DNA of 64,000 bases from Candidatus Mycobacterium wuenschmannii (GTDB lineage: Bacteria > Actinomycetota > Actinomycetes > Mycobacteriales > Mycobacteriaceae), in the NCBI RefSeq assembly GCF_030252325.1, contig NZ_CP126981.1, forward strand, positions 4,650,001 through 4,714,000, read 5' to 3'. Below, piece after piece: positions 1-64,000 of the stretch (within the stretch, counting starts at the first letter, position 1; each line of letters starts with the position of its first letter). Made by a program: the position numbers and the translations under genes. A model generated the notes under the pieces. That model had not been told where the DNA came from, did no database searches, and worked only from the letters and a program-made list of their open reading frames with translations.

Positions 1-496
1 CGCCGAACCAGAGACCACCGGCGGTGCCGTCGGGGGCGCCTTCGATGCCGTCGGTGCCGTTGCCGATCAGGAACTGGCCGAACAGGGTGTTGAGGTTGTC
101 GTTGAAGGCGACGGTGCCCGGGCCGAAGAAGGAGGTGCCGTCGATCCATTGCTGGTCGAAGGTGTGGATGGGTTCGTAGATGAACTGGGCATACATCTGG
201 GCGAAGTCGCCGGTCGTCGCCGCTGCGCTGGACGGATCGACTGCGAACGCCGCGTCCAACGCCGAATCGAGATTGGCCACCCAACTGGTCCAGTCCGCAC
301 CCAGCACCGGGTCGAGGCTGGCCAGCGAGTTAATGATCGGATCGATGATCGCGTCCAGCCCGTCCGCATGTGCCGGCGGTGCGCTGGCCAGCGGCGACAA
401 TCCGAACGCCACCACAGCTCCGGCGCTGGTGCTCCAGCCGATCAGGCGACCCCTCCGCGCTTGTGACTTCATGAACCATCCGCGACCATCGGCCAT
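1..496 (-). CDS. Secreted PGRS-repeat protein lacking a PE domain (N-terminal part only)
   Basis: Reading the minus strand from the ATG at 494-496 gives an open frame running off the left edge (about 165 codons visible). An N-terminal signal peptide is visible: basic residues (KSQARRGR), a hydrophobic stretch and an AHA-type cleavage site near residue 44. The following region (LDAIIDPIINSLASLDPV) and the motif FGQFLIGNGTDG...AGGLWFG match the entry into a glycine-rich PGRS tract of mycobacterial PGRS proteins, but there is no PE domain. A second in-frame ATG at 470-472 starts directly before KSQARRG and could be the real start. Function unknown; presumably exported by Sec rather than ESX-5. 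Confidence 0.7.
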   Translation of the reverse strand, partial: MADGRGWFMKSQARRGRLIGWSTSAGAVVAFGLSPLASAPPAHADGLDAIIDPIINSLASLDPVLGADWTSWVANLDSALDAAFAVDPSSAAATTGDFAQMYAQFIYEPIHTFDQQWIDGTSFFGPGTVAFNDNLNTLFGQFLIGNGTDGIEGAPDGTAGGLWFG

Positions 497-617
497 GACC
501 AACCCCTATCAGCGTCCTCTGAGGCTTTTCTCCTGTAAATCACAGGAAGCTCAGGTCAGACGCTAGGCAGATGGACACCGCAGAGATACAGGGAAATCCC
601 TTGCATTTGGCCCGCAG

Positions 618-1094
618 TCAGCCGGCCGGCGTCACCCAGGTGGTGATGTCGGCATGCACGACCTCATCACCGCTGCGATCGGTGATGCTGACCGGCACGA
701 CAATGTCGATGCCGTCGGTGATCTGAGTGAAGTCCGGCAGGTCCAACTCGGCGCGGGCCAGCAGCGACGTCGTGGCCTTCCCTAGGTACTGGACGTTCAT
801 CGCTTTCGGTATCCAGCGGTGGCTGCGGGGGACCGTCGCCTCCATCAACATGCCCATCGCCACCTCGGCCGCATTGCACGACGCGATAGCGTGCACGGTG
901 TGCAGGTGGTTGTAGACGAAAAACCATTTGGGCACCCGCACCTCGGCCAGGCCGGGTTCCATCCGCACCACGTGCGGCAGCACCGACGCGAAGTATGGGA
1001 CCCGGGCCATCGCCGCGATCGAGAACAACCGACTTCCGCCGGGGGTGCCGGACAGCTGCCGCCAAGCGGCATAGGTGCTGGTCGAGCTCGTCAT
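618..1094 (-). CDS. Hotdog-fold protein, DUF4442-like
   Basis: A 158-aa protein beginning MTSSTSTYAAW. The central pattern, with a VPKWFFVYNHLHTVHAIA stretch and NAAEVAMGMLM, is typical of the single-domain hotdog proteins of the DUF4442/PaaI-like superfamily, which are often acyl-CoA thioesterases. No activity can be assigned from sequence. The start at 1094 is preceded by a good ribosome binding site (AAGGTGAG) that lies inside the right half of the palindrome at 1105-1120. It is divergent from the S10 operon. Confidence 0.75.
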   Translation of the reverse strand: MTSSTSTYAAWRQLSGTPGGSRLFSIAAMARVPYFASVLPHVVRMEPGLAEVRVPKWFFVYNHLHTVHAIASCNAAEVAMGMLMEATVPRSHRWIPKAMNVQYLGKATTSLLARAELDLPDFTQITDGIDIVVPVSITDRSGDEVVHADITTWVTPAG

Positions 1095-1104
1095 AGCGGC
1101 TCAC

Positions 1105-1120
1105 CTTACTCTGGAGTAAG
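1105..1120. promoter_or_regulatory. Palindromic operator candidate upstream of the hotdog gene
   Basis: The sequence CTTACTCTGGAGTAAG is a perfect inverted repeat with 7-bp arms and a 2-bp centre. It ends 11 bases from the hotdog gene's start codon and overlaps its Shine-Dalgarno sequence, so a bound regulator would block transcription or initiation. The size and symmetry suit a TetR-family repressor; no such regulator is next to it in the window. Confidence 0.6.
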
Positions 1121-1160
1121 TAATGCCTGGCAGGTGTCGCGGGAGCGGCTCCGGACAGAT

Positions 1161-1189
1161 TTGGCCCGTACCGCGTTCTAGGGCATACT
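1161..1189 (+). promoter_or_regulatory. S10 operon promoter (SigA type) and leader
   Basis: TTGGCC at 1161-1166 and CATACT at 1184-1189 are separated by exactly 17 bases, a good housekeeping promoter pointing at rpsJ. Transcription would start near 1196 and give a leader of about 245 nt. The gap 1095-1440 holds no credible gene; besides this promoter and the palindrome at 1105-1120 no other motif was recognised. Confidence 0.65.
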
Positions 1190-1440
1190 GTTCGGGTTGC
1201 CTTGAGCCGGGTTAGCGCCTGGCCGGGCATACGACCAGCGTCCACACGGACGCATCCGGTCCCAATCTGGAGCGTGACCATTTCGGTCGCTAGCCAGGCT
1301 GCGCGAGGGCGACACACCCGACCGCGGGGGCCGGTGGACCAAGACAGGTAAACAGCGGCGCAACAACCGGGCCAGCACCTGATCGTGCCAACGATTGGGC
1401 CCGGCAGGAAACCGGGTCTCGACCTGGAGAGTGAGGAAGC

Positions 1441-1746
1441 GTGGCGGGACAGAAGATCCGCATCAGGCTCAAGGCCTACGACCACGAGGCCATTGACGCC
1501 TCGGCGCGCAAGATCGTCGAGACGGTTGTCCGTACGGGCGCCAGTGTGGTTGGCCCAGTGCCGCTGCCGACAGAGAAGAACGTGTACTGCGTTATTCGCT
1601 CACCGCACAAATACAAAGATTCGCGGGAGCACTTCGAGATGCGCACTCACAAGCGCCTGATCGACATCCTTGACCCGACCCCGAAAACCGTTGACGCGCT
1701 GATGCGCATCGATCTGCCTGCCAGCGTCGACGTCAACATCCAGTAG
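1441..1746 (+). CDS. rpsJ: 30S ribosomal protein S10
   Basis: 101 aa, normal length. It begins with GTG at 1441 after a GAGTGAGGAAGC ribosome binding region and reads [19 protein letters not shown], the classic S10 N-terminus. S10 is in the 30S head and, as NusE, binds NusB/NusG in antitermination. First gene of the S10 operon (Rv0700 in M. tuberculosis); rplC follows after 14 nt. Confidence 0.99.
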
Positions 1747-1760
1747 GAGAGCTGCGAGTA

Positions 1761-2414
1761 ATGGCGAGAAAGGGCATTCTGGGCACCAAGCTGGGCATGA
1801 CGCAGGTGTTCGACGAGAACAACCGCGTTGTCCCCGTGACGGTGGTCAAGGCCGGGCCGAACGTGGTGACCCGCATCCGTACTCCGGAGGTTGACGGGTA
1901 CAGCGCGGTGCAGCTGGCCTACGGCGAGATCAGTCCCCGCAAGATCAACAAGCCGCTGGCGGGTCAGTACGCCGCCGCCGGGGTCAACCCGCGCCGGCAC
2001 CTGGCCGAGTTCCGTCTCGACGACGAAGCCGCCGCGGCCGACTACGAGGTCGGCCAGGAGCTGACGGCCGAAATCTTCGCTGCCGGAACGTATGTCGATG
2101 TGACCGGCACGTCGAAGGGCAAGGGCTTCGCCGGAACCATGAAGCGTCACGGCTTCAAGGGTCAGGGCGCGAGCCACGGTGCGCAGGCGGTGCACCGTCG
2201 GCCCGGATCCATCGGTGGTTGCGCCACCCCGGCTCGTGTCTTCAAGGGCACCCGGATGGCCGGCCGGATGGGTAGTGACCGGGTGACGACGCAGAACCTG
2301 TTGGTGCACTTGGTCGATGCCGAAAACGGCGTGCTGTTGATCAAGGGCGCCGTACCTGGCCGCAACGGCGGACTCGTCGTGGTTCGCAGCGCGATCAAAC
2401 GAGGTGAGAAGTAA
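1761..2414 (+). CDS. rplC: 50S ribosomal protein L3
   Basis: 217 aa starting [17 protein letters not shown]. The motif [25 protein letters not shown] region (residues about 120-145) is the loop that reaches toward the peptidyl transferase centre. Early 50S assembly protein. Its TAA overlaps the first base of the rplD ATG, indicating translational coupling. Confidence 0.99.
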
Positions 2415-3088
2415 TGGCAGCCGAGAAGGCCGCAAAGGCGCTCAAGATCGACGTCAGGACGCCCGCCGGTAAGACCGATGGCTCCGTGGAGCTGCCGGCC
2501 GAGCTGTTCGACGCGCCCGCGAACATCGCACTGCTGCACCAGGTCGTCACGGCGCAGCTCGCCGCGAAGCGTCAGGGTACGCACGCGACCAAGACTCGCG
2601 GCGAGGTCAGCGGTGGTGGCCGTAAGCCCTATCGGCAGAAGGGAACTGGTCGCGCACGGCAGGGTTCGACGCGTGCGCCGCAGTTCACCGGTGGTGGTGT
2701 CGTGCACGGCCCGCAGCCCCGCGACTACAGCCAGCGCACCCCGAAGAAGATGATCGCCGCCGCACTGCGTGGCGCGTTGTCGGACCGGGCCCGCAACGGC
2801 CGCATCCACGCGGTCACCGAGCTGGTGACGGGTCAGACCCCGTCGACCAAGAGCGCCAAGGCTTTTCTGGCCTCGATCACCGACCGCAAGCAGGTGCTCG
2901 TGGTGATCGGTCGCAGCGACGAGGCCGGCCTGAAGAGCGTGCGCAACCTTCCCGGTGTGCACATCATCGCGCCGGACCAGCTGAACACCTACGACGTGCT
3001 GCACGCCGACGACGTGGTGTTCTCGGTGGAAGCACTGAACGCATTCATCGCCGCGAATTCCAAGACCGCTGAGGAGGTTTCGGCCTGA
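2414..3088 (+). CDS. rplD: 50S ribosomal protein L4
   Basis: 224 aa; start ATG 2414 overlaps the rplC stop. The extended loop that lines the exit tunnel is visible around residues 55-100 ([20 protein letters not shown] and following GTGRARQG). In E. coli L4 autoregulates the S10 operon; no equivalent leader structure was recognised here. Coupled to rplW through TGATG at 3086-3090. Confidence 0.99.
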
Positions 3089-3390
3089 TGGCGACCGTCA
3101 CTGACCCCCGCGACATCATCCTGGCCCCGGTCATCTCAGAGAAGTCCTACGGCCTGATCGATGACAACGTCTACACGTTCCTGGTCCACCCGGACTCGAA
3201 CAAGACGCAGATCAAGATCGCGATCGAGAAGATCTTCTCGGTCAAGGTGGCCGCGGTGAACACCGCGAACCGCCAGGGCAAGCGCAAGCGCACCCGCAGT
3301 GGTTTCGGACAACGCAAGAGCACCAAGCGCGCCATCGTGACGTTGGCGCCCGGTAGCAAGCCGATCGAGTTGTTCGGCGCGACGGCGTAG
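3088..3390 (+). CDS. rplW: 50S ribosomal protein L23
   Basis: 100 aa, [21 protein letters not shown], usual length. L23 sits at the tunnel exit and docks SRP, trigger factor and the Sec translocon. A 31-nt gap with an AGGATAGAGAG region precedes rplB. Confidence 0.98.
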
Positions 3391-3421
3391 GAATAGCCGA
3401 GGATAGAGAGACTTAACAGAC

Positions 3422-4261
<840 letters not shown>

Positions 4262-4282
4262 CGGCAGCCAGGAGAAACAGAG

Positions 4283-4560
4283 ATGCCACGCAGCCTTAAA
4301 AAGGGTCCGTTCGTCGACGACCATCTGCTCAAGAAGGTCGACGTTCAGAACGAGAAGAACACCAAGCAGGTCATCAAGACCTGGTCGCGTCGTTCGACCA
4401 TCATTCCCGACTTCATCGGGCACACCTTCGCTGTGCACGACGGTCGCAAGCACGTCCCGGTGTTCGTCACCGAATCGATGGTGGGCCACAAACTGGGTGA
4501 GTTCGCACCGACGCGCACCTTCAAGGGACACATCAAAGACGACCGGAAGGCCAAGCGGCG

Positions 4561-4564
<4 letters not shown>
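4283..4564 (+). CDS. rpsS: 30S ribosomal protein S19
   Basis: 93 aa, [19 protein letters not shown], full length. It binds 16S rRNA in the 30S head with S13. The stop TGA overlaps the rplV start as ATGA (4561-4564). Confidence 0.99.
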
Positions 4565-5996
<1,432 letters not shown>

Positions 5997-5999
5997 ACC

Positions 6000-6416
6000 A
6001 TGTTGATTCCCCGCAGAGTCAAGCACCGCAAGCAGCACCACCCGCGTCAGCGCGGAATCGCCAGTGGTGGAACGTCGGTGAGCTTCGGCGACTACGGCAT
6101 CCAGGCACTGGAGCACGCCTACATCACCAACCGGCAGATCGAGTCCGCTCGTATCGCCATCAACCGGCACATCAAGCGTGGCGGCAAGGTGTGGATCAAC
6201 ATCTTCCCCGACCGTCCGCTGACCAAGAAGCCCGCCGAAACCCGCATGGGTTCGGGTAAGGGTTCGCCGGAGTGGTGGATCGCCAACGTGAAACCGGGTC
6301 GCGTGCTCTTCGAGCTCAGCTTCCCCAACGAGCAGACCGCACGGGAAGCACTGACCCGCGCGATCCACAAGCTGCCGATCAAGGCACGCATCATCACCCG
6401 AGAGGATCAGTTCTGA
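6000..6416 (+). CDS. rplP: 50S ribosomal protein L16
   Basis: 138 aa, [19 protein letters not shown]. Conserved basic N-terminus and [17 protein letters not shown] motif near the A-site. Coupled to rpmC through TGATG (6414-6418). Confidence 0.99.
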
Positions 6417-6649
6417 TGGCAGTGGGAACTTCGCCTGGCGAACTGCGCGAGCTCGACGACCAAGAGCTGATCGACAAGTTGCGCGAATTCAAGGAAGAGC
6501 TGTTCAACCTGCGCTTCCAAATGGCGACCGGTCAGCTCGCCAACAACCGTCGGCTGCGCACGGTCCGTCAGGAAATCGCACGGATCTACACCGTGCTTCG
6601 TGAACGCGAGCTCGGTCTGGCCGCGGGCCCGAATGGTGAGGAGTCGTAA
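6416..6649 (+). CDS. rpmC: 50S ribosomal protein L29
   Basis: 77 aa from ATG 6416, which overlaps the rplP stop: [22 protein letters not shown] helical-hairpin protein at the tunnel exit beside L23. A longer open frame extends upstream inside rplP, but the conserved L29 N-terminus and the coupling arrangement fix the start here. Coupled to rpsQ by TAATG. Confidence 0.97.
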
Positions 6650-6996
6650 TGGCTGAGACGAAGAAGGCAGCCCCCGCGAAGAAGGCGGCGCCCGCAAAGG
6701 ACGCAAGTGCCAAGGGGCCCAAGCACACTCCGGCCACCCCGAAGCCGCGCGGTCGTCGCAAGACGCGCATCGGTTACGTGGTGAGTGACAAGATGCAGAA
6801 GACCATCGTGGTGGAGCTCGAAGACCGCGTGCGTCACCCGCTGTACGACAAGATCATCCGGACCACCAAGAAGGTCAAGGCGCACGACGAGCACGGCGAC
6901 GCCGGCATCGGCGACCGCGTCTCGCTGATGGAGACCCGCCCGACGTCGGCGACCAAGCGTTGGCGGCTCGTCGAGATCCTGGAGAAGGCTAAGTAA
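6649..6996 (+). CDS. rpsQ: 30S ribosomal protein S17 with an Ala/Lys-rich N-terminal extension
   Basis: 115 aa. The first 35 or so residues are a basic low-complexity extension ([14 protein letters not shown]). The S17 OB-fold begins at [20 protein letters not shown]. Last gene of the S10 operon; its 3' end overlaps the convergent transporter gene by 8 nt and is followed by a hairpin at 7007-7028. Confidence 0.98.
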
Positions 6997-7879
6997 CCTC
7001 GGCCGCCCGTGCGCTCAACAGCGCACGGTAGCCAGGGTCGAGTCGGCGCACCGCGACCACGAAGGTCAGCGCGATCAGCGGTCCGATCACTCCGTAAACC
7101 GCTGCGGGCAAAGCCATATCGGCGTTGTTCAGCAGTTGCGGGCTCAGCGCGATCCCGACCGCGACGACGGCATTGTGCAATCCGATCTCGAGGCTGACGG
7201 CGATCGCCTGTCGCGGGCCCAGCCGCATCGAGCGCGACACCAGATAACCGACGGTGAGGCTGACCGCGCAGAAGCTGGCAACGGCGAGCGCAAGCACCCC
7301 GAAGTTCTTGAACAGCGAGGTCTGTCCGCTCGCGATCCCGCCGACGACGGCCAGCACCAGCAACACCGCCGCCGCTATCCGGACGAACTTGTGCAGCCGA
7401 TGCGCGAAGTCGGGGAAGCGGTGCCGGATCGCGATGCCGATCGCGACGGGGATCAGCACCATTGCGATGACGCCGAAGAATTTGTCGAATTGCAGTGGGA
7501 TGAACCGTCCTTCGCCGAGAAACCAGCTCAGCGAGAAGGCCAGAATCGCGGGGATGGCGACGATCGACAGCACCGCGTTGATGGCGGTGAGCGTGAGATT
7601 GAGAGCCAGGTCGCCGTCGGCCAGGTGGCTCACGATGTTCGCCAGCATCCCGCCCGGCGTCGCGGCCATCAGCATCAGGCCGACCGCCAGGTTGGGCTCT
7701 AGGTTTAGCGCCTCGGCGATCAGCAGGCACAGCGCGGGCAATACCAGCGACTGACAGATCAGGGCCACCAGCAGCGGACGCCGCACGGTGGCCGCCCGGC
7801 GGAAGTCGTCGACGGTGAGCGTGAGCCCGAGGGCCAGCATGACCGCGCCGACGACCAACGGCAGGAACTGGTTGTTCAT
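6989..7879 (-). CDS. Bile acid:sodium symporter (BASS/SBF) family transporter
   Basis: 296 aa from ATG 7877-7879 ([18 protein letters not shown]), preceded by a GGAG ribosome binding site. About nine hydrophobic segments fill the protein. The glycine/proline-rich [21 protein letters not shown] stretch and the [15 protein letters not shown] segment match the two crossover motifs of the SBF family. Substrate unknown; family members carry bile acids, pantoate or other organic anions with sodium. A longer frame reaches 8143 but lacks any family match upstream. Not present at this position in M. tuberculosis. Confidence 0.85.
7007..7028. terminator. Hairpin after the S10 operon
   Basis: CCGTGCGCT and AGCGCACGG form a perfect 9-bp stem around a CAAC loop, 10 bases after the rpsQ stop. 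There is no T-tract, as is common for mycobacterial terminators. It lies inside the 3' end of the convergent transporter gene. Confidence 0.6.
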
Positions 7880-8186
7880 GGGTCTCCAAGCTGTCCGTAC
7901 GGTAGATAGCCAGTCTATCGGTTTGCTGTAGTAGCGCGCCCCGTCAGAACCAGCGTGATTCGAAGCGGTGTAGACACCGACGGCCCCGTGATCGATACAA
8001 GTCGCAGCACAATCGAAAGTGGTTTGCTGACAACACCTTTCGGCGAATAGTGGATCGGGTCGCCCGAATGGGCGTGCCGGCGAAAGCCAGCCGGCGCCGA
8101 CGCGGCCGCGGGCGGAGCGGCGACGCCTTGGATACCTTGCCAATCAACCGTACGCCCGCGACCAGGCCGGAGAAGGAGTGGCAGTT
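7880..8186. other. Intergenic region between the BASS gene and the PE gene
   Basis: 307 bases between divergently oriented genes. It holds the inverted repeat at 7905-7919 and a small hairpin CGCCC-GAAT-GGGCG at 8061-8074. No coding sequence or clear promoter pair was recognised. Confidence 0.5.
7905..7919. promoter_or_regulatory. Inverted repeat upstream of the BASS transporter
   Basis: GATAG-CCAGT-CTATC is a perfect 5-bp inverted repeat with a 5-base centre, 26 bases before the transporter start codon. This is a plausible operator; the arms are short, so chance is possible. Confidence 0.4.
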
Positions 8187-8495
8187 ATGACCTTGCGCGT
8201 CGTTCCCGAAGGCTTGGCTGCCGCTTGTGCGGGCGTGGAAGCGTTGACCGCCCGGCTCGCCGCCGCGCATGCCGCCGCGACACCGCTGATCGCCGCCGTC
8301 GTTCCCCCCGCCGCGGACCCGGTGTCGCTGCAGAGTGCCGCGGAATTCAGTGCCCGGGGCGGACTGCACGCCGCGGTCGCCGCCCAGGGTGCCGAGGAGC
8401 TTGGTAGGGCGGGCATCGGTGTGGGGGAGTCGGGTGCCAGCTATGCAAGCGGTGACGCGGCGGGTTCGTCGCTGTACCACTCCCCGGCCGGCTGA
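8187..8495 (+). CDS. PE family protein, PE5/PE15-like
   Basis: 102 aa from ATG 8187 ([16 protein letters not shown]). The upstream GTG at 8178 is too close to the AAGGAG site. This N-terminus and the ending [20 protein letters not shown] are typical of ESX-3-type PE proteins such as PE5 and PE15. The general type VII secretion signal YxxxD is present as YASGD. The conserved PE motif is PE at residues 7-8. It is followed after 2 nt by its PPE partner, with which it should form a secreted heterodimer. Confidence 0.92.
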
Positions 8496-8497
8496 AC

Positions 8498-10039
8498 ATG
8501 ACCGCTCCGATGTGGATCGCCGCGCCGCCGGAGGTGCACTCGACGTTGCTCAGCAGTGGTCCGGGCGCCGGGCCGCTGCTGGCGGCGGCCGGTGCCTGGG
8601 ATGCGCTGAGCGCCGAATATGCCACGGTGGCAGACGAACTCACCATCCTGCTGGCGCAGGTACAGGCCGGAGCGTGGCAAGGGCCGAGCGCCGAGTCGTT
8701 CGTCACCGCCAATGCTCCGTTTCTGGCCTGGCTCAACCAGGCAGGCGCGAACAGTGCCGCGGCGGCTGCTCAACACGAGACCCTGGCTGCCGCCCACACC
8801 GCGGCAGTGGCCGCGATGCCCACGCTGCCGGAACTGGCCACCAATCACATCGTGCACGGCGTGCTGGCCGCGACCAATTTCTTTGGCATCAACACGATTC
8901 CGATCGCGCTGAACGAAGCGGACTACGCGCGGATGTGGGTACAGGCCGCCGCCACGATGGGGACTTATCAGGCGGTGGCCGACTCGGCCGTCGCCGCGAC
9001 ACCGGTCACCGAGCTGGCGCCCCCAATCCTCAAGGCGGACAACAGCACCAGCCCTACCGCGTCACCCGCCAGCGCCACCGAGACGCCGCTGGACCAACTG
9101 ATCGTGCAGTTCCTCCAGGCTCGGGGCATTACCTGGGATCCCACCGCAGGCACCATCGACGGGCTGCCCTACTCGGCCTATACCAACCCGCTCACGACGC
9201 TGTACTGGGTGAAGAACACCGTCACGCTGGTGCAGGAGCTGGAGACCTTCGCCCAATTGCTGGCCACTAATCCCGCCGCGGCGCTGGCCAGCCTGACGCC
9301 GGCCAACATCATCGCGTTTCTTGTCGCGCACCCGGTGGTCGCCGCCGCCGTCGCGGCCAGTTCGACCACCGCGGTGCTCCCGGCAGCCGCAGCCGCAGCG
9401 GTGGCCTCGGTTGCGGCCGTGGTGGCACTGATCGACCCGTCCCTGTTTCAGCCGTTCGTCCCGCCTCTGCCTCCGATCGCCACGCTGCCGATCGCGCCGG
9501 TGATCGCCTCGGCCCCACTCGCCGCCGCGACGGTGGCGCCCACCGCGCCGGCCCCGTCGGCTCCCGCCGCGCCCGCGGCGAGCACCGCCACCGGTACGGC
9601 CCCCGCGCCGACGCCGACGCCGCCGCCGACCGCCGCGCACGGGCTGGCGATCCCGTACGCGGTCTTCACCGGCGGGGGGCCGCCGATCGGGTTTGGCTCC
9701 GGGGCCAAAGCGGGCGTCGCCGCGAGCGCGCGACTCAAGACTCCCGGCGAATCGGCTGCCGTCGGCACGGCGGCCGCCGCCCGGCGTCGGACGCGCAAAC
9801 GCAAGCAACAGCAGGCGCACAAGCACGACTATGCCGACGCCACAATGGATTACGACACGCCGCCGGAGACTGAGGCATCCGAGAGCGGCGGTGGACCACT
9901 CGGCTTCGCCGGCACCGCGACGAAGAGCGCGGACCAAGCCGCGGGTCTGGCCACGCTGGAGAGCGACGAATTCGGTGGCGGACCGAGCATCCCGATGTTG
10001 CCGCGCACCTGGACGCCGGAAGGCGGTCGCGACACCTAG
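8498..10039 (+). CDS. PPE family protein, PPE4/PPE20-like
   Basis: 513 aa, [21 protein letters not shown] motif at residues 10-12, WQG at about 61-63, and [17 protein letters not shown] near 127, which is the signature of the PPE4/PPE20 (ESX-3-linked) group. The middle is Ala/Pro rich, followed by a basic stretch ([17 protein letters not shown]) and the group's conserved C-terminus ([23 protein letters not shown]). PE15/PPE20 has been linked to calcium uptake and PE5/PPE4 to siderophore iron in M. tuberculosis; the cargo here is unknown. The His-rich loop of PPE20 is absent. Confidence 0.92.
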
Positions 10040-10096
10040 TTGCGGTGTAGTCTGCATCCGAAGTTCCGGGGGTTCACTACGAGAGTGAGGCCAGCG

Positions 10097-12448
10097 ATGG
10101 CTACGGAATTCAACGGCAAGATCGAACTGGACATCCGGGATTCGGAACCGGATTGGGGTCCCTACGCCGCGCCCACCGCGCCGGAGGGGGCGCCCAACGT
10201 CCTGTATCTGGTGTGGGACGACACCGGCATCGCGACCTGGGACTGCTTCGGTGGGCTGGTCGACATGCCGGCCATGTCACGCATCGCCGAGCGCGGGGTG
10301 CGGCTGTCGCAGTTCCACACCACGGCGTTGTGTTCGCCCACCCGGGCTTCGCTGCTGACCGGCCGCAACGCCACCACGGTCGGCATGGCGATGATCGAGG
10401 AGTTCACCGAGGGCTTCCCGAATTCGAACGGCCGCATACCCTTCGAAACCGCCTTGTTGTCAGAGGTATTGGCCGAACAGGGTTACAACACCTACTGCAT
10501 CGGCAAGTGGCATCTGACCCCGCTGGAGGAATCCAACCTGGCCGCCACCAAACGGCACTGGCCCACCTCGCGCGGTTTCGAGCGGTTCTACGGATTCCTG
10601 GGCGGCGAGACCGACCAGTGGTACCCCGACCTGGTTTACGACAACCACCCGGTGAACCCGCCCGGCACCCCGGAGGACGGCTATCACCTCTCGAAAGACC
10701 TTGCGGACAAGACAATTGAATTCATTCGCGACGCCAAGGTGATCGCGCCGGACAAGCCGTGGTTCAGCTATGTGTGCCCCGGCGCCGGCCACGCGCCGCA
10801 CCACGTCTTCCAGGAGTGGGCCGACCGTTACGCGGGCAAATTCGACATGGGCTACGAGCGTTACCGCGAGATCGTGCTCGAGCGCCAGAAGTCGCTGGGC
10901 ATCGTGCCGCCCGACACCGAACTGTCGCCGGTCAACCCCTACCTCGACGTCACGGGGCCCGACGGCCAACCCTGGCCGCTGCAGGACACCGTGCGCCCGT
11001 GGGACTCGCTGAACGACGAAGAGAAGCGACTGTTCAGCCGGATGGCGGAGGTGTTCGCCGGTTTCCTGAGCTACACCGACGCCCAGATCGGCCGAATCCT
11101 GGACTATCTCGAGGAATCGGGTCAGCTGGACAACACCCTGATCGTGGTGATCTCCGACAACGGCGCCAGCGGCGAGGGTGGACCCAACGGCTCGGTGAAC
11201 GAGGGCAAATTCTTCAACGGCTACATCGACACCGTCGAAGAGAGCATGAAGGTGTTCGACCAACTCGGCGGGCCGCAGACCTACAACCACTACCCGATCG
11301 GGTGGGCGATGGCCTTCAACACGCCCTACAAGCTGTACAAGCGCTACGCCTCACACGAGGGTGGCATCGCCGACACCGCGATTGTGTCCTGGCCCAAGGG
11401 AATCGCGGCACACGGCGAGGTTCGCGACACCTACGTCAACGTCTGCGACGTCACCCCCACGGTCTACGACCTGCTCGACATTCAACCGCCGGACTCGGTC
11501 AAGGGTGTCCCGCAGCAACCGCTGGACGGGGTGAGTTTCAGAGCGGCGCTGTTGGATTCGGCCGCGAGCACCGGCAAGGACACCCAGTTCTACACCATGC
11601 TGGGCACCCGCGGAATCTGGCACGACGGCTGGTTCGCCAACACCGTCCACGCCGCCACCCCCGCGGGTTGGGGGCATTTCGACGCCGATCGCTGGGAACT
11701 GTTCCATATCGAGGCCGATCGCAGCCAGTGTCGCGATCTCGCCGCCGAGCAGCCGGAGAAACTGGAAGAGCTGAAGGCGCTGTGGTTTTCGGAGGCGGCC
11801 AAGTACCAGGGGCTGCCGCTGTCGGATCTCAACATCATGGAAACGCTGATGCGTTCGCGCCCGCTGTTGAGCGGTGACCGCGAAAGCTACACCTATTACC
11901 CGGCTTGCGCGGACGTCGGGATCGGGGCCGGCGCCGAGCTTCGCGGTCGCTCGTTCGCGGTGCTCGCCGACGTCACCGTCGACACCACCGGCGCCGAGGG
12001 GGTGTTGTTCAAGCAGGGCGGCGCGCACGGCGGTCATGTGTTGTTCGTCCAGGACGGGCGACTGCACTACGTCTACAACTTCCTGGGGGAGCGGCAGCAG
12101 GAGGTGGCCTCGTCGCAGGCGGTGCCGCTGGGTCGGCACGTCTTCGGTGTCCGCTATGCCCGCAGCGGAACGGTGGAGAACAGCCACACCCCGCTGGGCG
12201 ATGTGACGCTGTTCATCGACGACACGACGGTCGGCACGCTCGCCGACGTGCAGTCGCATCCGGGGACGTTCGGGCTGGCCGGCGCGGGCATCACGGTCGG
12301 GCGTAACGGCGGATCGGCGGTGTCCAGCCGGTACAAGGCGCCGTTCGCGTTCACCGGCGGCACCATCGCCCAGGTCACCGTCGACCTCTCCGGGCGGCCA
12401 TATCGGGATGTGGAAAAGGAATTGGCGCTAGCCTTTTCGCGTGACTGA
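10097..12448 (+). CDS. atsA: Type I arylsulfatase with C-terminal jelly-roll domain
   Basis: 783 aa from ATG 10097 (MATEFNGKIELDIRD); an upstream in-frame ATG at 10040 adds an unconserved stretch. Metal-binding Asp pair at 41-42. The formylglycine signature C79-S-P-T-R83 is intact, so the enzyme should need maturation by the formylglycine-generating enzyme encoded at 13132. After about residue 590 follows a concanavalin/LamG-like domain. Cleaves sulfate esters; natural substrate unknown. Orthologue of Rv0711, same position relative to the ribosomal operons. Confidence 0.93.
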   Translation: MATEFNGKIELDIRDSEPDWGPYAAPTAPEGAPNVLYLVWDDTGIATWDCFGGLVDMPAMSRIAERGVRLSQFHTTALCSPTRASLLTGRNATTVGMAMIEEFTEGFPNSNGRIPFETALLSEVLAEQGYNTYCIGKWHLTPLEESNLAATKRHWPTSRGFERFYGFLGGETDQWYPDLVYDNHPVNPPGTPEDGYHLSKDLADKTIEFIRDAKVIAPDKPWFSYVCPGAGHAPHHVFQEWADRYAGKFDMGYERYREIVLERQKSLGIVPPDTELSPVNPYLDVTGPDGQPWPLQDTVRPWDSLNDEEKRLFSRMAEVFAGFLSYTDAQIGRILDYLEESGQLDNTLIVVISDNGASGEGGPNGSVNEGKFFNGYIDTVEESMKVFDQLGGPQTYNHYPIGWAMAFNTPYKLYKRYASHEGGIADTAIVSWPKGIAAHGEVRDTYVNVCDVTPTVYDLLDIQPPDSVKGVPQQPLDGVSFRAALLDSAASTGKDTQFYTMLGTRGIWHDGWFANTVHAATPAGWGHFDADRWELFHIEADRSQCRDLAAEQPEKLEELKALWFSEAAKYQGLPLSDLNIMETLMRSRPLLSGDRESYTYYPACADVGIGAGAELRGRSFAVLADVTVDTTGAEGVLFKQGGAHGGHVLFVQDGRLHYVYNFLGERQQEVASSQAVPLGRHVFGVRYARSGTVENSHTPLGDVTLFIDDTTVGTLADVQSHPGTFGLAGAGITVGRNGGSAVSSRYKAPFAFTGGTIAQVTVDLSGRPYRDVEKELALAFSRD

Positions 12449-13127
12449 CCCGCCGTCGAAGGCTCGGTGGGCCGCGGTGGGCGCGGCCGCGCTGCTGTCG
12501 CTCGCGGGCTGCGTCCGGATCATCGACGGCAGCGCCACGCCGGGCGGTAGACCGGACGCCTCGTCGGCGCAACAGCCGGGTTGGCGTCACGGCAAGTCGG
12601 CGCCCGGCGTCGAGCCGACGCTGCGTCAGCGCATTCCGCCCAGCGCGTTCGTCTGCTTCCCGGGCCCGGGTGGCAGCGGCATCGGCACCGTCGCGCAGGT
12701 GCACGACACAGCAGCGCCGCGGATCACCATCACCCTGCCCGACGGGTGGACCGGCGAACCCGGGCAGCGCGATCGGGCGCTGACGCTGTCCGGGCCCGCC
12801 GGCATGCGCGGTGCTGTCACCATCGCCGCGACCCGGCTCGACCCGGGCAGGGCGTTCTCGGATTACGCTGCCGCACTGGCACATTCGAAGTCCGAGTTCC
12901 GGGTCGAGACCCGCGGCGCCAAGTTCTGCGGATACAGCAGCCAGAAACTCTTCGGCACGTTCACCGACGACACGGGCACTGTGGAATTCGCCGACCGGCT
13001 CGCCCACATCTGGACCAACACGGCTGACTACCTGGTCGCAATCCACGTCGAGGGCCCAAAGGACGCCCCAGGCTTCCGCGGTGCCAAAACCACGCTGACG
13101 CAAGACTTCGCAGTCGTCATACCCTGA
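12441..13127 (+). CDS. Lipoprotein, LpqN/LpqT-like
   Basis: 228 aa starting at GTG 12441, overlapping the atsA stop by 8 nt. Signal peptide with lipobox LSLAGC, lipidated Cys24. The body, with ITITLPDGWTGEPG and a C-terminal ADYLVAIHVEGP region, resembles the LpqN/LpqT family of mycobacterial lipoproteins. Operon position between sulfatase and its activator suggests co-expression; role unknown. Confidence 0.75.
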   Translation: MTDPPSKARWAAVGAAALLSLAGCVRIIDGSATPGGRPDASSAQQPGWRHGKSAPGVEPTLRQRIPPSAFVCFPGPGGSGIGTVAQVHDTAAPRITITLPDGWTGEPGQRDRALTLSGPAGMRGAVTIAATRLDPGRAFSDYAAALAHSKSEFRVETRGAKFCGYSSQKLFGTFTDDTGTVEFADRLAHIWTNTADYLVAIHVEGPKDAPGFRGAKTTLTQDFAVVIP

Positions 13128-13131
13128 ATCC

Positions 13132-14010
13132 ATGGCCACCGAGCTCGTCGACCTGCCCGCCGGATCGTTCCGGATGGGTTCGACCAGCTTCTACCCCGAG
13201 GAAGCACCCATTCACACGGTGCGCGTCGACGCGTTCGCCATCGAGCGACATCCGGTGACCAACGCGCAGTTCGCCGAATTCGTCGGCGCGACAAGCTATG
13301 TCACGGTCGCCGAGCAGCCGATCGACCCGGCGCTCTACCCGGGCGCCGACCCGGCCGAACTTCAGCCCGGTGCAATGGTCTTCCGCCCCACGCCCGGACC
13401 GGTCGACCTGCGGGACTGGCGGCAGTGGTGGGTCTGGGTGCCGGGTGCGAGTTGGCGCAGGCCCCTTGGGCCGGGCAGCGACGTCGCCGACCGTGCCGAC
13501 CACCCGGTGGTGCAGGTGGCCTATCCCGACGCGGCCGCCTACGCCCGCTGGGCGGGCCGGCGGCTACCGACCGAGGCCGAATGGGAGTACGCCGCGCGCG
13601 GCGGGGCTGCCACGACCTACGCGTGGGGCGACGACGAGAAGCCGGCCGGGACGCCGATGGCCAACACCTGGCAGGGCAGTTTCCCGTATCGCAACGAGGG
13701 CTGGGCAGGCACGTCGCCGGTGGCCACGTTTCCTGCGAACGGCTTCGGTCTGTTCGACATGATCGGCAATGTCTGGGAGTGGACGACGACCGAGTTCTCC
13801 GCTCATCACCGGCTCGACCGGCCGCCTAAAAGCTGTTGTGCACCAACGGGACCCGCTGACCCATCGATCACCCAGACGCTCAAGGGCGGCTCACACCTGT
13901 GTGCCCCCGAGTACTGCCACCGCTATCGGCCGGCGGCGCGCTCGCCGCAGTCGCAGGACACCGCGACGACCCACATCGGGTTCCGCTGCGCCGGCGACCG
14001 GGTCAGCTGA
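13132..14010 (+). CDS. Formylglycine-generating enzyme (sulfatase activator)
   Basis: 292 aa, [20 protein letters not shown]-sulfatase fold with WEYAARGG near residues 151-158 and NVWEWT near 213. The two catalytic cysteines that bind Cu(I), C257 and C262, are in [15 protein letters not shown]. It oxidises the Cys of CxPxR sulfatases to formylglycine, so it should activate the atsA product four genes' length upstream. Orthologue of Rv0712. Its 3' end overlaps the convergent pstS-type gene by 8 nt. Confidence 0.95.
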
Positions 14011-15100
14011 TCGCAGTGGCCGCCGCGACCACCTTCGACTGGAAGTCGGGCGGCAACGGAATGTAGCCGTTCTTGTCGAGGTCGATCTGGCCGGGCCCGA
14101 GGGTGGCCTGCAGGGCGGCCTTGACCGCCATGCCGACCTGCGGGTCGGGGTACTTCGAGCAGACGATCTCGTAGGTCGCCATCACGATCGGGTACACGTC
14201 GTCCTGGCTGGGGTTGTAGAACGACGACAGATCCAGCACCAGGTCGTTGCCCTTGCCGACGATCTTGGCCCCGGCGATGGTCTTGCCCACCGAGTCGGTA
14301 CCGATGCGCACCGGGCGCCGCGTCTTGCGACTGGCGGGCGTCTTGATCTCCGACGCGAACAGGCCCTGTTCCATGGCGAACGACAACTCGTTGTACGTGA
14401 TCGCGCCCGGGGTGTTCTTTACCGCTGCCGAGGTGCCGTCGTTGCCCTTGGCGCCGGTGCCGACGCCGCCCTTGAATTCTTTGCCGGTGCCCTGGGTCCA
14501 CACGCTGCCGGCGGCGGACTTCAAGTAGTCCTGGAAGTTCGAGGTGCTGCCCGACTTGTCGCTGCGGTAGATGACGTGGATCTCTTCGGACGGCATCGAC
14601 GCGTTCAGCGATGCGATATGCGGGTCGTCCCAGCGGGTGATGCTGCCGTTGAAGATGCCGGCCACCGTCTGCGCGTCGAGCACGAGAAAGTCGTTCGGGA
14701 GGTTGTAGGTGATCGCCAGCGGCCCGAACACGACCGGCAGGTTCCACGCCTCGGCCCCGCCGCAGCGTTGCTTGGCGGCGGCGTACTGGTCGGCGCTCAG
14801 CGGGATGTCCGAACCTGCGAAATCGCTCTTGCCGGAAAGGAAGTCGGCGACGCCGTTGCCGGATCCGTTGGCCGTGTAGTTCAAGCTGTGCCCCGGGCAG
14901 GACTTGCTGTAGGCGTCGACGAATCGCTTCATCGCGTTGGCCTGCGCGGTGGACCCGCTGGCCGTGATCGCCGGCTTGCCGGCGCAGTTCACGACCTCGC
15001 TGGCGTAGGCCATGCTCGTGTGCGGAACCTCGCACCCCGACAGCACCGTGGAACCCGCGGCCAGCAAACTCACGGCGGCCGCTAGTCGTGTGTGCTTCAT
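14003..15100 (-). CDS. pstS: Phosphate-binding lipoprotein PstS (solo)
   Basis: 365 aa from ATG 15098-15100, with a GGTGAGG site upstream. Signal peptide with lipobox VLSGC, lipidated Cys23. Ligand-binding segments [30 protein letters not shown] and [14 protein letters not shown] are typical of PstS. No pstC, pstA or pstB is next to it, so it would have to feed a distant transporter. Absent from this position in M. tuberculosis. A nearby start at 15160 has no signal-peptide support. Confidence 0.92.
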
Positions 15101-15411
15101 CTTGTTTGCCTCACCCCGGACATCGACATTTATTTGAATTTCAGGACCGCGAAATGGCACGCGCGAACCGGAGACAGATTAGCGGGTCGAGGGCCCAACT
15201 GTCCCGTCCCATGGGCGAATTCATGTTTCCCGTTTGTGTTCCTGAACTGCGCGTTACTGCCAAGTGTCCGGCGGGTGACGAGCGTCGGGCACCCTTCCTT
15301 TCGGCGCGCGATCGACACCTCGTTTCGCTAACCTGACCCCGTGCCACGACAGGCGGAGCTAAACCCCGTAGTGCCAGTTCCCTTCCGGCAGATTCGGGAC
15401 GGCGGCCAGCA
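15101..15411. other. Divergent intergenic region between pstS and the DUF4436 gene
   Basis: 311 bases. An unusually AT-rich patch at 15127-15142, about 30 bases before the pstS start, likely contains its -10 element, but no hexamer pair could be fixed. TAACCT at 15329-15334 is a possible -10 for the rightward gene. No pho-box-like repeat was recognised and no gene is seen. Confidence 0.4.
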
Positions 15412-16329
15412 ATGACCGTTCAGACTCCGTCGACGACCTCGGCGCCGCCGCCGGAACAGGAGCGGCACCGACCGCGCATCGTCATCGCGGTGGCCATCCT
15501 GATGGCCGTCGTCGCGGCTTACGCGCTGTCCCTCTTCGGAGTCCATCTCCTGCAGAAGGCCGAGGGGCCGCTGCCGCCGCTGGACCTCAGTCAGGCCGCG
15601 GCCGACGAGACCGTCGTGCAGATTCGGCTGGAGGAGCTGAAGCCCACGACCAACCGTCTCACGGTGAACGTGCTCATCTACCCGGGTGAATCGTTGGAGG
15701 ACAAGCGCTTCGACGAACTCAACACCGACATCGCCGTGCGGCTGTACCCGCCGAACGACCTCGGCGACCTGAAGTACCCGGCCGGCAAGGCGCCGGCTCA
15801 GGTCAGTACCACGATCCAGGCGAACGGCGATCCCGGCGCGTGGCCGTTCGACTCCTACAAGACCGAGCCGATCTCGGCGGACGTGTTCGTCGGCAACGGC
15901 GCCGAGCGCAAGAGGCTGCCGGCCAGCGTCCAGGTGACCGGGGCGATGGACGGCTGGGACACGACCACTCAGCGCAACAGCGACTCCAGCGAGACCGGGA
16001 GCCACAACACCAGCAATGTGGTGGTCACCCTGCACCGGGCCAAGGGGCCGCTGATCTTCGACCTGGGCATCATCCTGGTCCTGATCAGCCTGCCGACCCT
16101 GGCGCTGGTGGTCGCGATCCCGATGGCGATGGGCCGACGGAAGTTCGTGCCACCGTTCGCGACCTGGTACGCGGCGAACCTGTTCGCGATCGTTCCGCTG
16201 CGAAATATCCTGCCCGGTGCGCCACCGCCGGGTTCGATGATCGACCAGGCGCTGGTGCAGTGGGTGCTGCTCGCGCTGGCGACCGCGATGGCGCTGTACA
16301 TCTACTCCTATATCCGCCAAGGGGACTGA
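15412..16329 (+). CDS. DUF4436 membrane protein (Rv0713 orthologue)
   Basis: 305 aa. One membrane segment at about 24-46 and three near the C-terminus (about 216-240, 250-268, 283-302) flank an extracytoplasmic beta-rich domain of about 165 residues. In M. tuberculosis the same gene lies between the sulfatase activator and rplN. Function unknown. Confidence 0.85.
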   Translation: MTVQTPSTTSAPPPEQERHRPRIVIAVAILMAVVAAYALSLFGVHLLQKAEGPLPPLDLSQAAADETVVQIRLEELKPTTNRLTVNVLIYPGESLEDKRFDELNTDIAVRLYPPNDLGDLKYPAGKAPAQVSTTIQANGDPGAWPFDSYKTEPISADVFVGNGAERKRLPASVQVTGAMDGWDTTTQRNSDSSETGSHNTSNVVVTLHRAKGPLIFDLGIILVLISLPTLALVVAIPMAMGRRKFVPPFATWYAANLFAIVPLRNILPGAPPPGSMIDQALVQWVLLALATAMALYIYSYIRQGD

Positions 16330-16381
16330 CGAGCTGGAATTCCGCGCGTCCGCGCGCCGATAACCGCCTTCGACCAGCAAT

Positions 16382-16410
16382 TTGGCGCTGAGCAGGTCTT
16401 CACCTAGACT
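16382..16410 (+). promoter_or_regulatory. spc operon promoter
   Basis: TTGGCG (16382-16387) and TAGACT (16405-16410) are spaced by 17 bases. The -35 closely matches that of the S10 promoter at 1161. The -10 lies in an 11-bp palindrome CTAGACTCTAG (16404-16414). The leader to rplN is about 155 nt. Confidence 0.65.
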
Positions 16411-16571
16411 CTAGGGGTTGCCGTGGGCAGACCTCGGCTGGCAAACGAGTTTCAACGTCAGCCCCGCGTGCCTTTCGACGACAAAGACCATGCATGACGG
16501 GTCTGACGGACGTGTGTCCTTCAGCGTGCCAACGCATGGGCGTTCATACGTGAACCAGGTCAGGAGATCGA

Positions 16572-16940
<369 letters not shown>

Positions 16941-17258
16941 ATGAAGGTGCACAAGGGCGACACCGTCCTCGTCATCTCGGGTAAGGACAAGGGCGCCAAA
17001 GGCAAAGTGATCCAGGCGTTCCCGACCCGCAACAAGGTGCTCGTCGAGGGCGTCAACCGGATCAAGAAGCACACCGCGGTCTCGACCAACGAGCGTGGCG
17101 CGCAGTCCGGCGGCATCGTCACGCAGGAAGCGCCCATCCACGTCTCGAACGTCATGGTGGTCGACTCCGACGGCACGCCTACCCGTATCGGGTACCGGGT
17201 CGACGAGGAGTCCGGCAAGCGGGTTCGCATCTCCAAGCGCAACGGCAAGGACGTCTAA
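16941..17258 (+). CDS. rplX: 50S ribosomal protein L24
   Basis: 105 aa, [21 protein letters not shown], a KOW domain protein and an assembly initiator of the 50S subunit. Starts one base after the rplN stop. Confidence 0.98.
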
Positions 17259-17261
17259 GGC

Positions 17262-17831
17262 ATGACTACGACAGAAGAAGCGAAGGTTCAGCCCCGGCTC
17301 AAGACGCGCTACCGCGGCGAGATCCGCGAGGCGCTGAACAAGGAATTCGCCTACGGCAACGTCATGCAGATTCCGGGCGTGGTCAAGGTCGTGGTGAACA
17401 TGGGTGTCGGCGACGCCGCCCGGGACGCCAAGCTGATCAACGGCGCGGTCAACGACCTGGCGCTGATCACCGGCCAGAAGCCGGAAATCCGCAAGGCCAC
17501 CAAGTCGATCGCCCAGTTCAAGCTCCGCGAAGGCATGCCGATCGGCGCGCGCGTCACGCTGCGCGGCGACCGGATGTGGGAGTTCCTGGACCGGCTGATC
17601 TCCATCTCGCTGCCGCGTATCCGTGACTTCCGCGGGCTGAGCCCCAAGCAGTTCGACGGCCGGGGCAACTACACCTTCGGGCTGACCGAGCAGTCGGTGT
17701 TCCACGAGATCGACGTGGACAACATCGACCGCCCGCGCGGCATGGACATCACCGTCGTCACCTCGGCGACCAATGACGACGAGGGCCGAGCGCTGCTGCG
17801 CGGCCTCGGCTTTCCGTTCAAGGAGAAGTGA
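17262..17831 (+). CDS. rplE: 50S ribosomal protein L5
   Basis: 189 aa, [21 protein letters not shown], with the conserved [19 protein letters not shown] segment. Binds 5S rRNA. The stop is directly followed by rpsZ. Confidence 0.99.
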
Positions 17832-17832
17832 C

Positions 17833-18018
17833 ATGGCGAAGAAAGCTCTGATCAACAAGAGCCAGCGCAAGCCGAAGTTCAAGGTGCGCGCGTACACCCG
17901 CTGCAACAAGTGCGGCCGCCCGCACGCGGTTTTCCGCAAGTTCGGGCTGTGCAGGATCTGCCTGCGTGAGATGGCGCATGCGGGCGAACTGCCCGGCGTG
18001 GCAAAGAGCAGCTGGTAA
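17833..18018 (+). CDS. rpsZ: 30S ribosomal protein S14, zinc-binding (type Z)
   Basis: 61 aa from ATG 17833 ([20 protein letters not shown]). A zinc ribbon is formed by CNKC and CRIC separated by 13 residues, so this is the C+ paralogue; mycobacteria usually have a zinc-free S14 elsewhere for zinc limitation. A 135-nt gap before rpsH contains no recognised gene. Confidence 0.97.
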
Positions 18019-18153
18019 CAGCGAAAACCCAGACCAACCCAGAACAGGTGCGCGGCAGGCCCGTACGGGGAACCGCCGTGAGGAAGGTACCAACGCTGTC
18101 ATGACCGCGATGTCGACGATGCAGAGCGTAGCGATGAAGAGGAGCAGCGCTCG

Positions 18154-18552
18154 ATGACTATGACGGATCCGATCGCAGACTTTTTGACGCGTCTGCGCAA
18201 CGCCAACTCGGCGTACCACGACGAGGTGACGCTCCCGCACTCGAAGATCAAGGCCAACATCGCCGAGATCCTCAAGCGCGAGGGTTACATCACCGACTAC
18301 CGCACCGAAGACGCGCGCGTCGGTAAGGCGCTGACCGTTCAGCTCAAGTACGGGCCGAGCCGGGAGCGCAGCATCGCCGGCCTGCGCCGCGTGTCCAAGC
18401 CCGGTCTGCGGGTGTACGCGAAGTCGACCGGCCTGCCGCGCGTGCTCGGCGGTCTGGGCGTCGCGATCATCTCGACCTCCTCGGGCCTGCTCACCGACCG
18501 TCAGGCAGCCAGACAGGGCGTGGGCGGCGAAGTCCTCGCGTACGTGTGGTGA
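18154..18552 (+). CDS. rpsH: 30S ribosomal protein S8
   Basis: 132 aa, [20 protein letters not shown], ending with the conserved [11 protein letters not shown]. It binds the central domain of 16S rRNA. Start could be either of two ATGs two codons apart; the first matches the M. tuberculosis protein. Confidence 0.99.
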
Positions 18553-18566
18553 GAGGGGACTGACAC

Positions 18567-19106
18567 ATGTCGCGTATTGGTAAGCAACCGATTGAAATTC
18601 CTTCGGGCGTCGAGGTTTCCATCGACGGCCAGCAGGTCTCGGTGAAGGGTCCCAAGGGCACCCTGGACTTGAAGGTCTCCGAGCCGATCAGTGTGGCGCG
18701 CAACGACGATGGTGCCATCGTGGTCACCCGGCCGGACGACGAGCGGCGCAACCGGTCGCTGCACGGACTGTCCCGCACCCTGGTGTCCAACCTGGTCACC
18801 GGCGTGACGCAGGGCTACACCATCAAGATGGAGATCTTCGGCGTTGGTTACCGCGTGGTGGCCAAGGGCAGCAACCTCGAGTTCGCCCTGGGTTACAGCC
18901 ACCCGGTGTTGATCGACGCGCCGGACGGCGTGACCTTCGCGGTCGAGACGCCCACCAAGTTCTCGATCTCGGGTATCGACAAGCAAAAGGTCGGCCAGAT
19001 CGCGGCCAACATCCGCCGCCTCCGTAAGAGCGATCCCTACAAGGGCAAGGGAATTCGCTACGAGGGCGAGCAGATCCGCCGCAAGGTCGGAAAGACAGGT
19101 AAGTAG
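18567..19106 (+). CDS. rplF: 50S ribosomal protein L6
   Basis: 179 aa, [20 protein letters not shown], with the C-terminal [22 protein letters not shown] motif seen as [17 protein letters not shown]. Followed by rplR after 2 nt. Confidence 0.99.
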
Positions 19107-19108
19107 TC

Positions 19109-19513
19109 ATGGCGCAAACACAAGCCGGTACCGCGCAGAAGCCGTCGTCGCAGAACGTTTCTGCGGTGCGGCGCAAGCAGCGGCTGCGTCGTCACGCGCG
19201 GCTGCGTAAGAAGATCTCGGGCACCGCGGAGCGTCCGCGCCTGGTGGTGCACCGCTCGTCGCGGCACATCCACGTGCAGTTGGTCGACGACCTGACGGGT
19301 ACGACCGTGGCCGCCGCTTCCTCGATCGAGGCGGACGTGCGCGGCGTCGAGGGCGACAAGAAGGCGCACAGCGTCCGGGTCGGCCAGTTGATCGCCGAGC
19401 GCGCCAAGGCCGCCGGCATCGACACGGTGGTGTTCGACCGCGGTGGCTACACCTACGGCGGACGGATCGCGGCTCTGGCCGACGCCGCCCGCGAAGGTGG
19501 ATTGGAATTCTGA
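19109..19513 (+). CDS. rplR: 50S ribosomal protein L18
   Basis: 134 aa. Core from [21 protein letters not shown] to the terminal [21 protein letters not shown]. Binds 5S rRNA with L5. A 31-nt spacer with a TTTGGAGGGACC ribosome binding site leads to rpsE. Confidence 0.99.
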
Positions 19514-19544
19514 TGGCTAGTAACAACTTTGGAGGGACCGCATA

Positions 19545-20225
19545 ATGGCGGAGCAACCGGCTGGGACTGCCGGCCCGAGCAACGAGGGCGGCCGCTCCGA
19601 CGATCGCCGCGACAATCGTGACAACCGGGGCCGCCGGGACGGTGGCGGCCGCGGCGGTCGTGACCGCGACGGCGACAAGAGCAACTACCTGGAGCGGGTC
19701 GTCACCATCAACCGCGTCTCCAAGGTCGTCAAGGGTGGTCGGCGCTTCAGCTTCACCGCGCTGGTCATCGTCGGTGACGGCAACGGCATGGTCGGCGTCG
19801 GCTACGGCAAGGCCAAGGAAGTTCCCGCCGCCATCGCCAAGGGTGTCGAAGAGGCCCGCAAGGGATTCTTCCGCGTCCCGCTGATCGGTGGCACGGTCGT
19901 CCACCCGGTGCAGGGTGAGGCCGCCGCCGGTGTCGTGCTGCTGCGTCCGGCCAGCCCCGGTACCGGTGTGATCGCCGGTGGCGCCGTTCGCGCGGTGCTG
20001 GAATGTGCCGGTGTGCGCGACGTGCTGGCCAAGTCGTTGGGCAGTGACAACGCGATCAACGTCGTGCACGCGACGGTCGCCGCGCTCAAGCTGCTGCAGC
20101 GTCCCGAAGAGGTCGCTGCGCGTCGTGGCCTGCCGTTGGAGGATGTCGCTCCGGCCGGCATGCTGCGCGCCCGCCGCGAAAGTGATGCGCTGGCCGCCAG
20201 CGCCGCTCGTGAAGGAAACGCGTAA
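19545..20225 (+). CDS. rpsE: 30S ribosomal protein S5
   Basis: 226 aa. A charged Asp/Arg/Gly-rich extension of about 45 residues precedes the S5 domain ([20 protein letters not shown]) and the second domain ([21 protein letters not shown]). Ribosomal fidelity protein. Followed by rpmD after 3 nt. Confidence 0.99.
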
Positions 20226-20228
20226 ATC

Positions 20229-20423
20229 ATGGCGCAACTCAAGATCACCCAGGTGCGCGGCACCATCGGCGCCCGCTGGAAGCAGCGGGAAAGCCTTCGC
20301 ACACTGGGACTTCGGAAGATTCGTCAGTCGGTGGTCCGCGACGACAACGCGCAGACCCGCGGGCTGATCAAGGCCGTCCACCACCTCGTTGAGGTCGAGC
20401 CGGCCGAAGGAGGCAGCAAGTGA
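20229..20423 (+). CDS. rpmD: 50S ribosomal protein L30
   Basis: 64 aa, [20 protein letters not shown], of usual length. The TGA overlaps the rplO GTG (20420-20423). Confidence 0.98.
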
Positions 20424-20860
20424 CCATCAAACTGCACGACCTGCGTCCCGCGCCCGGGTCGAAGACCAAGCGCACCCGCGTCGGCCGCGGTGAGGGCTCC
20501 AAGGGTAAGACCGCCGGTCGAGGCACCAAGGGTACGAAGGCTCGCAAGAACGTGCCGGCCACCTTCGAGGGTGGGCAGATGCCGATCCACATGCGGCTGC
20601 CCAAGCTGAAGGGGTTCCGTAACCGGTTCCGCACCGAGTACGAAGTCGTAAACGTCGGCGACATCAACCGGCTGTTCCCCAAGGGCGGTTCGGTCGGCGT
20701 GGACGAGCTGGTGGCCAAGGGTGCGGTTCGCAAGAACACCCTCGTCAAGGTTCTCGGCGACGGGAAGTTGGCCGTCAAGGTCGACGTCACCGCGCACAAG
20801 TTCAGCGGCAGTGCGCGCGAAAAGATCAGCGCGGCAGGCGGTTCGGCGACCGAGCTCTAA
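20420..20860 (+). CDS. rplO: 50S ribosomal protein L15
   Basis: 146 aa from GTG 20420: [20 protein letters not shown], with the glycine/lysine-rich N-terminal region [20 protein letters not shown]. Last gene of this spc segment; the stop codon sits in the loop of the hairpin at 20851-20868. In E. coli secY follows directly; here about 13.6 kb intervene, as in M. tuberculosis. Confidence 0.99.
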
Positions 20861-20868
20861 CGAGCTCG
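20851..20868. terminator. Bidirectional hairpin at the end of rplO
   Basis: CGAGCTC-TAAC-GAGCTCG makes a perfect 7-bp stem with the rplO stop codon in the loop. The convergent esterase gene ends at 20870, so the hairpin can serve both transcripts. No T-tract. Confidence 0.5.
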
Positions 20869-20869
20869 C

Positions 20870-22102
20870 TCACCGCTGCGGTCGTGCGCCCAGCACGTCG
20901 CGGAACAACGCCTGGCGCAGTGCGAGCTCGCGCGGATCGCTGACCAGGTGGAAGCCCAGTCGGTTCATCACGTAGGCGTAGCCGATCCCCGTATCGGGGT
21001 CGGCGAACCCGAACGATCCGCCGAAACCCGGTGTGCCGAAGGCTTTGTCGGACGAGCCGAACTCGCACAGTGATCCGGGCTTCGACAGCCCCAGCGTGTA
21101 GACGGTGTCCACGCGCAGGACCTTGTCGCGTATGCCACCGCTCGGACCCTCGGGTTGTTCTGTGAACTCCCGATGCACCTCCGGCGTCAGACCGAGCGAG
21201 GGGTCCCCGGCCGAGGCGGTCCCGTATAGCTTGGCGACGGCGGTGGCCGTGCCGATGCCATTTGCCGACGGGACCTCGATGGCACGCACCTCGTCGCGGT
21301 TGTAGTCGCCGTTCCACGGCACCACGTCACGTGGCAGGGAACCGGCTCGGGCGAGCAGGCCGCGCGGGTTGAACGAGGCGGCCAACAGCGTGGCCGGGAG
21401 GACGTTCAGGTGTAGCAGCGACTGCGGGCGCGTCCAGTGGTGGATGTGCGCAACCCGGTCGCGGGACACCGAATCCGGAAGTCCGACAAAGAGATCGAGG
21501 CCCAGCGGGCCGGCGATCTCGTCGGCGAAGAAGCGGCCCAGGGTGCGGCCGGCCGGGTCGGTGCGTCGGATGAGCTCGGACTTGTACCAGCCCAGCGTGA
21601 TCGCGTGATACCCGTGCCGGGTGCCCGGCGGCCAGGCCGGCTTCTGCGTCGCGAGGATCTTCGAGAGTCGCGTCGGGTCGGCGACGTCCTGCACGGTCGG
21701 CACCGGGTTCAGCGCGCACAACCCGGCCTGGTGGGCGAGGAGTTGCCTGATGGTGACGTCGGCCTTGCCGGCCTGACCGAACTCTGGCCAGTGGTCGACG
21801 ACTTTGTCGTCGTAGCCGAATAGTCCGCGCGACACCGCCAGCGCTACCGCAAGGGCGGCAACACCTTTCGTCGAAGAGAACATATTGACCATGGTGTCGT
21901 GTTGCCACGGCTCCTTGCTGAAGCCGTCGCGGTAGCCGCCCCACATGTCGACGACCCTGACGCCGTCGCGGTAGACGGCGACCGCGGAGCCGGTTTCGCG
22001 GCCCGCGGCGAAGTTCGCGCGGAAGGCGTCGGCGACTTTGCCGAAGCCCTCGTCGGCGTGGCCCTGGACCAGATCTGGTGGCGCCGCGATCTTGCTGACC
22101 AT
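20870..22102 (-). CDS. Serine hydrolase of the class C beta-lactamase/EstB fold
   Basis: 410 aa. SxxK catalytic motif S76-S-T-K79 inside NMFSSTKGVAAL; the Tyr motif is probably YHA in RHGYHAITLGWYKSEL; the C-terminal FGTPGFGGSFGFADPDTGIG segment takes the place of the KTG/HxG motif. No signal peptide, so a cytosolic esterase or lipase is more likely than an antibiotic-degrading enzyme. Start ATG 22100-22102. Convergent with rplO. Confidence 0.85.
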   Translation of the reverse strand: MVSKIAAPPDLVQGHADEGFGKVADAFRANFAAGRETGSAVAVYRDGVRVVDMWGGYRDGFSKEPWQHDTMVNMFSSTKGVAALAVALAVSRGLFGYDDKVVDHWPEFGQAGKADVTIRQLLAHQAGLCALNPVPTVQDVADPTRLSKILATQKPAWPPGTRHGYHAITLGWYKSELIRRTDPAGRTLGRFFADEIAGPLGLDLFVGLPDSVSRDRVAHIHHWTRPQSLLHLNVLPATLLAASFNPRGLLARAGSLPRDVVPWNGDYNRDEVRAIEVPSANGIGTATAVAKLYGTASAGDPSLGLTPEVHREFTEQPEGPSGGIRDKVLRVDTVYTLGLSKPGSLCEFGSSDKAFGTPGFGGSFGFADPDTGIGYAYVMNRLGFHLVSDPRELALRQALFRDVLGARPQR

Positions 22103-22213
22103 GAAGTGGTTATACCGCCGTGTGTCCCCATCCGCGCCAAAACAGGGCGAGCATGGTGATATCGCATATGGTCACAAAACGAAAAAAGAGAGCCGCCTCG
22201 GACAGCGCGCGAG

Positions 22214-23140
22214 TCAGCCTAGCTGCGGAATGACTTCTGCGGCAAGGCGTTCCATCTGCTCGCGATCCTCGGTCACCGTACCGCCCACCGGGTTGAGCAG
22301 AATCGTCTCCGCTCCGGCGTCGATCACGGCGCGCAACCCGGTCACCACCTCCTCGATGGTGCCGAACACCGGGACGTCGTCGATCCCGGGCATGCCGCCG
22401 TAGATCCGATGCAGCCCGGCGAGCGCGCGCTCCCGGGCTCGCGCGGAGTCGTCGTCGATCATCAGATAGACCCGCTTGCCGATCGGAAACCCCGCGGAAT
22501 CCTTGCCCTGCGTGTCCAGTTCGGTCCGCACGCCGCGGACCGCCTCGGCGAATGCCGCCGTGGTCGACGACCCCGCGCCGAGAAACGCGTCGCCGTGCCG
22601 GACCGCGCGGGCGAGTGCCTTCGGCGCATGGCCACCGAACCAGATCGGTGGGTGCGGGCGCTGCACGGGCTTGGGCTGGATCGGCAGATCGTCGACTTGT
22701 CGGAAGCGGCCATCGAAGCTCACCCGCGGCTCGTCGGACCACGCCGCCTTCATCAGCTCCAGCCCCTCGGTGAAGCTGCTGACGAAGGTGTCGGCGTTCA
22801 CCCCGAACGCGGCGAACTTGCGCCTACCGCCGCCGGGCGCGACCCCGACGTCCAACCGACCGTGGCTGAGCCGGTCCACAGCCGTGATCGACGAGGCCAA
22901 CTGCAGCGGGTCGTGCAGCGACGCGACCAGGACGGCGACGCCCAGTCGCAGCCGCGAGGTGCAGGCCGCGGCCCACGCCAGCATTTCCAGCGGCGCAATC
23001 AGCGGCGTGGGCCCGACGATCTGCTCGAGCACCCAGCCCGCCTCGAACCCGAGTTCCTCGGCCCGGACCAGGTAATCGCGCACGCCGTCGGCGTCGAAAC
23101 CGGCCGAATCGAGTTGGTGGATCGATATCGAGAATCGCAC
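22214..23140 (-). CDS. F420-dependent luciferase-like oxidoreductase
   Basis: 308 aa from GTG 23138-23140 (RFSISIHQLDSAGFD). TIM-barrel luciferase-like pattern: WVLEQIVGPTPLIAPLEMLAWAAACTSRLRLGVAV, then LSHGRLDVGVAPGG and FGGHAPKALARAVRHGDAFLG. In mycobacteria such proteins mostly use coenzyme F420; the substrate is unknown. An open frame extends upstream to 23305 but into the sppA coding region. Only 38 nt separate it from divergent sppA. Confidence 0.85.
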   Translation of the reverse strand: MRFSISIHQLDSAGFDADGVRDYLVRAEELGFEAGWVLEQIVGPTPLIAPLEMLAWAAACTSRLRLGVAVLVASLHDPLQLASSITAVDRLSHGRLDVGVAPGGGRRKFAAFGVNADTFVSSFTEGLELMKAAWSDEPRVSFDGRFRQVDDLPIQPKPVQRPHPPIWFGGHAPKALARAVRHGDAFLGAGSSTTAAFAEAVRGVRTELDTQGKDSAGFPIGKRVYLMIDDDSARARERALAGLHRIYGGMPGIDDVPVFGTIEEVVTGLRAVIDAGAETILLNPVGGTVTEDREQMERLAAEVIPQLG

Positions 23141-23178
23141 CCCATCACGGTACGGCGGGCCATCGGTAGGCTCGTCGC

Positions 23179-24954
23179 ATGTTCTCTTTCCTGCCTGATC
23201 CGCCGGGCATCGACGACGTGCGCGCGCTGGCCCGCCGGGTGGACACCGCCCGCCATCACGGTGTTCCCAACGGCTGCGTGCTCGAACTCGACCTGCGGGT
23301 GGCACCGCCGGAGGCCGGCGGCCTCGATCCGCTGGCGATCATCACCGGCGGCGGTCGTCCGTTGGTGCTACGCGAGGCCGTCGCGGCGCTACATCGGGCA
23401 GCCGAGGATCCGCGCGTTGCCGGACTCATTGCGCGGGTCCAGCTGCCCGCCGCCGCGGCGGGGCCGGTCCAGGAACTCCGCGAGGCCGTCGCGGCGTTCA
23501 CCGCGGTGAAGCCCTCGCTGGCCTGGGCCGAGACCTACCCCGGCACGCTGTCGTACTACCTCGCATCGGCATTCGGCGAGGTATGGATGCAGCCGTCGGG
23601 CACGGTCGGGCTGATCGGATTCGCCACCAACGCCCTGTTCCTGCGGGACGCGCTGGACAAGGCCGGCATCGAGGCGCAATTCGTCGCCAAGGGCGAATAC
23701 AAGTCGGCGGCAAACCTTTTCACGCAGGACCGTTACACCGACGCGCACCGCGAGGCCGACACCCGCCTACTCGAAAGCCTGCGCGGGCAGGTGTGGCGGG
23801 CGATCGCCGAGTCGCGAAAGGTCGGCCACGACACGCTCGACGGGCTGGCCGACCGGGCGCCGCTGCTGCGCGACGTCGCGCTCGAGTCGGGTCTGATCGA
23901 TCGCGTCGGTTTCCGCGACGAGGCCTACGCGCGGATCGCGACCTTGGCCGACGGCGAGCATGATTCAGCCTCTGACGCCGACGGTGACGACGCCCCGCCC
24001 CGGCTGTATCTCAGCCGCTACGCACGGTCCAACGGACCGAGTGGGCCGTCGATCCCGGGGCGCGGACCCAAGTCGACGATCGCCGTAGTCACCCTCGCCG
24101 GCCCGATCGTCAGTGGCCGCGGCGGCTCCCGGGTGCCGTTCGGCTCGTCCAACGCCGGCGGCGACACCATCGCGGCGGCGTTACGCGAAGCGGCGCATGA
24201 CGATTCGGTGTCTGCGATCGTGTTGCGGGTCGACTCGCCGGGTGGTTCGGTCACCGCGTCGGAGACGATCTGGCGCGAGGTGCAGAAGGCCCGCGAGGCG
24301 GGCAAGCCGGTGGTGGCGTCGATGGGCGCGGTCGCCGCGTCCGGTGGCTACTACGTCTCGATGGGCGCCGACGCGATCGTGGCCAACCCCGGAACCATCA
24401 CCGGCTCGATCGGTGTGATCACCGGCAAGCTGATCGCCCGTGACCTGAAGGATCGGCTCGGTGTCGGCTCAGATGCGGTGCGCACCAACGCCAATGCCGA
24501 TGCCTGGTCGATCAACGCGCCGTTCACACCGGAGCAGCAGGCCCAGGTCGAGGCCGAGGCGGACCTGTTCTACACCGACTTCGTCGAGCGGGTCGCCGAT
24601 GGCCGCAACCTGACCGTCGACGCGGTCGATGCGGTCGCCCGCGGCCGGGTATGGACCGGCGAAGACGCTCTCGAGCACGGCCTGGTCGACGAACTCGGCG
24701 GCCTGCGGACCGCGGTGCGTAAGGCGAAGGTGCTGGCCGGCCTCGATGAAGACGACAAGGCGCGCCTGGTCGGCTATCCGGGGTCGTCGGTGTGGGACTA
24801 CCTGCGGCCACGCGCGTCGTCGCAGCCCGCGGCGGCGTCGCTACCGGATGCGTTGGGCGGCTTGATCACTCAGTCGGTGGTCGGCCTGGTCGAGCAAGCC
24901 GAGCGGTCGCTGACCGGCGCCAGCGTGTTGTGGACGGGCCAGTCCCGCTTCTAG
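23179..24954 (+). CDS. sppA: Protease IV, SppA type
   Basis: 591 aa, tandem-domain (67K-type) length. The catalytic dyad is in place: Lys175 in [11 protein letters not shown] of the N-terminal domain and Ser388 in [14 protein letters not shown] of the C-terminal domain. It degrades residual signal peptides. No clear N-terminal membrane anchor is visible, unlike the E. coli enzyme. Orthologue of Rv0724. Its stop and that of the convergent methyltransferase share CTAG at 24951-24954. Confidence 0.93.
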
Positions 24955-25865
24955 CCCGCGAGCGTCCCGCTGACGTAGATGATCTCGCCGAGCGGATCAT
25001 CCGTCTCCGCCGTGGGCAGCGACCGCCCGTTGGTCGCGAACAGATCCGTTCGCGACGTGCCGGTGGCGTCCCACGACTTGCCGCGCAGATACTCGACCAC
25101 GTGGTTGCGCTGCCCGGCGTAGATCAACGACGGCATGTCGATGTCGACGCCCTGGGCCCGCAGCGGGGCCGACATCTCGCGGGCCTTCTCCTCGTCGAAA
25201 TCCACGATGCCCGGCACGTATTCGGTCGCGACGGCGCTGCCCGGGGCGCTCAGCGCGGTGATGTTGTCGAACAACCGGTCCTGGGCCTCCGGGGGCAGGT
25301 AGATCAGCAGGCCCTCGGCCAACCAGGCCGTCGGCGCGCTGGTGTCCAGTCCGGCCTCGCGGAGCGCGGCCGGCCAGTCGTAGCGCAGGTCGATCGCGAC
25401 GGTGCGACGCTCGGCGCTGGGCGCGGCGCCCAGATCGGCCAGCGTGCGGGTCTTGAACTCGATGACCTGCGGCTGGTCGATCTCGTAGACGACGGTCCGG
25501 GCGGGCCAGGGCAGCCGGTAGGCGCGGGCGTCCAGGCCGGAGGCCAGGATCACCACCTGGCGGATGCCGGTGTCGACCGCCGCCAACAGGTACTCGTCAA
25601 AGTACTTGGTGCGCAAACCCATTCCGTCGATGATCGCCTGGGTGCGCTGCGGCGACGAGTTCGGCAGCAGCGACATGTCGAGGTCGCCGTCGATCATCTT
25701 GACGAAGAAGTCCAGGCCGACCGCGCGGACCAGGGGTTCGGCGAACGGGTCGTTGATCAGTGGCTCGGTGTCGTTGGTCGCCATCGCGCGACCCGCGGCG
25801 ACCATCGTCGCGGTGGCGCCCACGCTGGATGCCAGGTCCCAGCTGTCGTCGTCGGTGCGCGTCAT
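24951..25865 (-). CDS. SAM-dependent methyltransferase, TIGR00027 family (copy 1)
   Basis: 304 aa from ATG 25863-25865 ([20 protein letters not shown]). Family hallmarks: SAM-binding [38 protein letters not shown] and [21 protein letters not shown]. Related to Rv0724A/Rv0725c/Rv0726c, the leucine carboxyl methyltransferase-like group; substrate unknown. Third gene of a three-copy operon; its ATG overlaps the stop of copy 2 as ATGA. Confidence 0.93.
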
Positions 25866-26764
25866 TTCAGCGTCGCCGCAACGTAACTCATCTCTTTGAA
25901 GACGGTCATCGACTCGTCGTCCGGGAACGCGAAGCCGTTTCGCTCGTAGAGTTGGGTGGCGGGATGGCCGACCACCGACCAGCCGTGGCTGGTGAGGTAG
26001 TCGATGACGATGCTGCGCTCGCCCTGGTAGAACAGCTCGGTCGGGTCGAGGCCGAACCCGGCGCGACGCCACCGTTCGGCGATGCGCTTGATGCCCTCCC
26101 CGGAGAACGCGTCGGGATTGGAGATGTGCTCGGTGGCGAGTTGGCTACCCGGTGCGCTCAGCGCCTTGATGTTGTCGAACAGCCTGTCCTGGGCGTCCGG
26201 CGGAAGATAGGGCAGCAGTCCCTCGGCGCTCCATGCAGTCGGCCTGTCGACGTCAAAACCGTTCTGCTGCAGGGCCTGTGGCCAGTCCTCACGAAGGTCG
26301 ATGCTGACCGTGCGGCGCTCGGCGGTCGGTTCTGCGCCGAGACCCGCCAGGGTCGTGGTCTTGAACTCGATCACCTCCGGCTGGTCGACCTCGAAGACGA
26401 CGGTGCCGGCGGCCCACGGCAGGCGATACGCCCTGGTGTCCAGGCCGGACGCCAGGATCACCGCTTGGCGAATCCCACTTTCGGTGGCGGCGACGAAGAA
26501 GTCGTCGAAAAACCTTGTCCGCACGGTCATCTGCTCGGCCCGGGCCGAGCGGTTGAGGCCGGCCTCCTCCTCGGCGGTGATGTCGCCGTCCACGAGGCGG
26601 ATGAACGGATCCATCCCGACAGCGCGCACCAGCGGGGCGGCGTAGGGGTCGTCGAGCAGCGGGTCGGGGCCCTGGGATGCCAATGCCCGGGCGGCGGCGA
26701 CCATCGTTGCGGTCGCACCCACGCTGGAGGCCAGATCCCAGCTGTCGTCGTCAGTACGTGCCAT
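25862..26764 (-). CDS. SAM-dependent methyltransferase, TIGR00027 family (copy 2)
   Basis: 300 aa, [20 protein letters not shown]. Same motifs as its neighbours ([60 protein letters not shown]). Ten nt behind copy 3 and overlapping copy 1. The copies differ throughout, so they are old tandem duplicates rather than a fresh expansion. Confidence 0.93.
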
Positions 26765-26774
26765 CGGGTGACTC

Positions 26775-27707
26775 CTATTTCTTGTCGGTCAGGGTGCCAC
26801 TGACGTAGAGCCGGTCGGCGAACGGCAGGTCGTCCTCGACCAAGGGGTCAAGCCCATTGGCCGCGAACAGGTCTCGAATGGTGCTGCCGCCCATCGCCCA
26901 GCCGCGTTCCGTCAGATACGGCTCCGCGGCATTGCGCTCTCCGTCGTAGACCAACTCCGCCACGTCCAGGTTTAGTCCATGCCGGCGCCAGCGCTGCGCC
27001 ACGGCCTGCATCCGGGTCCGGATGCGTTCCTTATGGGCTTCGTCGCGGGGCGGTCCGCTCTCGGTCGCGATCCGGCTGCCCGGTGCGCTGAGCTCGGTGA
27101 TGGTGTCCAGCAGCCGGTCCTGCGCGTCGGGCGGCAGGTAGATCAGCAGTCCCTCGGCACTCCACGCGCTGGGCTGGGCCGGATCGAACCCCGCAGCCCG
27201 CAGCGCCGCCGGCCAGTCGTCGCGCAGGTCGACCGCGACGGTGCGACGCTGCGCGGTGGGCTCGGCGCCGAGATCGGCCAGCGTGCGGGTCTTGAACTCG
27301 ATGACCTGCGGCTGGTCGATCTCGTAGACGACGGTTCCGGCGGGCCAGGGCAGCCGGTAGGCGCGGGCGTCGAGGCCGGAGGCGAGGATCACCGCCTGCG
27401 TGATCCCGGCGTTTGTCGCGTCGAGGAAGAACTCGTCGAAGAACTTCGTCCGCACCGCCATGTTGTCGGTCATCCGCTGCGCGCTCGGTGCCGCGCCGTC
27501 GTCCTCGAGGTCGGCGGGGGACATCTCGCCGCTCGCCAGCTTGGTGAACAGGTCGAGACCGACGGCGCGAACCAACGGCTCGGCGTAGGGATCGTCGATC
27601 AGGGGGCGCTCGACCCTGCTGGCCATGGCACGCGCAGACGCGACCATCGTGGCGGTCGCTCCGACGCTCGACGCGAGGTCCCAGGTGTCGTCGTCAGTGC
27701 GCGCCAT
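26775..27707 (-). CDS. SAM-dependent methyltransferase, TIGR00027 family (copy 3, first in operon)
   Basis: 310 aa, [20 protein letters not shown], with [20 protein letters not shown] and [20 protein letters not shown]. Leads the operon of three; the TTAGCCAA-containing element at 27733-27754 lies 26 bases before its start codon and is shared in core with the element before the second methyltransferase operon at 34157. Confidence 0.93.
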
Positions 27708-27732
27708 CGCTGTCCTTCCAGGTGGCAGCCAG

Positions 27733-27754
27733 GTTATTACTTAGCCAATATAAC
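27733..27754. promoter_or_regulatory. Operator/promoter candidate of the first methyltransferase operon
   Basis: An AT-rich element starts GTTAT and ends ATAAC (inverted 5-bp ends) and contains TTAGCCAA at 27741-27748. On the coding strand this reads TTGGCTAA. The same TTAGCCAA occurs at 34200-34207 ahead of the second methyltransferase operon. Confidence 0.5.
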
Positions 27755-27771
27755 GAGGCTACCACCGTGGT

Positions 27772-28431
27772 CTAAACGGGTCGGGTCGCTCGGTAGAACG
27801 CCAGGCGTCCGATCACCCGTTGACGTCGGGTGCCCACCAGGGACCAGTCGAAACCGGCCTGCCGGAGCAGGTCCGGGATCGAGTCGTCGAAGTGCGCGGC
27901 GGCGTGCTGGTGGCGAGCGAAGAACCGGCCGAAGACGCCGTGCCGGCCCTCCTCATCGGGGTCGACGTCGACGAGGTGCAGCCGGCCGCCGGGGCGCAGC
28001 ACGCGCAACACCTCGGCCAGCGCGGCGGTCTTCGCGTCGTGGTCCAGATGGTGCAGCATCAGCGACGACAACACCCGGTCGAATTCGCCGTCGGCGTACG
28101 GTAGCCGTTGGGCGTAGCCGTGGTCGAAGCGAATACCGCTCTGGCTGTGCAATTTTCGGTGCGCGCGGCCCAGGGCGAGCGGGTCGGGGTCGACACCGGT
28201 CACGTCGGCGCCCGGGCAGGCCCGCTTGGCGCGGACGCTCAGCGTGCCGGTTCCGCTGCCGATCTCCAGCACGCGGTGGCCGCCGGCAAGCTCGGCCTGG
28301 TCGACGAGTAGCTGGTGGACCTTGCCCAGGCCGAGCACCCGGGACATCAGGTCGTAGGTGGGCAGCAGTGCGTCGTGCTGGGCGGCGGGCATGTAGTCGT
28401 GCGGATGATGTTTGGTCATGTCCACCATCAT
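27772..28431 (-). CDS. Class I SAM-dependent methyltransferase (UbiE/Methyltransf_11 type)
   Basis: 219 aa. SAM motif I VLEIGSGTGTLSVRAK (residues about 54-69), motif II VTGVDPDPLALGRA and post-motif LRVLRPGGRLHLVDVDPDEEGRHG are clear. Unrelated in fold family to the TIGR00027 genes next door. Start may instead be the ATG at 28417-28419, which has GGTGG ahead of it. Divergent from an AraC regulator 62 nt away, which may control it. Confidence 0.85.
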   Translation of the reverse strand: MMVDMTKHHPHDYMPAAQHDALLPTYDLMSRVLGLGKVHQLLVDQAELAGGHRVLEIGSGTGTLSVRAKRACPGADVTGVDPDPLALGRAHRKLHSQSGIRFDHGYAQRLPYADGEFDRVLSSLMLHHLDHDAKTAALAEVLRVLRPGGRLHLVDVDPDEEGRHGVFGRFFARHQHAAAHFDDSIPDLLRQAGFDWSLVGTRRQRVIGRLAFYRATRPV

Positions 28432-28480
28432 GGGAGACTATGGCTGGCCAGGTTTGAGTGATCTTCGGACAAACTTGGAC

Positions 28481-28486
28481 TATCTT
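28481..28486 (+). promoter_or_regulatory. -10 element for a leaderless AraC-type gene
   Basis: TATCTT lies 7 bases before ATG 28494, and no ribosome binding site precedes the ATG. This spacing puts the transcription start on the A of the ATG, a common leaderless arrangement in mycobacteria. Two direct copies of CTTnGGAC/CTTGGAC at 28463-28480 abut it. Confidence 0.45.
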
Positions 28487-28493
28487 TGGTGCA

Positions 28494-29372
28494 ATGCCCG
28501 ATCAGGTATCGACGCCGACCAGGCTGATTCGCCATCGCGGCGGAGTGCCGGTCTACCAGTATCGAACCGACCCGCACACACCCCCGCTGTCGGTCATCCG
28601 CCGAAGCGACCAGGTACGCAACCAGGGTCGTCACATTCACGATTTTCCGGCGCTGTGGTTCCGCCCGGCCGCCGGAGCCGTCTACGTGGTCGCCGCGGGG
28701 GAGGTGCTCGACCCGGAGCAACTCGGCGACCTCGAGGGCGGCGTCGGGGTGCTGTTCGACCCGGCCGCGATGGGTGAGGACGGTGGATCGCCCTGGCCGA
28801 CATGGCGGACCCACCCGTTGCTGTTCCCCTTCCTGCACGGACGAGCCGGCGGGCTGCTGCGGTTGGAACTCCCGAAACCCCTTCGGGCCAGGTGGAATTC
28901 GACGATCGATTCGATCGAGGCGGAGTTAGCCGACTGCGAAGACGGCTACCAACAGGCCGCCCTGGCGCATCTCACGCTGCTGTTGATCGACGTCGCGCGC
29001 CTGGCCGGCCCCGATGTCGTTGGCGACCTGCGACGCAGCGGCGAACCGATGCTGGCCGACGTCTTCGACGTCATCGATCGGCGGCACGGCGAACCGCTGT
29101 CGTTGCGCGACGTGGCGCACGAGGTGGGGATCACGCCCGGGCACCTGACCACCGTGGTGCGCCGCCGGACCGGGCGCACCGTGCAGGAGTGGATCATCGA
29201 GCGTCGGATGGCTGAAGCGCGAAAGCTGTTGACGCAGAACGATATCCCCATTCAGGAGGTCGCGATGCGTGTCGGCGTGCCCGATCCGGGATACTTCAGC
29301 AGGCTATTCCGCCGCGCGCACGGCGCCTCGCCGCGGGCCTGGCGGGACTACAGCGGGTTGGCGCGCAGGTAG
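28494..29372 (+). CDS. AraC-family transcriptional regulator with cupin N-terminal domain
   Basis: 292 aa from ATG 28494 (MPDQVSTPTRLIRH). N-terminal ligand-binding cupin-like domain includes HIHDFPALWF. The C-terminal pair of helix-turn-helix motifs is at about 195-285 (LSLRDVAHEVGITPGHLTTVVRRRTGR and IQEVAMRVGVPDPGYFSRLFRRAHG). Likely controls the divergent methyltransferase or the downstream sugar genes. The 3' end overlaps the convergent fucA by 25 nt. Confidence 0.88.
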   Translation: MPDQVSTPTRLIRHRGGVPVYQYRTDPHTPPLSVIRRSDQVRNQGRHIHDFPALWFRPAAGAVYVVAAGEVLDPEQLGDLEGGVGVLFDPAAMGEDGGSPWPTWRTHPLLFPFLHGRAGGLLRLELPKPLRARWNSTIDSIEAELADCEDGYQQAALAHLTLLLIDVARLAGPDVVGDLRRSGEPMLADVFDVIDRRHGEPLSLRDVAHEVGITPGHLTTVVRRRTGRTVQEWIIERRMAEARKLLTQNDIPIQEVAMRVGVPDPGYFSRLFRRAHGASPRAWRDYSGLARR

Positions 29373-30004
29373 CCGTAGACCCCGGCGAAGTTGTTGTTGA
29401 CGTCCTCCGGGATCGGCACCGGACCGCCGAGAGCCCTAGCGCCCCAAACGATTTGGGCGCTGCGTTCCACCAAGGCGGTGACGTGTAGCACCTTGTCCGG
29501 CCGCGGGCCGACTGCCACCAGGCCGTGATTGGCGATCAGCGCCGCGGCCCGGCCCTCGAGCGCCTTCACCGCGTTGCTGCCCACCTCGGGGGTGCCGGAG
29601 GCCGCGTATTCGCTGCAGCGGATGTCGCCGCCGCAGTAGATGGCGAACTCGTCGATGGCGGCCGGAATGGGTTGATGGGAGATCGCGAACATGGTCGCCC
29701 ACACCGGGTGGCTGTGGATGACGCTGGCGATGTCGTCGAACGCCCGATAGCAGGCCAGGTGCAGCGCCATCTCCGTCGACGGCGACCGGCCGTCCGCGGC
29801 CTGCAGGACGGTGCCGTCGGGGTCCACCACCACCAGGTCGGCCAGTGTCATGTCGGCGTAGTCGACCGAGGACGGGGTGATCACCAGGTTGCCGTCGGAC
29901 CGCCGGGCCGAGATGTTGCCCGCCGTGCCCTCGACCAGTCCGCGGCGCAGCATGTCCTTGGCGGCCGCCAGCACAGCGGCCTCAGTGTCCGCCACCGATC
30001 TCAT
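29348..30004 (-). CDS. fucA: Class II aldolase, L-fuculose-phosphate aldolase-like
   Basis: 218 aa, orthologue of Rv0727c. GTAGNIS phosphate-binding motif at about 28-34, zinc histidines in HSHPVWATMF (about 97-106), and NHGLVAVG near 158. It would cleave a ketose-1-phosphate to dihydroxyacetone phosphate and an aldehyde. The start overlaps the stop of the dehydrogenase gene (TGA/ATG at 30001-30004), forming an operon. Confidence 0.9.
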   Translation of the reverse strand: MRSVADTEAAVLAAAKDMLRRGLVEGTAGNISARRSDGNLVITPSSVDYADMTLADLVVVDPDGTVLQAADGRSPSTEMALHLACYRAFDDIASVIHSHPVWATMFAISHQPIPAAIDEFAIYCGGDIRCSEYAASGTPEVGSNAVKALEGRAAALIANHGLVAVGPRPDKVLHVTALVERSAQIVWGARALGGPVPIPEDVNNNFAGVYGYLRANPL

Positions 30005-30981
30005 CGGGTCAGCACCTCCGGGTTGACGATATGAACCGGCGACCCGCCCGAGAGCAGCGCGTCGAGGTCGTCGGCGACCATCTGGGCCTGGCGCGCCTCA
30101 GTGTTCCACGTGGCGCCGCCGATATGCGGCGTGAGCACGACATTGGGCATGGCCACCAGCGGATGGTCGATGGGCAGCCACTCGCCGGCGAAGTGATCCA
30201 GCCCGGCGGCGGCGACCTTGCCCGCGCGCAACGCCTCGACCAGCGCGTCGGTGTCGTGCAATTGGGCCCGCGCGCTGTTCAGGAAGACGACCCCGTCGCG
30301 CATCGCCGCGAACTGTTCGGCCCCGATCAGTCCAGCGGTCTCGGCGGTCACCGGCGCGTGCAGGGACACGATGTCGGCCTCGGCCAGCAACTCCGCCAGG
30401 CTGTGCCGCGCGTCGTCGTTGAAAGGGTCGTGGGCGATCACCCGCAGGCCGAGACCGGCCATTCGCCACTGGACCGCGCGCCCGACCGCCCCCAGGCCGA
30501 CCAGACCGATCGTCCGGCCGGCCAGCTCCCAGGCCCGGAACCGCTGATAGGGGATGGTGCCGTCGCGGAAGACCTGCCCGGCGCGCACGTCGCCGTCGGC
30601 GCCGAGCACCTGCCGGGTGGCGGCGAACAGCAGTGCCAGCGTCATCTCCGCGACCGCGTCGGCATTGCGGCCCGGCGTGCTGAGTACCGGTATCCCGGCC
30701 GCCGTAGCGCCGGCGACGTCGACGTTGTTGGGGTCGCCGCGCGTGGCGGCGATGGCTCGCACCCCAGTGTCGAACACCGGCCCGCTTACCGAATCACTCT
30801 CCACCACAACGATATCCGCGCCCTCTGCGGTGATCCGCTCGGCGAGTTGTTCGGCGCTGTAGATCCGCAGCGGGGTCTGGTCGATCCACGGGTCGTAGAC
30901 CACGTCGGCCAGGCCGCGCAGTTTCGCGAATCCGTCGCCTCGCAGCGGGGCCGTCACCAGGGCACGGGTCACGAGAGCCAA
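30001..30981 (-). CDS. serA2: D-2-hydroxyacid dehydrogenase (SerA2-like)
   Basis: 326 aa, orthologue of Rv0728c. NAD-binding GLVGLGAVGRAVQWRMAGLG at about 155-175. The Arg (FLNSARAQLHDTDALVEAL), Glu and His (HIGGATWNTEARQAQ) catalytic positions of the family are visible. Annotated in M. tuberculosis as a phosphoglycerate dehydrogenase, but its linkage to an aldolase and a sugar kinase suggests a sugar-acid substrate. No ACT regulatory domain. Confidence 0.87.
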   Translation of the reverse strand: MALVTRALVTAPLRGDGFAKLRGLADVVYDPWIDQTPLRIYSAEQLAERITAEGADIVVVESDSVSGPVFDTGVRAIAATRGDPNNVDVAGATAAGIPVLSTPGRNADAVAEMTLALLFAATRQVLGADGDVRAGQVFRDGTIPYQRFRAWELAGRTIGLVGLGAVGRAVQWRMAGLGLRVIAHDPFNDDARHSLAELLAEADIVSLHAPVTAETAGLIGAEQFAAMRDGVVFLNSARAQLHDTDALVEALRAGKVAAAGLDHFAGEWLPIDHPLVAMPNVVLTPHIGGATWNTEARQAQMVADDLDALLSGGSPVHIVNPEVLTR

Positions 30982-31002
30982 TGCTGGCGTACGGTGACGC
31001 CC

Positions 31003-32325
31003 GTGTCACGCGAAGGCGTCACAATCGGCATCGACATCGGGACCACCGCCGTCAAAGCGGTGGCCGCCGACGCCGACGGCCGGGTGGTCGCGCGGGTGCG
31101 CATTCCCCACGAACTGCGGGTGCCGGCGCCGGATCGGCTCGAGCACGACGCCGACGAGGCGTGGCGCCGGGGCCCGCTCGCGGCTCTCGATCGGCTGGGC
31201 CGCCCGGACGCCAAGGCCGTCGCGGTGTCGGCGATGGTGCCGTCGTTGACCGCCGTGGACGCCGACGGCATCCCGATCACGCCCGGTCTGCTCTACGGCG
31301 ACGCGCGGGGCCGGGTCGCCGCCGCCGTGGCCGAGGGGCCGTTCCCGGTCGGCGAGGCGGCCGAGTTCCTGCGCTGGACCGCTGCGCAGGCTCCCGGCGC
31401 CGCCGGGTATTGGCCCGCCCCCGCGGTGGCCAACCACGCGCTGGCCGGCGAGGCGGTGGTCGACTTTCCCACCGCGTTCACCTCGACGCCGGTCTTCGAC
31501 GGCGACGGCTGGAACGCGACCGCCTGCGCGCGGCACGGCGCGACGGCGGAGCAGATGCCCCGGGTGGGCGCGCCCGGCACCCCCACCGGCCGGGTGGGTA
31601 GCGCCGTGCTGGCGGTCGGGGCGATCGACGCGGTGTGCGAGCAGATGGTCTCCGGCGCGGTCGACGACGGCGACGTGCTCGTGCTGTGCGGCACCACGCT
31701 GATCGTCTGGACGACCGTGCCCGAAGCCCGAGAAGTCCCGGGGCTGTGGACGATTCCCACGATGACCGGCAAGAGCCAGATCGGTGGGGCGAGCAACGCC
31801 GGCGGCCTGTTCCTCGGGTGGGTCGACCGTGTCCTCGGGCCGGGCGACCCGGCCGCCGCGGACCCGTGCCGGGTCCCGGTGTGGTCGCCGTACCTGCGCG
31901 GCGAGCGCACCCCGCTGCACGACCCCGACCGGCGCGGCCTGCTGCACGGCCTCGACCTCAGCCACGACGCGGCCGCGCTGCGCCGGGCTGCCTTCGAGGC
32001 GTCGGGATTTGTTGTGCGCCAACTGATCGACCTCAGTGGCGTTGACGTCGCCCGGATCGTCGTCGCCGGGGGTGGCACCCGCGTGCAACCGTGGCTGCAG
32101 GCGATCGCCGATGCCACCGGCCGGCCGATCCAGGTGTCCGCGGCGGCCGAGGGCGCCGCCCTGGGCGCGGCGTTCCTGGGCCGGATGGCGGTGGGCGAGG
32201 AGTCCGCGATCACCGATGCCGCACGCTGGGCCGCTACCGATCGGGTCGTCGATCCCGACCCGGCGTGGGTGGAGCCGGTGCAGGAGCGCTACTTCCGGTT
32301 CCTCGAGTTGGCGTCGCTACGGTAG
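31003..32325 (+). CDS. xylB: FGGY-family carbohydrate kinase (XylB-like)
   Basis: 440 aa from GTG 31003 (SREGVTIGIDIGTTAVKAVAADADG); a GTG at 30994 is an alternative. N-terminal phosphate 1 motif GIDIGTTAVKA and C-terminal adenosine motif IVVAGGGTRVQPWLQAIADATGRP with EGAALGAAFLG. Orthologue of Rv0729. Transcribed away from serA2-fucA across a 21-nt gap, so the three genes probably form one catabolic unit for a pentose, deoxy sugar or polyol. Confidence 0.88.
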   Translation: MSREGVTIGIDIGTTAVKAVAADADGRVVARVRIPHELRVPAPDRLEHDADEAWRRGPLAALDRLGRPDAKAVAVSAMVPSLTAVDADGIPITPGLLYGDARGRVAAAVAEGPFPVGEAAEFLRWTAAQAPGAAGYWPAPAVANHALAGEAVVDFPTAFTSTPVFDGDGWNATACARHGATAEQMPRVGAPGTPTGRVGSAVLAVGAIDAVCEQMVSGAVDDGDVLVLCGTTLIVWTTVPEAREVPGLWTIPTMTGKSQIGGASNAGGLFLGWVDRVLGPGDPAAADPCRVPVWSPYLRGERTPLHDPDRRGLLHGLDLSHDAAALRRAAFEASGFVVRQLIDLSGVDVARIVVAGGGTRVQPWLQAIADATGRPIQVSAAAEGAALGAAFLGRMAVGEESAITDAARWAATDRVVDPDPAWVEPVQERYFRFLELASLR

Positions 32326-33237
32326 CTCAGCCGAGACGTACCGGATGTCGCCCAGGCCTTCCAGCGAGTTGGCGTCGGGGAAGTCGAAACCGTTGGCGGC
32401 GTACAGCTCCTGCGTGGTGTGCACGCTCGTCTGCCAGCCGCGCTCCGCGAGATACTCGACCGCGTCGTTCCGGTCGCCGTCGTAGACCAGTTCCGACCAG
32501 TTGATGTTCAACCCGAGCTTGCGCCAGCGTTCGCTGATCTGGTTGCCCCGCTTGGTGATTCGATCGTGGATGTCCGGGACGTAGCCGGTGCCGAGCCGGC
32601 TGCCGCTGAAGCTGAGCGTGGTGATGGTGTCGAACAACCGGTCCTGCGCGTCCGGCGGCAGATAGCCGAGTAGTCCTTCGGCAATCCAAGCGGTGGGCCG
32701 CTCGGTGTTGAATCCGTTGTCGCGCAACGCTCCAACCCAGTCGTCGCGCAGGTCGACCGCGATGGCCTTGCGGTCGGCGGTCGGGGCCGCACCCAGGTCG
32801 GCCAGTGTGCGGCTCTTGAATTCGATGACCTGTGGCTGGTCGACCTCGAAGACCGTGGTGTCGTCCGGCCAGTGCAGCCGGTAGGCGCGGGTGTCGAGAC
32901 CCGCGGCCAGGATGACGGCCTGCCGCACGCCCGCCGTGGCGGCGTCGGTGAAGAAGGCGTCGAAGAACCGGGTGCGCACGGCCATCCCCTCGGCCAGGCG
33001 GCGCGAGGTGAAGGCCGGATCGTCGTCGCCGAGTTCGATCTCGCCGTCGACCATCTTGACGAAGGCTTCGACGCCGACCGCCTTGACCAGTGGCTCGGCG
33101 AACGGGTCGTCGATCAGCGGGTCGGGGCCTTTGGACGCCATCGCCCGGCGCGCGGCCACCGCGGTCGCGGTGGCGCCGACACTGGACGCCAGGTCCCAGC
33201 TGTCCCCGTCGTGCCGGATTGTGTCGTTGTCGGACAT
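32317..33237 (-). CDS. SAM-dependent methyltransferase, TIGR00027 family (copy 4)
   Basis: 306 aa, [20 protein letters not shown]. Motifs [40 protein letters not shown] and [20 protein letters not shown]. Second gene of a two-gene operon, 8 nt behind copy 5. The end overlaps convergent xylB by 9 nt. Comparable to Rv0731c in position. Confidence 0.93.
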   Translation of the reverse strand: MSDNDTIRHDGDSWDLASSVGATATAVAARRAMASKGPDPLIDDPFAEPLVKAVGVEAFVKMVDGEIELGDDDPAFTSRRLAEGMAVRTRFFDAFFTDAATAGVRQAVILAAGLDTRAYRLHWPDDTTVFEVDQPQVIEFKSRTLADLGAAPTADRKAIAVDLRDDWVGALRDNGFNTERPTAWIAEGLLGYLPPDAQDRLFDTITTLSFSGSRLGTGYVPDIHDRITKRGNQISERWRKLGLNINWSELVYDGDRNDAVEYLAERGWQTSVHTTQELYAANGFDFPDANSLEGLGDIRYVSAELP

Positions 33238-33245
33238 GGGATCTC

Positions 33246-34157
33246 CTATCGACGGGTGGCGATGACGGACACGATGTCGCGGAACGCGGCATGCGCCGGG
33301 TCGTCCGGGAACACGCGACCGTATTCACCGAACAGGTCGCGGCGGTTGCGCGCGAGCACATCCCAGCCGCGTTCGCCGAGGTAGTCGGCGACGTTGTTGC
33401 GGTCGCCCTCGTAGAACAACCCGGACAGGTCGACGTCGCAGCCGATCTTCGCCCACCGGTCGCTCATCGCCTTGCCGCGCTCGGCCATCGTGGGACCGCT
33501 GACCGGGTGGTATTCGGTCGCGATCTGGCTGCCCGGCGCGCTCAGCGCGGTGATGTGGTCGAAGAGCCGGTCCTGCGCCTCGGGCGGCAGATACATCAGC
33601 AACCCCTCGGCGCTCCAGGCCGACGGCTTGGACGCGTCAAAACCGCTGGCGCGCAACGCGGCCGGCCAATCCTCGCGCAGGTCGATGCTGACCGTGCGGC
33701 GCTGCGCCGTCGGCTCGGCACCGAGCGAGGCCATGGTCTCGGTTTTGAACGTGACCACCTCGGGCTGATCGACCTCGTAGACCACGCTGCCGGCGGGCCA
33801 GTCGAGTCGGTAGGCCCGCGAGTCGAGTCCGGCCGCCAGGATCACCGACTGCTGAATTCCGGCGGCCGCCGCGTCGGTGAAGAAGTCGTCGAAGAATTTG
33901 GTGCGGACCGCCAGCGAGTCGGTCTCGTTCTGCAGTTCGCCGGTACCGTTTTCACCCGCGTCCGCGGGATCGATGTCGCCGTCGATCACCTTGGTGAAGA
34001 AGTCGATGCCGACCGCTCGCACCAGGGGGGCGGCGAACGGGTCGTTGATGATGGGGTCGCTGTCCTCGGTGGCCAGCGCCCGGGCCGCCGCGACCATCGT
34101 TGCGGTGGCACCCACGCTGGAGGCCAGGTCCCAAGTGTCGGTGTCGCTACGCGCCAT
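33246..34157 (-). CDS. SAM-dependent methyltransferase, TIGR00027 family (copy 5, first in operon)
   Basis: 303 aa from ATG 34155-34157 ([20 protein letters not shown]), chosen over the ATG at 34178 because GAAAGGGTG sits directly upstream and the family N-terminus begins here. Motifs VILAAGLDSRAYRLDWPAGS and [28 protein letters not shown] at 34200-34207 lies 42 bases upstream, as before copy 3. Confidence 0.93.
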   Translation of the reverse strand: MARSDTDTWDLASSVGATATMVAAARALATEDSDPIINDPFAAPLVRAVGIDFFTKVIDGDIDPADAGENGTGELQNETDSLAVRTKFFDDFFTDAAAAGIQQSVILAAGLDSRAYRLDWPAGSVVYEVDQPEVVTFKTETMASLGAEPTAQRRTVSIDLREDWPAALRASGFDASKPSAWSAEGLLMYLPPEAQDRLFDHITALSAPGSQIATEYHPVSGPTMAERGKAMSDRWAKIGCDVDLSGLFYEGDRNNVADYLGERGWDVLARNRRDLFGEYGRVFPDDPAHAAFRDIVSVIATRR

Positions 34158-34477
34158 GATCACCCTTTCCGTATGCACTCAGCTGTAGTCGTTTGATATT
34201 TAGCCAAGGTAAAGAGCCAGTGAAACCTTACGCCGGTTATCTGTGTACGGCCTGCGAGCGCGGGTCGCGCCGATCCGGTCGGGAGCCGGTCCACCCATTT
34301 GCGGGCAAGCACGTCATGCGCTGTTAGTCTCGTAGACTGTCTGACGCGCGCCTGGACACGTCCTGCCTGCATGTGCTCGGCGCGCGATGAAGACCACAAC
34401 CGTTCAGGACAGTCCGGTGCTGGATACCCCAGCCAGTAGGCATGCCGCGATTAGAGCCCGGCTGCGCAGGAGGAAGA
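34158..34477. other. Intergenic region with secY promoter candidate
   Basis: 320 bases between a leftward methyltransferase operon and secY. Beside the TTAGCCAA element, AGTCT-CGT-AGACT at 34327-34339 forms an inverted repeat whose right arm contains TAGACT (34333-34338), identical to the spc operon -10. A matching -35 could not be fixed. No coding sequence is seen. Confidence 0.45.
34200..34207. promoter_or_regulatory. TTAGCCAA element of the second methyltransferase operon
   Basis: TTAGCCAA in an AT-rich patch (GATATTTAGCCAAGGTAAAG) upstream of copy 5, matching the element at 27741-27748 upstream of copy 3. Shared core and similar position suggest a common regulator or promoter element. 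Confidence 0.45.
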
Positions 34478-35803
34478 GTGCTTTCGGCTTTCATCTCATC
34501 GCTGCGAACAGTCGACCTGAGAAGAAAGATCCTGGTCACGCTGGGCATCGTGGTGCTGTACCGCCTGGGTGCGACGATCCCGTCGCCCGGCGTCAACTAC
34601 CCCAACGTGCAGAAGTGTCTCGCCCAGATCAGTGGCGGCGACTCGGCGCAGATTTACTCGCTGATCAACCTGTTCTCCGGCGGCGCTCTGCTGCAGCTGA
34701 CCGTGTTCGCCGTCGGCGTGATGCCTTACATCACCGCGAGCATCATCGTGCAGCTGCTCACCGTGGTCATCCCGCGCTTCGAGGAGCTGCGTAAGGAAGG
34801 CCAGTCCGGCCAGGCCAAGATGACGCAGTACACCCGCTACCTGGCGATCGCGCTGGCCGTTCTGCAGGCCACCAGCATCGTCGCCCTGGCCGCCAACGGC
34901 GGCCTGCTACAGGGTTGCAGCCTGGACATCATCGCGAACCAGAGCATCTTCACGCTGGTCGTGATCGTCCTGGTGATGACCGCGGGCGCGGCGCTGGTGA
35001 TGTGGATGGGCGAGCTGGTCACCGAGCGCGGCATCGGTAACGGCATGTCGCTGCTGATCTTCGCCGGCATCGCCGCCCGGATACCGGGCGAGGGCAAGAC
35101 CATCCTGGACAGCCGTGGGGGCGTCGTTCTCGCGACGGTCTGTGTGGCGGCGCTGATCATCGTCGTCGGCGTGGTGTTCGTCGAGCAGGGCCAACGCCGT
35201 ATCCCCGTCCAGTACGCCAAGCGCATGGTCGGCCGACGGATGTACGGCGGCACGTCGACCTATCTGCCGTTGAAGGTCAACCAGGCCGGTGTCATCCCGG
35301 TGATCTTCGCGTCGTCGCTGATCTACATCCCGCACCTGATCACCCAGTTGATCCGCAGCGGCAGCGGCGGCATGGGCAACAGTTGGTGGGACAAGTTCGT
35401 CAGCAACTACCTGTCGAACCCCGGCAGCCCGGTCTACATCGGCATCTACTTCAGCCTGATCATCTTCTTCACGTACTTCTACGTGTCGATCACGTTCAAC
35501 CCCGACGAGCGTGCCGACGAGATGAAGAAGTTCGGCGGGTTCATTCCGGGCATCCGGCCGGGCAAGCCGACCGCCGACTATCTGCGCTACGTCTTGAGCC
35601 GAATCACCTTGCCTGGTTCGATCTACCTGGGTGTCATCGCGGTGCTGCCCAACCTGTTCCTCCAGATCGGCAACTCGGGTTCGGTGCAGAACCTGCCGTT
35701 CGGTGGAACCGCCGTACTGATCGCGATCGGTGTCGCGTTGGATACGGTGAAGCAGATCGAAAGCCAGCTCATGCAACGCAACTACGAAGGGTTCCTCAAG
35801 TGA
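34478..35803 (+). CDS. secY: Protein translocase subunit SecY
   Basis: 441 aa from GTG 34478 behind a strong AGGAGG site: [20 protein letters not shown], identical in start to mycobacterial SecY. Ten transmembrane segments; includes the cytoplasmic loop with [21 protein letters not shown] and terminal [10 protein letters not shown]. Channel of the Sec translocon. An in-frame ATG at 34442 precedes the ribosome binding site and is rejected. Stop overlaps the adk GTG. Confidence 0.98.
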
Positions 35804-36345
35804 GAGTCGTGCTGCTGGGCCCGCCCGGAGCCGGTAAAGGCACGCAGGCCGTCAAGCTGGCCGAGAAGCTCGAGATCCCGCATCTGTCCACCGGTGACCT
35901 GTTCCGGGAGAACATCGGCAACGGCACCGAGTTGGGCCTCAAGGCCAAGCGCTACCTGGACGCCGGCGATCTGGTGCCCTCCGAGCTGACCAACGAACTC
36001 GTCGACGACCGGCTGAGCAAGTCGGACACCGACAACGGTTTCATCCTGGACGGCTACCCGCGCTCGGTGGCACAGGCCAAGGCGCTGCACGACATGCTCG
36101 AGCGTCGCGGTACCCAACTCGACGCGGTGCTGGAGTTCCGGGTATCCGAGACGGTCTTGCTGGAGCGCCTCAAGGCGCGTGGCCGGGCCGACGACACCGA
36201 CGACGTCATCCTCAACCGGATGAAGGTCTACCGCGACGAGACCGCGCCGCTGATCGAGTACTACAGCGGCGAGTTGAAGACCGTCGACGCCGTCGGCGAG
36301 GTCGACGAGGTGTTCGGCCGCGCGTTGCAGGCCCTCGGGAAGTAG
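35800..36345 (+). CDS. adk: Adenylate kinase
   Basis: 181 aa from GTG 35800, overlapping the secY stop (GTGA). P-loop GPPGAGKGT at residues 7-15, LSTGDLFR, and GYPRSVAQA. Short-lid form without zinc cysteines, as usual in mycobacteria. ATP + AMP = 2 ADP. Confidence 0.98.
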
Positions 36346-36347
36346 CG

Positions 36348-37148
36348 GTGATCGGCCTGGCCGGCCTGCGCAGCCGCAAGGTGGTGCCGCAGCGCAGCGC
36401 CGCTGAACTCGACGCGATGGCCGCCGCCGGCGCAGTTGTCGCCGCAGCGCTGGCCGCGGCGCGCGAAGCCGCGGTCCCCGGAGCGACGACCCACGACCTC
36501 GACCTGGTCGCGGAGTCGGTGATCCGCGACGCGGGTGCCATCCCGTCCTTCCTCGGCTACCACGGCTACCCGGCCTCGATCTGCTCGTCGGTGAATGACC
36601 GTGTGGTGCACGGCATTCCGTCGAAGGCCGAGGAACTCGCCGCGGGCGACCTGGTGTCCGTCGACTGCGGCGCGATCCTGGACGGCTGGCACGGCGACGC
36701 CGCGGTCACCTTCGGGGTCGGCCCGTTGATCCCCGCCGACGAGTTGCTCTCGCAGGCCACCCGGGAGTCCATGGAGGCCGGGATCGCCGCGATGATTCCC
36801 GGCAATCGGCTGACCGACGTCTCGCACGCCATCGAAACCGCCACGCACGCCGCCGAAGCCCGCTACGGGCGCAAGTTCGGCATCGTCGAGGGTTACGGCG
36901 GGCACGGCATCGGCCGGCAGATGCACATGGACCCATTCCTGCCCAACGAGGGAGCGCCCGGTAAGGGTCCGCTGCTGGCCGCCGGGTCGGTGCTGGCGAT
37001 CGAGCCGATGCTGACCCTGGGGACCCGCAAGACCGTGGTGCTCGACGACCAGTGGACGGTCACGACGACCGATGGCTCACGCGCCGCGCACTGGGAGCAC
37101 ACCGTGGCCGCCACCGACGACGGACCCCGGATCCTGACCCTGGGCTGA
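36348..37148 (+). CDS. mapA: Methionine aminopeptidase type I
   Basis: 266 aa from GTG 36348, 2 nt after adk. The five metal ligands are present: Asp in SVDCGA, Asp in WHGDAA, His in GYGGHGIG, Glu in AIEPMLTLG, Glu in HWEHT. Removes initiator methionine. The secY-adk-map arrangement is conserved across bacteria. Confidence 0.97.
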
Positions 37149-37206
37149 ACCAAACGGCCACCCACGCCGTGTCATCACCGAGAGGTCGCGTACCGGGAGG
37201 TGGTCG

Positions 37207-37740
37207 ATGGCCCGACTCGCCGCCGCGATGAGTCCCGAGAGCGCTCTGATGACCGCGCTGTACAACGAGCACGCGGCGCCGCTGTGGCGGTTCGTGCTGC
37301 GGCTGACGGGCGACGCCGCCCGCGCCGAGGATGTCGTCCAGGAAACGCTGCTGCGGGCCTGGCAGCACCCTGAGGTCATCGCCAACCCGGAACGCCCGCC
37401 GAAGGCGTGGTTGTTCACCGTCGCGCGCAACATCGTCATCGACGAGGTGCGCAGTGCCCGAATGCGAACCGCGGGCGGGGCGCTGGACGATCCAGGTGTG
37501 CCGGAGCCCGCGGCGCCGGACGAAGTGGACGCGGCGGTTGATCGTCTGCTGCTGGCCGACGCCATGGCCCAGATGTCGACCGACCACCGGGCGGTGGTCG
37601 AACGGTCGTACTACCGAGGTTGGACGACGGCGCAAATTGCCGCCGACCTCGGGATAGCCGAGGGGACAGTGAAGTCGCGACTGCACTACGCCGTGCGCGC
37701 GTTGCGGCTGACCATGCAAGAGATGGGGGTTACCCGATGA
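37207..37740 (+). CDS. sigL: ECF RNA polymerase sigma factor SigL
   Basis: 177 aa, same length as Rv0735. Region 2 (LYNEHAAPLWRFVLRLTGDAARAEDVVQETLLRAW) and region 4 (HRAVVERSYYRGWTTAQIAADLGIAEGTVKSRL) are intact. GGGAGGTGG precedes ATG 37207. In M. tuberculosis SigL responds to oxidation and drives secreted oxidoreductase and polyketide genes. Stop overlaps the anti-sigma gene as ATGA. Confidence 0.95.
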   Translation: MARLAAAMSPESALMTALYNEHAAPLWRFVLRLTGDAARAEDVVQETLLRAWQHPEVIANPERPPKAWLFTVARNIVIDEVRSARMRTAGGALDDPGVPEPAAPDEVDAAVDRLLLADAMAQMSTDHRAVVERSYYRGWTTAQIAADLGIAEGTVKSRLHYAVRALRLTMQEMGVTR

Positions 37741-38435
37741 TTGCCACCCGAGGGGGTGCGGATGAATATGCGACGTGGGACGCGGCCTATGTGCTCGGGT
37801 CGTTGACGCCGTCCGATCGACTCGAATACGAGACGCACCTCGAGAAATGCGAGTCGTGCAGGCGGGCCGTTGCCGAATTGAGCGACGTGCCGTCGCTGCT
37901 GGCCCAAATCGACGGCCCGACGGTGTCAGCGATGAATGCCACGGCACCGCCGGTCGAAACGCCAGATCTGTTGCCGGGGTTGCTGTTTGCGGTGCGTCGA
38001 CAACGCCGACGTGCACGAGTGCTGACGTGGGGCCTGGGCGCCGCGGCGTCGGTGGTGCTGGCCGTGAGCGTCGTGCTGGGCGTGTCGGGCCATACTCGGC
38101 CGTCGTCACCTCCGCAGGCGACCGTGTCTGCTCAGCCGATGAATCAGATCGGCACCACAGCGCTGGCCTCGACAGTGGCTGTCAGCGGCCAACATTGGGG
38201 CACCTTGATCGATCTGCGATGCGTGTGCCTGGCGCCGGTCTATGCCCACCACGACAAATTGGCGATGGTGGTGGTCGGCCGCGACGGTAGTCACACGCAA
38301 TTGGCCACCTGGGTTGCCGAGCCCGGCCACACCGCAAACACGGCAGGGAGCATTTCCACCCCGGTCGACCAGATCGCCGCAGTGCAAATCGTTTCCGCCG
38401 ACAACGGGACGGTGCTGTTGCAGCGGTTACTGTAG
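37737..38435 (+). CDS. rslA: Anti-sigma factor RslA, zinc-binding
   Basis: 232 aa from ATG 37737. N-terminal zinc anti-sigma motif H-x3-C-x2-C (HLEKCESC, about 34-41), one transmembrane segment (VLTWGLGAAASVVLAVSVVLGV, about 94-115) and an extracytoplasmic domain containing RCVCLAP. It should hold SigL inactive until the zinc site is oxidised. Orthologue of Rv0736. Confidence 0.94.
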   Translation: MIATRGGADEYATWDAAYVLGSLTPSDRLEYETHLEKCESCRRAVAELSDVPSLLAQIDGPTVSAMNATAPPVETPDLLPGLLFAVRRQRRRARVLTWGLGAAASVVLAVSVVLGVSGHTRPSSPPQATVSAQPMNQIGTTALASTVAVSGQHWGTLIDLRCVCLAPVYAHHDKLAMVVVGRDGSHTQLATWVAEPGHTANTAGSISTPVDQIAAVQIVSADNGTVLLQRLL

Positions 38436-38480
38436 CCCCAACGCCCGCACCGCCGAGTCGGATGCGGTAAGAACAGGGGC

Positions 38481-38987
38481 GTGGCCGCATCCCCCTCCGA
38501 CGCTCGCGATCCGATCGCCGTTGCGCGCGCCAACTGGGAACGAGCCGGCTGGGGTGGTGTCGCCGAGGGAATGGTCGCGGTCACGTCGGTGATGCGGGCC
38601 CATCAGATTCTGCTGGCTCGTGTCGAAACCGCCTTGCGGCCTTACGATTTGAGTTTCTCCCGGTTCGAGCTGCTGCGCCTGCTGGCGTTCAGTCGCAGCG
38701 GGGCGTTGCCGATCACCAAGGCCTCCGACCGGCTGCAGGTGCATGTCACCAGCGTCACCCACGCCATCCGGCGGCTGGAAGCGAACAAGCTGGTGCAACG
38801 GGTGCCGCACCCGACCGACGGACGAACCACGCTGGTGCAGATCACCGACCTGGGTCGCTCGACGGTGGAGGACGCCACCGTCACGCTCAACGAGCAGGTG
38901 TTTGCCGACATCGGGATCTCCGAGCGCGAGTCGCAGGCGCTGGTGTCCTCGATCGAGACGCTGCGGCAGAACGCCGGCGACTTCTAG
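38481..38987 (+). CDS. MarR-family transcriptional regulator
   Basis: 168 aa from GTG 38481; orthologue of Rv0737. Winged helix-turn-helix with ITKASDRLQVHVTSVTHAIRRLEANKLVQRVPHPTDGRTTLVQIT (residues about 75-120). Target unknown. Its stop shares CTAG (38984-38987) with the convergent kinase gene. Confidence 0.9.
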   Translation: MAASPSDARDPIAVARANWERAGWGGVAEGMVAVTSVMRAHQILLARVETALRPYDLSFSRFELLRLLAFSRSGALPITKASDRLQVHVTSVTHAIRRLEANKLVQRVPHPTDGRTTLVQITDLGRSTVEDATVTLNEQVFADIGISERESQALVSSIETLRQNAGDF

Positions 38988-40207
38988 TCACCGACCGAGG
39001 GCACCGGAATCGTCGCGGTGACCGCCGTCCCGGACCCCGGCCGCGACCGAATGTTCAGCGTGCCACCGACCAGCTCTGCGCGCTCGGCCATCGACAGCAC
39101 GCCGTAGCCGCCCATCTCGTCGCTGCCCAGCGGATGCTCGAATGTGTCGAAACCTATTCCATTGTCGATGATTTCGAGACGGGCGTTGGCTTCGGCGTCG
39201 ACCGCGAATCGCAGCCGCGCCACCGACGCGTTGGCGTGCTTGACGATGTTCTGCAGCCCTTCTTGGGCGATGCGGTACAGCGCGATCTCGATGTGCTCGG
39301 GCAGGCGCACGTCGGCCAGGTCGAGTTCGGTGTCCAGCTGCGGGATCGACCGGGCCAGGCTGGCCAGGCCACCGGCCAAGCCCAGGTCGTCGAGCACCGG
39401 CGGCCGCAGGCCGCTGATCGCCACCCGCGCCTCGCCCAGCGTCAGGCCGACCAGTGCGCGCGCCTCCGCGAGCTGACTGGAGGCCTCGGCCGGATCGCTG
39501 CCGACGGCCCGCGCCGCCGCATCGAGGCGGTAGGACAACGTGATCAGGCGCTGCGAGATGCCGTCGTGGATATCGCCGGCGACCCGGCGCCGCTCGATCT
39601 CCTGCGCCTCGATCACCTGCTCCACGAACAGTTCGTGGGCCCGTTCCCTGGCCACCAGCTGCCGGTGCAGCCGCGCCTGGTGCATGGCCCCGGCGATCAG
39701 CCGTCCGATGACGCGCAGCAATTCGACGTCGCCGTCGGTGAATTCGCGACGCGCGACGGTGTGCACGTTCAGCACCCCGACCAGTCCGCCCGGATCGGTC
39801 TCCATCGGCATGGACACCATCGAGGTGAAGTCGCGCCCGCGCAGTGACTGGATCGGCAGGTAACGCGGATCGGCTTCCTTGTCGTCGGTGATGACCACCG
39901 GCTCGCGGTGCTTGGCCACCCAACCGGAGATGCCGGATCCCAACGGCAGCCGGATCTTTCCCACCGACGCGTCGAACGGCGGCGTCGCGCCGGCGAGCGT
40001 CAGCGATCGGTCGCTGTCGTCGAGCACGTGCACGAAACACACGTCGGCGCCGGTGGCCGCGGTGATCATCCGCGCCGCCGCCGCGGCCAGCGGCTCCACG
40101 CCGGGACCGGTCGAGGCGGCCTGAATCAGCTCGCGCAGCAACGCCAATTCGCGATCGGTGTCGACCAGATCGTGCACGGCGTGCGGACCGCGCTGCGGGT
40201 TGCTCAC
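38984..40207 (-). CDS. Soluble GAF-domain sensor histidine kinase (NarL-type partner)
   Basis: 407 aa, no membrane segment. A single GAF domain covers about 35-185, followed by a HisKA_3 dimerisation domain with phospho-accepting His214 in ERRRVAGDIHDGISQRL and a HATPase domain (LQNIVKHANASVARL; DNGIGFD; GGYGVLSMAERAELVGG). The start overlaps the stop of the response regulator gene by 4 nt. The GAF ligand is unknown; it could sense a small molecule or redox state as in DevS, but a haem ligand was not verified. Confidence 0.93.
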   Translation of the reverse strand: MSNPQRGPHAVHDLVDTDRELALLRELIQAASTGPGVEPLAAAAARMITAATGADVCFVHVLDDSDRSLTLAGATPPFDASVGKIRLPLGSGISGWVAKHREPVVITDDKEADPRYLPIQSLRGRDFTSMVSMPMETDPGGLVGVLNVHTVARREFTDGDVELLRVIGRLIAGAMHQARLHRQLVARERAHELFVEQVIEAQEIERRRVAGDIHDGISQRLITLSYRLDAAARAVGSDPAEASSQLAEARALVGLTLGEARVAISGLRPPVLDDLGLAGGLASLARSIPQLDTELDLADVRLPEHIEIALYRIAQEGLQNIVKHANASVARLRFAVDAEANARLEIIDNGIGFDTFEHPLGSDEMGGYGVLSMAERAELVGGTLNIRSRPGSGTAVTATIPVPSVGD

Positions 40208-40854
40208 TGGTAGATGCCCTCGCGCAGCGCTGTGGCCACCGCCCCGGTGCGGTCGTTGACGCCGAGCTTGCGGTAGATCGCCCGCAGGTGGCTCTTGACC
40301 GTCTCCTCGCCGATCACCAGCTTGTTGGCGATTCCGCGATTGGACAGCCCGCTGACCATCGCCGACAGGATCTCGCTCTCGCGCTGCGTCAGGCCCTGCC
40401 GGGCGCCCGGCCAGAATTCGTCGCGCTGCATCCGGGCCGCGGTGTCGGCCGCGCGCGCCGCCATCCCCGGATCGATGACGGTCTCACCCTTGTGCGCCAG
40501 TTCCAGCTGCCGGACCAGGTCGTCGCTGCTGATCGACTTCAGCAGATAGCCGCTGGCGCCCACCCGCAGCGCCTCGAACAAATACTGCTCGTCGTCGTAG
40601 ACCGACAGCATCACGATCTTGCGGTCGCTGCCACGCTCCCGCAGCAGCTTGCACAGGTCGAGCCCGCTGGAGCCCTGCATCCGGACGTCGCACAACACCA
40701 CGTCCGGGTCGAGTTCGTCGACGACCTCGACGGCGCGCTCGACCCCGACGGCCTGCCCGACCACCACCACCCGGTCCTTGAACGCGGTGAGCATCGCCTT
40801 GAGGCCCTCGATGACCATTTCGTGGTCGTCGACGAGGACGAGGCTTACGGACAT
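40204..40854 (-). CDS. NarL/FixJ-type response regulator
   Basis: 216 aa. Receiver domain with acidic pair D9-D10 and phospho-acceptor Asp56 in VVLCDVRM; LuxR-type helix-turn-helix in LTQRESEILSAMVSGLSNRGIANKLVIGEETVKSHLRAIYRKLG. First gene of the two-component operon. The inverted repeat at 40895-40910, 41 bases upstream, is a candidate site for autoregulation. Confidence 0.95.
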   Translation of the reverse strand: MSVSLVLVDDHEMVIEGLKAMLTAFKDRVVVVGQAVGVERAVEVVDELDPDVVLCDVRMQGSSGLDLCKLLRERGSDRKIVMLSVYDDEQYLFEALRVGASGYLLKSISSDDLVRQLELAHKGETVIDPGMAARAADTAARMQRDEFWPGARQGLTQRESEILSAMVSGLSNRGIANKLVIGEETVKSHLRAIYRKLGVNDRTGAVATALREGIYQ

Positions 40855-40894
40855 GGCAACACCCTAGGAGGAGGCACCCGGTTGATCACACGAA

Positions 40895-40910
40895 TCCCCC
40901 CAATGGGGGA
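40895..40910. promoter_or_regulatory. Inverted repeat between the two-component operon and the HAD-like gene
   Basis: TCCCCC-CAAT-GGGGGA, perfect 6-bp arms, in a 92-bp divergent intergenic region. It could be a binding site for the adjacent NarL-type regulator, whose class often uses G/C-rich inverted repeats, or a hairpin in the leader. Confidence 0.45.
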
Positions 40911-40946
40911 GGCTGAGCGTCGGCTTTTCGGGGCACCCTGTCTGGC

Positions 40947-41435
40947 GTGCGAGCCAAGGGGCAGACTCGGCCATCCCGGACGTTTTGGTGGGACCGGGAA
41001 TCACGGACCGAATCCGATGAACTGCGTGCGGTGATCTTCGATGCGGACTCCGTACTGGCCGGGATCGACGACGACGCCAGGACCGACCTGATCGATGCGG
41101 TGATGAGCTTGTTCGTCGCCGGCATCTGGGTGAGCGTGGTGAGCACCCGGCCACGCGACGAGGTCGAGACGCTGGTGCGCCACCTGCTCGGCGACGGTCT
41201 TGTCGAGACCATCGTGTCCGTCGACGATCTACCGGAATCCGAGGCCGGTCTGGCGTGCGCCAGCGAGCTGTACCGATTGGCGTTGTGGGAGATGGGCATA
41301 ACGTCGCGCGACGCCCTGGCCGTCACCGGCGTGCACGCGTCGGCGGGTATGCCGACGGTGACCCTCGCGGCGCCGCTGTCGGCGGCCAGTTGCCAACAGG
41401 CGCACCGGCGTTGGTGGATTCGCCAGGCGGCTTGA
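40947..41435 (+). CDS. HAD-like protein
   Basis: 162 aa from GTG 40947. The segment AVIFDADSVLAGIDDDART resembles HAD motif I, with DxD (D-A-D) but Ser at the usual Thr/Val position. WVSVVSTRPRDEVETLVRHLLGDGLVETIVS resembles the cap-less motif II region, and the C-terminal DALAVTGVHASAGMPTVTLAAP may stand for the last motif. The Lys and second Asp motifs are not obvious, so catalytic competence is doubtful. No relative named with confidence. Confidence 0.6.
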   Translation: MRAKGQTRPSRTFWWDRESRTESDELRAVIFDADSVLAGIDDDARTDLIDAVMSLFVAGIWVSVVSTRPRDEVETLVRHLLGDGLVETIVSVDDLPESEAGLACASELYRLALWEMGITSRDALAVTGVHASAGMPTVTLAAPLSAASCQQAHRRWWIRQAA

Positions 41436-41436
41436 C

Positions 41437-42306
41437 TCAGCGCAGCGTTTCGATGATCGCGCTGAAGTCCTTGTCGGCGTTGGTCGTTGCGAACTTGGCG
41501 TAGAGGTCGGCGGCGTGCGTGCCCAGGGGAGCGGTCGCGCCGGTCGAGGCGACGGCGTCCATCGCCAGCCCGAGGTCCTTGTTCATCAGCGCGGTGGCGA
41601 AGCCGGGCTTGAATTCGTTGTTGGCCGGCGACGCCGGGACCGGGCCCGGCACCGGGCAATTCGTGTGCACCGCCCAGCAGTTGCCGGTCGCACCGGTGAT
41701 GACGTCAAACAACGCCTGCGCCGACAGGTCGAGCTTCTCGGCCAGCACGAAGGCCTCGCCGATCGCGATCTGGTGCACGGCCAGCACCATGTTGTTGCAC
41801 ACCTTGGCGGCCTGGCCGGCGCCGGCGGCGCCGCAGTGAATGATCTTGCCCGCCATGGGCTCCAGCACCGGACGGGCGCGCTCCAGAGCCGCGTCGTCAC
41901 CGCCGACCATGAAGGCCAGCGTGCCCGCGACCGCGCCCTTGACCCCGCCGGAGACCGGTGCGTCGAGTTGCGCGACGCCGTGCTCGGCCGCCAACGAGTG
42001 CACCTCGCGGGCGTCGTCGACGGAAATGGTTGAGCTGTCGATGAATAACGCGCCCTTGCCGACGGCGGGCAGGATCTCGCCATAGCAGCGCTTCACCAGA
42101 TCGCCGTTGGGCAGCATGGTGATCACCACGTCCGCCCCGGCGACCGCGGCAACGCCGCTGTCGAGCACGTCGACGCCGTTGGCCTTCGCGGCCTCGATCG
42201 CCGCGGGCACCGGGTCGTAGCCCCGCACGGTGTGGCCAGCGTCGACCAGGTTCTTCGACATCGGTCCACCCATGTGGCCGAGACCCAGAAACGCAACAGT
42301 CGACAT
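41437..42306 (-). CDS. mmsB: 3-hydroxyisobutyrate dehydrogenase
   Basis: 289 aa, orthologue of Rv0751c. NAD-binding FLGLGHMGGPMSKNLVDAGH at the N-terminus, substrate motif DAPVSGGVKGA and catalytic Lys in GAGQAAKVCNNM. Oxidises 3-hydroxyisobutyrate to methylmalonate semialdehyde in valine degradation. Ten nt behind fadE9. Confidence 0.95.
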   Translation of the reverse strand: MSTVAFLGLGHMGGPMSKNLVDAGHTVRGYDPVPAAIEAAKANGVDVLDSGVAAVAGADVVITMLPNGDLVKRCYGEILPAVGKGALFIDSSTISVDDAREVHSLAAEHGVAQLDAPVSGGVKGAVAGTLAFMVGGDDAALERARPVLEPMAGKIIHCGAAGAGQAAKVCNNMVLAVHQIAIGEAFVLAEKLDLSAQALFDVITGATGNCWAVHTNCPVPGPVPASPANNEFKPGFATALMNKDLGLAMDAVASTGATAPLGTHAADLYAKFATTNADKDFSAIIETLR

Positions 42307-42316
42307 CCGCTATCTC

Positions 42317-43492
42317 CTAGGCGCTGGCGCGTACCCGGGCGGCTTCGGCACGGCCGACGACCACCCGCATGATTTCGTTGGTGCCTTCGAGGATGCGGTG
42401 CACCCTCAGATCGCGCACGATCTTCTCCAGACCGTACTCGCGAAGGTAGCCGTAGCCGCCGTGCAGTTGCAGGGCGGAGTCCGCTACCTCGAAACACGCA
42501 TCGGTGACATAGCGTTTGGCCATGGCGCACAGCGCGACCTTGTCGTCGGCGCCCTCGTCCAGTGCCGCTGCGGCCCGCCACAACATCAGCCGCGACGTCT
42601 CCAGCGCAGTGGCCATGTCGGCCAACGTGAATCGAATGGTGGGCTCGTCGAGCAGGGGAGCGCCGAACGCCTCGCGATGCGCGACGTAGGTGGCCGCCTT
42701 GTCGTAGGCGGCTTGCGCGCCACCCAGTGAGCAGGCGGCAATGTTGATCCGGCCGCCGTTGAGACCGTTCATCGCGATGCCGAAACCGCCGCCCTCGCCG
42801 TCGACCCCGCCGAGCATCGCGTCCGCCGGCACCCGCACGCCGTCCAGAATGACCTGCGCGGTGGGCTGCGCATTCCAGCCCATCTTCTCTTCCTGTGTGC
42901 CGAAACTCAGCCCCGGCGTGTCCTTTTCGACGATGAACGCCGAGATGCCGCGCGGCCCGGGCTTTTCGGTGCCACCAGTGCGCGCCATGACCACGTACAC
43001 GTCCGAGGTGCCCGCACCCGAGATGAATTGCTTGACGCCGTCGAGCACATAGTCGTCACCCTGCTTGACGGCTTTGGTACTCAACGCGCTGGCATCGGAT
43101 CCGGCGCCGGGTTCGGTCAGGCAGTAGCTGGCGATCGCGTCCATTGACGCCAGTCGCGGGATCCACTCCTTGCGCTGCTCGTCGGTGCCGAAGGCGTCGA
43201 CCATCCACGCGCACATGTTGTGGATGGACAGGAACGCCGCCGTCGTCGGGTCGGCGATGGCCAGTTGCTCGAAGATCCGCACCCCGTCGAGGCGGCGCAG
43301 CGCGCTGCCGCCCACGTCGTCGCGACAGTAGATCGCCGCCATCCCCAGGCCTGCCGCCTCGCGCAGCTCGTCGACCGGAAAGTGGTGGGTGGCATCCCAT
43401 TCCAGCGCGTATGGGGCCAGCTTCTTGGCAGCGAACGCGGCGGCCGTCTCGGTGATGACCCGTTCGTCGTCGTCCAGACCGAAGAGTTGCAT
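42317..43492 (-). CDS. fadE9: Acyl-CoA dehydrogenase, isobutyryl-CoA dehydrogenase-like
   Basis: 391 aa, orthologue of Rv0752c. Signature CLTEPGAGSDASAL near 124 and the C-terminal YGYLREYGLEKIVRDLRV and ILEGTNEIMRVVVGR with the catalytic-base region. Position between mmsA and mmsB supports isobutyryl-CoA oxidation. Six nt behind mmsA. Confidence 0.95.
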   Translation of the reverse strand: MQLFGLDDDERVITETAAAFAAKKLAPYALEWDATHHFPVDELREAAGLGMAAIYCRDDVGGSALRRLDGVRIFEQLAIADPTTAAFLSIHNMCAWMVDAFGTDEQRKEWIPRLASMDAIASYCLTEPGAGSDASALSTKAVKQGDDYVLDGVKQFISGAGTSDVYVVMARTGGTEKPGPRGISAFIVEKDTPGLSFGTQEEKMGWNAQPTAQVILDGVRVPADAMLGGVDGEGGGFGIAMNGLNGGRINIAACSLGGAQAAYDKAATYVAHREAFGAPLLDEPTIRFTLADMATALETSRLMLWRAAAALDEGADDKVALCAMAKRYVTDACFEVADSALQLHGGYGYLREYGLEKIVRDLRVHRILEGTNEIMRVVVGRAEAARVRASA

Positions 43493-43498
43493 GCCGCG

Positions 43499-45019
43499 CT
43501 ACTTCATCGTCGGGATGCTGAATTCGGCCCCGTCCTTGATGCCGGACGGCCAGCGCTCGGTGACCGTTTTGGTCTTGGTGTAGAACTGGATCGACGCGGG
43601 GCCGTGCTGGTTGAGATCGCCGAAGCCGGACCGCTTCCAGCCGCCGAAGGTGTGATACGCCACCGGGACCGGGATCGGCACGTTGACGCCGACCATACCG
43701 ACCTGGACGCGCGACACGAAGTCGCGGGCGGCGTCGCCGTCGCGGGTGAAAATCGCTACGCCATTGCCGTATTCGTGCTCGGTCGGCAACCGTAAGGCGT
43801 CTTCGTAGTCGTGCGCGCGCACGATGCACAGCACCGGCCCAAAGATCTCGTCGGTGTAGATCGACATGTCGGTGGTGACGTTGTCGAACAGCGTGGGCCC
43901 GATGAAGAAGCCCTTCTCTAAACTCTGGTCGTCGAAGGTGAGTTCGTCGGTGGCGCGTTCGCGGCCGTCGACCACCAGGTCGGCGCCGGCCTCGACACCC
44001 TGGCCGATGTAGTCGCGCACCCGCTTGAGCGCGGCCTCGGTGACCAGCGGGCCGTAGTCGGCCTTCGGGTCCAGGCTGTGCCCGACGCGCAGTCCGTTGA
44101 TGCGCTCAACGAGCCTGTTACGCAACCGGTTTGCCGTCTCCTCGCCGACGGGCACGGCGACGCTGATCGCCATGCAGCGCTCGCCGGCGCTGCCGTAGCC
44201 GGCGCCGATCAGCGCGTCGACCGCCTGGTCGAGGTCGGCGTCGGGCAGGATGATCATGTGGTTCTTCGCGCCGCCGAAGCACTGCGACCGCTTGCCGTTG
44301 GCAGCCGAGGTCTCGTAGATGTACTGCGCGATGTCCGAGCTGCCGACGAAGCCGACGGCCTGAACGTCGGGGTGGTGCAGGATCGCGTCGACGGCTTCCT
44401 TGTCGCCCTGGACCACCTGGAAGACGCCCGCGGGCAGGCCGGCCTCGAGGAACAGTTCGGCCAGGCGCAGAGGCACCGACGGGTCGCGCTCAGAAGGCTT
44501 GAGAATGAACGCGTTTCCGCATGCCAGCGCGGGACCCGCCTTCCACAGCGGGATCATCGCGGGGAAGTTGAACGGGGTGATGCCCGCGACCACGCCGAGC
44601 GGCTGGCGGATCGAGTAGACGTCGATGCCGGTTCCGGCGCTCTCGGTGAATTCACCCTTGAGCAAATGCGGTATGCCGATGGCGAATTCGATGACCTCGA
44701 TGCCGCGCTGGATATCGCCCTTGGAGTCGGGAACGGTCTTGCCGTGCTCCAGGCTCAGCAACTCGGCCAACTCGTCGACGTTCTGGTTGACCAGATCGAC
44801 GAACTTCATCATCACCCGCGCCCGGCGCTGCGGATTGAACGCCGCCCACTCCTTCTGCGCCTTGACGGCGGAGGCGACCGCGGTGTCGACGTCGGAAACC
44901 GACGCCAGCAGCACCTGCGCCTGCACCCCGCCGGTGCTCGGGTTGAGCACGTCGGCGGTCCGGGTCGAGGAGAGATCGCTGCGGCGTCCGTCGATGAAGT
45001 GCGGAATCTTCTGAGTCAT
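43499..45019 (-). CDS. mmsA: Methylmalonate-semialdehyde dehydrogenase (acylating)
   Basis: 506 aa, orthologue of Rv0753c. ALDH fold with PFNFPAMIPLWKAGPALACGNAFILKPSERDPS and nucleophile Cys in GAGYGSAGERCMAISVAVPV. Converts methylmalonate semialdehyde to propionyl-CoA. First gene of the operon mmsA-fadE9-mmsB, with a perfect 20-bp palindrome 34 bases upstream. Confidence 0.96.
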   Translation of the reverse strand: MTQKIPHFIDGRRSDLSSTRTADVLNPSTGGVQAQVLLASVSDVDTAVASAVKAQKEWAAFNPQRRARVMMKFVDLVNQNVDELAELLSLEHGKTVPDSKGDIQRGIEVIEFAIGIPHLLKGEFTESAGTGIDVYSIRQPLGVVAGITPFNFPAMIPLWKAGPALACGNAFILKPSERDPSVPLRLAELFLEAGLPAGVFQVVQGDKEAVDAILHHPDVQAVGFVGSSDIAQYIYETSAANGKRSQCFGGAKNHMIILPDADLDQAVDALIGAGYGSAGERCMAISVAVPVGEETANRLRNRLVERINGLRVGHSLDPKADYGPLVTEAALKRVRDYIGQGVEAGADLVVDGRERATDELTFDDQSLEKGFFIGPTLFDNVTTDMSIYTDEIFGPVLCIVRAHDYEDALRLPTEHEYGNGVAIFTRDGDAARDFVSRVQVGMVGVNVPIPVPVAYHTFGGWKRSGFGDLNQHGPASIQFYTKTKTVTERWPSGIKDGAEFSIPTMK

Positions 45020-45053
45020 GGTGTCCCTCGGACATTGGAAGTAAGCAGATCGT

Positions 45054-45073
45054 TTACTAGGACATCCTAGTAA
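45054..45073. promoter_or_regulatory. Perfect palindromic operator of the mmsA operon
   Basis: TTACTAGGACATCCTAGTAA: 9-bp arms around CA, fully symmetric, in the 78-bp gap before mmsA. The structure fits a TetR-family repressor responding to valine-pathway CoA esters. No regulator gene is adjacent, so the protein is encoded elsewhere. Confidence 0.8.
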
Positions 45074-45097
45074 CTGATGAGGGGTGCTGGCAAGCCG

Positions 45098-45793
45098 CTA
45101 CCACGCGACGGTGCCGTGCCGGTCGGTGAAGGTGCCGGTGGGTCCGTCGGCGCCGATGGTAGCCATGGCGACGATCGCGTCGGTGCCCTCGGTGACGGTC
45201 TGCGGACCGCTGTTCGCGTTCAAATCGGTCGCGGTGTAGCCGGGATCGACGACGTTGACCCGAACGTTCGGCAGCTGCCGCGCGTACTGCACGGACAGCA
45301 TGGTCACCGCGGACTTCGACGCCTGGTACAGCGCCCCGGGGACGCCGTGTTCGATACGCGACGGGTCGTGCACCACCGCGAACGAGCCGAGGCCGCTGGA
45401 GACGTTCACAATCACCGGTGCGGACGACTTCGCCAGCAGCGGGAGGAAGGCGTTGGTCATTCGGACGATGCTGAACACGTTGGTGTTGAACACGTCCTGG
45501 GCGTCCGGCCCGGTCAGGTCCCCGACGGGTTTGTGCGGGCCGGTAATGCCGGCGTTGTTGATCAGCACGTCGAGATGCCCGGCGTGCTCGGCCAGTTCGC
45601 TCGCGGCCGCGGCCACCGAGGTGTCGTCGGCGACATCCAATTGGATGAAGTGGGCGCCGAGTTCGGCGGCGGCTGTCCGGCCGCGCTCCGGGTCGCGTGC
45701 GCCGAGGTACACCGTGTGGCCGTCGGCGATGAGTCGGCGGGCGGTCTCGTAGCCGAGTCCTTTGTTGCCGCCGGTGATCAAGGTATTCGTCAT
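45098..45793 (-). CDS. Short-chain dehydrogenase/reductase
   Basis: 231 aa from ATG 45791-45793 (MTNTLITGGNKGLGYETARR). Rossmann TGGNKGLG, NNAG motif and catalytic YQASK with upstream Ser in VNVSSGLG. An open frame extends 30 codons upstream without family match. Substrate unknown; it diverges from an AraC gene which may regulate it. Confidence 0.92.
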   Translation of the reverse strand: MTNTLITGGNKGLGYETARRLIADGHTVYLGARDPERGRTAAAELGAHFIQLDVADDTSVAAAASELAEHAGHLDVLINNAGITGPHKPVGDLTGPDAQDVFNTNVFSIVRMTNAFLPLLAKSSAPVIVNVSSGLGSFAVVHDPSRIEHGVPGALYQASKSAVTMLSVQYARQLPNVRVNVVDPGYTATDLNANSGPQTVTEGTDAIVAMATIGADGPTGTFTDRHGTVAW

Positions 45794-45811
45794 GACTCCA
45801 GCATGCCGGGT

Positions 45812-45817
45812 TATCGT
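45812..45817 (+). promoter_or_regulatory. -10 element for a second leaderless AraC gene
   Basis: TATCGT stands 7 bases before GTG 45825, the same geometry as at 28481-28494, with no ribosome binding site ahead of the GTG. Confidence 0.35.
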
Positions 45818-45824
45818 CGCTGGC

Positions 45825-46670
45825 GTGGATGGCGTTTCCATACACCGCCCGACGTCGCCGCTGGCCGGATACGCCGAGATCATCGGCCACTGGCACGCGC
45901 ACGTCGGCTATCGCAGCCGGGCGCTACCGCGCGGCGCCGTCACCGTCATCATCGACGTCGGACAGCGGCAGCAGGTCGACTTCTACGCCGCCGATGGCCG
46001 CACCCGACTCGATGTCCCGGCGGCGTTCGTCACCGGCTCCCACACCGCGTCGTACGTGTCGGAGATGCCCGCGCAAGAGCCGGCGATGGCCGTCCATTTC
46101 CGGCCCGGTGGGGCATTCCCGTTTCTCGGAATCCCGTTGGGCGAGTTGGAGAATACGTACGTCGGGCTCGACGACATCTGGGGTCGGGCGGGTGTCGAGT
46201 TGCAAGAACGGCTGGTCGACGCGCCGGACGCGCGAGCCCGGTTCGCGTTATTGGAAAACTTCCTGCTCTCGCGGCCGTGGACGTCGGTGCGGCGAAACCC
46301 GGCGGTGTCGGCGGCGCTGGCTGCGATCGAGGCCAACCCGTCCATCCAGATGTCCGACATCCGCGATCTGGTCGGCATGACGACCAAACGGCTGATCGCA
46401 TTGTTCCGCGCCGAAGTGGGCTTGTCGCCCAAGGCCTACGCGCGCATCCGGCGCCTGCAGGCAGCGCTGCGACTGCTCGGCACGATGAACGGCGCCCAGG
46501 TGGCCGCCGAGGTCGGCTATTTCGACCAGGCCCACTTCGTCCGGGAATTCCGGTCGTTCACCGGCATGACGCCGACGCAGTACACCGAGCAGCGCCTGGT
46601 GCTGCCGAGCCATGTGCCCGTCGCGCACGGGCACAAATATCCAAGACCGGCGGTCGCCGTCCGCTCATGA
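45825..46670 (+). CDS. AraC-family transcriptional regulator
   Basis: 281 aa if started at GTG 45825; ATG 45792 (11 codons longer) would overlap the start codon of the divergent SDR gene. N-terminal domain PLAGYAEIIGHWHAHVGYRSRALP and FRPGGAFPFLGIPLGELEN is typical of DUF6597-type AraC activators. The helix-turn-helix pair lies in MSDIRDLVGMTTKRLIALFRAEVGLSPKAYARIRRL and AAEVGYFDQAHFVREFRSFTGMTPTQY. Likely controls the SDR or the downstream methyltransferase. Confidence 0.85.
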   Translation: MDGVSIHRPTSPLAGYAEIIGHWHAHVGYRSRALPRGAVTVIIDVGQRQQVDFYAADGRTRLDVPAAFVTGSHTASYVSEMPAQEPAMAVHFRPGGAFPFLGIPLGELENTYVGLDDIWGRAGVELQERLVDAPDARARFALLENFLLSRPWTSVRRNPAVSAALAAIEANPSIQMSDIRDLVGMTTKRLIALFRAEVGLSPKAYARIRRLQAALRLLGTMNGAQVAAEVGYFDQAHFVREFRSFTGMTPTQYTEQRLVLPSHVPVAHGHKYPRPAVAVRS

Positions 46671-46677
46671 TCGACGG

Positions 46678-47496
46678 ATGGACAGCACCAGACATGCGGT
46701 AGCCGCGACGGGTCTGCTCGTCGCCGCGATGCGCGCCGAGGAATCCGCGCGCGCCGACGCCCTCTTCCGCGACCCATTCGCCGCGCGTCTCGCCGGCGAT
46801 GACGGCAGGCAGTTGCTCGCGGAATCCGTTGCGGCGACGGGCCAACCGTCGGACCCGATCGTGGTGCGCACCAAGCTGTACGACGATGCGCTGCTGGGCC
46901 TGCGGGGAGTGCGCCAGGCGGTGATCCTGGCCGCGGGGATGGACGCCCGCGCCTACCGGCTGCCGTGGCCGCAGGGGAGCGCGGTGTTCGAGGTCGACCA
47001 GCCGCACGTGATCGCACTCAAGGACGAGCGACTCGTGGGGGAGCGGCCGCGCTGCCGGCGCATCGCGGTCGGCGTCGACCTCGCCGACGACTGGCCCAAA
47101 GCGCTTGCAGGGCAGGCCTTTAACGCCGAAATCCCGACCGTCTGGACGATCGAGGGGCTGCTGCAGTATCTCGAAGCCCCGGACGTCGAGCAGTTGTTCG
47201 CTCGCGTCGACGCACTGTCGGCGTCCGGCTCGACCCTGCTCTACGACGTGGTCGGCACCGCGTTGCTGCAGGCTCCGTTCTCGGCGGCAATGTTGGAGTA
47301 CATGAAAAAGCTCGGTGCGCCATGGGTTTTCAGCAGTGATGACCCGGGCGCGCTTGCCGGGAACGTTGGCTGGATGCCGACGGTCACCGACATGGCCGTG
47401 CCCGGAAACGCGTGGACGCGCTGGGCGCACCCGCCGATTCCGGCTGATGTGCCCAACGCGCCACGTGGCTACTTCGTCGAGGCGGTCAAGGCCTAA
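46678..47496 (+). CDS. SAM-dependent methyltransferase, TIGR00027 family (copy 6, divergent short form)
   Basis: 272 aa from ATG 46678 (MDSTRHAVAATGLLVAAMRA), 7 nt after the AraC gene. It has [33 protein letters not shown] and WTIEGLLQYLEAPDVEQLF, but lacks the [16 protein letters not shown] leader of the other five copies and differs at the C-terminus. Overlaps the convergent DUF732 gene by 4 nt. Confidence 0.88.
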   Translation: MDSTRHAVAATGLLVAAMRAEESARADALFRDPFAARLAGDDGRQLLAESVAATGQPSDPIVVRTKLYDDALLGLRGVRQAVILAAGMDARAYRLPWPQGSAVFEVDQPHVIALKDERLVGERPRCRRIAVGVDLADDWPKALAGQAFNAEIPTVWTIEGLLQYLEAPDVEQLFARVDALSASGSTLLYDVVGTALLQAPFSAAMLEYMKKLGAPWVFSSDDPGALAGNVGWMPTVTDMAVPGNAWTRWAHPPIPADVPNAPRGYFVEAVKA

Positions 47497-47921
47497 CCGC
47501 CTCCTCCGCCGCCCTTCATGACGGCCGTCTCGTCTTCGCCGTTGCCCTTACCCGGTGCGTTGCCCTTCAGGTATTTCTTGCCAGGCTCCTTGTCGTCCTC
47601 GAGTTGCTTGGGGCAGTAGGCCTTTGCGGAGATGGTCGCGAATTGAGCGGCGCCGCTCTCGGTGAGGGCCGGATTGCTCTCCTGCAGGTGCTGGATCAGG
47701 TGCAGGCCACCCATGCCGTTGTGCAGCGCGCCGCACACGGCCTGACCCGCGCTGACGGCCTGGCCCTCATCGGAGAAGCCGATCCCCACCTTCTTCAGGT
47801 TGGCCAGGAACGCGCCGTTGTTCTCGTCGCTGGACGGCTCGTCGAGGCCAGGCTCGGCATGCGCCGGTACGGCGATCAGCAATCCCAGCGATATGCCGAG
47901 TAGGGCCAATAGTGATTTCAT
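47493..47921 (-). CDS. Secreted DUF732-family protein
   Basis: 142 aa from ATG 47919-47921 (MKSLLALLGISLGLLIAVPAHAEP), preceded by AAGGGGG. Signal peptide cleaved after AHA. The mature part has the DUF732 pattern: FLANLKKVGIGFSDEGQAVSAGQAVCGALHNG, then a second Cys in KAYCPKQL. It ends with a Gly/Lys/Asp-rich tail and six glycines. Function unknown. Confidence 0.85.
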   Translation of the reverse strand: MKSLLALLGISLGLLIAVPAHAEPGLDEPSSDENNGAFLANLKKVGIGFSDEGQAVSAGQAVCGALHNGMGGLHLIQHLQESNPALTESGAAQFATISAKAYCPKQLEDDKEPGKKYLKGNAPGKGNGEDETAVMKGGGGGG

Positions 47922-47931
47922 TCGATCCCCC

Positions 47932-49341
47932 TTATCCGGTTTCGGTCGCGGCCTGTTGGACCGCAGCGGTCGCTTTGCCATCGGTCAGGTGCACGGCGTG
48001 GATGCCGGGCTTGGTCGACAGCTTTGCGACGAGGTCGTCCAGTCCGGCCTCGTCGACGTTCCAGTGCTGCACCTCGTCGGGCGATTCCTGCAGCTTGGCG
48101 ATGACCTTGTCGAGTGGGATCGGACCCTTCGAGCGCGCGGGCGCCGTCACCTTCGCCCGAACGCCCGTGGAGCTGACGACGCGAGAGGCCGGGCTGCCCA
48201 GCGCGCCACCCGCCAGGCTGCCCAGGCTGGCCTGGTTGAGCGCGCTCAGTGGGGCCTCCATCGCCGGAGCGGCCGTCGCGGCAAAAGCGCCGTCCGGCAA
48301 CGACGTAGCGGCGAGTCGGATCGCCGGGGTGGCACCGGCCCAACTCGGCGGCACCGACAGCTTGCCGACCGTGTGGGCGCTGCCGAGTGCCGCGGACGCC
48401 GCCTTGGCTCCGATTCCCAGCCCGCCGAAATGCCCCGGCGACGACAGCCCGGCGCCCAGCGAACCCAGGCCGATGCCGTGGCTCCATGGCTGGTAGATGA
48501 AGAAGTTCTTCCATTGCGAGATGCCCAAGCTGGTCGAGCTGTTGATGACGTTGGTGTACGTCGCCTGACTGCCGACGTTGTTCGCGAACGTCAACAAACT
48601 CTGGTACGCCGACGACAGGCCCGAGCCACCCGGAAGCACGTTGAACGCGTTCGTGAAGAAGTTCGTGTAGGTGGAGTTGAAATTGGTCAGGGTTGTCGCG
48701 AAGGAGTTCGCCAAGGTCTCGAGCTGAGTGAGGGTCCCCGACGGGTCCAAGGGGGCCGCCGCGGCGGCCTGGGTGGCCGAGGCCGCCTGTGCTGCAGTCC
48801 CGTTCGCGTTGGTGGTCTGCGGCGCTTCGTTGAAGGAGCCCAACCCGGTGGTCGCCGATTGCGCCGACGCGGAGTAGCCGGTGAGAGCGGCGACATCCTG
48901 GGCCCAGAACTGGGCGTATTCGGCCTCGAGTGCGGCAATGGCTGCGTTGTACTGCCCGAAGATGTTGGCGGGCACCAGTTGCAGCAGCTGGGTCCGGTTG
49001 GCCAGGATCTCGGCCGGTGGCACGGTGGCCGCCAACGCCGTCTCGTACGCGCCGGCTGCCGCGCGCGCTTGCCCGGCGGTCTGCTCGGCCTGTCCCGCCG
49101 TCGTTCCCAGCCACGACACGTACGGCGCGGCCGCCGCCGCGGCGGCCTCGGCGGACGGACCGGTCCAGTCACCGCCCACCAGGCCGGCGATTGTCGACTC
49201 GAACTGCGTTGCGGTCGACTGTAATTCGCCGGCCAAGGCGTCCCAGGCCGCCGCGGCGGCCGTCAGTGACTCGGCACCCGGACCGGAGTAGATCTTGGCG
49301 GAAATGAGCTCCGGGGGTTGCGCTGCGAAATCGAAAACCAT
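47932..49341 (-). CDS. PPE protein, SVP subfamily, with extra C-terminal domain
   Basis: 469 aa, MVFDFAAQPPELISAKIYSG. PPE domain to about residue 180, WTG in place of WxG at about 59-61, and the SVP motif GKLSVPPSWAGATP near 338. After the usual end the protein continues about 65 residues (IPLDKVIAKLQESPDEVQHW and WNVDEAGLDDLVAKLSTKPG), which is a folded-looking acidic tail rather than low-complexity sequence. Secreted through ESX-5 with a PE partner. Twelve nt behind the next PPE gene. Confidence 0.92.
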   Translation of the reverse strand: MVFDFAAQPPELISAKIYSGPGAESLTAAAAAWDALAGELQSTATQFESTIAGLVGGDWTGPSAEAAAAAAAPYVSWLGTTAGQAEQTAGQARAAAGAYETALAATVPPAEILANRTQLLQLVPANIFGQYNAAIAALEAEYAQFWAQDVAALTGYSASAQSATTGLGSFNEAPQTTNANGTAAQAASATQAAAAAPLDPSGTLTQLETLANSFATTLTNFNSTYTNFFTNAFNVLPGGSGLSSAYQSLLTFANNVGSQATYTNVINSSTSLGISQWKNFFIYQPWSHGIGLGSLGAGLSSPGHFGGLGIGAKAASAALGSAHTVGKLSVPPSWAGATPAIRLAATSLPDGAFAATAAPAMEAPLSALNQASLGSLAGGALGSPASRVVSSTGVRAKVTAPARSKGPIPLDKVIAKLQESPDEVQHWNVDEAGLDDLVAKLSTKPGIHAVHLTDGKATAAVQQAATETG

Positions 49342-49353
49342 TGTCAGCCTTCC

Positions 49354-50679
49354 TTATTCCGCGCTCGATGGGATGACGATGATGGTGGCGGTGGTGGCGA
49401 TCTCGTCGGCCGCCACCGCGCCGGGAACCCGGTAACCCTGGCCCACCGCCACTCGGGTAGCGGTACCGCCGATGGCGCGACCGGCGAGGCTGGACAGTGC
49501 CGTCTGGCCGAACATGCCCGGCTGCGCGAGCCCCAATTCCGGTGCGGCGTCGACCGCGGACGCTTCCATCTCGGCCGCCACCGTGCGAACGGCGGGCGTC
49601 GCGGCGGCCCAGTTCTGCGGCACCGACAGCGAGCCGATGTAGCCGGCCCGACCGACCGAGGCCAGTGTCTCGGCGCCGCCCGCGCCGCTGTAGGAGCCAC
49701 TCAGCAGACTGCTGTGCAGCAACGGTGACAGGGCACCCGTGATGGGCGCCGGGTGAAGAAGGGGCCCGATGCCCTGAATGCCGACGCCGAGGCTCGGGAT
49801 GCTGATGGAGGCCTGGTAGAAGCTCCGGAGGACACCGGAGGCATAGCCCAGCGGGCTGAACGGTCCGGAGAGGAAGGTGCTGATGCTGCCGTTCAACGCT
49901 GTGAACACCTTCGAGATGCTGGACAGCCCGCCCGTCACGTCCGGCGGCAGCGTCGCCGTGAGGGCCGGGATTCCCAGGGAGTTGATGAAGGCCGTCTGTG
50001 CGTTCGTCAATTGCGTGCCGAAGGCCGTGATGTCGCCGTTCAGGGTCGTCAGCTGGGAGTTCAGGTACGTCAGCAGGTCGCCGGCCGCGTCGGCGGGCTG
50101 CGCGGCGGCGGCCTGGGCCGTCGAGGCCGCCTGGCTCGCCTGCCCGCTGTCATTCGTCGTTGCCGGCGCCTCCGTGATCGCAGGCAGCCGGGTGGCCGCG
50201 CCAGCGGCCCCGGAGTAGGCGTACATCGCTCCCGCGTCCTGGGCCCAGAACTCCGCATAGGCCGCCTCGGTCGCGGCGATCGCGGGAGTGTTGACGCCCA
50301 GGAAGTTGGTGGCCACCAACGCCGCCAACAGCGCTCGGTTGGCCTCGATCACCGGCGGCGGGATGCTGGCGGCGAACGCCGCCTCGTAGGCGGCGGCCGC
50401 GGCCTGCGCCTGGGCCGCGGTCTGCTCGGCCTGCGCTGCGGTGGTGCTGAGCCAGTCGGTGTAGGGCGCCGCGGCGGTGGCTGCCGCCGCCGACGAGGGC
50501 CCCTGCCAGCTCGAACCCAGCTCGGTGATCGTGGAGGCGTATCCGGCGGCCGTGGCCTGCAGCTCGCTTGCCAGCGCATTCCAGGCGGTCGAGGCCGCCA
50601 GCAGTGGCGCCGAGCCCGGGCCGGCGTAGATCTTGCCGGAGTTGATCTCCGGCGGCAGCGCTCCGAAATCGAAAACCAT
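49354..50679 (-). CDS. PPE protein, SVP subfamily
   Basis: 441 aa, MVFDFGALPPEINSGKIYAG. WQG at about 58-60, NFLGVNTPAIAATEAAYAEFWAQD and the SVP motif GSLSVPQNWAAATP near 352. First gene of a two-PPE operon; no PE gene precedes it, and the nearest PE gene (51325) reads the other way. Confidence 0.93.
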   Translation of the reverse strand: MVFDFGALPPEINSGKIYAGPGSAPLLAASTAWNALASELQATAAGYASTITELGSSWQGPSSAAAATAAAPYTDWLSTTAAQAEQTAAQAQAAAAAYEAAFAASIPPPVIEANRALLAALVATNFLGVNTPAIAATEAAYAEFWAQDAGAMYAYSGAAGAATRLPAITEAPATTNDSGQASQAASTAQAAAAQPADAAGDLLTYLNSQLTTLNGDITAFGTQLTNAQTAFINSLGIPALTATLPPDVTGGLSSISKVFTALNGSISTFLSGPFSPLGYASGVLRSFYQASISIPSLGVGIQGIGPLLHPAPITGALSPLLHSSLLSGSYSGAGGAETLASVGRAGYIGSLSVPQNWAAATPAVRTVAAEMEASAVDAAPELGLAQPGMFGQTALSSLAGRAIGGTATRVAVGQGYRVPGAVAADEIATTATIIVIPSSAE

Positions 50680-50725
50680 CGGTGTCCCTCGCTCCGGGTC
50701 TGTGGGTCGTCAGTGCTCCGCGCTT

Positions 50726-50739
50726 GCTCAGCGCTGAGC
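50726..50739. promoter_or_regulatory. 14-bp palindrome upstream of the PPE operon
   Basis: GCTCAGCGCTGAGC is perfectly self-complementary, 47 bases before the first PPE start codon. Candidate regulator site or leader hairpin. Confidence 0.35.
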
Positions 50740-50822
50740 GTTAGTTGGCTTGACGAAGCGCCCGTCGACAGCTGGCAATTGGTTGCATATCCGCTGGCAG
50801 CTGCCTGGATCTTTTCGCAGCT

Positions 50823-50841
50823 CGAACGTTATCGACGTTCG
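50823..50841. promoter_or_regulatory. Inverted repeat in the PPE/PE intergenic region
   Basis: CGAACGT-TATCG-ACGTTCG, perfect 7-bp arms with a 5-base centre. It resembles half-sites of the SOS box but the spacing is wrong for LexA; likely another regulator. Confidence 0.4.
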
Positions 50842-51324
50842 CGAAAACCGGCTTCTGCCAACGGCGCCCGCCGATAGACGCTCGGCGCACCCAGGCGGCT
50901 CACAGCGGCGGTGCCGAGTCCGATGAATCTGGCCTGAAAAATGGTGATGAGCTGCGCGAATCGCGCGCCGGCCTGCGGGCCACGACCTACGCGATCGCGG
51001 TGAACGGGCAGTGGCCGAGATTAAAAATCTGGGTATCCAAAATGCCGGTCGCGAGACGGAGTGAGCCGCGGTCGATTAATCGCCGGGAGATTCTTACTAA
51101 CCGCCCGCGGCTGCGGCCGTGTGCTCGCAACCCGGGCATTCGGCGTCTCACCAGCTCAGAGCGCCTTTTCCGCCGTCCGCAGGTTTCCTGTCGCGGTCGA
51201 CACGGTGGCGGAACCTGGACCCACCGCCTCGTCGTCCGGCATAGTTGGTCATACAGTTTCGGCTAACGCCACGCTTACTCACTCCGCGTACATCGCAGGG
51301 TGCTGCACCTGAGGAGACATGCAC

Positions 51325-51624
51325 ATGTCGTTCGTGACAACCCAGCCCGAAGCGCTGAGCACGGCAGCCACCGCCCTGGGTGGCATCGGTTCGTCGTTCA
51401 CCGCCCAGAACGCGGCCGCTGCCGCGCCGACCACCGGCGTGGTTCCCGCCGCGGCCGACGAGGTGTCGGCGCTGACCGCCGCCCAGTTCGCCGCCCACGC
51501 TCAGCTGTACCAGGCCGTGGCCGCGCAGGCCGCCGCGATTCATGAGCAGTTCGTCAACACGCTCGGCACCAGCGCCGGCTCGTACGCGGCGACTGAGGCC
51601 GCGAACGCCGCATCCGCCGGCTAA
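51325..51624 (+). CDS. PE family protein
   Basis: 99 aa from ATG 51325 (MSFVTTQPEALSTAATALGG), the standard PE start; the ATG at 51319 precedes it by two codons. Secretion signal YxxxE present as YAATE. No C-terminal extension. It has no PPE gene downstream; its natural partners may be the divergent PPE-SVP genes. Followed by a strong intrinsic terminator. Confidence 0.93.
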   Translation: MSFVTTQPEALSTAATALGGIGSSFTAQNAAAAAPTTGVVPAAADEVSALTAAQFAAHAQLYQAVAAQAAAIHEQFVNTLGTSAGSYAATEAANAASAG

Positions 51625-51638
51625 TTTCACGACTCTCT

Positions 51639-51677
51639 GTCGGCCGGGCACCGTGATGGTGTCCGGCCGACGTTTTT
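51639..51677 (+). terminator. Intrinsic terminator after the PE gene
   Basis: A 14-bp stem (51639-51652 with 51658-51671, one G-T pair) around GTGAT is followed by GTTTTTG. This is a rare canonical hairpin plus T-tract terminator for this genome. It separates the PE gene from the SOS-controlled gene beyond. Confidence 0.88.
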
Positions 51678-51697
51678 GTCGGTGCCTCGTGGCATCA

Positions 51698-51713
51698 TCG
51701 AACATATGTTCGA
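51698..51713. promoter_or_regulatory. Consensus LexA (SOS) box on the start codon of the 13E12 gene
   Basis: TCGAACATATGTTCGA matches the mycobacterial SOS consensus TCGAAC-N4-GTTCGA in every defined position and is fully palindromic. The ATG of the HNH gene (51706) lies inside it, so LexA would directly cover the start. Confidence 0.9.
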
Positions 51714-52950
51714 GTCGACGACACCTGTGGTCGCCCGGTTGCGTTCCGCCGCACGGACGGAGAATCGCGCGGCGGGCGAGCGGCTGGCCGCCATCGGCGA
51801 GATCGACCTGTTGTTCCTGCGCGAGGCCGGTGAACGGGAGTCGTGGTGCACCGATACCCACGAGGCGGTCGCCGCCGAAGTCGCCGCGGCGCTCGGGATC
51901 ACCCGCGGGCTGGCGACGAGTTACCTGGAGTACTCCCGGGCGCTGCGGATCCGGCTGCCGCGGGTCGGGGCTTTGTTGCTGGCCGGCGACATCGACTACC
52001 GGACGTTTCAGACTGTCGTCTACCGCACCGATCTGATCACCGATCCCGACGTGCTGACCGCCGTCGACGGGGAGTTGGCCGTGAAAGTCCCGCGCTGGTC
52101 GGAGATCTCGCAGGGTCGGCTGGGTGCGTACGTCGACCGCGTGGTCGAACGTACCGATCGCGATGCGCTGCGACGACGCCGCGAGACCCAGGCCGACCGC
52201 GAGTTTTCGATCTGGGGTAACACCGACGGCCTCACCGAGGTCTTCGGACGCCTCGTGACGGCCGACGCGCACGCTGTCGATGCGCGACTGGACGCGCTGG
52301 CGGCCACGGTGTGCGCTGACGATCCGCGGACCCGCAGCCAGCGTCGCGCAGATGCCATGGGCGCCTTGGCAATCGGAGCCGATCGGCTGGTGTGCCGCTG
52401 CCGGCGGGCCGACTGTCCGGCCGGGTCCAAGCCGGCGGCGAGTCCGGTGGTGATCCACGTGGTCGCCAACGAAACCGCTCTAGGCGATGTGGCGTCGACG
52501 ACGGGATCGCTGATCGGCGGCGACGCCGTCATCCCGCCGGAGGTGCTCGCCGAGTTGGCGCGCTCGGCCGAGCTTCGGCCGGTGATCCATCCCGAGGATG
52601 CGCCACCCGAGACCCGCTACACGCCATCGCAGGCGCTGGCCGACTTCGTCCGCTGTCGCGATCTCACCTGTCGGTTCCCCGGCTGCGAGACGCCCGCGAT
52701 GCGCTGCGACCTCGACCACACGATCCCGCATGGCGACGGTGGTCCGACACACGCTTCCAACCTGAAATCGCTCTGCCGTCTTCATCATCTGATGAAGACG
52801 TTCTGGGGCTGGCGGGATCAACAGCTACCCGACGGCACCCTGATCTGGACATCGCCCGGCGGCCAGACCTACGTCACGTCGCCGGGCAGCGCGTTGCTGT
52901 TCCCCGCGCTGTGTGCGCCGACGGGTGGGCTGGAACAGTCGGCCACCTGA
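51706..52950 (+). CDS. REP13E12-type HNH endonuclease domain protein (DUF222-HNH)
   Basis: 414 aa from ATG 51706 (MFESTTPVVARLRSAARTEN). The N-terminal two thirds is DUF222; the C-terminal HNH region is CRDLTCRFPGC...CDLDHTIPHGDGGPTHASNLKSLCRLHH, with the His-Asn-His pattern and paired cysteines intact. These proteins are a mycobacterial repeat family often associated with prophage-like elements and DNA damage induction. The expected conserved C-terminal tail is cut off by the TGA at 52948-52950 (see next entry). Start choice: ATG lies in the SOS box; an in-frame GTG at 51676 is inside the preceding terminator. Confidence 0.9.
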   Translation: MFESTTPVVARLRSAARTENRAAGERLAAIGEIDLLFLREAGERESWCTDTHEAVAAEVAAALGITRGLATSYLEYSRALRIRLPRVGALLLAGDIDYRTFQTVVYRTDLITDPDVLTAVDGELAVKVPRWSEISQGRLGAYVDRVVERTDRDALRRRRETQADREFSIWGNTDGLTEVFGRLVTADAHAVDARLDALAATVCADDPRTRSQRRADAMGALAIGADRLVCRCRRADCPAGSKPAASPVVIHVVANETALGDVASTTGSLIGGDAVIPPEVLAELARSAELRPVIHPEDAPPETRYTPSQALADFVRCRDLTCRFPGCETPAMRCDLDHTIPHGDGGPTHASNLKSLCRLHHLMKTFWGWRDQQLPDGTLIWTSPGGQTYVTSPGSALLFPALCAPTGGLEQSAT

Positions 52951-53109
52951 TCGCCGTGCGCCAATCGCTCCGCGATGATGCCCACCCGTAGGCGTACCCG
53001 CGCCCAGAATCGGGCCGCATACGTCGCGGCGCTGCGTCGTCGCAACCGGATGTTGCGGGAACCCGCTAACGTCCCGATCGCCGCTGACGACGAGCCGCCG
53101 CCTTTCTAG
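52951..53109 (+). pseudogene. Detached C-terminal tail of the 13E12 protein
   Basis: In the same reading frame as the HNH gene, directly after its TGA, the sequence continues SPCANRSAMMPTRRRTRAQN and ends ADDEPPPF before TAG at 53107-53109. A basic RRTRAQ region and a DEPPPF end are what I know from DUF222-HNH proteins, so this is their normal tail, separated by one in-frame TGA. It could also be expressed alone from ATG 52975 (44 aa), but no ribosome binding site is seen. Confidence 0.7.
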
Positions 53110-53201
53110 CAACATTGCCGAAACGCATATCCCCATGGGCGAGTGTGTTTATGGTGCCTGCACCCGGGACGACGGGTTCCGGCACCGAAAGGGGGGTCAC
53201 G

Positions 53202-53444
53202 ATGACCCAGAAACCACGTTCTCTCGGCATCAAGATCCCGGCGATGCTCGTTGCGGCGACAGGGGTTGTTGCGATCGGGCTACTGGGCGCGCCCGTCGGG
53301 CATGCCGACCCCCCGAACTGTCCGTCGGGTCAGTTCCCCGCGTCAGACGGATCGGGGTGCTCGAGCGTCCCGGACCCCACTCAATACGGCTGTCCGCCGC
53401 AGGATTACGACTGCATGTTCAAGGCCGGGCCCAAGAAAAACTGA
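53202..53444 (+). CDS. Small secreted cysteine-containing protein
   Basis: 80 aa from ATG 53202, with GAAAGGGGGG upstream. Signal peptide of about 38 residues ending GHA, then a mature part of about 42 residues rich in Pro with four cysteines (NCPSG, GCSS, GCPP, DCMF) that could form two disulfides. Many mycobacteria carry similar small secreted proteins of unknown role. Confidence 0.75.
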   Translation: MTQKPRSLGIKIPAMLVAATGVVAIGLLGAPVGHADPPNCPSGQFPASDGSGCSSVPDPTQYGCPPQDYDCMFKAGPKKN

Positions 53445-53482
53445 GGGCCGCGGACGCCGGCTGTCACCTCGCCGGTTGTTGC

Positions 53483-53683
53483 TCAGCGTCCGGGGGTTTT
53501 GCAGAGGTTGGCGGAAGCCACATCCACCAACAGAGTTGCCTCGGCCATGCCAATTCCTAATCCGTTGCTGGCCTGCATGGCGGCGTCGGGTTTGGAGGTG
53601 CCTTCGCCGAGCAGTTGGCAGATGTGGTGGGCGCTGGCAACCACAACTTTCGCCAGGCGCTGGCTGGCCCCGCCTATTTCTTG
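53483..53683 (-). pseudogene. Remnant of a DUF732-type protein
   Basis: Minus-strand frame of 66 codons ending at TGA 53483-53485, with no start codon found. It reads ASAHHICQLLGEGTS and then GMAEATLLVDVASANLCKTP, which carries the two-cysteine pattern of DUF732 C-terminal halves (compare the intact gene at 47493). The frame enters the 3' end of the small membrane protein gene at 53674. The N-terminal half with signal peptide is missing, so it is a truncated gene. It fills most of the 53445-53673 gap. Confidence 0.55.
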
Positions 53684-53901
53684 GACGGGACCACAATCAC
53701 GGCGATCAGCGTGAAGATGCTGAAGAAGAAGCCGAGTAAGCCCCAGCCGAATGGGTTGCGGCCCTTCGTCGCTGCGATGACTCCGCAGATGATGGCAGCG
53801 ATGACACCGCCGATCAGCAGGAAAATGCCCTTGATGCCCCGCAGGATCAAGCCCGCGGCTTCGGGCTGGCTGTAACTGGCCAGCAAGATCTGGTGAAGCA
53901 T
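53674..53901 (-). CDS. Small membrane protein, two transmembrane segments
   Basis: 75 aa. An excellent ribosome binding site AAGGAGGTCGTC precedes the ATG at 53899-53901. Hydrophobic segments at about 24-44 and 51-71 with GRNPFGWGLLGFFF between them and a terminal PSKK. Similar to small mycobacterial phage-shock-like or hypothetical membrane proteins; function not recognised. Confidence 0.75.
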   Translation of the reverse strand: MLHQILLASYSQPEAAGLILRGIKGIFLLIGGVIAAIICGVIAATKGRNPFGWGLLGFFFSIFTLIAVIVVPSKK

Positions 53902-53953
53902 GACGACCTCCTTGACGCCAATAATCGTCGGAGGTACCCGAAATCGCTGCGGC

Positions 53954-54556
53954 CTAATCGCCTTTCAGGCCGGCGACAAAGGCTTGGGTCTCGTCCCACG
54001 TCGGTAGCAGGCCGGCCGCGCGCGCCTCGTCCAGTGAGGGAGCGGCGGCGTCCCGGTTGGAGATCACCAGTTTGTGTCCGCGCGGCCAGTCGATGGCCAG
54101 CGCCGGATCGGTGGGGGAGATGGTGTGTTCGCGCTGCGGGTTGTACTCGGTCGAGCACAGGTACATCACCGTCGAATTATCCTGCAGCGCAAGAAAACCG
54201 TGCGCCAGCCCCTCGGAGATGTACACCGAGTTGTGGCTCCCCTCATCGAGCACGACGGCGTCCCACCGGCCGAACGTCGGCGAACCCATCCGAATGTCGA
54301 CCACGACGTCGAACACCGAACCGGACACGCACGTCACGTATTTCGCCTGGCTCGGCGGTAGTTGGGCGAAGTGCAGGCCGCGCAGCACCCCGGCCGACGA
54401 CACCGAGCAGTTGGCCTGCCGGACGTCGAATCGATGTCCCGCGAACTCGGTGAAGGCGCGATCGGTGAGCCATTCGAAGAACAGCCCGCGAGAGTCGGGA
54501 TGCACCGCGGGCGTGATCTCCCACGCGCCGGAGATGTCCAGTCCACGCCCATCCAT
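53954..54556 (-). CDS. rmlC: dTDP-4-dehydrorhamnose 3,5-epimerase
   Basis: 200 aa, close to Rv3465. Cupin fold with catalytic His in GVLRGLHFAQLPPSQAKYV and Tyr near LCSTEYNPQREHTI. Step three of dTDP-L-rhamnose synthesis, needed for the rhamnosyl linker between peptidoglycan and arabinogalactan. One nt behind rmlB. Confidence 0.96.
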   Translation of the reverse strand: MDGRGLDISGAWEITPAVHPDSRGLFFEWLTDRAFTEFAGHRFDVRQANCSVSSAGVLRGLHFAQLPPSQAKYVTCVSGSVFDVVVDIRMGSPTFGRWDAVVLDEGSHNSVYISEGLAHGFLALQDNSTVMYLCSTEYNPQREHTISPTDPALAIDWPRGHKLVISNRDAAAPSLDEARAAGLLPTWDETQAFVAGLKGD

Positions 54557-54557
54557 C

Positions 54558-55562
<1,005 letters not shown>

Positions 55563-55621
55563 CTAGCGCGCCGACGATGCAGAGCGCGTAGCGCGATGAG
55601 GAGGAGGTGGGCGGTTAAGCC

Positions 55622-56485
55622 CTAGCCCGGGGGCGTCAAACCGAGGGGTCCGGCCAGCGCTTCCAGCGCGCCGATGAGCTTGCCGTCGGGCCCGCCCAGC
55701 ACCTGGATCGCCACATGATCCGCGCCGGCGTCTACGTGCTCGCTCAGTCGCGCCGCGATCTGCTCGGCGGTGCCGTGCGCGACGACGGCGTCAATCAGCC
55801 TGTCGCTGCCGGGTTTATGGACATCGGCATCGGTGAAGCCGAGCCGGCGCCAGTTGTTCACGTAGTTGCTCAGGTCTAGGTAGAAGTCGACGGTGCGCCG
55901 ACCGATCTCGCGGGCCTCGTCGGCGTTCTCGGTCAGCACCACCTTGTGCTCGGGGGCCAGGAAAACGGCGTTGCCGATCAGCTCGCGGGCCTGTGCGGTG
56001 TGCTGGGGTGGCGTCAGGTAGGGGTGCGCGCCGGCGCTGCGCTCTGCGGACAGGGCCAGCACCTTGGGTCCCAGCGCGGCCAGCACCCGCCGACTGGTCG
56101 GCACCGACGCGCCGTCGAGCTCGTCGAGATATTCGACCAGCGCGTCGTACGGCTTCTTGTACACATCGGTGTGTTCGGGATGCCCCACCCCGACGCCGAG
56201 CAAAAACCTTCCGGGATAAGCCTTTTCGATACGGTGATAGGAGGCGGCGACCTCTGCCGCCGGCGACGCCCAGATGTTGACGATCCCGGTCGCCAGCACC
56301 AGCGACGAGGTCTCGGCCAGGGCGGGTTCCACCCAGCCGAGGTCGGCGTCGGGGGAGCCGCCGACCCAGACCGCGCCGTAGCCCAGCGCCTCGATCTGCT
56401 TGGCCACCCCCGGGCTGACGGAACGGCCGGGAAGCCAGACGCCGTATCGACCCAGGTCGGGTTTGAGCGAAACGCCCTCGGTCAT
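55622..56485 (-). CDS. F420-dependent luciferase-like oxidoreductase, Rv3463-like (copy A)
   Basis: 287 aa, MTEGVSLKPDLGRYGVWLPG. Features of TIGR03620-type proteins: IEALGYGAVWVGGSPDADLGWVEP, ATGIVNIWASPAAEVAASYHRIEKAYPGRFLLGVGVGHPE. In M. tuberculosis the single Rv3463 lies next to rmlB, as here. Substrate unknown. A second copy directly upstream suggests tandem duplication. Confidence 0.92.
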   Translation of the reverse strand: MTEGVSLKPDLGRYGVWLPGRSVSPGVAKQIEALGYGAVWVGGSPDADLGWVEPALAETSSLVLATGIVNIWASPAAEVAASYHRIEKAYPGRFLLGVGVGHPEHTDVYKKPYDALVEYLDELDGASVPTSRRVLAALGPKVLALSAERSAGAHPYLTPPQHTAQARELIGNAVFLAPEHKVVLTENADEAREIGRRTVDFYLDLSNYVNNWRRLGFTDADVHKPGSDRLIDAVVAHGTAEQIAARLSEHVDAGADHVAIQVLGGPDGKLIGALEALAGPLGLTPPG

Positions 56486-56505
56486 CTACGTCCCTTTCTG
56501 GTTCG

Positions 56506-57357
56506 TCAGGCCGGCGTGAGTCCGAGCGGCCCCGCAAGTTCGGCCAACGCGGACACCAGGTTTTCATCTTTGGTCAAGATCTGCACAGGCACGTGGTCGG
56601 CACCGGCGTCGAGGTGCTCTTTCAACCGTGCCGCGATCGCCTCCGGCGTGCCGTAGGCGACCAGCGCGTCGATGAGGCGGTCGCTGCCCGGATAGGTGGT
56701 CTCCTCTTCGGAAAACCCGAGCCGCTTCCAGTTGTTGCGGTAGTTGGCCAGGTTGAAGTAGACCGGCAGCACCTTGCGGGCGATCGCCCGAGCCTCGTCG
56801 GCGTCGGTGGTCAGCACCGCCTTGTGCTCCGGCGCCAGGAACGCCGACGGCCCCATCAGCTCGCGCGCCCGCGCGGTGTGTTCGGGGGCTGTCAGATACG
56901 GGTGCGCGCCCGCGCTGCGCCGCGCCGACAGCTTCAGCACCTGCGGGCCCAGCGCCGCGACGACGCGTCGGTTGGCGGGCACGCCGTGCTCGTCGAGCTG
57001 ATCCAGGTACTCCGCGAGCGCGTCGTAGGGCTTCTTGTATTCGGTGATCGCCTCCGGGTGCCCGACGCCGATGCCCAGCAGGAAGCGTCCGGGGTAGGCG
57101 CGGTCGATGCGGTGGAACGACTCCGCCACCGGCGCGGCGGCGTCCGACCAGATGTTGACGATGCCGGTGGCAACCTGCAGTGTCGTCGTCGCCTCGAGAA
57201 TCGGCTCGACCCAGGCCAGCTCGGCGGGCGGGGAGCCACCCACCCAGACGGAGCCGTAGCCGAGGGCCTCGATGTCTCTGGCCTGCTCGGGGGTGACGCC
57301 GCGGCCGAAGGATCCGAACCGGCCGAGATTGGGTTTGCTCGCTGCAGAATCGGTCAT
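56506..57357 (-). CDS. F420-dependent luciferase-like oxidoreductase, Rv3463-like (copy B)
   Basis: 283 aa, MTDSAASKPNLGRFGSFGRG. Same architecture as copy A (IEALGYGSVWVGGSPPAELAWVEP; GVGHPEAITEYKKPYDALAEYL; GSDRLIDALVAYGTPEAIAARL) with clear divergence, so an old duplication. Twenty nt upstream of copy A and 20 nt from the divergent mmpL gene. Confidence 0.92.
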   Translation of the reverse strand: MTDSAASKPNLGRFGSFGRGVTPEQARDIEALGYGSVWVGGSPPAELAWVEPILEATTTLQVATGIVNIWSDAAAPVAESFHRIDRAYPGRFLLGIGVGHPEAITEYKKPYDALAEYLDQLDEHGVPANRRVVAALGPQVLKLSARRSAGAHPYLTAPEHTARARELMGPSAFLAPEHKAVLTTDADEARAIARKVLPVYFNLANYRNNWKRLGFSEEETTYPGSDRLIDALVAYGTPEAIAARLKEHLDAGADHVPVQILTKDENLVSALAELAGPLGLTPA

Positions 57358-57377
57358 GGTCGCTCCAACCTACCGCT

Positions 57378-59627
57378 GTGCGTTCTCTATTCCGGGTTTG
57401 GCGCCGGATGGCGCTGGGTAGCATCGCCTGGATGCTTTCGCTGCTGGCACGCCTGGTCATCGCTGCCCCGAAGCGAGTCCTCGCAGTCGTCCTGTTGATC
57501 ACGGTCATCGCGGCTGGATTCGGCGCCACCGTCGCCGAACACCTTGGCGCTGCGGGGTTTCAAGATCCCAGCTCACCGTCCGCGCGCGGGATGAAGGTGC
57601 TCACCTCGAAATTCGGTCAGGGTGACATGGACCTGACGTTCGTGGTCAGCGCCCCCGGCAGCGTGCAGGACCCTTCGGCGGCCGCGGCCGGGCGCAAGCT
57701 CGTGCAGGAATTACGACGATCCGAATTCGTCAACGACGTCGAATCACCTTGGGACGGCTCACCGCACAGCGCCGGCCTGATCAGTAAGGACGGCAAGACC
57801 GGGCTGGTGGTCACCGGTATCAGCGGATCGGAGAACGACGCACCCAAGCACGCCAAGGCAATTGCGGAGAAATTCACCGGCATGCGCGACGGGGTGCAGG
57901 TGCTCGCCGGCGGCACCGCCACAGTGGCCTCGGAGATCAACGACCAGTCCGAGAAGGACCTCGTGACCGCCGAGGCCATTACGCTGCCGCTGTCGTTGAT
58001 CGTGCTGGTGTGGGTGTTCGGCGGCCTCTTCGCCGCGCTGCTGCCGTTGGTGGTCGGCGGGCTGGCCATCGTCGGGACGCTCGGGATGCTGCGGGGCATC
58101 ACCCTGTTCGCCGACGTGTCGATCTTCTCCCTCGACCTCACCACCGCGATGGGCCTGGCGCTGGCGATCGACTACACGCTGCTGCTGATCAGCCGGTACC
58201 GCGAGGAGTACGTCGAGGTCGGCGATCGCGACGTTGCATTGCGGCGCGCGGTGGCGACGGCGGGGCGGACGATCCTGTTCTCCGCGTGCACGGTATTCCT
58301 CGCGGTGAGCGCGCTTGCGGTGTTCCCGATGTATTTCCTGCGCTCGATGGCCTACGCCGGCTGCGGAGTGGTGGCGCTGGCCGGCCTGTATGCCGTCGTC
58401 GTCGCTCCCGCGGTGATCAAGCTGCTCGGCGACCGGATCGAAGCGCTGAACATCCGGGCGCTGTTCCGGCGGTCCAGGCCGGATCCGGACGTGCGGCACG
58501 GCGCGCTCTATCGGGTCGCCACCTTCGTCACGCGCCACGCACTGCCGTGCGCACTGGCCGTGGTGGCGCTGCTGCTCCTGCTCGGGTCGCCGTTCGCGCG
58601 GGCCCGTTTCGGATTGCCGGACGACAGGGTGCTTCCGACGACCGCGCAGTCGCGGCAGGCCGGCGACATCGTGCGCCGGGACTTTCCCGCCGATCCGTCG
58701 GCGGCCACCTCGATAGTGATCCCCGACGCGGGCGATCTGACCATCGGTGACGTCTCCGACTACGCCACCGCCCTGTCCAATGTGCCCGGCGTGGAGGCCG
58801 TTTCGGCGCCTAATGGCTCGTACGTGAAGGGCGATAACGTCGGGCCGCCGATGTCCGCGGCCGCCGTCAAGGACGGCAGCCTGTGGCTGACGGTGTCGGT
58901 CCCGGGCTCGTCGCTGGATTCCCGGTACCGGGCGGCGGTCGACCAGCTTCGGGCGGTGCCGGTGCCGCATCGCGCCGAGGCGTTGTTCACCGGTGCCGAG
59001 CAACTGAATCGCGACTCCGTCGACGAGATCGTCCGACGCCTTCCTGTTGTGCTGTTACTGGTGGCCGCAACGACTTTCGTGCTGATCTTCCTGCTCACCG
59101 GCAGCCTGGTGTTGCCATTGGAAGCGTTGGTGCTCAACACCCTGTCGCTCTCGGCGACGCTGGGTGCGCTGGTGTTCGTGTTCCAGGAGGGCCACCTCGG
59201 CGGACTCGGAACGACGGCGACGGGCACACTGGTCGCCGACGTGCTGGTGTTCCTGTTTGCGACCGCGTTCGGCCTGTCGATGGACTACGAGGTGTTCCTG
59301 CTGTCGCGAATTCGCGAGCACTGGCTGAAATCCGAACAGCGCCAGGAAGACAACGTCGAGGCGGTGACGATGGGAATTGCGACAGCCGGCCGGGTGATCA
59401 CCGCCGCGGCGCTGTTGATGGTGATCGTGTTCGCGGCGCTGTCGACCGGCGAGGTGTCGTTCATGCGGATGATCGGCGTGGGCCTGGCGCTCGCGGTGAT
59501 CGTCGACGCCACGTTGGTCCGAATGGTGCTGGTTCCGGCCTTCATGAAGCTGGTGGGCCGCTGGAACTGGTGGGCGCCCAGGCCGCTCGCGAAACTCCAT
59601 GCGGCCGTGGGCATCAGCGAAAGCTAG
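57378..59627 (+). CDS. MmpL-family RND transporter
   Basis: 749 aa from GTG 57378; ATG 57411 or 57432 (MLSLLARLVIAAPKRVLAVV) are alternative starts and the last begins at the usual MmpL N-terminus. Twelve transmembrane segments in two halves with two periplasmic domains. Proton-relay Asp-Tyr pairs are present in LALAIDYTLLLISRYREEY (first half) and GLSMDYEVFLLSRIREHW (second half). It exports lipids in related cases; cargo unknown, but it lies tail-to-tail with the putative lipid operon. No MmpS partner. Confidence 0.92.
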   Translation: MRSLFRVWRRMALGSIAWMLSLLARLVIAAPKRVLAVVLLITVIAAGFGATVAEHLGAAGFQDPSSPSARGMKVLTSKFGQGDMDLTFVVSAPGSVQDPSAAAAGRKLVQELRRSEFVNDVESPWDGSPHSAGLISKDGKTGLVVTGISGSENDAPKHAKAIAEKFTGMRDGVQVLAGGTATVASEINDQSEKDLVTAEAITLPLSLIVLVWVFGGLFAALLPLVVGGLAIVGTLGMLRGITLFADVSIFSLDLTTAMGLALAIDYTLLLISRYREEYVEVGDRDVALRRAVATAGRTILFSACTVFLAVSALAVFPMYFLRSMAYAGCGVVALAGLYAVVVAPAVIKLLGDRIEALNIRALFRRSRPDPDVRHGALYRVATFVTRHALPCALAVVALLLLLGSPFARARFGLPDDRVLPTTAQSRQAGDIVRRDFPADPSAATSIVIPDAGDLTIGDVSDYATALSNVPGVEAVSAPNGSYVKGDNVGPPMSAAAVKDGSLWLTVSVPGSSLDSRYRAAVDQLRAVPVPHRAEALFTGAEQLNRDSVDEIVRRLPVVLLLVAATTFVLIFLLTGSLVLPLEALVLNTLSLSATLGALVFVFQEGHLGGLGTTATGTLVADVLVFLFATAFGLSMDYEVFLLSRIREHWLKSEQRQEDNVEAVTMGIATAGRVITAAALLMVIVFAALSTGEVSFMRMIGVGLALAVIVDATLVRMVLVPAFMKLVGRWNWWAPRPLAKLHAAVGISES

Positions 59628-60760
59628 GTGCGAGTCAGGTCGATCTGGCCGGCCAATTCGTGGTCGATCAGGAACGTCCCCGCCTCGCGCAGGTTCGGTG
59701 GGTGGAACGAGTACGCGCTGATGCAGCCGACCAGATAGGCGACCTCGGGGTCGGTGGCGAAGCCGACGCCGCCGACGCGAGACACCAGGCGAGAGACGCT
59801 GTGCTGCAACTGATCACGCAGACCCAGGCGGATCCACAGCAGGTCGGCGAACAGCGAGTCGCTTCGATCGCCCTCGTCGTAGCGGGCCGCGACCATCCGT
59901 AGCGCCCGCCACACCCCCTCGATCGGGGAGAACAACTCGACGAAGTCGGCCTCGGTGAAGTTCGGCCGCTCGACCAGCTTGAGCGCCAGCCGGGTCGCGG
60001 CGCCGACGTAGCCGGCGGTGATGATCAACCCGAACAAGACGTAGCCGGATTTCTCGTTGCGGCCGTCGGGGTCCTCGATGTCGCTGACCATCGACAAATC
60101 GCTTGGCACGAACACGTTCTCGAAGTTGACCGCGTGGCTCTGGGCGGCGCCTAGTGCGTGGCTGGTCCACAGCGGGCTGACTGACAGCCCCTCGCTGCCG
60201 TTCCAGATCAGCGTGATAGCGCGCTGGTCGGTGTCGCTGAGCACCACGCTGGCCATCACGCAGTCCATGCTGTCGGCCAGGCTGCACGGCTTCTTGCTGC
60301 CGGTGACCGTGTAGCCGCCGTCGGCCGGCTCGGCTTTCATCGTGGGACGAAAGACGCTGCCCTCGATGGTGCCCTCGGAGAAGCCGGAGGCGAATACGGT
60401 GTTGTTCTCGATCAGCGACTTGACCAGACCCACCGTTGTCTCGTCGGCGGTCTCGGCGAAGTCGACCAGACCGGCCACCGACAGATAGTGCATGGTGGTC
60501 GCGGCGGCCAGCGACGGGCTGAGGTAGCCGACACCGCGTTGCAGCTCAACGGTTTCCACGCATGTTGCGCCCAGGCCGCTGAGCTCCTTGGGTGCGGTCA
60601 GCCGCGGGCCGTCGTGTTGCTTCCACAGGTCGATGACGTTGGTGTCCGGGTCCTCCACGGCCATCAGCCCCAGCTTCTCGAGCTGGTCGGCCAGCGTGGG
60701 CAGGTGCTTACGCACGGCGGCGACGTAGGAGAGTCGGGCTTCGAGCGCGTTGCGATCCAT
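59624..60760 (-). CDS. Acyl-CoA dehydrogenase-fold protein
   Basis: 378 aa. The beta-barrel flavin domain shows FASGFSEGTIEGSVFRPTMKAEPADGGYTVTGSKKPCSLA and FENVFVPSDL. The usual TEPxxGSD and catalytic Glu motifs are not recognisable, so it may belong to the flavin-monooxygenase or non-dehydrogenase branch of the fold. Third gene of an operon with the epimerase (11-nt gap) and the alpha-oxoamine synthase. Stop shares CTAG with convergent mmpL. Confidence 0.82.
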   Translation of the reverse strand: MDRNALEARLSYVAAVRKHLPTLADQLEKLGLMAVEDPDTNVIDLWKQHDGPRLTAPKELSGLGATCVETVELQRGVGYLSPSLAAATTMHYLSVAGLVDFAETADETTVGLVKSLIENNTVFASGFSEGTIEGSVFRPTMKAEPADGGYTVTGSKKPCSLADSMDCVMASVVLSDTDQRAITLIWNGSEGLSVSPLWTSHALGAAQSHAVNFENVFVPSDLSMVSDIEDPDGRNEKSGYVLFGLIITAGYVGAATRLALKLVERPNFTEADFVELFSPIEGVWRALRMVAARYDEGDRSDSLFADLLWIRLGLRDQLQHSVSRLVSRVGGVGFATDPEVAYLVGCISAYSFHPPNLREAGTFLIDHELAGQIDLTRT

Positions 60761-60771
60761 GTCGAGACTCC

Positions 60772-61722
60772 TCAGTTCGGTCGGGTGGTCAAGTACTTAC
60801 GCAGGGCCGCAGCCGAATTCATCGACGGCCGCCAGTCGGTGGTCGATTGCAGCAATCCTGAGTCGAGCAGCGGGTCGCCGAGTGTCACCCAATGGCCGGA
60901 GTAGGGCGACAGGCGTAGCCGGAACAACAGGTCGGCGCCCGGCTTCAGCAGGCGCAGCGGGCCGGGGATCAGCCGAGCCCCGGTGATCGCGCAGATCTCC
61001 CGCACGCTGGTGTAGTCGGCCGGGGCGACGTTGTAGAGGCCGCCGAGGCCGTGCGAGAGGATCGTGGCATAGGCGTCCACCAGGTCGGTGTCCCATAAGA
61101 ACTGGTAGTACGACCGCGAAGGTGACGGGTAGACAACGGTTTTGGACAGCATCGTCTGTAGTCCCGAGTTGTCGAACTGTTCGCCGACGACGTAGCACGG
61201 CCGCACCACGGCCAGCGTCGTCTTGCCGTCGTCGATGTTCGCCCAATACCAGTTGGCCAGGTGCTCCAACAGGGCCTTGTGCTGGAAGTAGTAGTGCCCG
61301 GCATCCTGATCGCCTGCGGGATAACTGGTTTCGGTGTACTGCTGTCCGGTGCCACAGGCCGTGACGCCCAGCGCGTTGGCGCTGGAGGTCAGGACGAGCT
61401 GCCCGATGCCCACCTCGCGAGCCTGCGCCAGCAGGGCCCGGGTCGCCGCGACGTTGACCCGGTGAGCCCAGCGCTTGTCGTGGGATTCCTCGACGCAGTA
61501 GGCCAGGTGGATCAGCGCGTCATAGCCGCGCACCGACTCGAGGTCGACGTCGCCGCTCAGGTCGAGGAACTGCTCGCGAACCTTGTTGTGGTGCAGGCCC
61601 GTCGGCCGGCGACCCAGCGCGGTGACCTCGGCGATATCGTCGCACCCGCAGGCCCAACTGAGCACCGCGCGGCCGAAGTCCCCGGTCGCGCCGGTGATGG
61701 CGAGCCGAAAGCCGTCCCTCAT
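60772..61722 (-). CDS. NAD-dependent epimerase/dehydratase-family reductase (CerR-like candidate)
   Basis: 316 aa from ATG 61720-61722 (MRDGFRLAITGATGDFGRAV), overlapping the stop of the alpha-oxoamine synthase as ATGA. Extended-SDR Rossmann motif TGATGDFG, DALIHLAYCVEESHD, Ser-Ser in VLTSSANALG, a catalytic Tyr-x3-Lys candidate in HYYFQHKALLEHL. Such reductases reduce keto groups, and the CerR enzyme of bacterial ceramide synthesis belongs to this superfamily. Direct evidence for that substrate is lacking. Confidence 0.82.
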   Translation of the reverse strand: MRDGFRLAITGATGDFGRAVLSWACGCDDIAEVTALGRRPTGLHHNKVREQFLDLSGDVDLESVRGYDALIHLAYCVEESHDKRWAHRVNVAATRALLAQAREVGIGQLVLTSSANALGVTACGTGQQYTETSYPAGDQDAGHYYFQHKALLEHLANWYWANIDDGKTTLAVVRPCYVVGEQFDNSGLQTMLSKTVVYPSPSRSYYQFLWDTDLVDAYATILSHGLGGLYNVAPADYTSVREICAITGARLIPGPLRLLKPGADLLFRLRLSPYSGHWVTLGDPLLDSGLLQSTTDWRPSMNSAAALRKYLTTRPN

Positions 61723-62969
61723 GCAGCGGCCAGGGCCCACGAGAGTTCGGCCGACAGTGTCTTGGCGCACCAACGGATTTCGTCCTCGGTGAGTTCGGAC
61801 GTCATGCAGACCCGCAGCACCGGCTTGCCCACCGGGACGGCCGGGTAGACGGCCGGGGTGACGAAAACGCCGGCGTCGCTGAGGTTGTTCCAGCTCAACA
61901 CCGTGCGCATCTCGTCGAACAGCCGGATCGGGATGATCGGCGACCAGTCGGGACTGCGCTCGTCGGGCCGGTTCAACTCCACGTCGAGCGGTCGAAGGCA
62001 CTCACGCATCAGACGGGCGTTGCGCTCCAACTGTTCTCGGCGCCGCGCCCCCTCGTCGCTGCGGATCACGTCGATCGCGGTGGCGGCCGCGGCCATCGCC
62101 CCCGGGGTGCCGGAGGTGCTGAACCACAACGACCGTGCGCTGAACCGGATCTCGTCGACAATGTCCTGGGAGCCGGCCACGAAGCCGCCGAGCCCGCCGA
62201 TGGCCTTGGACAGCGAGCCCATCAGCACGTCGATGTGCTGCGCGACACCGTGGAGTTCCGACAGCCCGCCGCCCGTCGGGCCGAAGACACCGACGCCGTG
62301 CGCCTCGTCGACCATCAGCAGAGCGCCCGCGTTCTTGCAGACGTCGATGATGTCCTCCAGCGGGGCCGTCGACCCCTCCATCGAGTACAGCGAATCCACC
62401 AGAACGAGCACCCGTCGAAAAGCCTTGCCCGAGTGGCGTTGCAGCGCTTCCTTCAGCGACGCGACGTCGTTGTGCTCGAAGCGCTCCTCGGCCGCGCGGC
62501 TCAGCCGGACGCCGTCGCGGATCGACGCGTGCGCGTAGGAGTCGACGATCGCCAGGCAGTCCTGCCCGATCAGCCCCTGGATGGTGCCGACGTTGGTCTG
62601 GTAGCCGGTGGTGAACACCACCGCGTCGTCGTGACCAAGCCAGTCCGCGATCTTCTTTTCCAGTCCGACGTGCAGGCTGTAGGTGCCGTTGAGCAGCCGG
62701 CTGCCAGTCGTGCCGGTGCCGAAGTCCTCGGTCGCCTGAGCCGACGCGGCGATCACGTCTGGGTGTGTCGACAACCCGATGTAGGAATTCGAGCCGAGCA
62801 GCACGCACTGTCGTCCCCGAACCCCGACTCGCGGCGGATCGACGGAACTGATCTCTTGGAAGAAGGGCATCTGCCCGATCGACGCGAAGTGTCGCGCGAT
62901 AGCGACCCGCTGATTGACGTCGGTCGAGATATCCCCGGTGACGGAAAAAGTCTCTTGGTCGGTGTCCAT
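61719..62969 (-). CDS. Alpha-oxoamine synthase, serine palmitoyltransferase-like
   Basis: 416 aa from ATG 62967-62969 (MDTDQETFSVTGDISTDVNQ). PLP lysine is Lys255 in MGSLSKAIGGLGGFVAG; ring-stacking His in DSYAHASIRDG; cofactor Asp221 and His224 in MVDEAHGVGVFG. The motif FGTGTTGSRLLNGTYSLHVGLE and HNDVASL pattern resemble Bacteroides-type serine palmitoyltransferases more than BioF or Kbl. It condenses an amino acid with an acyl thioester. No other bio gene is nearby. A longer frame reaches 63026. Confidence 0.85.
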   Translation of the reverse strand: MDTDQETFSVTGDISTDVNQRVAIARHFASIGQMPFFQEISSVDPPRVGVRGRQCVLLGSNSYIGLSTHPDVIAASAQATEDFGTGTTGSRLLNGTYSLHVGLEKKIADWLGHDDAVVFTTGYQTNVGTIQGLIGQDCLAIVDSYAHASIRDGVRLSRAAEERFEHNDVASLKEALQRHSGKAFRRVLVLVDSLYSMEGSTAPLEDIIDVCKNAGALLMVDEAHGVGVFGPTGGGLSELHGVAQHIDVLMGSLSKAIGGLGGFVAGSQDIVDEIRFSARSLWFSTSGTPGAMAAAATAIDVIRSDEGARRREQLERNARLMRECLRPLDVELNRPDERSPDWSPIIPIRLFDEMRTVLSWNNLSDAGVFVTPAVYPAVPVGKPVLRVCMTSELTEDEIRWCAKTLSAELSWALAAA

Positions 62970-63057
62970 TTGCTTAGCACCCCCGTGTCGTTGCCCCTTA
63001 CGAGCGCGGAGAGCTTGGCGAAACATGAGTTACCGGTGGCATCGAGCAACTCCTGAC

Positions 63058-63076
63058 ACGCCACCCCGAGGGGCGT
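63058..63076. other. Hairpin in the kinase/oxoamine synthase gap
   Basis: ACGCC and GGCGT pair around a CCCCGAGG-containing loop (63058-63076), 92 bases after the kinase stop on the minus strand. Could end the kinase transcript or structure the leader of the lipid operon. The gap 62970-63167 holds no gene. Confidence 0.35.
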
Positions 63077-63167
63077 CCCCGCGCGTCGCCTTGCGTCGGC
63101 GTACCCGGTTGAACCACCGGTCACACCATTGTTTATTCGACGCCGATACAACGACGGATGGGTGCGA

Positions 63168-64000
63168 TTAGTTCAATTCGGCGGAGTCGCCGTCCTCCGG
63201 CAGCGCCACGTCCATGACGGGCGGCACCTCGAGTGGCAGCAGGACGATGAACCGGGTGTCGCCGGGCTTCGACTCGACGCGCAGATCGCCGTGGTGCTTG
63301 TTGACGATGATCTTCCACGCCAGGTCCAGGCCCAGCCCGGTGCCTTCGCCGACGGGCTTGGTGGTGAAGAACGGTTCGAAGATGCGCTCGAGTACGTCCT
63401 CCGGGATGCCGGGACCGGTGTCGCAGATCTCGACGCGCAGCATCTCGTTGGCCTCGCGACAGGTGCGGATCGTCAGCGTGCCGCCCTTGCTGCCCATCGC
63501 GGCGATCGCGTTGTCGATGATGTTGGTCCACACCTGGTTGAGATCGCCCGGGAAGCAGGGGATCGGCGGCAGAGTGTGATCGCAGTCCTTGGCCACCTTG
63601 ATGTGGCACGTGCTGTCCTTGCCCAATCGGTCGGCGAACATGGTCAGCGTGCTCTTCAGCAGATCGTGCACATCGGCCACCTGGAACGGCGCGCGGTCCA
63701 GCTGCGAATACTGCTTGGCATCGGCGACCAGGGCCGAAATGCGCTGGCTCGCTTCGACAAGCTGATTCATCAGCAGTTCGCTCTCGATGGTGTAGCTGAT
63801 CCACTGGATCGCCTGCCCCAACGACGTCGACGCCTCGAGTTCCTCGGCGGTGGCCGCGATGCGCTCCAGCCAGTCGGTGTCGACGCCGCCCTCGACGAAC
63901 GTCGGCGCGATGTCCCAGCCGCCGTCGATGCCGTGGTCGTCCAGCCAGTCGCCGACGGCGTCCTCGCGGTCCGCGGTCTCGATCGCGTTCAGGTGCACCG
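63168..64000 (-). CDS. Histidine kinase C-terminal part (cNMP-binding/HATPase type), incomplete
   Basis: About 277 codons visible; the frame is open to the right edge, so the N-terminus is outside. The HATPase domain is clear: NQVWTNIIDNAIAAMGSKGG (N box), ICDTGPGIPEDVLERIFEPFF (G1/F boxes), GTGLGLDLAWKIIVNKHHGDL (G2). Upstream segments EDAVGDWLDDHGIDGGW and SALVADAKQYSQLDRAPFQVADVHD match kinases in which the HELNNP His motif and a cyclic-nucleotide-binding domain lie further N-terminal. Ends 198 nt before the oxoamine synthase. Confidence 0.88.
   Translation of the reverse strand, partial: VHLNAIETADREDAVGDWLDDHGIDGGWDIAPTFVEGGVDTDWLERIAATAEELEASTSLGQAIQWISYTIESELLMNQLVEASQRISALVADAKQYSQLDRAPFQVADVHDLLKSTLTMFADRLGKDSTCHIKVAKDCDHTLPPIPCFPGDLNQVWTNIIDNAIAAMGSKGGTLTIRTCREANEMLRVEICDTGPGIPEDVLERIFEPFFTTKPVGEGTGLGLDLAWKIIVNKHHGDLRVESKPGDTRFIVLLPLEVPPVMDVALPEDGDSAELN

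Follow-up and report, generated by a model that had tools for sequence, protein, structure and literature searches.

The three minus-strand genes at 59624-62969 of the window, the 64,000-nt stretch of Candidatus Mycobacterium wuenschmannii DNA that was analysed, on balance probably make a long-chain, sphingoid-like amino alcohol, the nitrogen of which is predicted to be hydroxylated. In the proposed process, an alpha-oxoamine synthase (AOS) resembling serine palmitoyltransferases (SPTs) and a reductase would supply the amino alcohol, the reductase converting the ketone to an alcohol, and a VlmH-like enzyme would carry the amine from R-NH2 to R-NHOH either before or after ketone reduction, using reduced flavin that would come from a reductase encoded elsewhere. 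The product may then be carried to the cell envelope by a convergently encoded MmpL transporter. The three-gene arrangement is not due to chance, since 53 of 401 genomes of the family, belonging to 12 genera, contain all three genes.

Gene layout, synthase and reductase

The open reading frames agree with the first-pass annotation as to the positions of the three genes (Table 1) and their close packing. On inspection, the ATG of the reductase overlaps the AOS stop as ATGA, and the VlmH-like gene, whose start is preceded by GAGGAG, begins 11 nt past the reductase stop; the 3' end of the latter gene is overlapped by 4 nt by the convergent MmpL gene. Upstream, 198 nt separate the AOS start from the end, at 63168, of a histidine kinase gene (HATPase_c, 87 bits). 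A promoter in this gap is proposed provisionally, because a scan of 59000-64000 returned no sigma-70-like promoters, with terminators at chance level, and the 64-kb window held no IdeR-like box. A search of 52000-64000 against Rfam also gave 0 matches. The GC content of the operon is 66.5%, compared with a mean of 67.4% (sd 1.6) for 3.3-kb stretches; although the unit is patchily distributed, this gives no hint that it was transferred recently.

Table 1. Features of the three-gene unit and its borders, in window positions
Feature	Position	Strand	Basis or detail
Alpha-oxoamine synthase (AOS), SPT-like	61719..62969	-	416-aa ORF; NCBIfam, PDB, tree, conserved residues
Extended-SDR (NAD-dependent epimerase family) reductase, predicted 3-ketone reducer	60772..61722	-	316 aa; PF01370
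VlmH-like flavin-dependent monooxygenase ("ACAD-fold"), predicted amine N-hydroxylase	59624..60760	-	378 aa; profile, fold, context
MmpL-family transporter, convergent	57378..59627	+	PF03176, 244.7 bits
198-nt gap 5' of AOS, likely site of a putative promoter of the unit	62970..63167	-	sequence

It can be observed that the AOS carries the motif GTGTTGSRLLNG. This had previously been regarded as a Bacteroides-type SPT motif, a reading that can be kept only in part: the GSR portion is not SPT-specific, because BioF of the same genome contains TGSRLVTG, and it is the conserved, SPT-type Asn94 directly after GSR that is common to the four SPT references. The PLP residues, all of which had been reported as present, are indeed so, H147, D221, H224 and K255 being shared without exception by the 27 clade members and the 11 SPT, Kbl, ALAS and BioF references. 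No curated family cut-off in NCBIfam was passed by the AOS, which scored 336.7, 334.9 and 279.1 bits against the SPT equivalogs (cut-offs 500, 640 and 670), 334.3 against that of bioF (426.45), 304.6 and 260.5 against those of Kbl (460 and 493) and 245.5 against that of ALAS (338.55). The best matches in a search of the PDB were SPTs. In the tree, the AOS groups with SPTs at a support of 99/96 (91/98 in a reduced set), beside the SPT references rather than within them, and trees that unite it with BioF, Kbl or ALAS are rejected in the reduced set at p values of 0.004, 0.006 and 0.011, respectively. The tree draws its rows from 40 called genes, one in the window and the others in 39 loci, so that four of the 43 AOS loci described below are absent from it; for the 99/96 tree, 13 further rhodococcal rows were left out as near-identical, and for the reduced set another 16 (four long or unassigned references and 12 database proteins). 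Identity as BioF, Kbl or ALAS was rejected on the cut-offs and on the tree; a position firmly within BioF or Kbl, which the first-pass annotation had named as refuting its reading, did not emerge. These comparisons support membership of the synthase among the SPTs over membership of the BioF, Kbl or ALAS groups.

The reductase matches PF01370 at 49.3 bits. Residues S114, Y145 and K149, together with G11, the first glycine of the Gly-rich motif, do not change across 20 rows, whereas the remaining two glycines of that motif do. Its model (pLDDT 91) displays an extended-SDR fold, the structural matches of which are generic extended SDRs with sugar epimerases on top, so that the substrate is not named by the fold; reduction of the 3-ketone is predicted. 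Among the 401 family genomes, VlmH-like genes occur in 65, the AOS in 62 and the reductase in 54; these tallies assume one and the same draw of genomes, as the shared handles suggest. The AOS is present in all 54 reductase-bearing genomes. With the synthase grouping with SPTs and the reductase as its constant partner, the first two genes are therefore best read as serving a ketoamine or sphingoid-type lipid, as the first-pass annotation had suggested.

The third gene and its relatives

The protein encoded by the third gene had been described as having an ACAD fold; the gene lies where it was placed, but by family score it is not an acyl-CoA dehydrogenase. It has no match to PF00441 and is absent from the 93 PF00441 matches of its genome, and against PF02770 it scores 26.5 bits, below the cut-off of 33.3. 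Moreover, in comparison with two FadE proteins of the same genome, the column in which the (Y/F)EG motif has its catalytic Glu holds Pro in all 24 rows, beside a His that never varies. A true acyl-CoA dehydrogenase was rejected on these three grounds. By profile and fold, the nearest proteins are DszC, TdsC, KijD3 and DnmZ, and the fold is that of acyl-CoA-dehydrogenase-like monooxygenases. Treated earlier as a side fact, this gene is the most telling of the three.

Loci with a VlmH-like enzyme were surveyed as the best-scoring 80 of 445; many of them are close relatives, so the counts are not independent events. In alignment A1 the sequence from the window is joined by 23 relatives, and in A2 by 21, chosen in each case among 120 that were listed, out of 244 and 2769 found, respectively. 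Among the best 80 of 445 loci, 43 contain the AOS, and the reductase occurs in 40 of those 43 and in none of the 37 without AOS. Within these 37, a class-III aminotransferase is found in 32, a thioester reductase in 26 and both in 25, along with VlmA in 28, VlmO in 27 and a VlmB type in 22. By contrast, the 43 AOS loci include no thioester reductase and no VlmB, and only two have VlmA and VlmO. In the window, the sole match to the thioester-reductase profile is an RmlB-like gene at 54558-55553. Judged by gene content, the AOS and reductase occupy the place held in most VlmA/VlmO/VlmB clusters by the thioester reductase and aminotransferase. In the tree of VlmH-like proteins, a single branch (100/100) splits 44 AOS-linked from 37 unlinked rows. 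The linkage is also tight in the family genomes, since the AOS and VlmH-like genes co-occur in 55 and lie within 5 kb of each other in all 55. Rhodococcus jostii (L036) is one carrier of the unit.

Because its distant relatives adjoin homologues of VlmA, VlmO and VlmB in azoxy-type clusters, the third gene looks like an amine N-hydroxylase of the VlmH type, a type of enzyme known to open the way to azoxy compounds; by context and fold the enzyme looks related to VlmH, and N-hydroxylation is predicted. The VlmB type was named from a match to PDB 6d9f (E 3e-155) in the one member tested (L091). All 13 rows of VlmO homologues keep D51, H82, H110 and D114, with the numbering given in the available part of the published account (PMC11705231). 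Flavin reductase gave no profile match in the 64-kb window and is found in one of the 43 AOS loci (best 80 of 445). The VlmH-like gene of L018, from Streptomyces lateritius, has a flavin reductase as neighbour. The likeness to the azodyrecin and valanimycin clusters (Ady2-Ady4-Ady3/Ady10; VlmH/VlmR-VlmA-VlmO-VlmB) lies in an amine-supplying enzyme pair beside a VlmH-type N-hydroxylase; in azodyrecin biosynthesis, a pair of the aminotransferase and thioester reductase type has been proposed as the amine supply to Ady3 (PMC9379638). A further likeness is an MmpL gene no more than 4.5 kb from the hydroxylase gene, as seen in 7 of the 37 loci without AOS; among all 80 loci (best 80 of 445) the count is 17, with the two genes sharing a strand in 10. 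The differences are that the amine would here come from the AOS and SDR instead of an acyl reductase and aminotransferase, that profiles of VlmA, VlmO, VlmB and flavin reductase find nothing in the window, and that the VlmH-like enzyme belongs to a separate clade.

Predicted product and rival readings

It is fairly unlikely that the VlmH-like enzyme works on the alpha-aminoketone itself and continues its oxidation to the stage of an oxime, nitroso or nitro group, or that the N-oxidised ketone undergoes cyclisation or dimerisation (a pyrazine N-oxide being one example), yielding a small signal or antibiotic and no stable hydroxylamine. The nearest solved folds do include the sugar nitrososynthases KijD3 and DnmZ, the reaction of which proceeds beyond the hydroxylamine, and at three loci (L018, L033 and L051) the AOS and VlmH-like genes occur with no reductase in the stretch examined. 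However, the ketone is likely to be reduced, because the reductase accompanies the AOS in 40 of 43 loci (best 80 of 445) and in 54 of 62 AOS genomes.

A plain sphinganine or ceramide operon, with the third gene as an ordinary acyl-CoA dehydrogenase or an accessory acyl-chain oxidase, is improbable given the missing PF00441 match, the Pro in the Glu column and the azoxy-type clusters in which relatives of this gene are found. This reading draws on the grouping of the AOS with SPTs and on Caulobacter, where an SPT-type AOS is likewise joined to a reductase, CerR being, according to the first-pass annotation, a member of the epimerase family. SPT and the dehydrogenase CerR are the published pair, but according to the available part of that account the route also needs CerS, AcpR and AasR (PMC11324152), and none of these kinds was found among the Pfam-scanned neighbours, as far as Pfam families tell. 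The present unit differs further in that its AOS falls under all SPT cut-offs and that an N-hydroxylase-like gene belongs to it. Ceramide is probably not the end point of the pathway. Of the sphingolipid-base or ketoamine operon first suggested, the SPT-type AOS with its constant reductase is retained, and the plain ceramide pathway is not supported, the third gene being VlmH-like.

The N-N (azoxy) steps come after VlmH in Streptomyces. In the genome of Candidatus Mycobacterium wuenschmannii, a profile search returned no VlmO and a single weak VlmA match (E 1.1e-12, in a 1112-aa frame); these steps are therefore predicted not to occur here, and an azoxy product by the known route was rejected for this organism. 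It is quite improbable that unrelated enzymes have taken over from VlmA and VlmO and that an azoxy compound, or another N-N product, is still made from what the unit supplies. VlmO is found in eight of the 401 family genomes, three of which are among the 53 three-gene genomes; 50 of the 53 thus give no VlmO match, and in G334, one of the remaining three, VlmO is located on a different contig from the AOS unit. VlmA-grade matches are restricted to the genomes of L043 and L052 among 24 genome entries searched for VlmO and VlmA (about 22 distinct, as G045/G404 and G119/G403, with identical coordinates, are apparently the same genomes). These two rhodococci, R. tibetensis and R. phenolicus, nevertheless hold the AOS, VlmH-like enzyme, MmpL, aminotransferase, VlmO, VlmA and reductase in one cluster, and therefore the amine type can probably enter the azoxy pathway.

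A CqsA/LqsA-like synthase making a hydroxyketone signal for the neighbouring histidine kinase, an earlier suggestion that draws on the 198-nt distance between the two genes, is barely credible and was rejected, with 209.3 bits against NF005526 (cut-off 428), 134 bits for CqsA versus 244 for SPT in the PDB search, and a kinase matched in only one (L012) of the 80 relative loci (best 80 of 445).

Novelty and relation to other synthases

Beyond the N-hydroxylated amino alcohol predicted for the window, it is tentatively proposed that mycobacteria, Dietzia and rhodococci make an undescribed lipid class, namely N-hydroxylated sphingoid bases (or lipid hydroxamates after acylation), with an N-hydroxylase repurposed from the azoxy pathway acting alongside an SPT-like synthase and an SDR reductase, that an associated MmpL moves these lipids to the envelope, and that in two rhodococci the same amine is converted to sphingoid azoxy compounds. 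In titles and abstract openings of open-licence PubMed Central articles, no link between an AOS and an N-hydroxylase was found, the same being true of the part of the azoxy and Rhodococcus matches that was covered, and no report of N-hydroxy sphingoid lipids was found. The predicted product is possibly an unusual and new kind of bacterial lipid. An SPT-like synthase joined to a VlmH-like enzyme would give actinobacteria a new head-group chemistry, with N-O on a long-chain base, and would provide a genome-mining rule by which alkylamine-type and sphingoid-type N-hydroxylases are separated. Sphingolipids are described, in the available part of one source, as never reported in mycobacteria (PMC12910592); the unit makes it possible to test directly, in strains known by name, whether mycobacteria and their relatives make sphingoid bases.

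Two other synthases can be compared from the available parts of their descriptions. PfSgaB of Pseudomonas fluorescens MYb115, a PKS-linked AOS with SPT activity, is likewise an AOS outside the classical SPT taxa and makes sphinganines as a secondary metabolite; unlike the present AOS, it is fed by a polyketide synthase, and no N-hydroxylase appears in that part of its description (PMC12134224). The unit would also offer a handle on the orphan SPT-like enzymes of mycobacteria. One of these, BioF2 (Rv0032) of the M. tuberculosis complex, is described as a mycobacterial AOS with SPTs as its closest counterparts, and differs by description in its restriction to that complex and in its extra N-terminal domain (PMC12910592).

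Layout of the unit and proposed pathway

The window's source genome is 5.10 Mb in one contig. The coordinates of the three minus-strand genes and the synthase motif given in the first-pass annotation are correct, and an MmpL gene converges on the unit.

Features of the window and of the hybrid rhodococcal loci
Sequence	Feature	Coordinates	Strand	Remarks
Window	alpha-oxoamine synthase (AOS)	61719-62969	-	416 aa
Window	epimerase-family reductase	60772-61722	-	316 aa; ATGA overlap with AOS
Window	ACAD-fold (VlmH-like) gene	59624-60760	-	378 aa; 11-nt gap after reductase
Window	MmpL gene	57378-59627	+	convergent; 4-nt overlap with the unit
Window	two tandem luciferase-like monooxygenase paralogues (PF00296)	55622-57357	-	adjoin MmpL; present in locus L012 too
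Window	dTDP-4-dehydrorhamnose 3,5-epimerase (PF00908) and GDP_Man_Dehyd/epimerase-family dehydratase	53954-55553	-	past the tandem monooxygenases
L043 (Rhodococcus tibetensis)	P450	4742-6259		just ahead of cluster
L043	hybrid cluster	6253-20606		
L052 (R. phenolicus)	hybrid cluster			

The best reading, drawn from family, residues and linkage, is that the AOS would condense an acyl thioester with an amino acid to give a 2-amino-3-ketone, the reductase would convert the ketone to the alcohol, and the VlmH-like enzyme would hydroxylate the nitrogen, before or after that reduction. The later N-N steps would be absent from this pathway, the end product being an N-hydroxy sphingoid-like base, perhaps acylated afterwards. 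A passage in PMC12910592 states that sphingolipids have never been described in mycobacteria, and one in PMC12134224 cites a survey giving several Actinobacteria as potential sphingolipid makers by serine palmitoyltransferase (SPT), CerS and CerR. The enzyme types are known; their combination was not found described in the open-licence PubMed Central literature searched, where the papers listed included no relevant report linking an AOS with an N-hydroxylase or azoxy cluster, or of N-hydroxy sphingoid lipids.

The third gene and the neighbourhoods of its relatives

The first-pass annotation described the third gene as an ACAD-fold protein. Its fold does resemble acyl-CoA dehydrogenase, but family membership was rejected: PF00441 gave no match (93 occur elsewhere in the genome), PF02770 scored under its cut-off, and in alignment with two FadE proteins of the same genome Pro354 takes the place of the (Y/F)EG Glu and, like the adjacent His353, is invariant in 24/24 rows. 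The nearest solved relatives in a profile search are the flavin monooxygenases 5z8t, DszC, KijD3 and DnmZ; the structure model (pLDDT 88) also agrees with flavin monooxygenases, though with dehydrogenases within 2 Z units of them. Invariant Ser160 is aligned to the Ser after Cys in DszC, which has its role there as Ser163. Among the matches listed, protein P0155 (73 % identity) bears the source name "putative isobutylamine N-hydroxylase".

Relatives of this gene numbered 445 in species genomes, and the best 80 loci were compared by neighbour clustering and family scans. Around distant relatives, an LPG_synthase_C protein (VlmA type), a small membrane protein, a class-III aminotransferase, a thioester reductase and a flavin reductase were observed, together with a protein of which one member (in locus L091) matches PDB 6d9f, "Putative VlmB homolog" (E 3e-155). 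D51, H82, H110 and D114 of the small membrane protein are invariant in 13/13 rows, exactly at the numbers reported for the N-N-forming enzyme VlmO in a passage of PMC11705231. Such neighbourhoods resemble azoxy clusters. For azodyrecin, the proposed scheme has acyl reductase Ady2 and transaminase Ady4 yielding an amine, which Ady3/Ady10, the VlmH/VlmR pair, would hydroxylate (PMC9379638).

Of the best 80 of 445 loci, 43 contain an AOS, accompanied by the reductase in 40 and by a flavin reductase in one; thioester reductase and VlmB type occur in 0/43 each. The window gave no flavin reductase match, a weak point of the proposed hydroxylation. The 37 loci without AOS include the reductase in none, aminotransferase in 32, thioester reductase in 26 (both in 25), VlmA in 28, VlmO in 27 and VlmB type in 22. 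Two alternative amine modules appear to stand beside VlmH-like enzymes, AOS plus reductase versus aminotransferase plus thioester reductase. Since a single branch (100/100) of the VlmH-like tree splits 44 AOS-linked rows, window included, from 37 unlinked rows in the same way, the enzyme seems to have diverged together with its substrate. It is this context of its relatives, with profile and fold, that identifies the third gene as a predicted VlmH-like enzyme. In L018, L033 and L051, AOS and VlmH-like genes are present and the reductase is absent from the stretch examined; L018 (Streptomyces lateritius, 3815-11101) is a compact version, the two genes being joined there by two AMP-binding ligases, a phosphopantetheinyl transferase and a flavin reductase.

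Of the best 80 of 445 loci, 17 have an MmpL gene no more than 4.5 kb from the VlmH-like gene (10/43 with AOS, 7/37 without), and in 10/17 the two share a strand. In L012-L017, six loci of mycobacterial type, the MmpL is 73-90 % identical to that of the window; the figure is 46-48 % for L046 and L049 and 30-47 % for the remaining loci. Product export by this putative transporter is a reasonable guess, not more.

Synthase and reductase

The AOS missed every NCBIfam cut-off, its SPT scores (336.7 and 334.9 bits) tying with bioF (334.3). Its top PDB matches are bacterial SPTs (244 bits). In a 55-row tree, AOS adjoining VlmH-like genes form a single group (100/99) united with SPTs (99/96), apart from BioF, Kbl and ALAS. 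A reduced 39-row tree gave 91/98 for AOS plus SPT, the bootstrap being below 95. Placement inside BioF or Kbl, earlier regarded as telling against a sphingolipid-base operon, was not recovered; on the 39-row set, forced union with BioF, Kbl or ALAS was rejected (p 0.004, 0.006 and 0.011). The motif previously called SPT-type held in part: Asn94 of LNG is present in 27/27 clade members and 4/4 SPTs, with other residues in the Kbl, ALAS and BioF references, but GSR is unspecific, because the genome's own BioF carries it. The alternative of a CqsA/LqsA-like signal synthase drew on the histidine kinase gene, which does end 198 nt upstream of the AOS, but the CqsA PDB match reaches 134 bits versus 244 for SPT, and the kinase, matched in one of the best 80 of 445 loci, is therefore a non-conserved part. 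The AOS is SPT-like, SPT activity itself being predicted. At G297:C1:1731492 and G045:C5:91328, in two family genomes, lies a more divergent AOS (identity 38-39 %, E 1e-80 to 1e-82); it had no VlmH-like match on that contig stretch and may represent another orphan SPT-like enzyme.

The reductase belongs to PF01370 with a clear yet modest match (49.3 bits). Ser114, Tyr145 and Lys149, presumably the SDR triad, do not vary across 20 rows; in the Gly-rich motif this holds for the first Gly only. Its model (pLDDT 91) predicts an extended SDR, a fold that does not tell the substrate. The substrate is pointed to by the partner AOS, because all 54 family genomes with the reductase, in a 401-genome draw, also have AOS, at no more than 12 kb in all 54 and no more than 5 kb in 52. 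Rhodococcus reductases (L020:6874-8598, L029:7044-7760) carry about 210-240 extra C-terminal residues with a sub-threshold alpha/beta-hydrolase match in the two copies tested; mycobacterial and Dietzia frames stop near the reductase part.

Distribution and hybrid rhodococcal clusters

That single draw of 401 family genomes served as an unselected test. VlmH-like genes were found in 65, AOS in 62, the reductase in 54 and VlmO in 8, and 53 genomes, from 12 genera, had all three genes of the unit. The 55 genomes that share AOS and VlmH-like genes have them within 5 kb in every case (55/55); counted against the pattern are 10 genomes with VlmH-like and no AOS and 7 of the reverse kind. The unit is patchy: in its own genus, the draw shows it in the window genome only, one other genome having AOS alone. 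Two frames are broken by internal stop codons, that of the AOS at G180:C37:16716-17876 (one TAG) and that of VlmO at G203:C1:5738508-5738969 (two TGA); they are either decaying copies or sequence errors.

VlmO occurs in 5/10 of the genomes with VlmH-like and no AOS versus 3/53 three-gene genomes. Two of these three (G145, G027) match the L043 and L052 genomes in coordinates; in genome G334, VlmO and AOS lie on different contigs. Among 24 chosen genome entries, window genome included, neither VlmO nor a strong VlmA match was found outside the two hybrid rhodococci. L043 and L052 are also the only ones of the best 80 of 445 loci in which AOS, reductase, VlmO and VlmA share one cluster, with MmpL and aminotransferase. 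The parts are P450, MmpL, AOS, VlmH-like, PPDK-like, class-III aminotransferase, VlmO, DAO-type oxidase, VlmA and reductase, the P450, PPDK-like and DAO-type parts being Pfam-named in L043 only. This hybrid cluster is a candidate sphingoid azoxy pathway. Its VlmH-like proteins branch where the AOS-linked and unlinked sides meet, with weak support (81/60).
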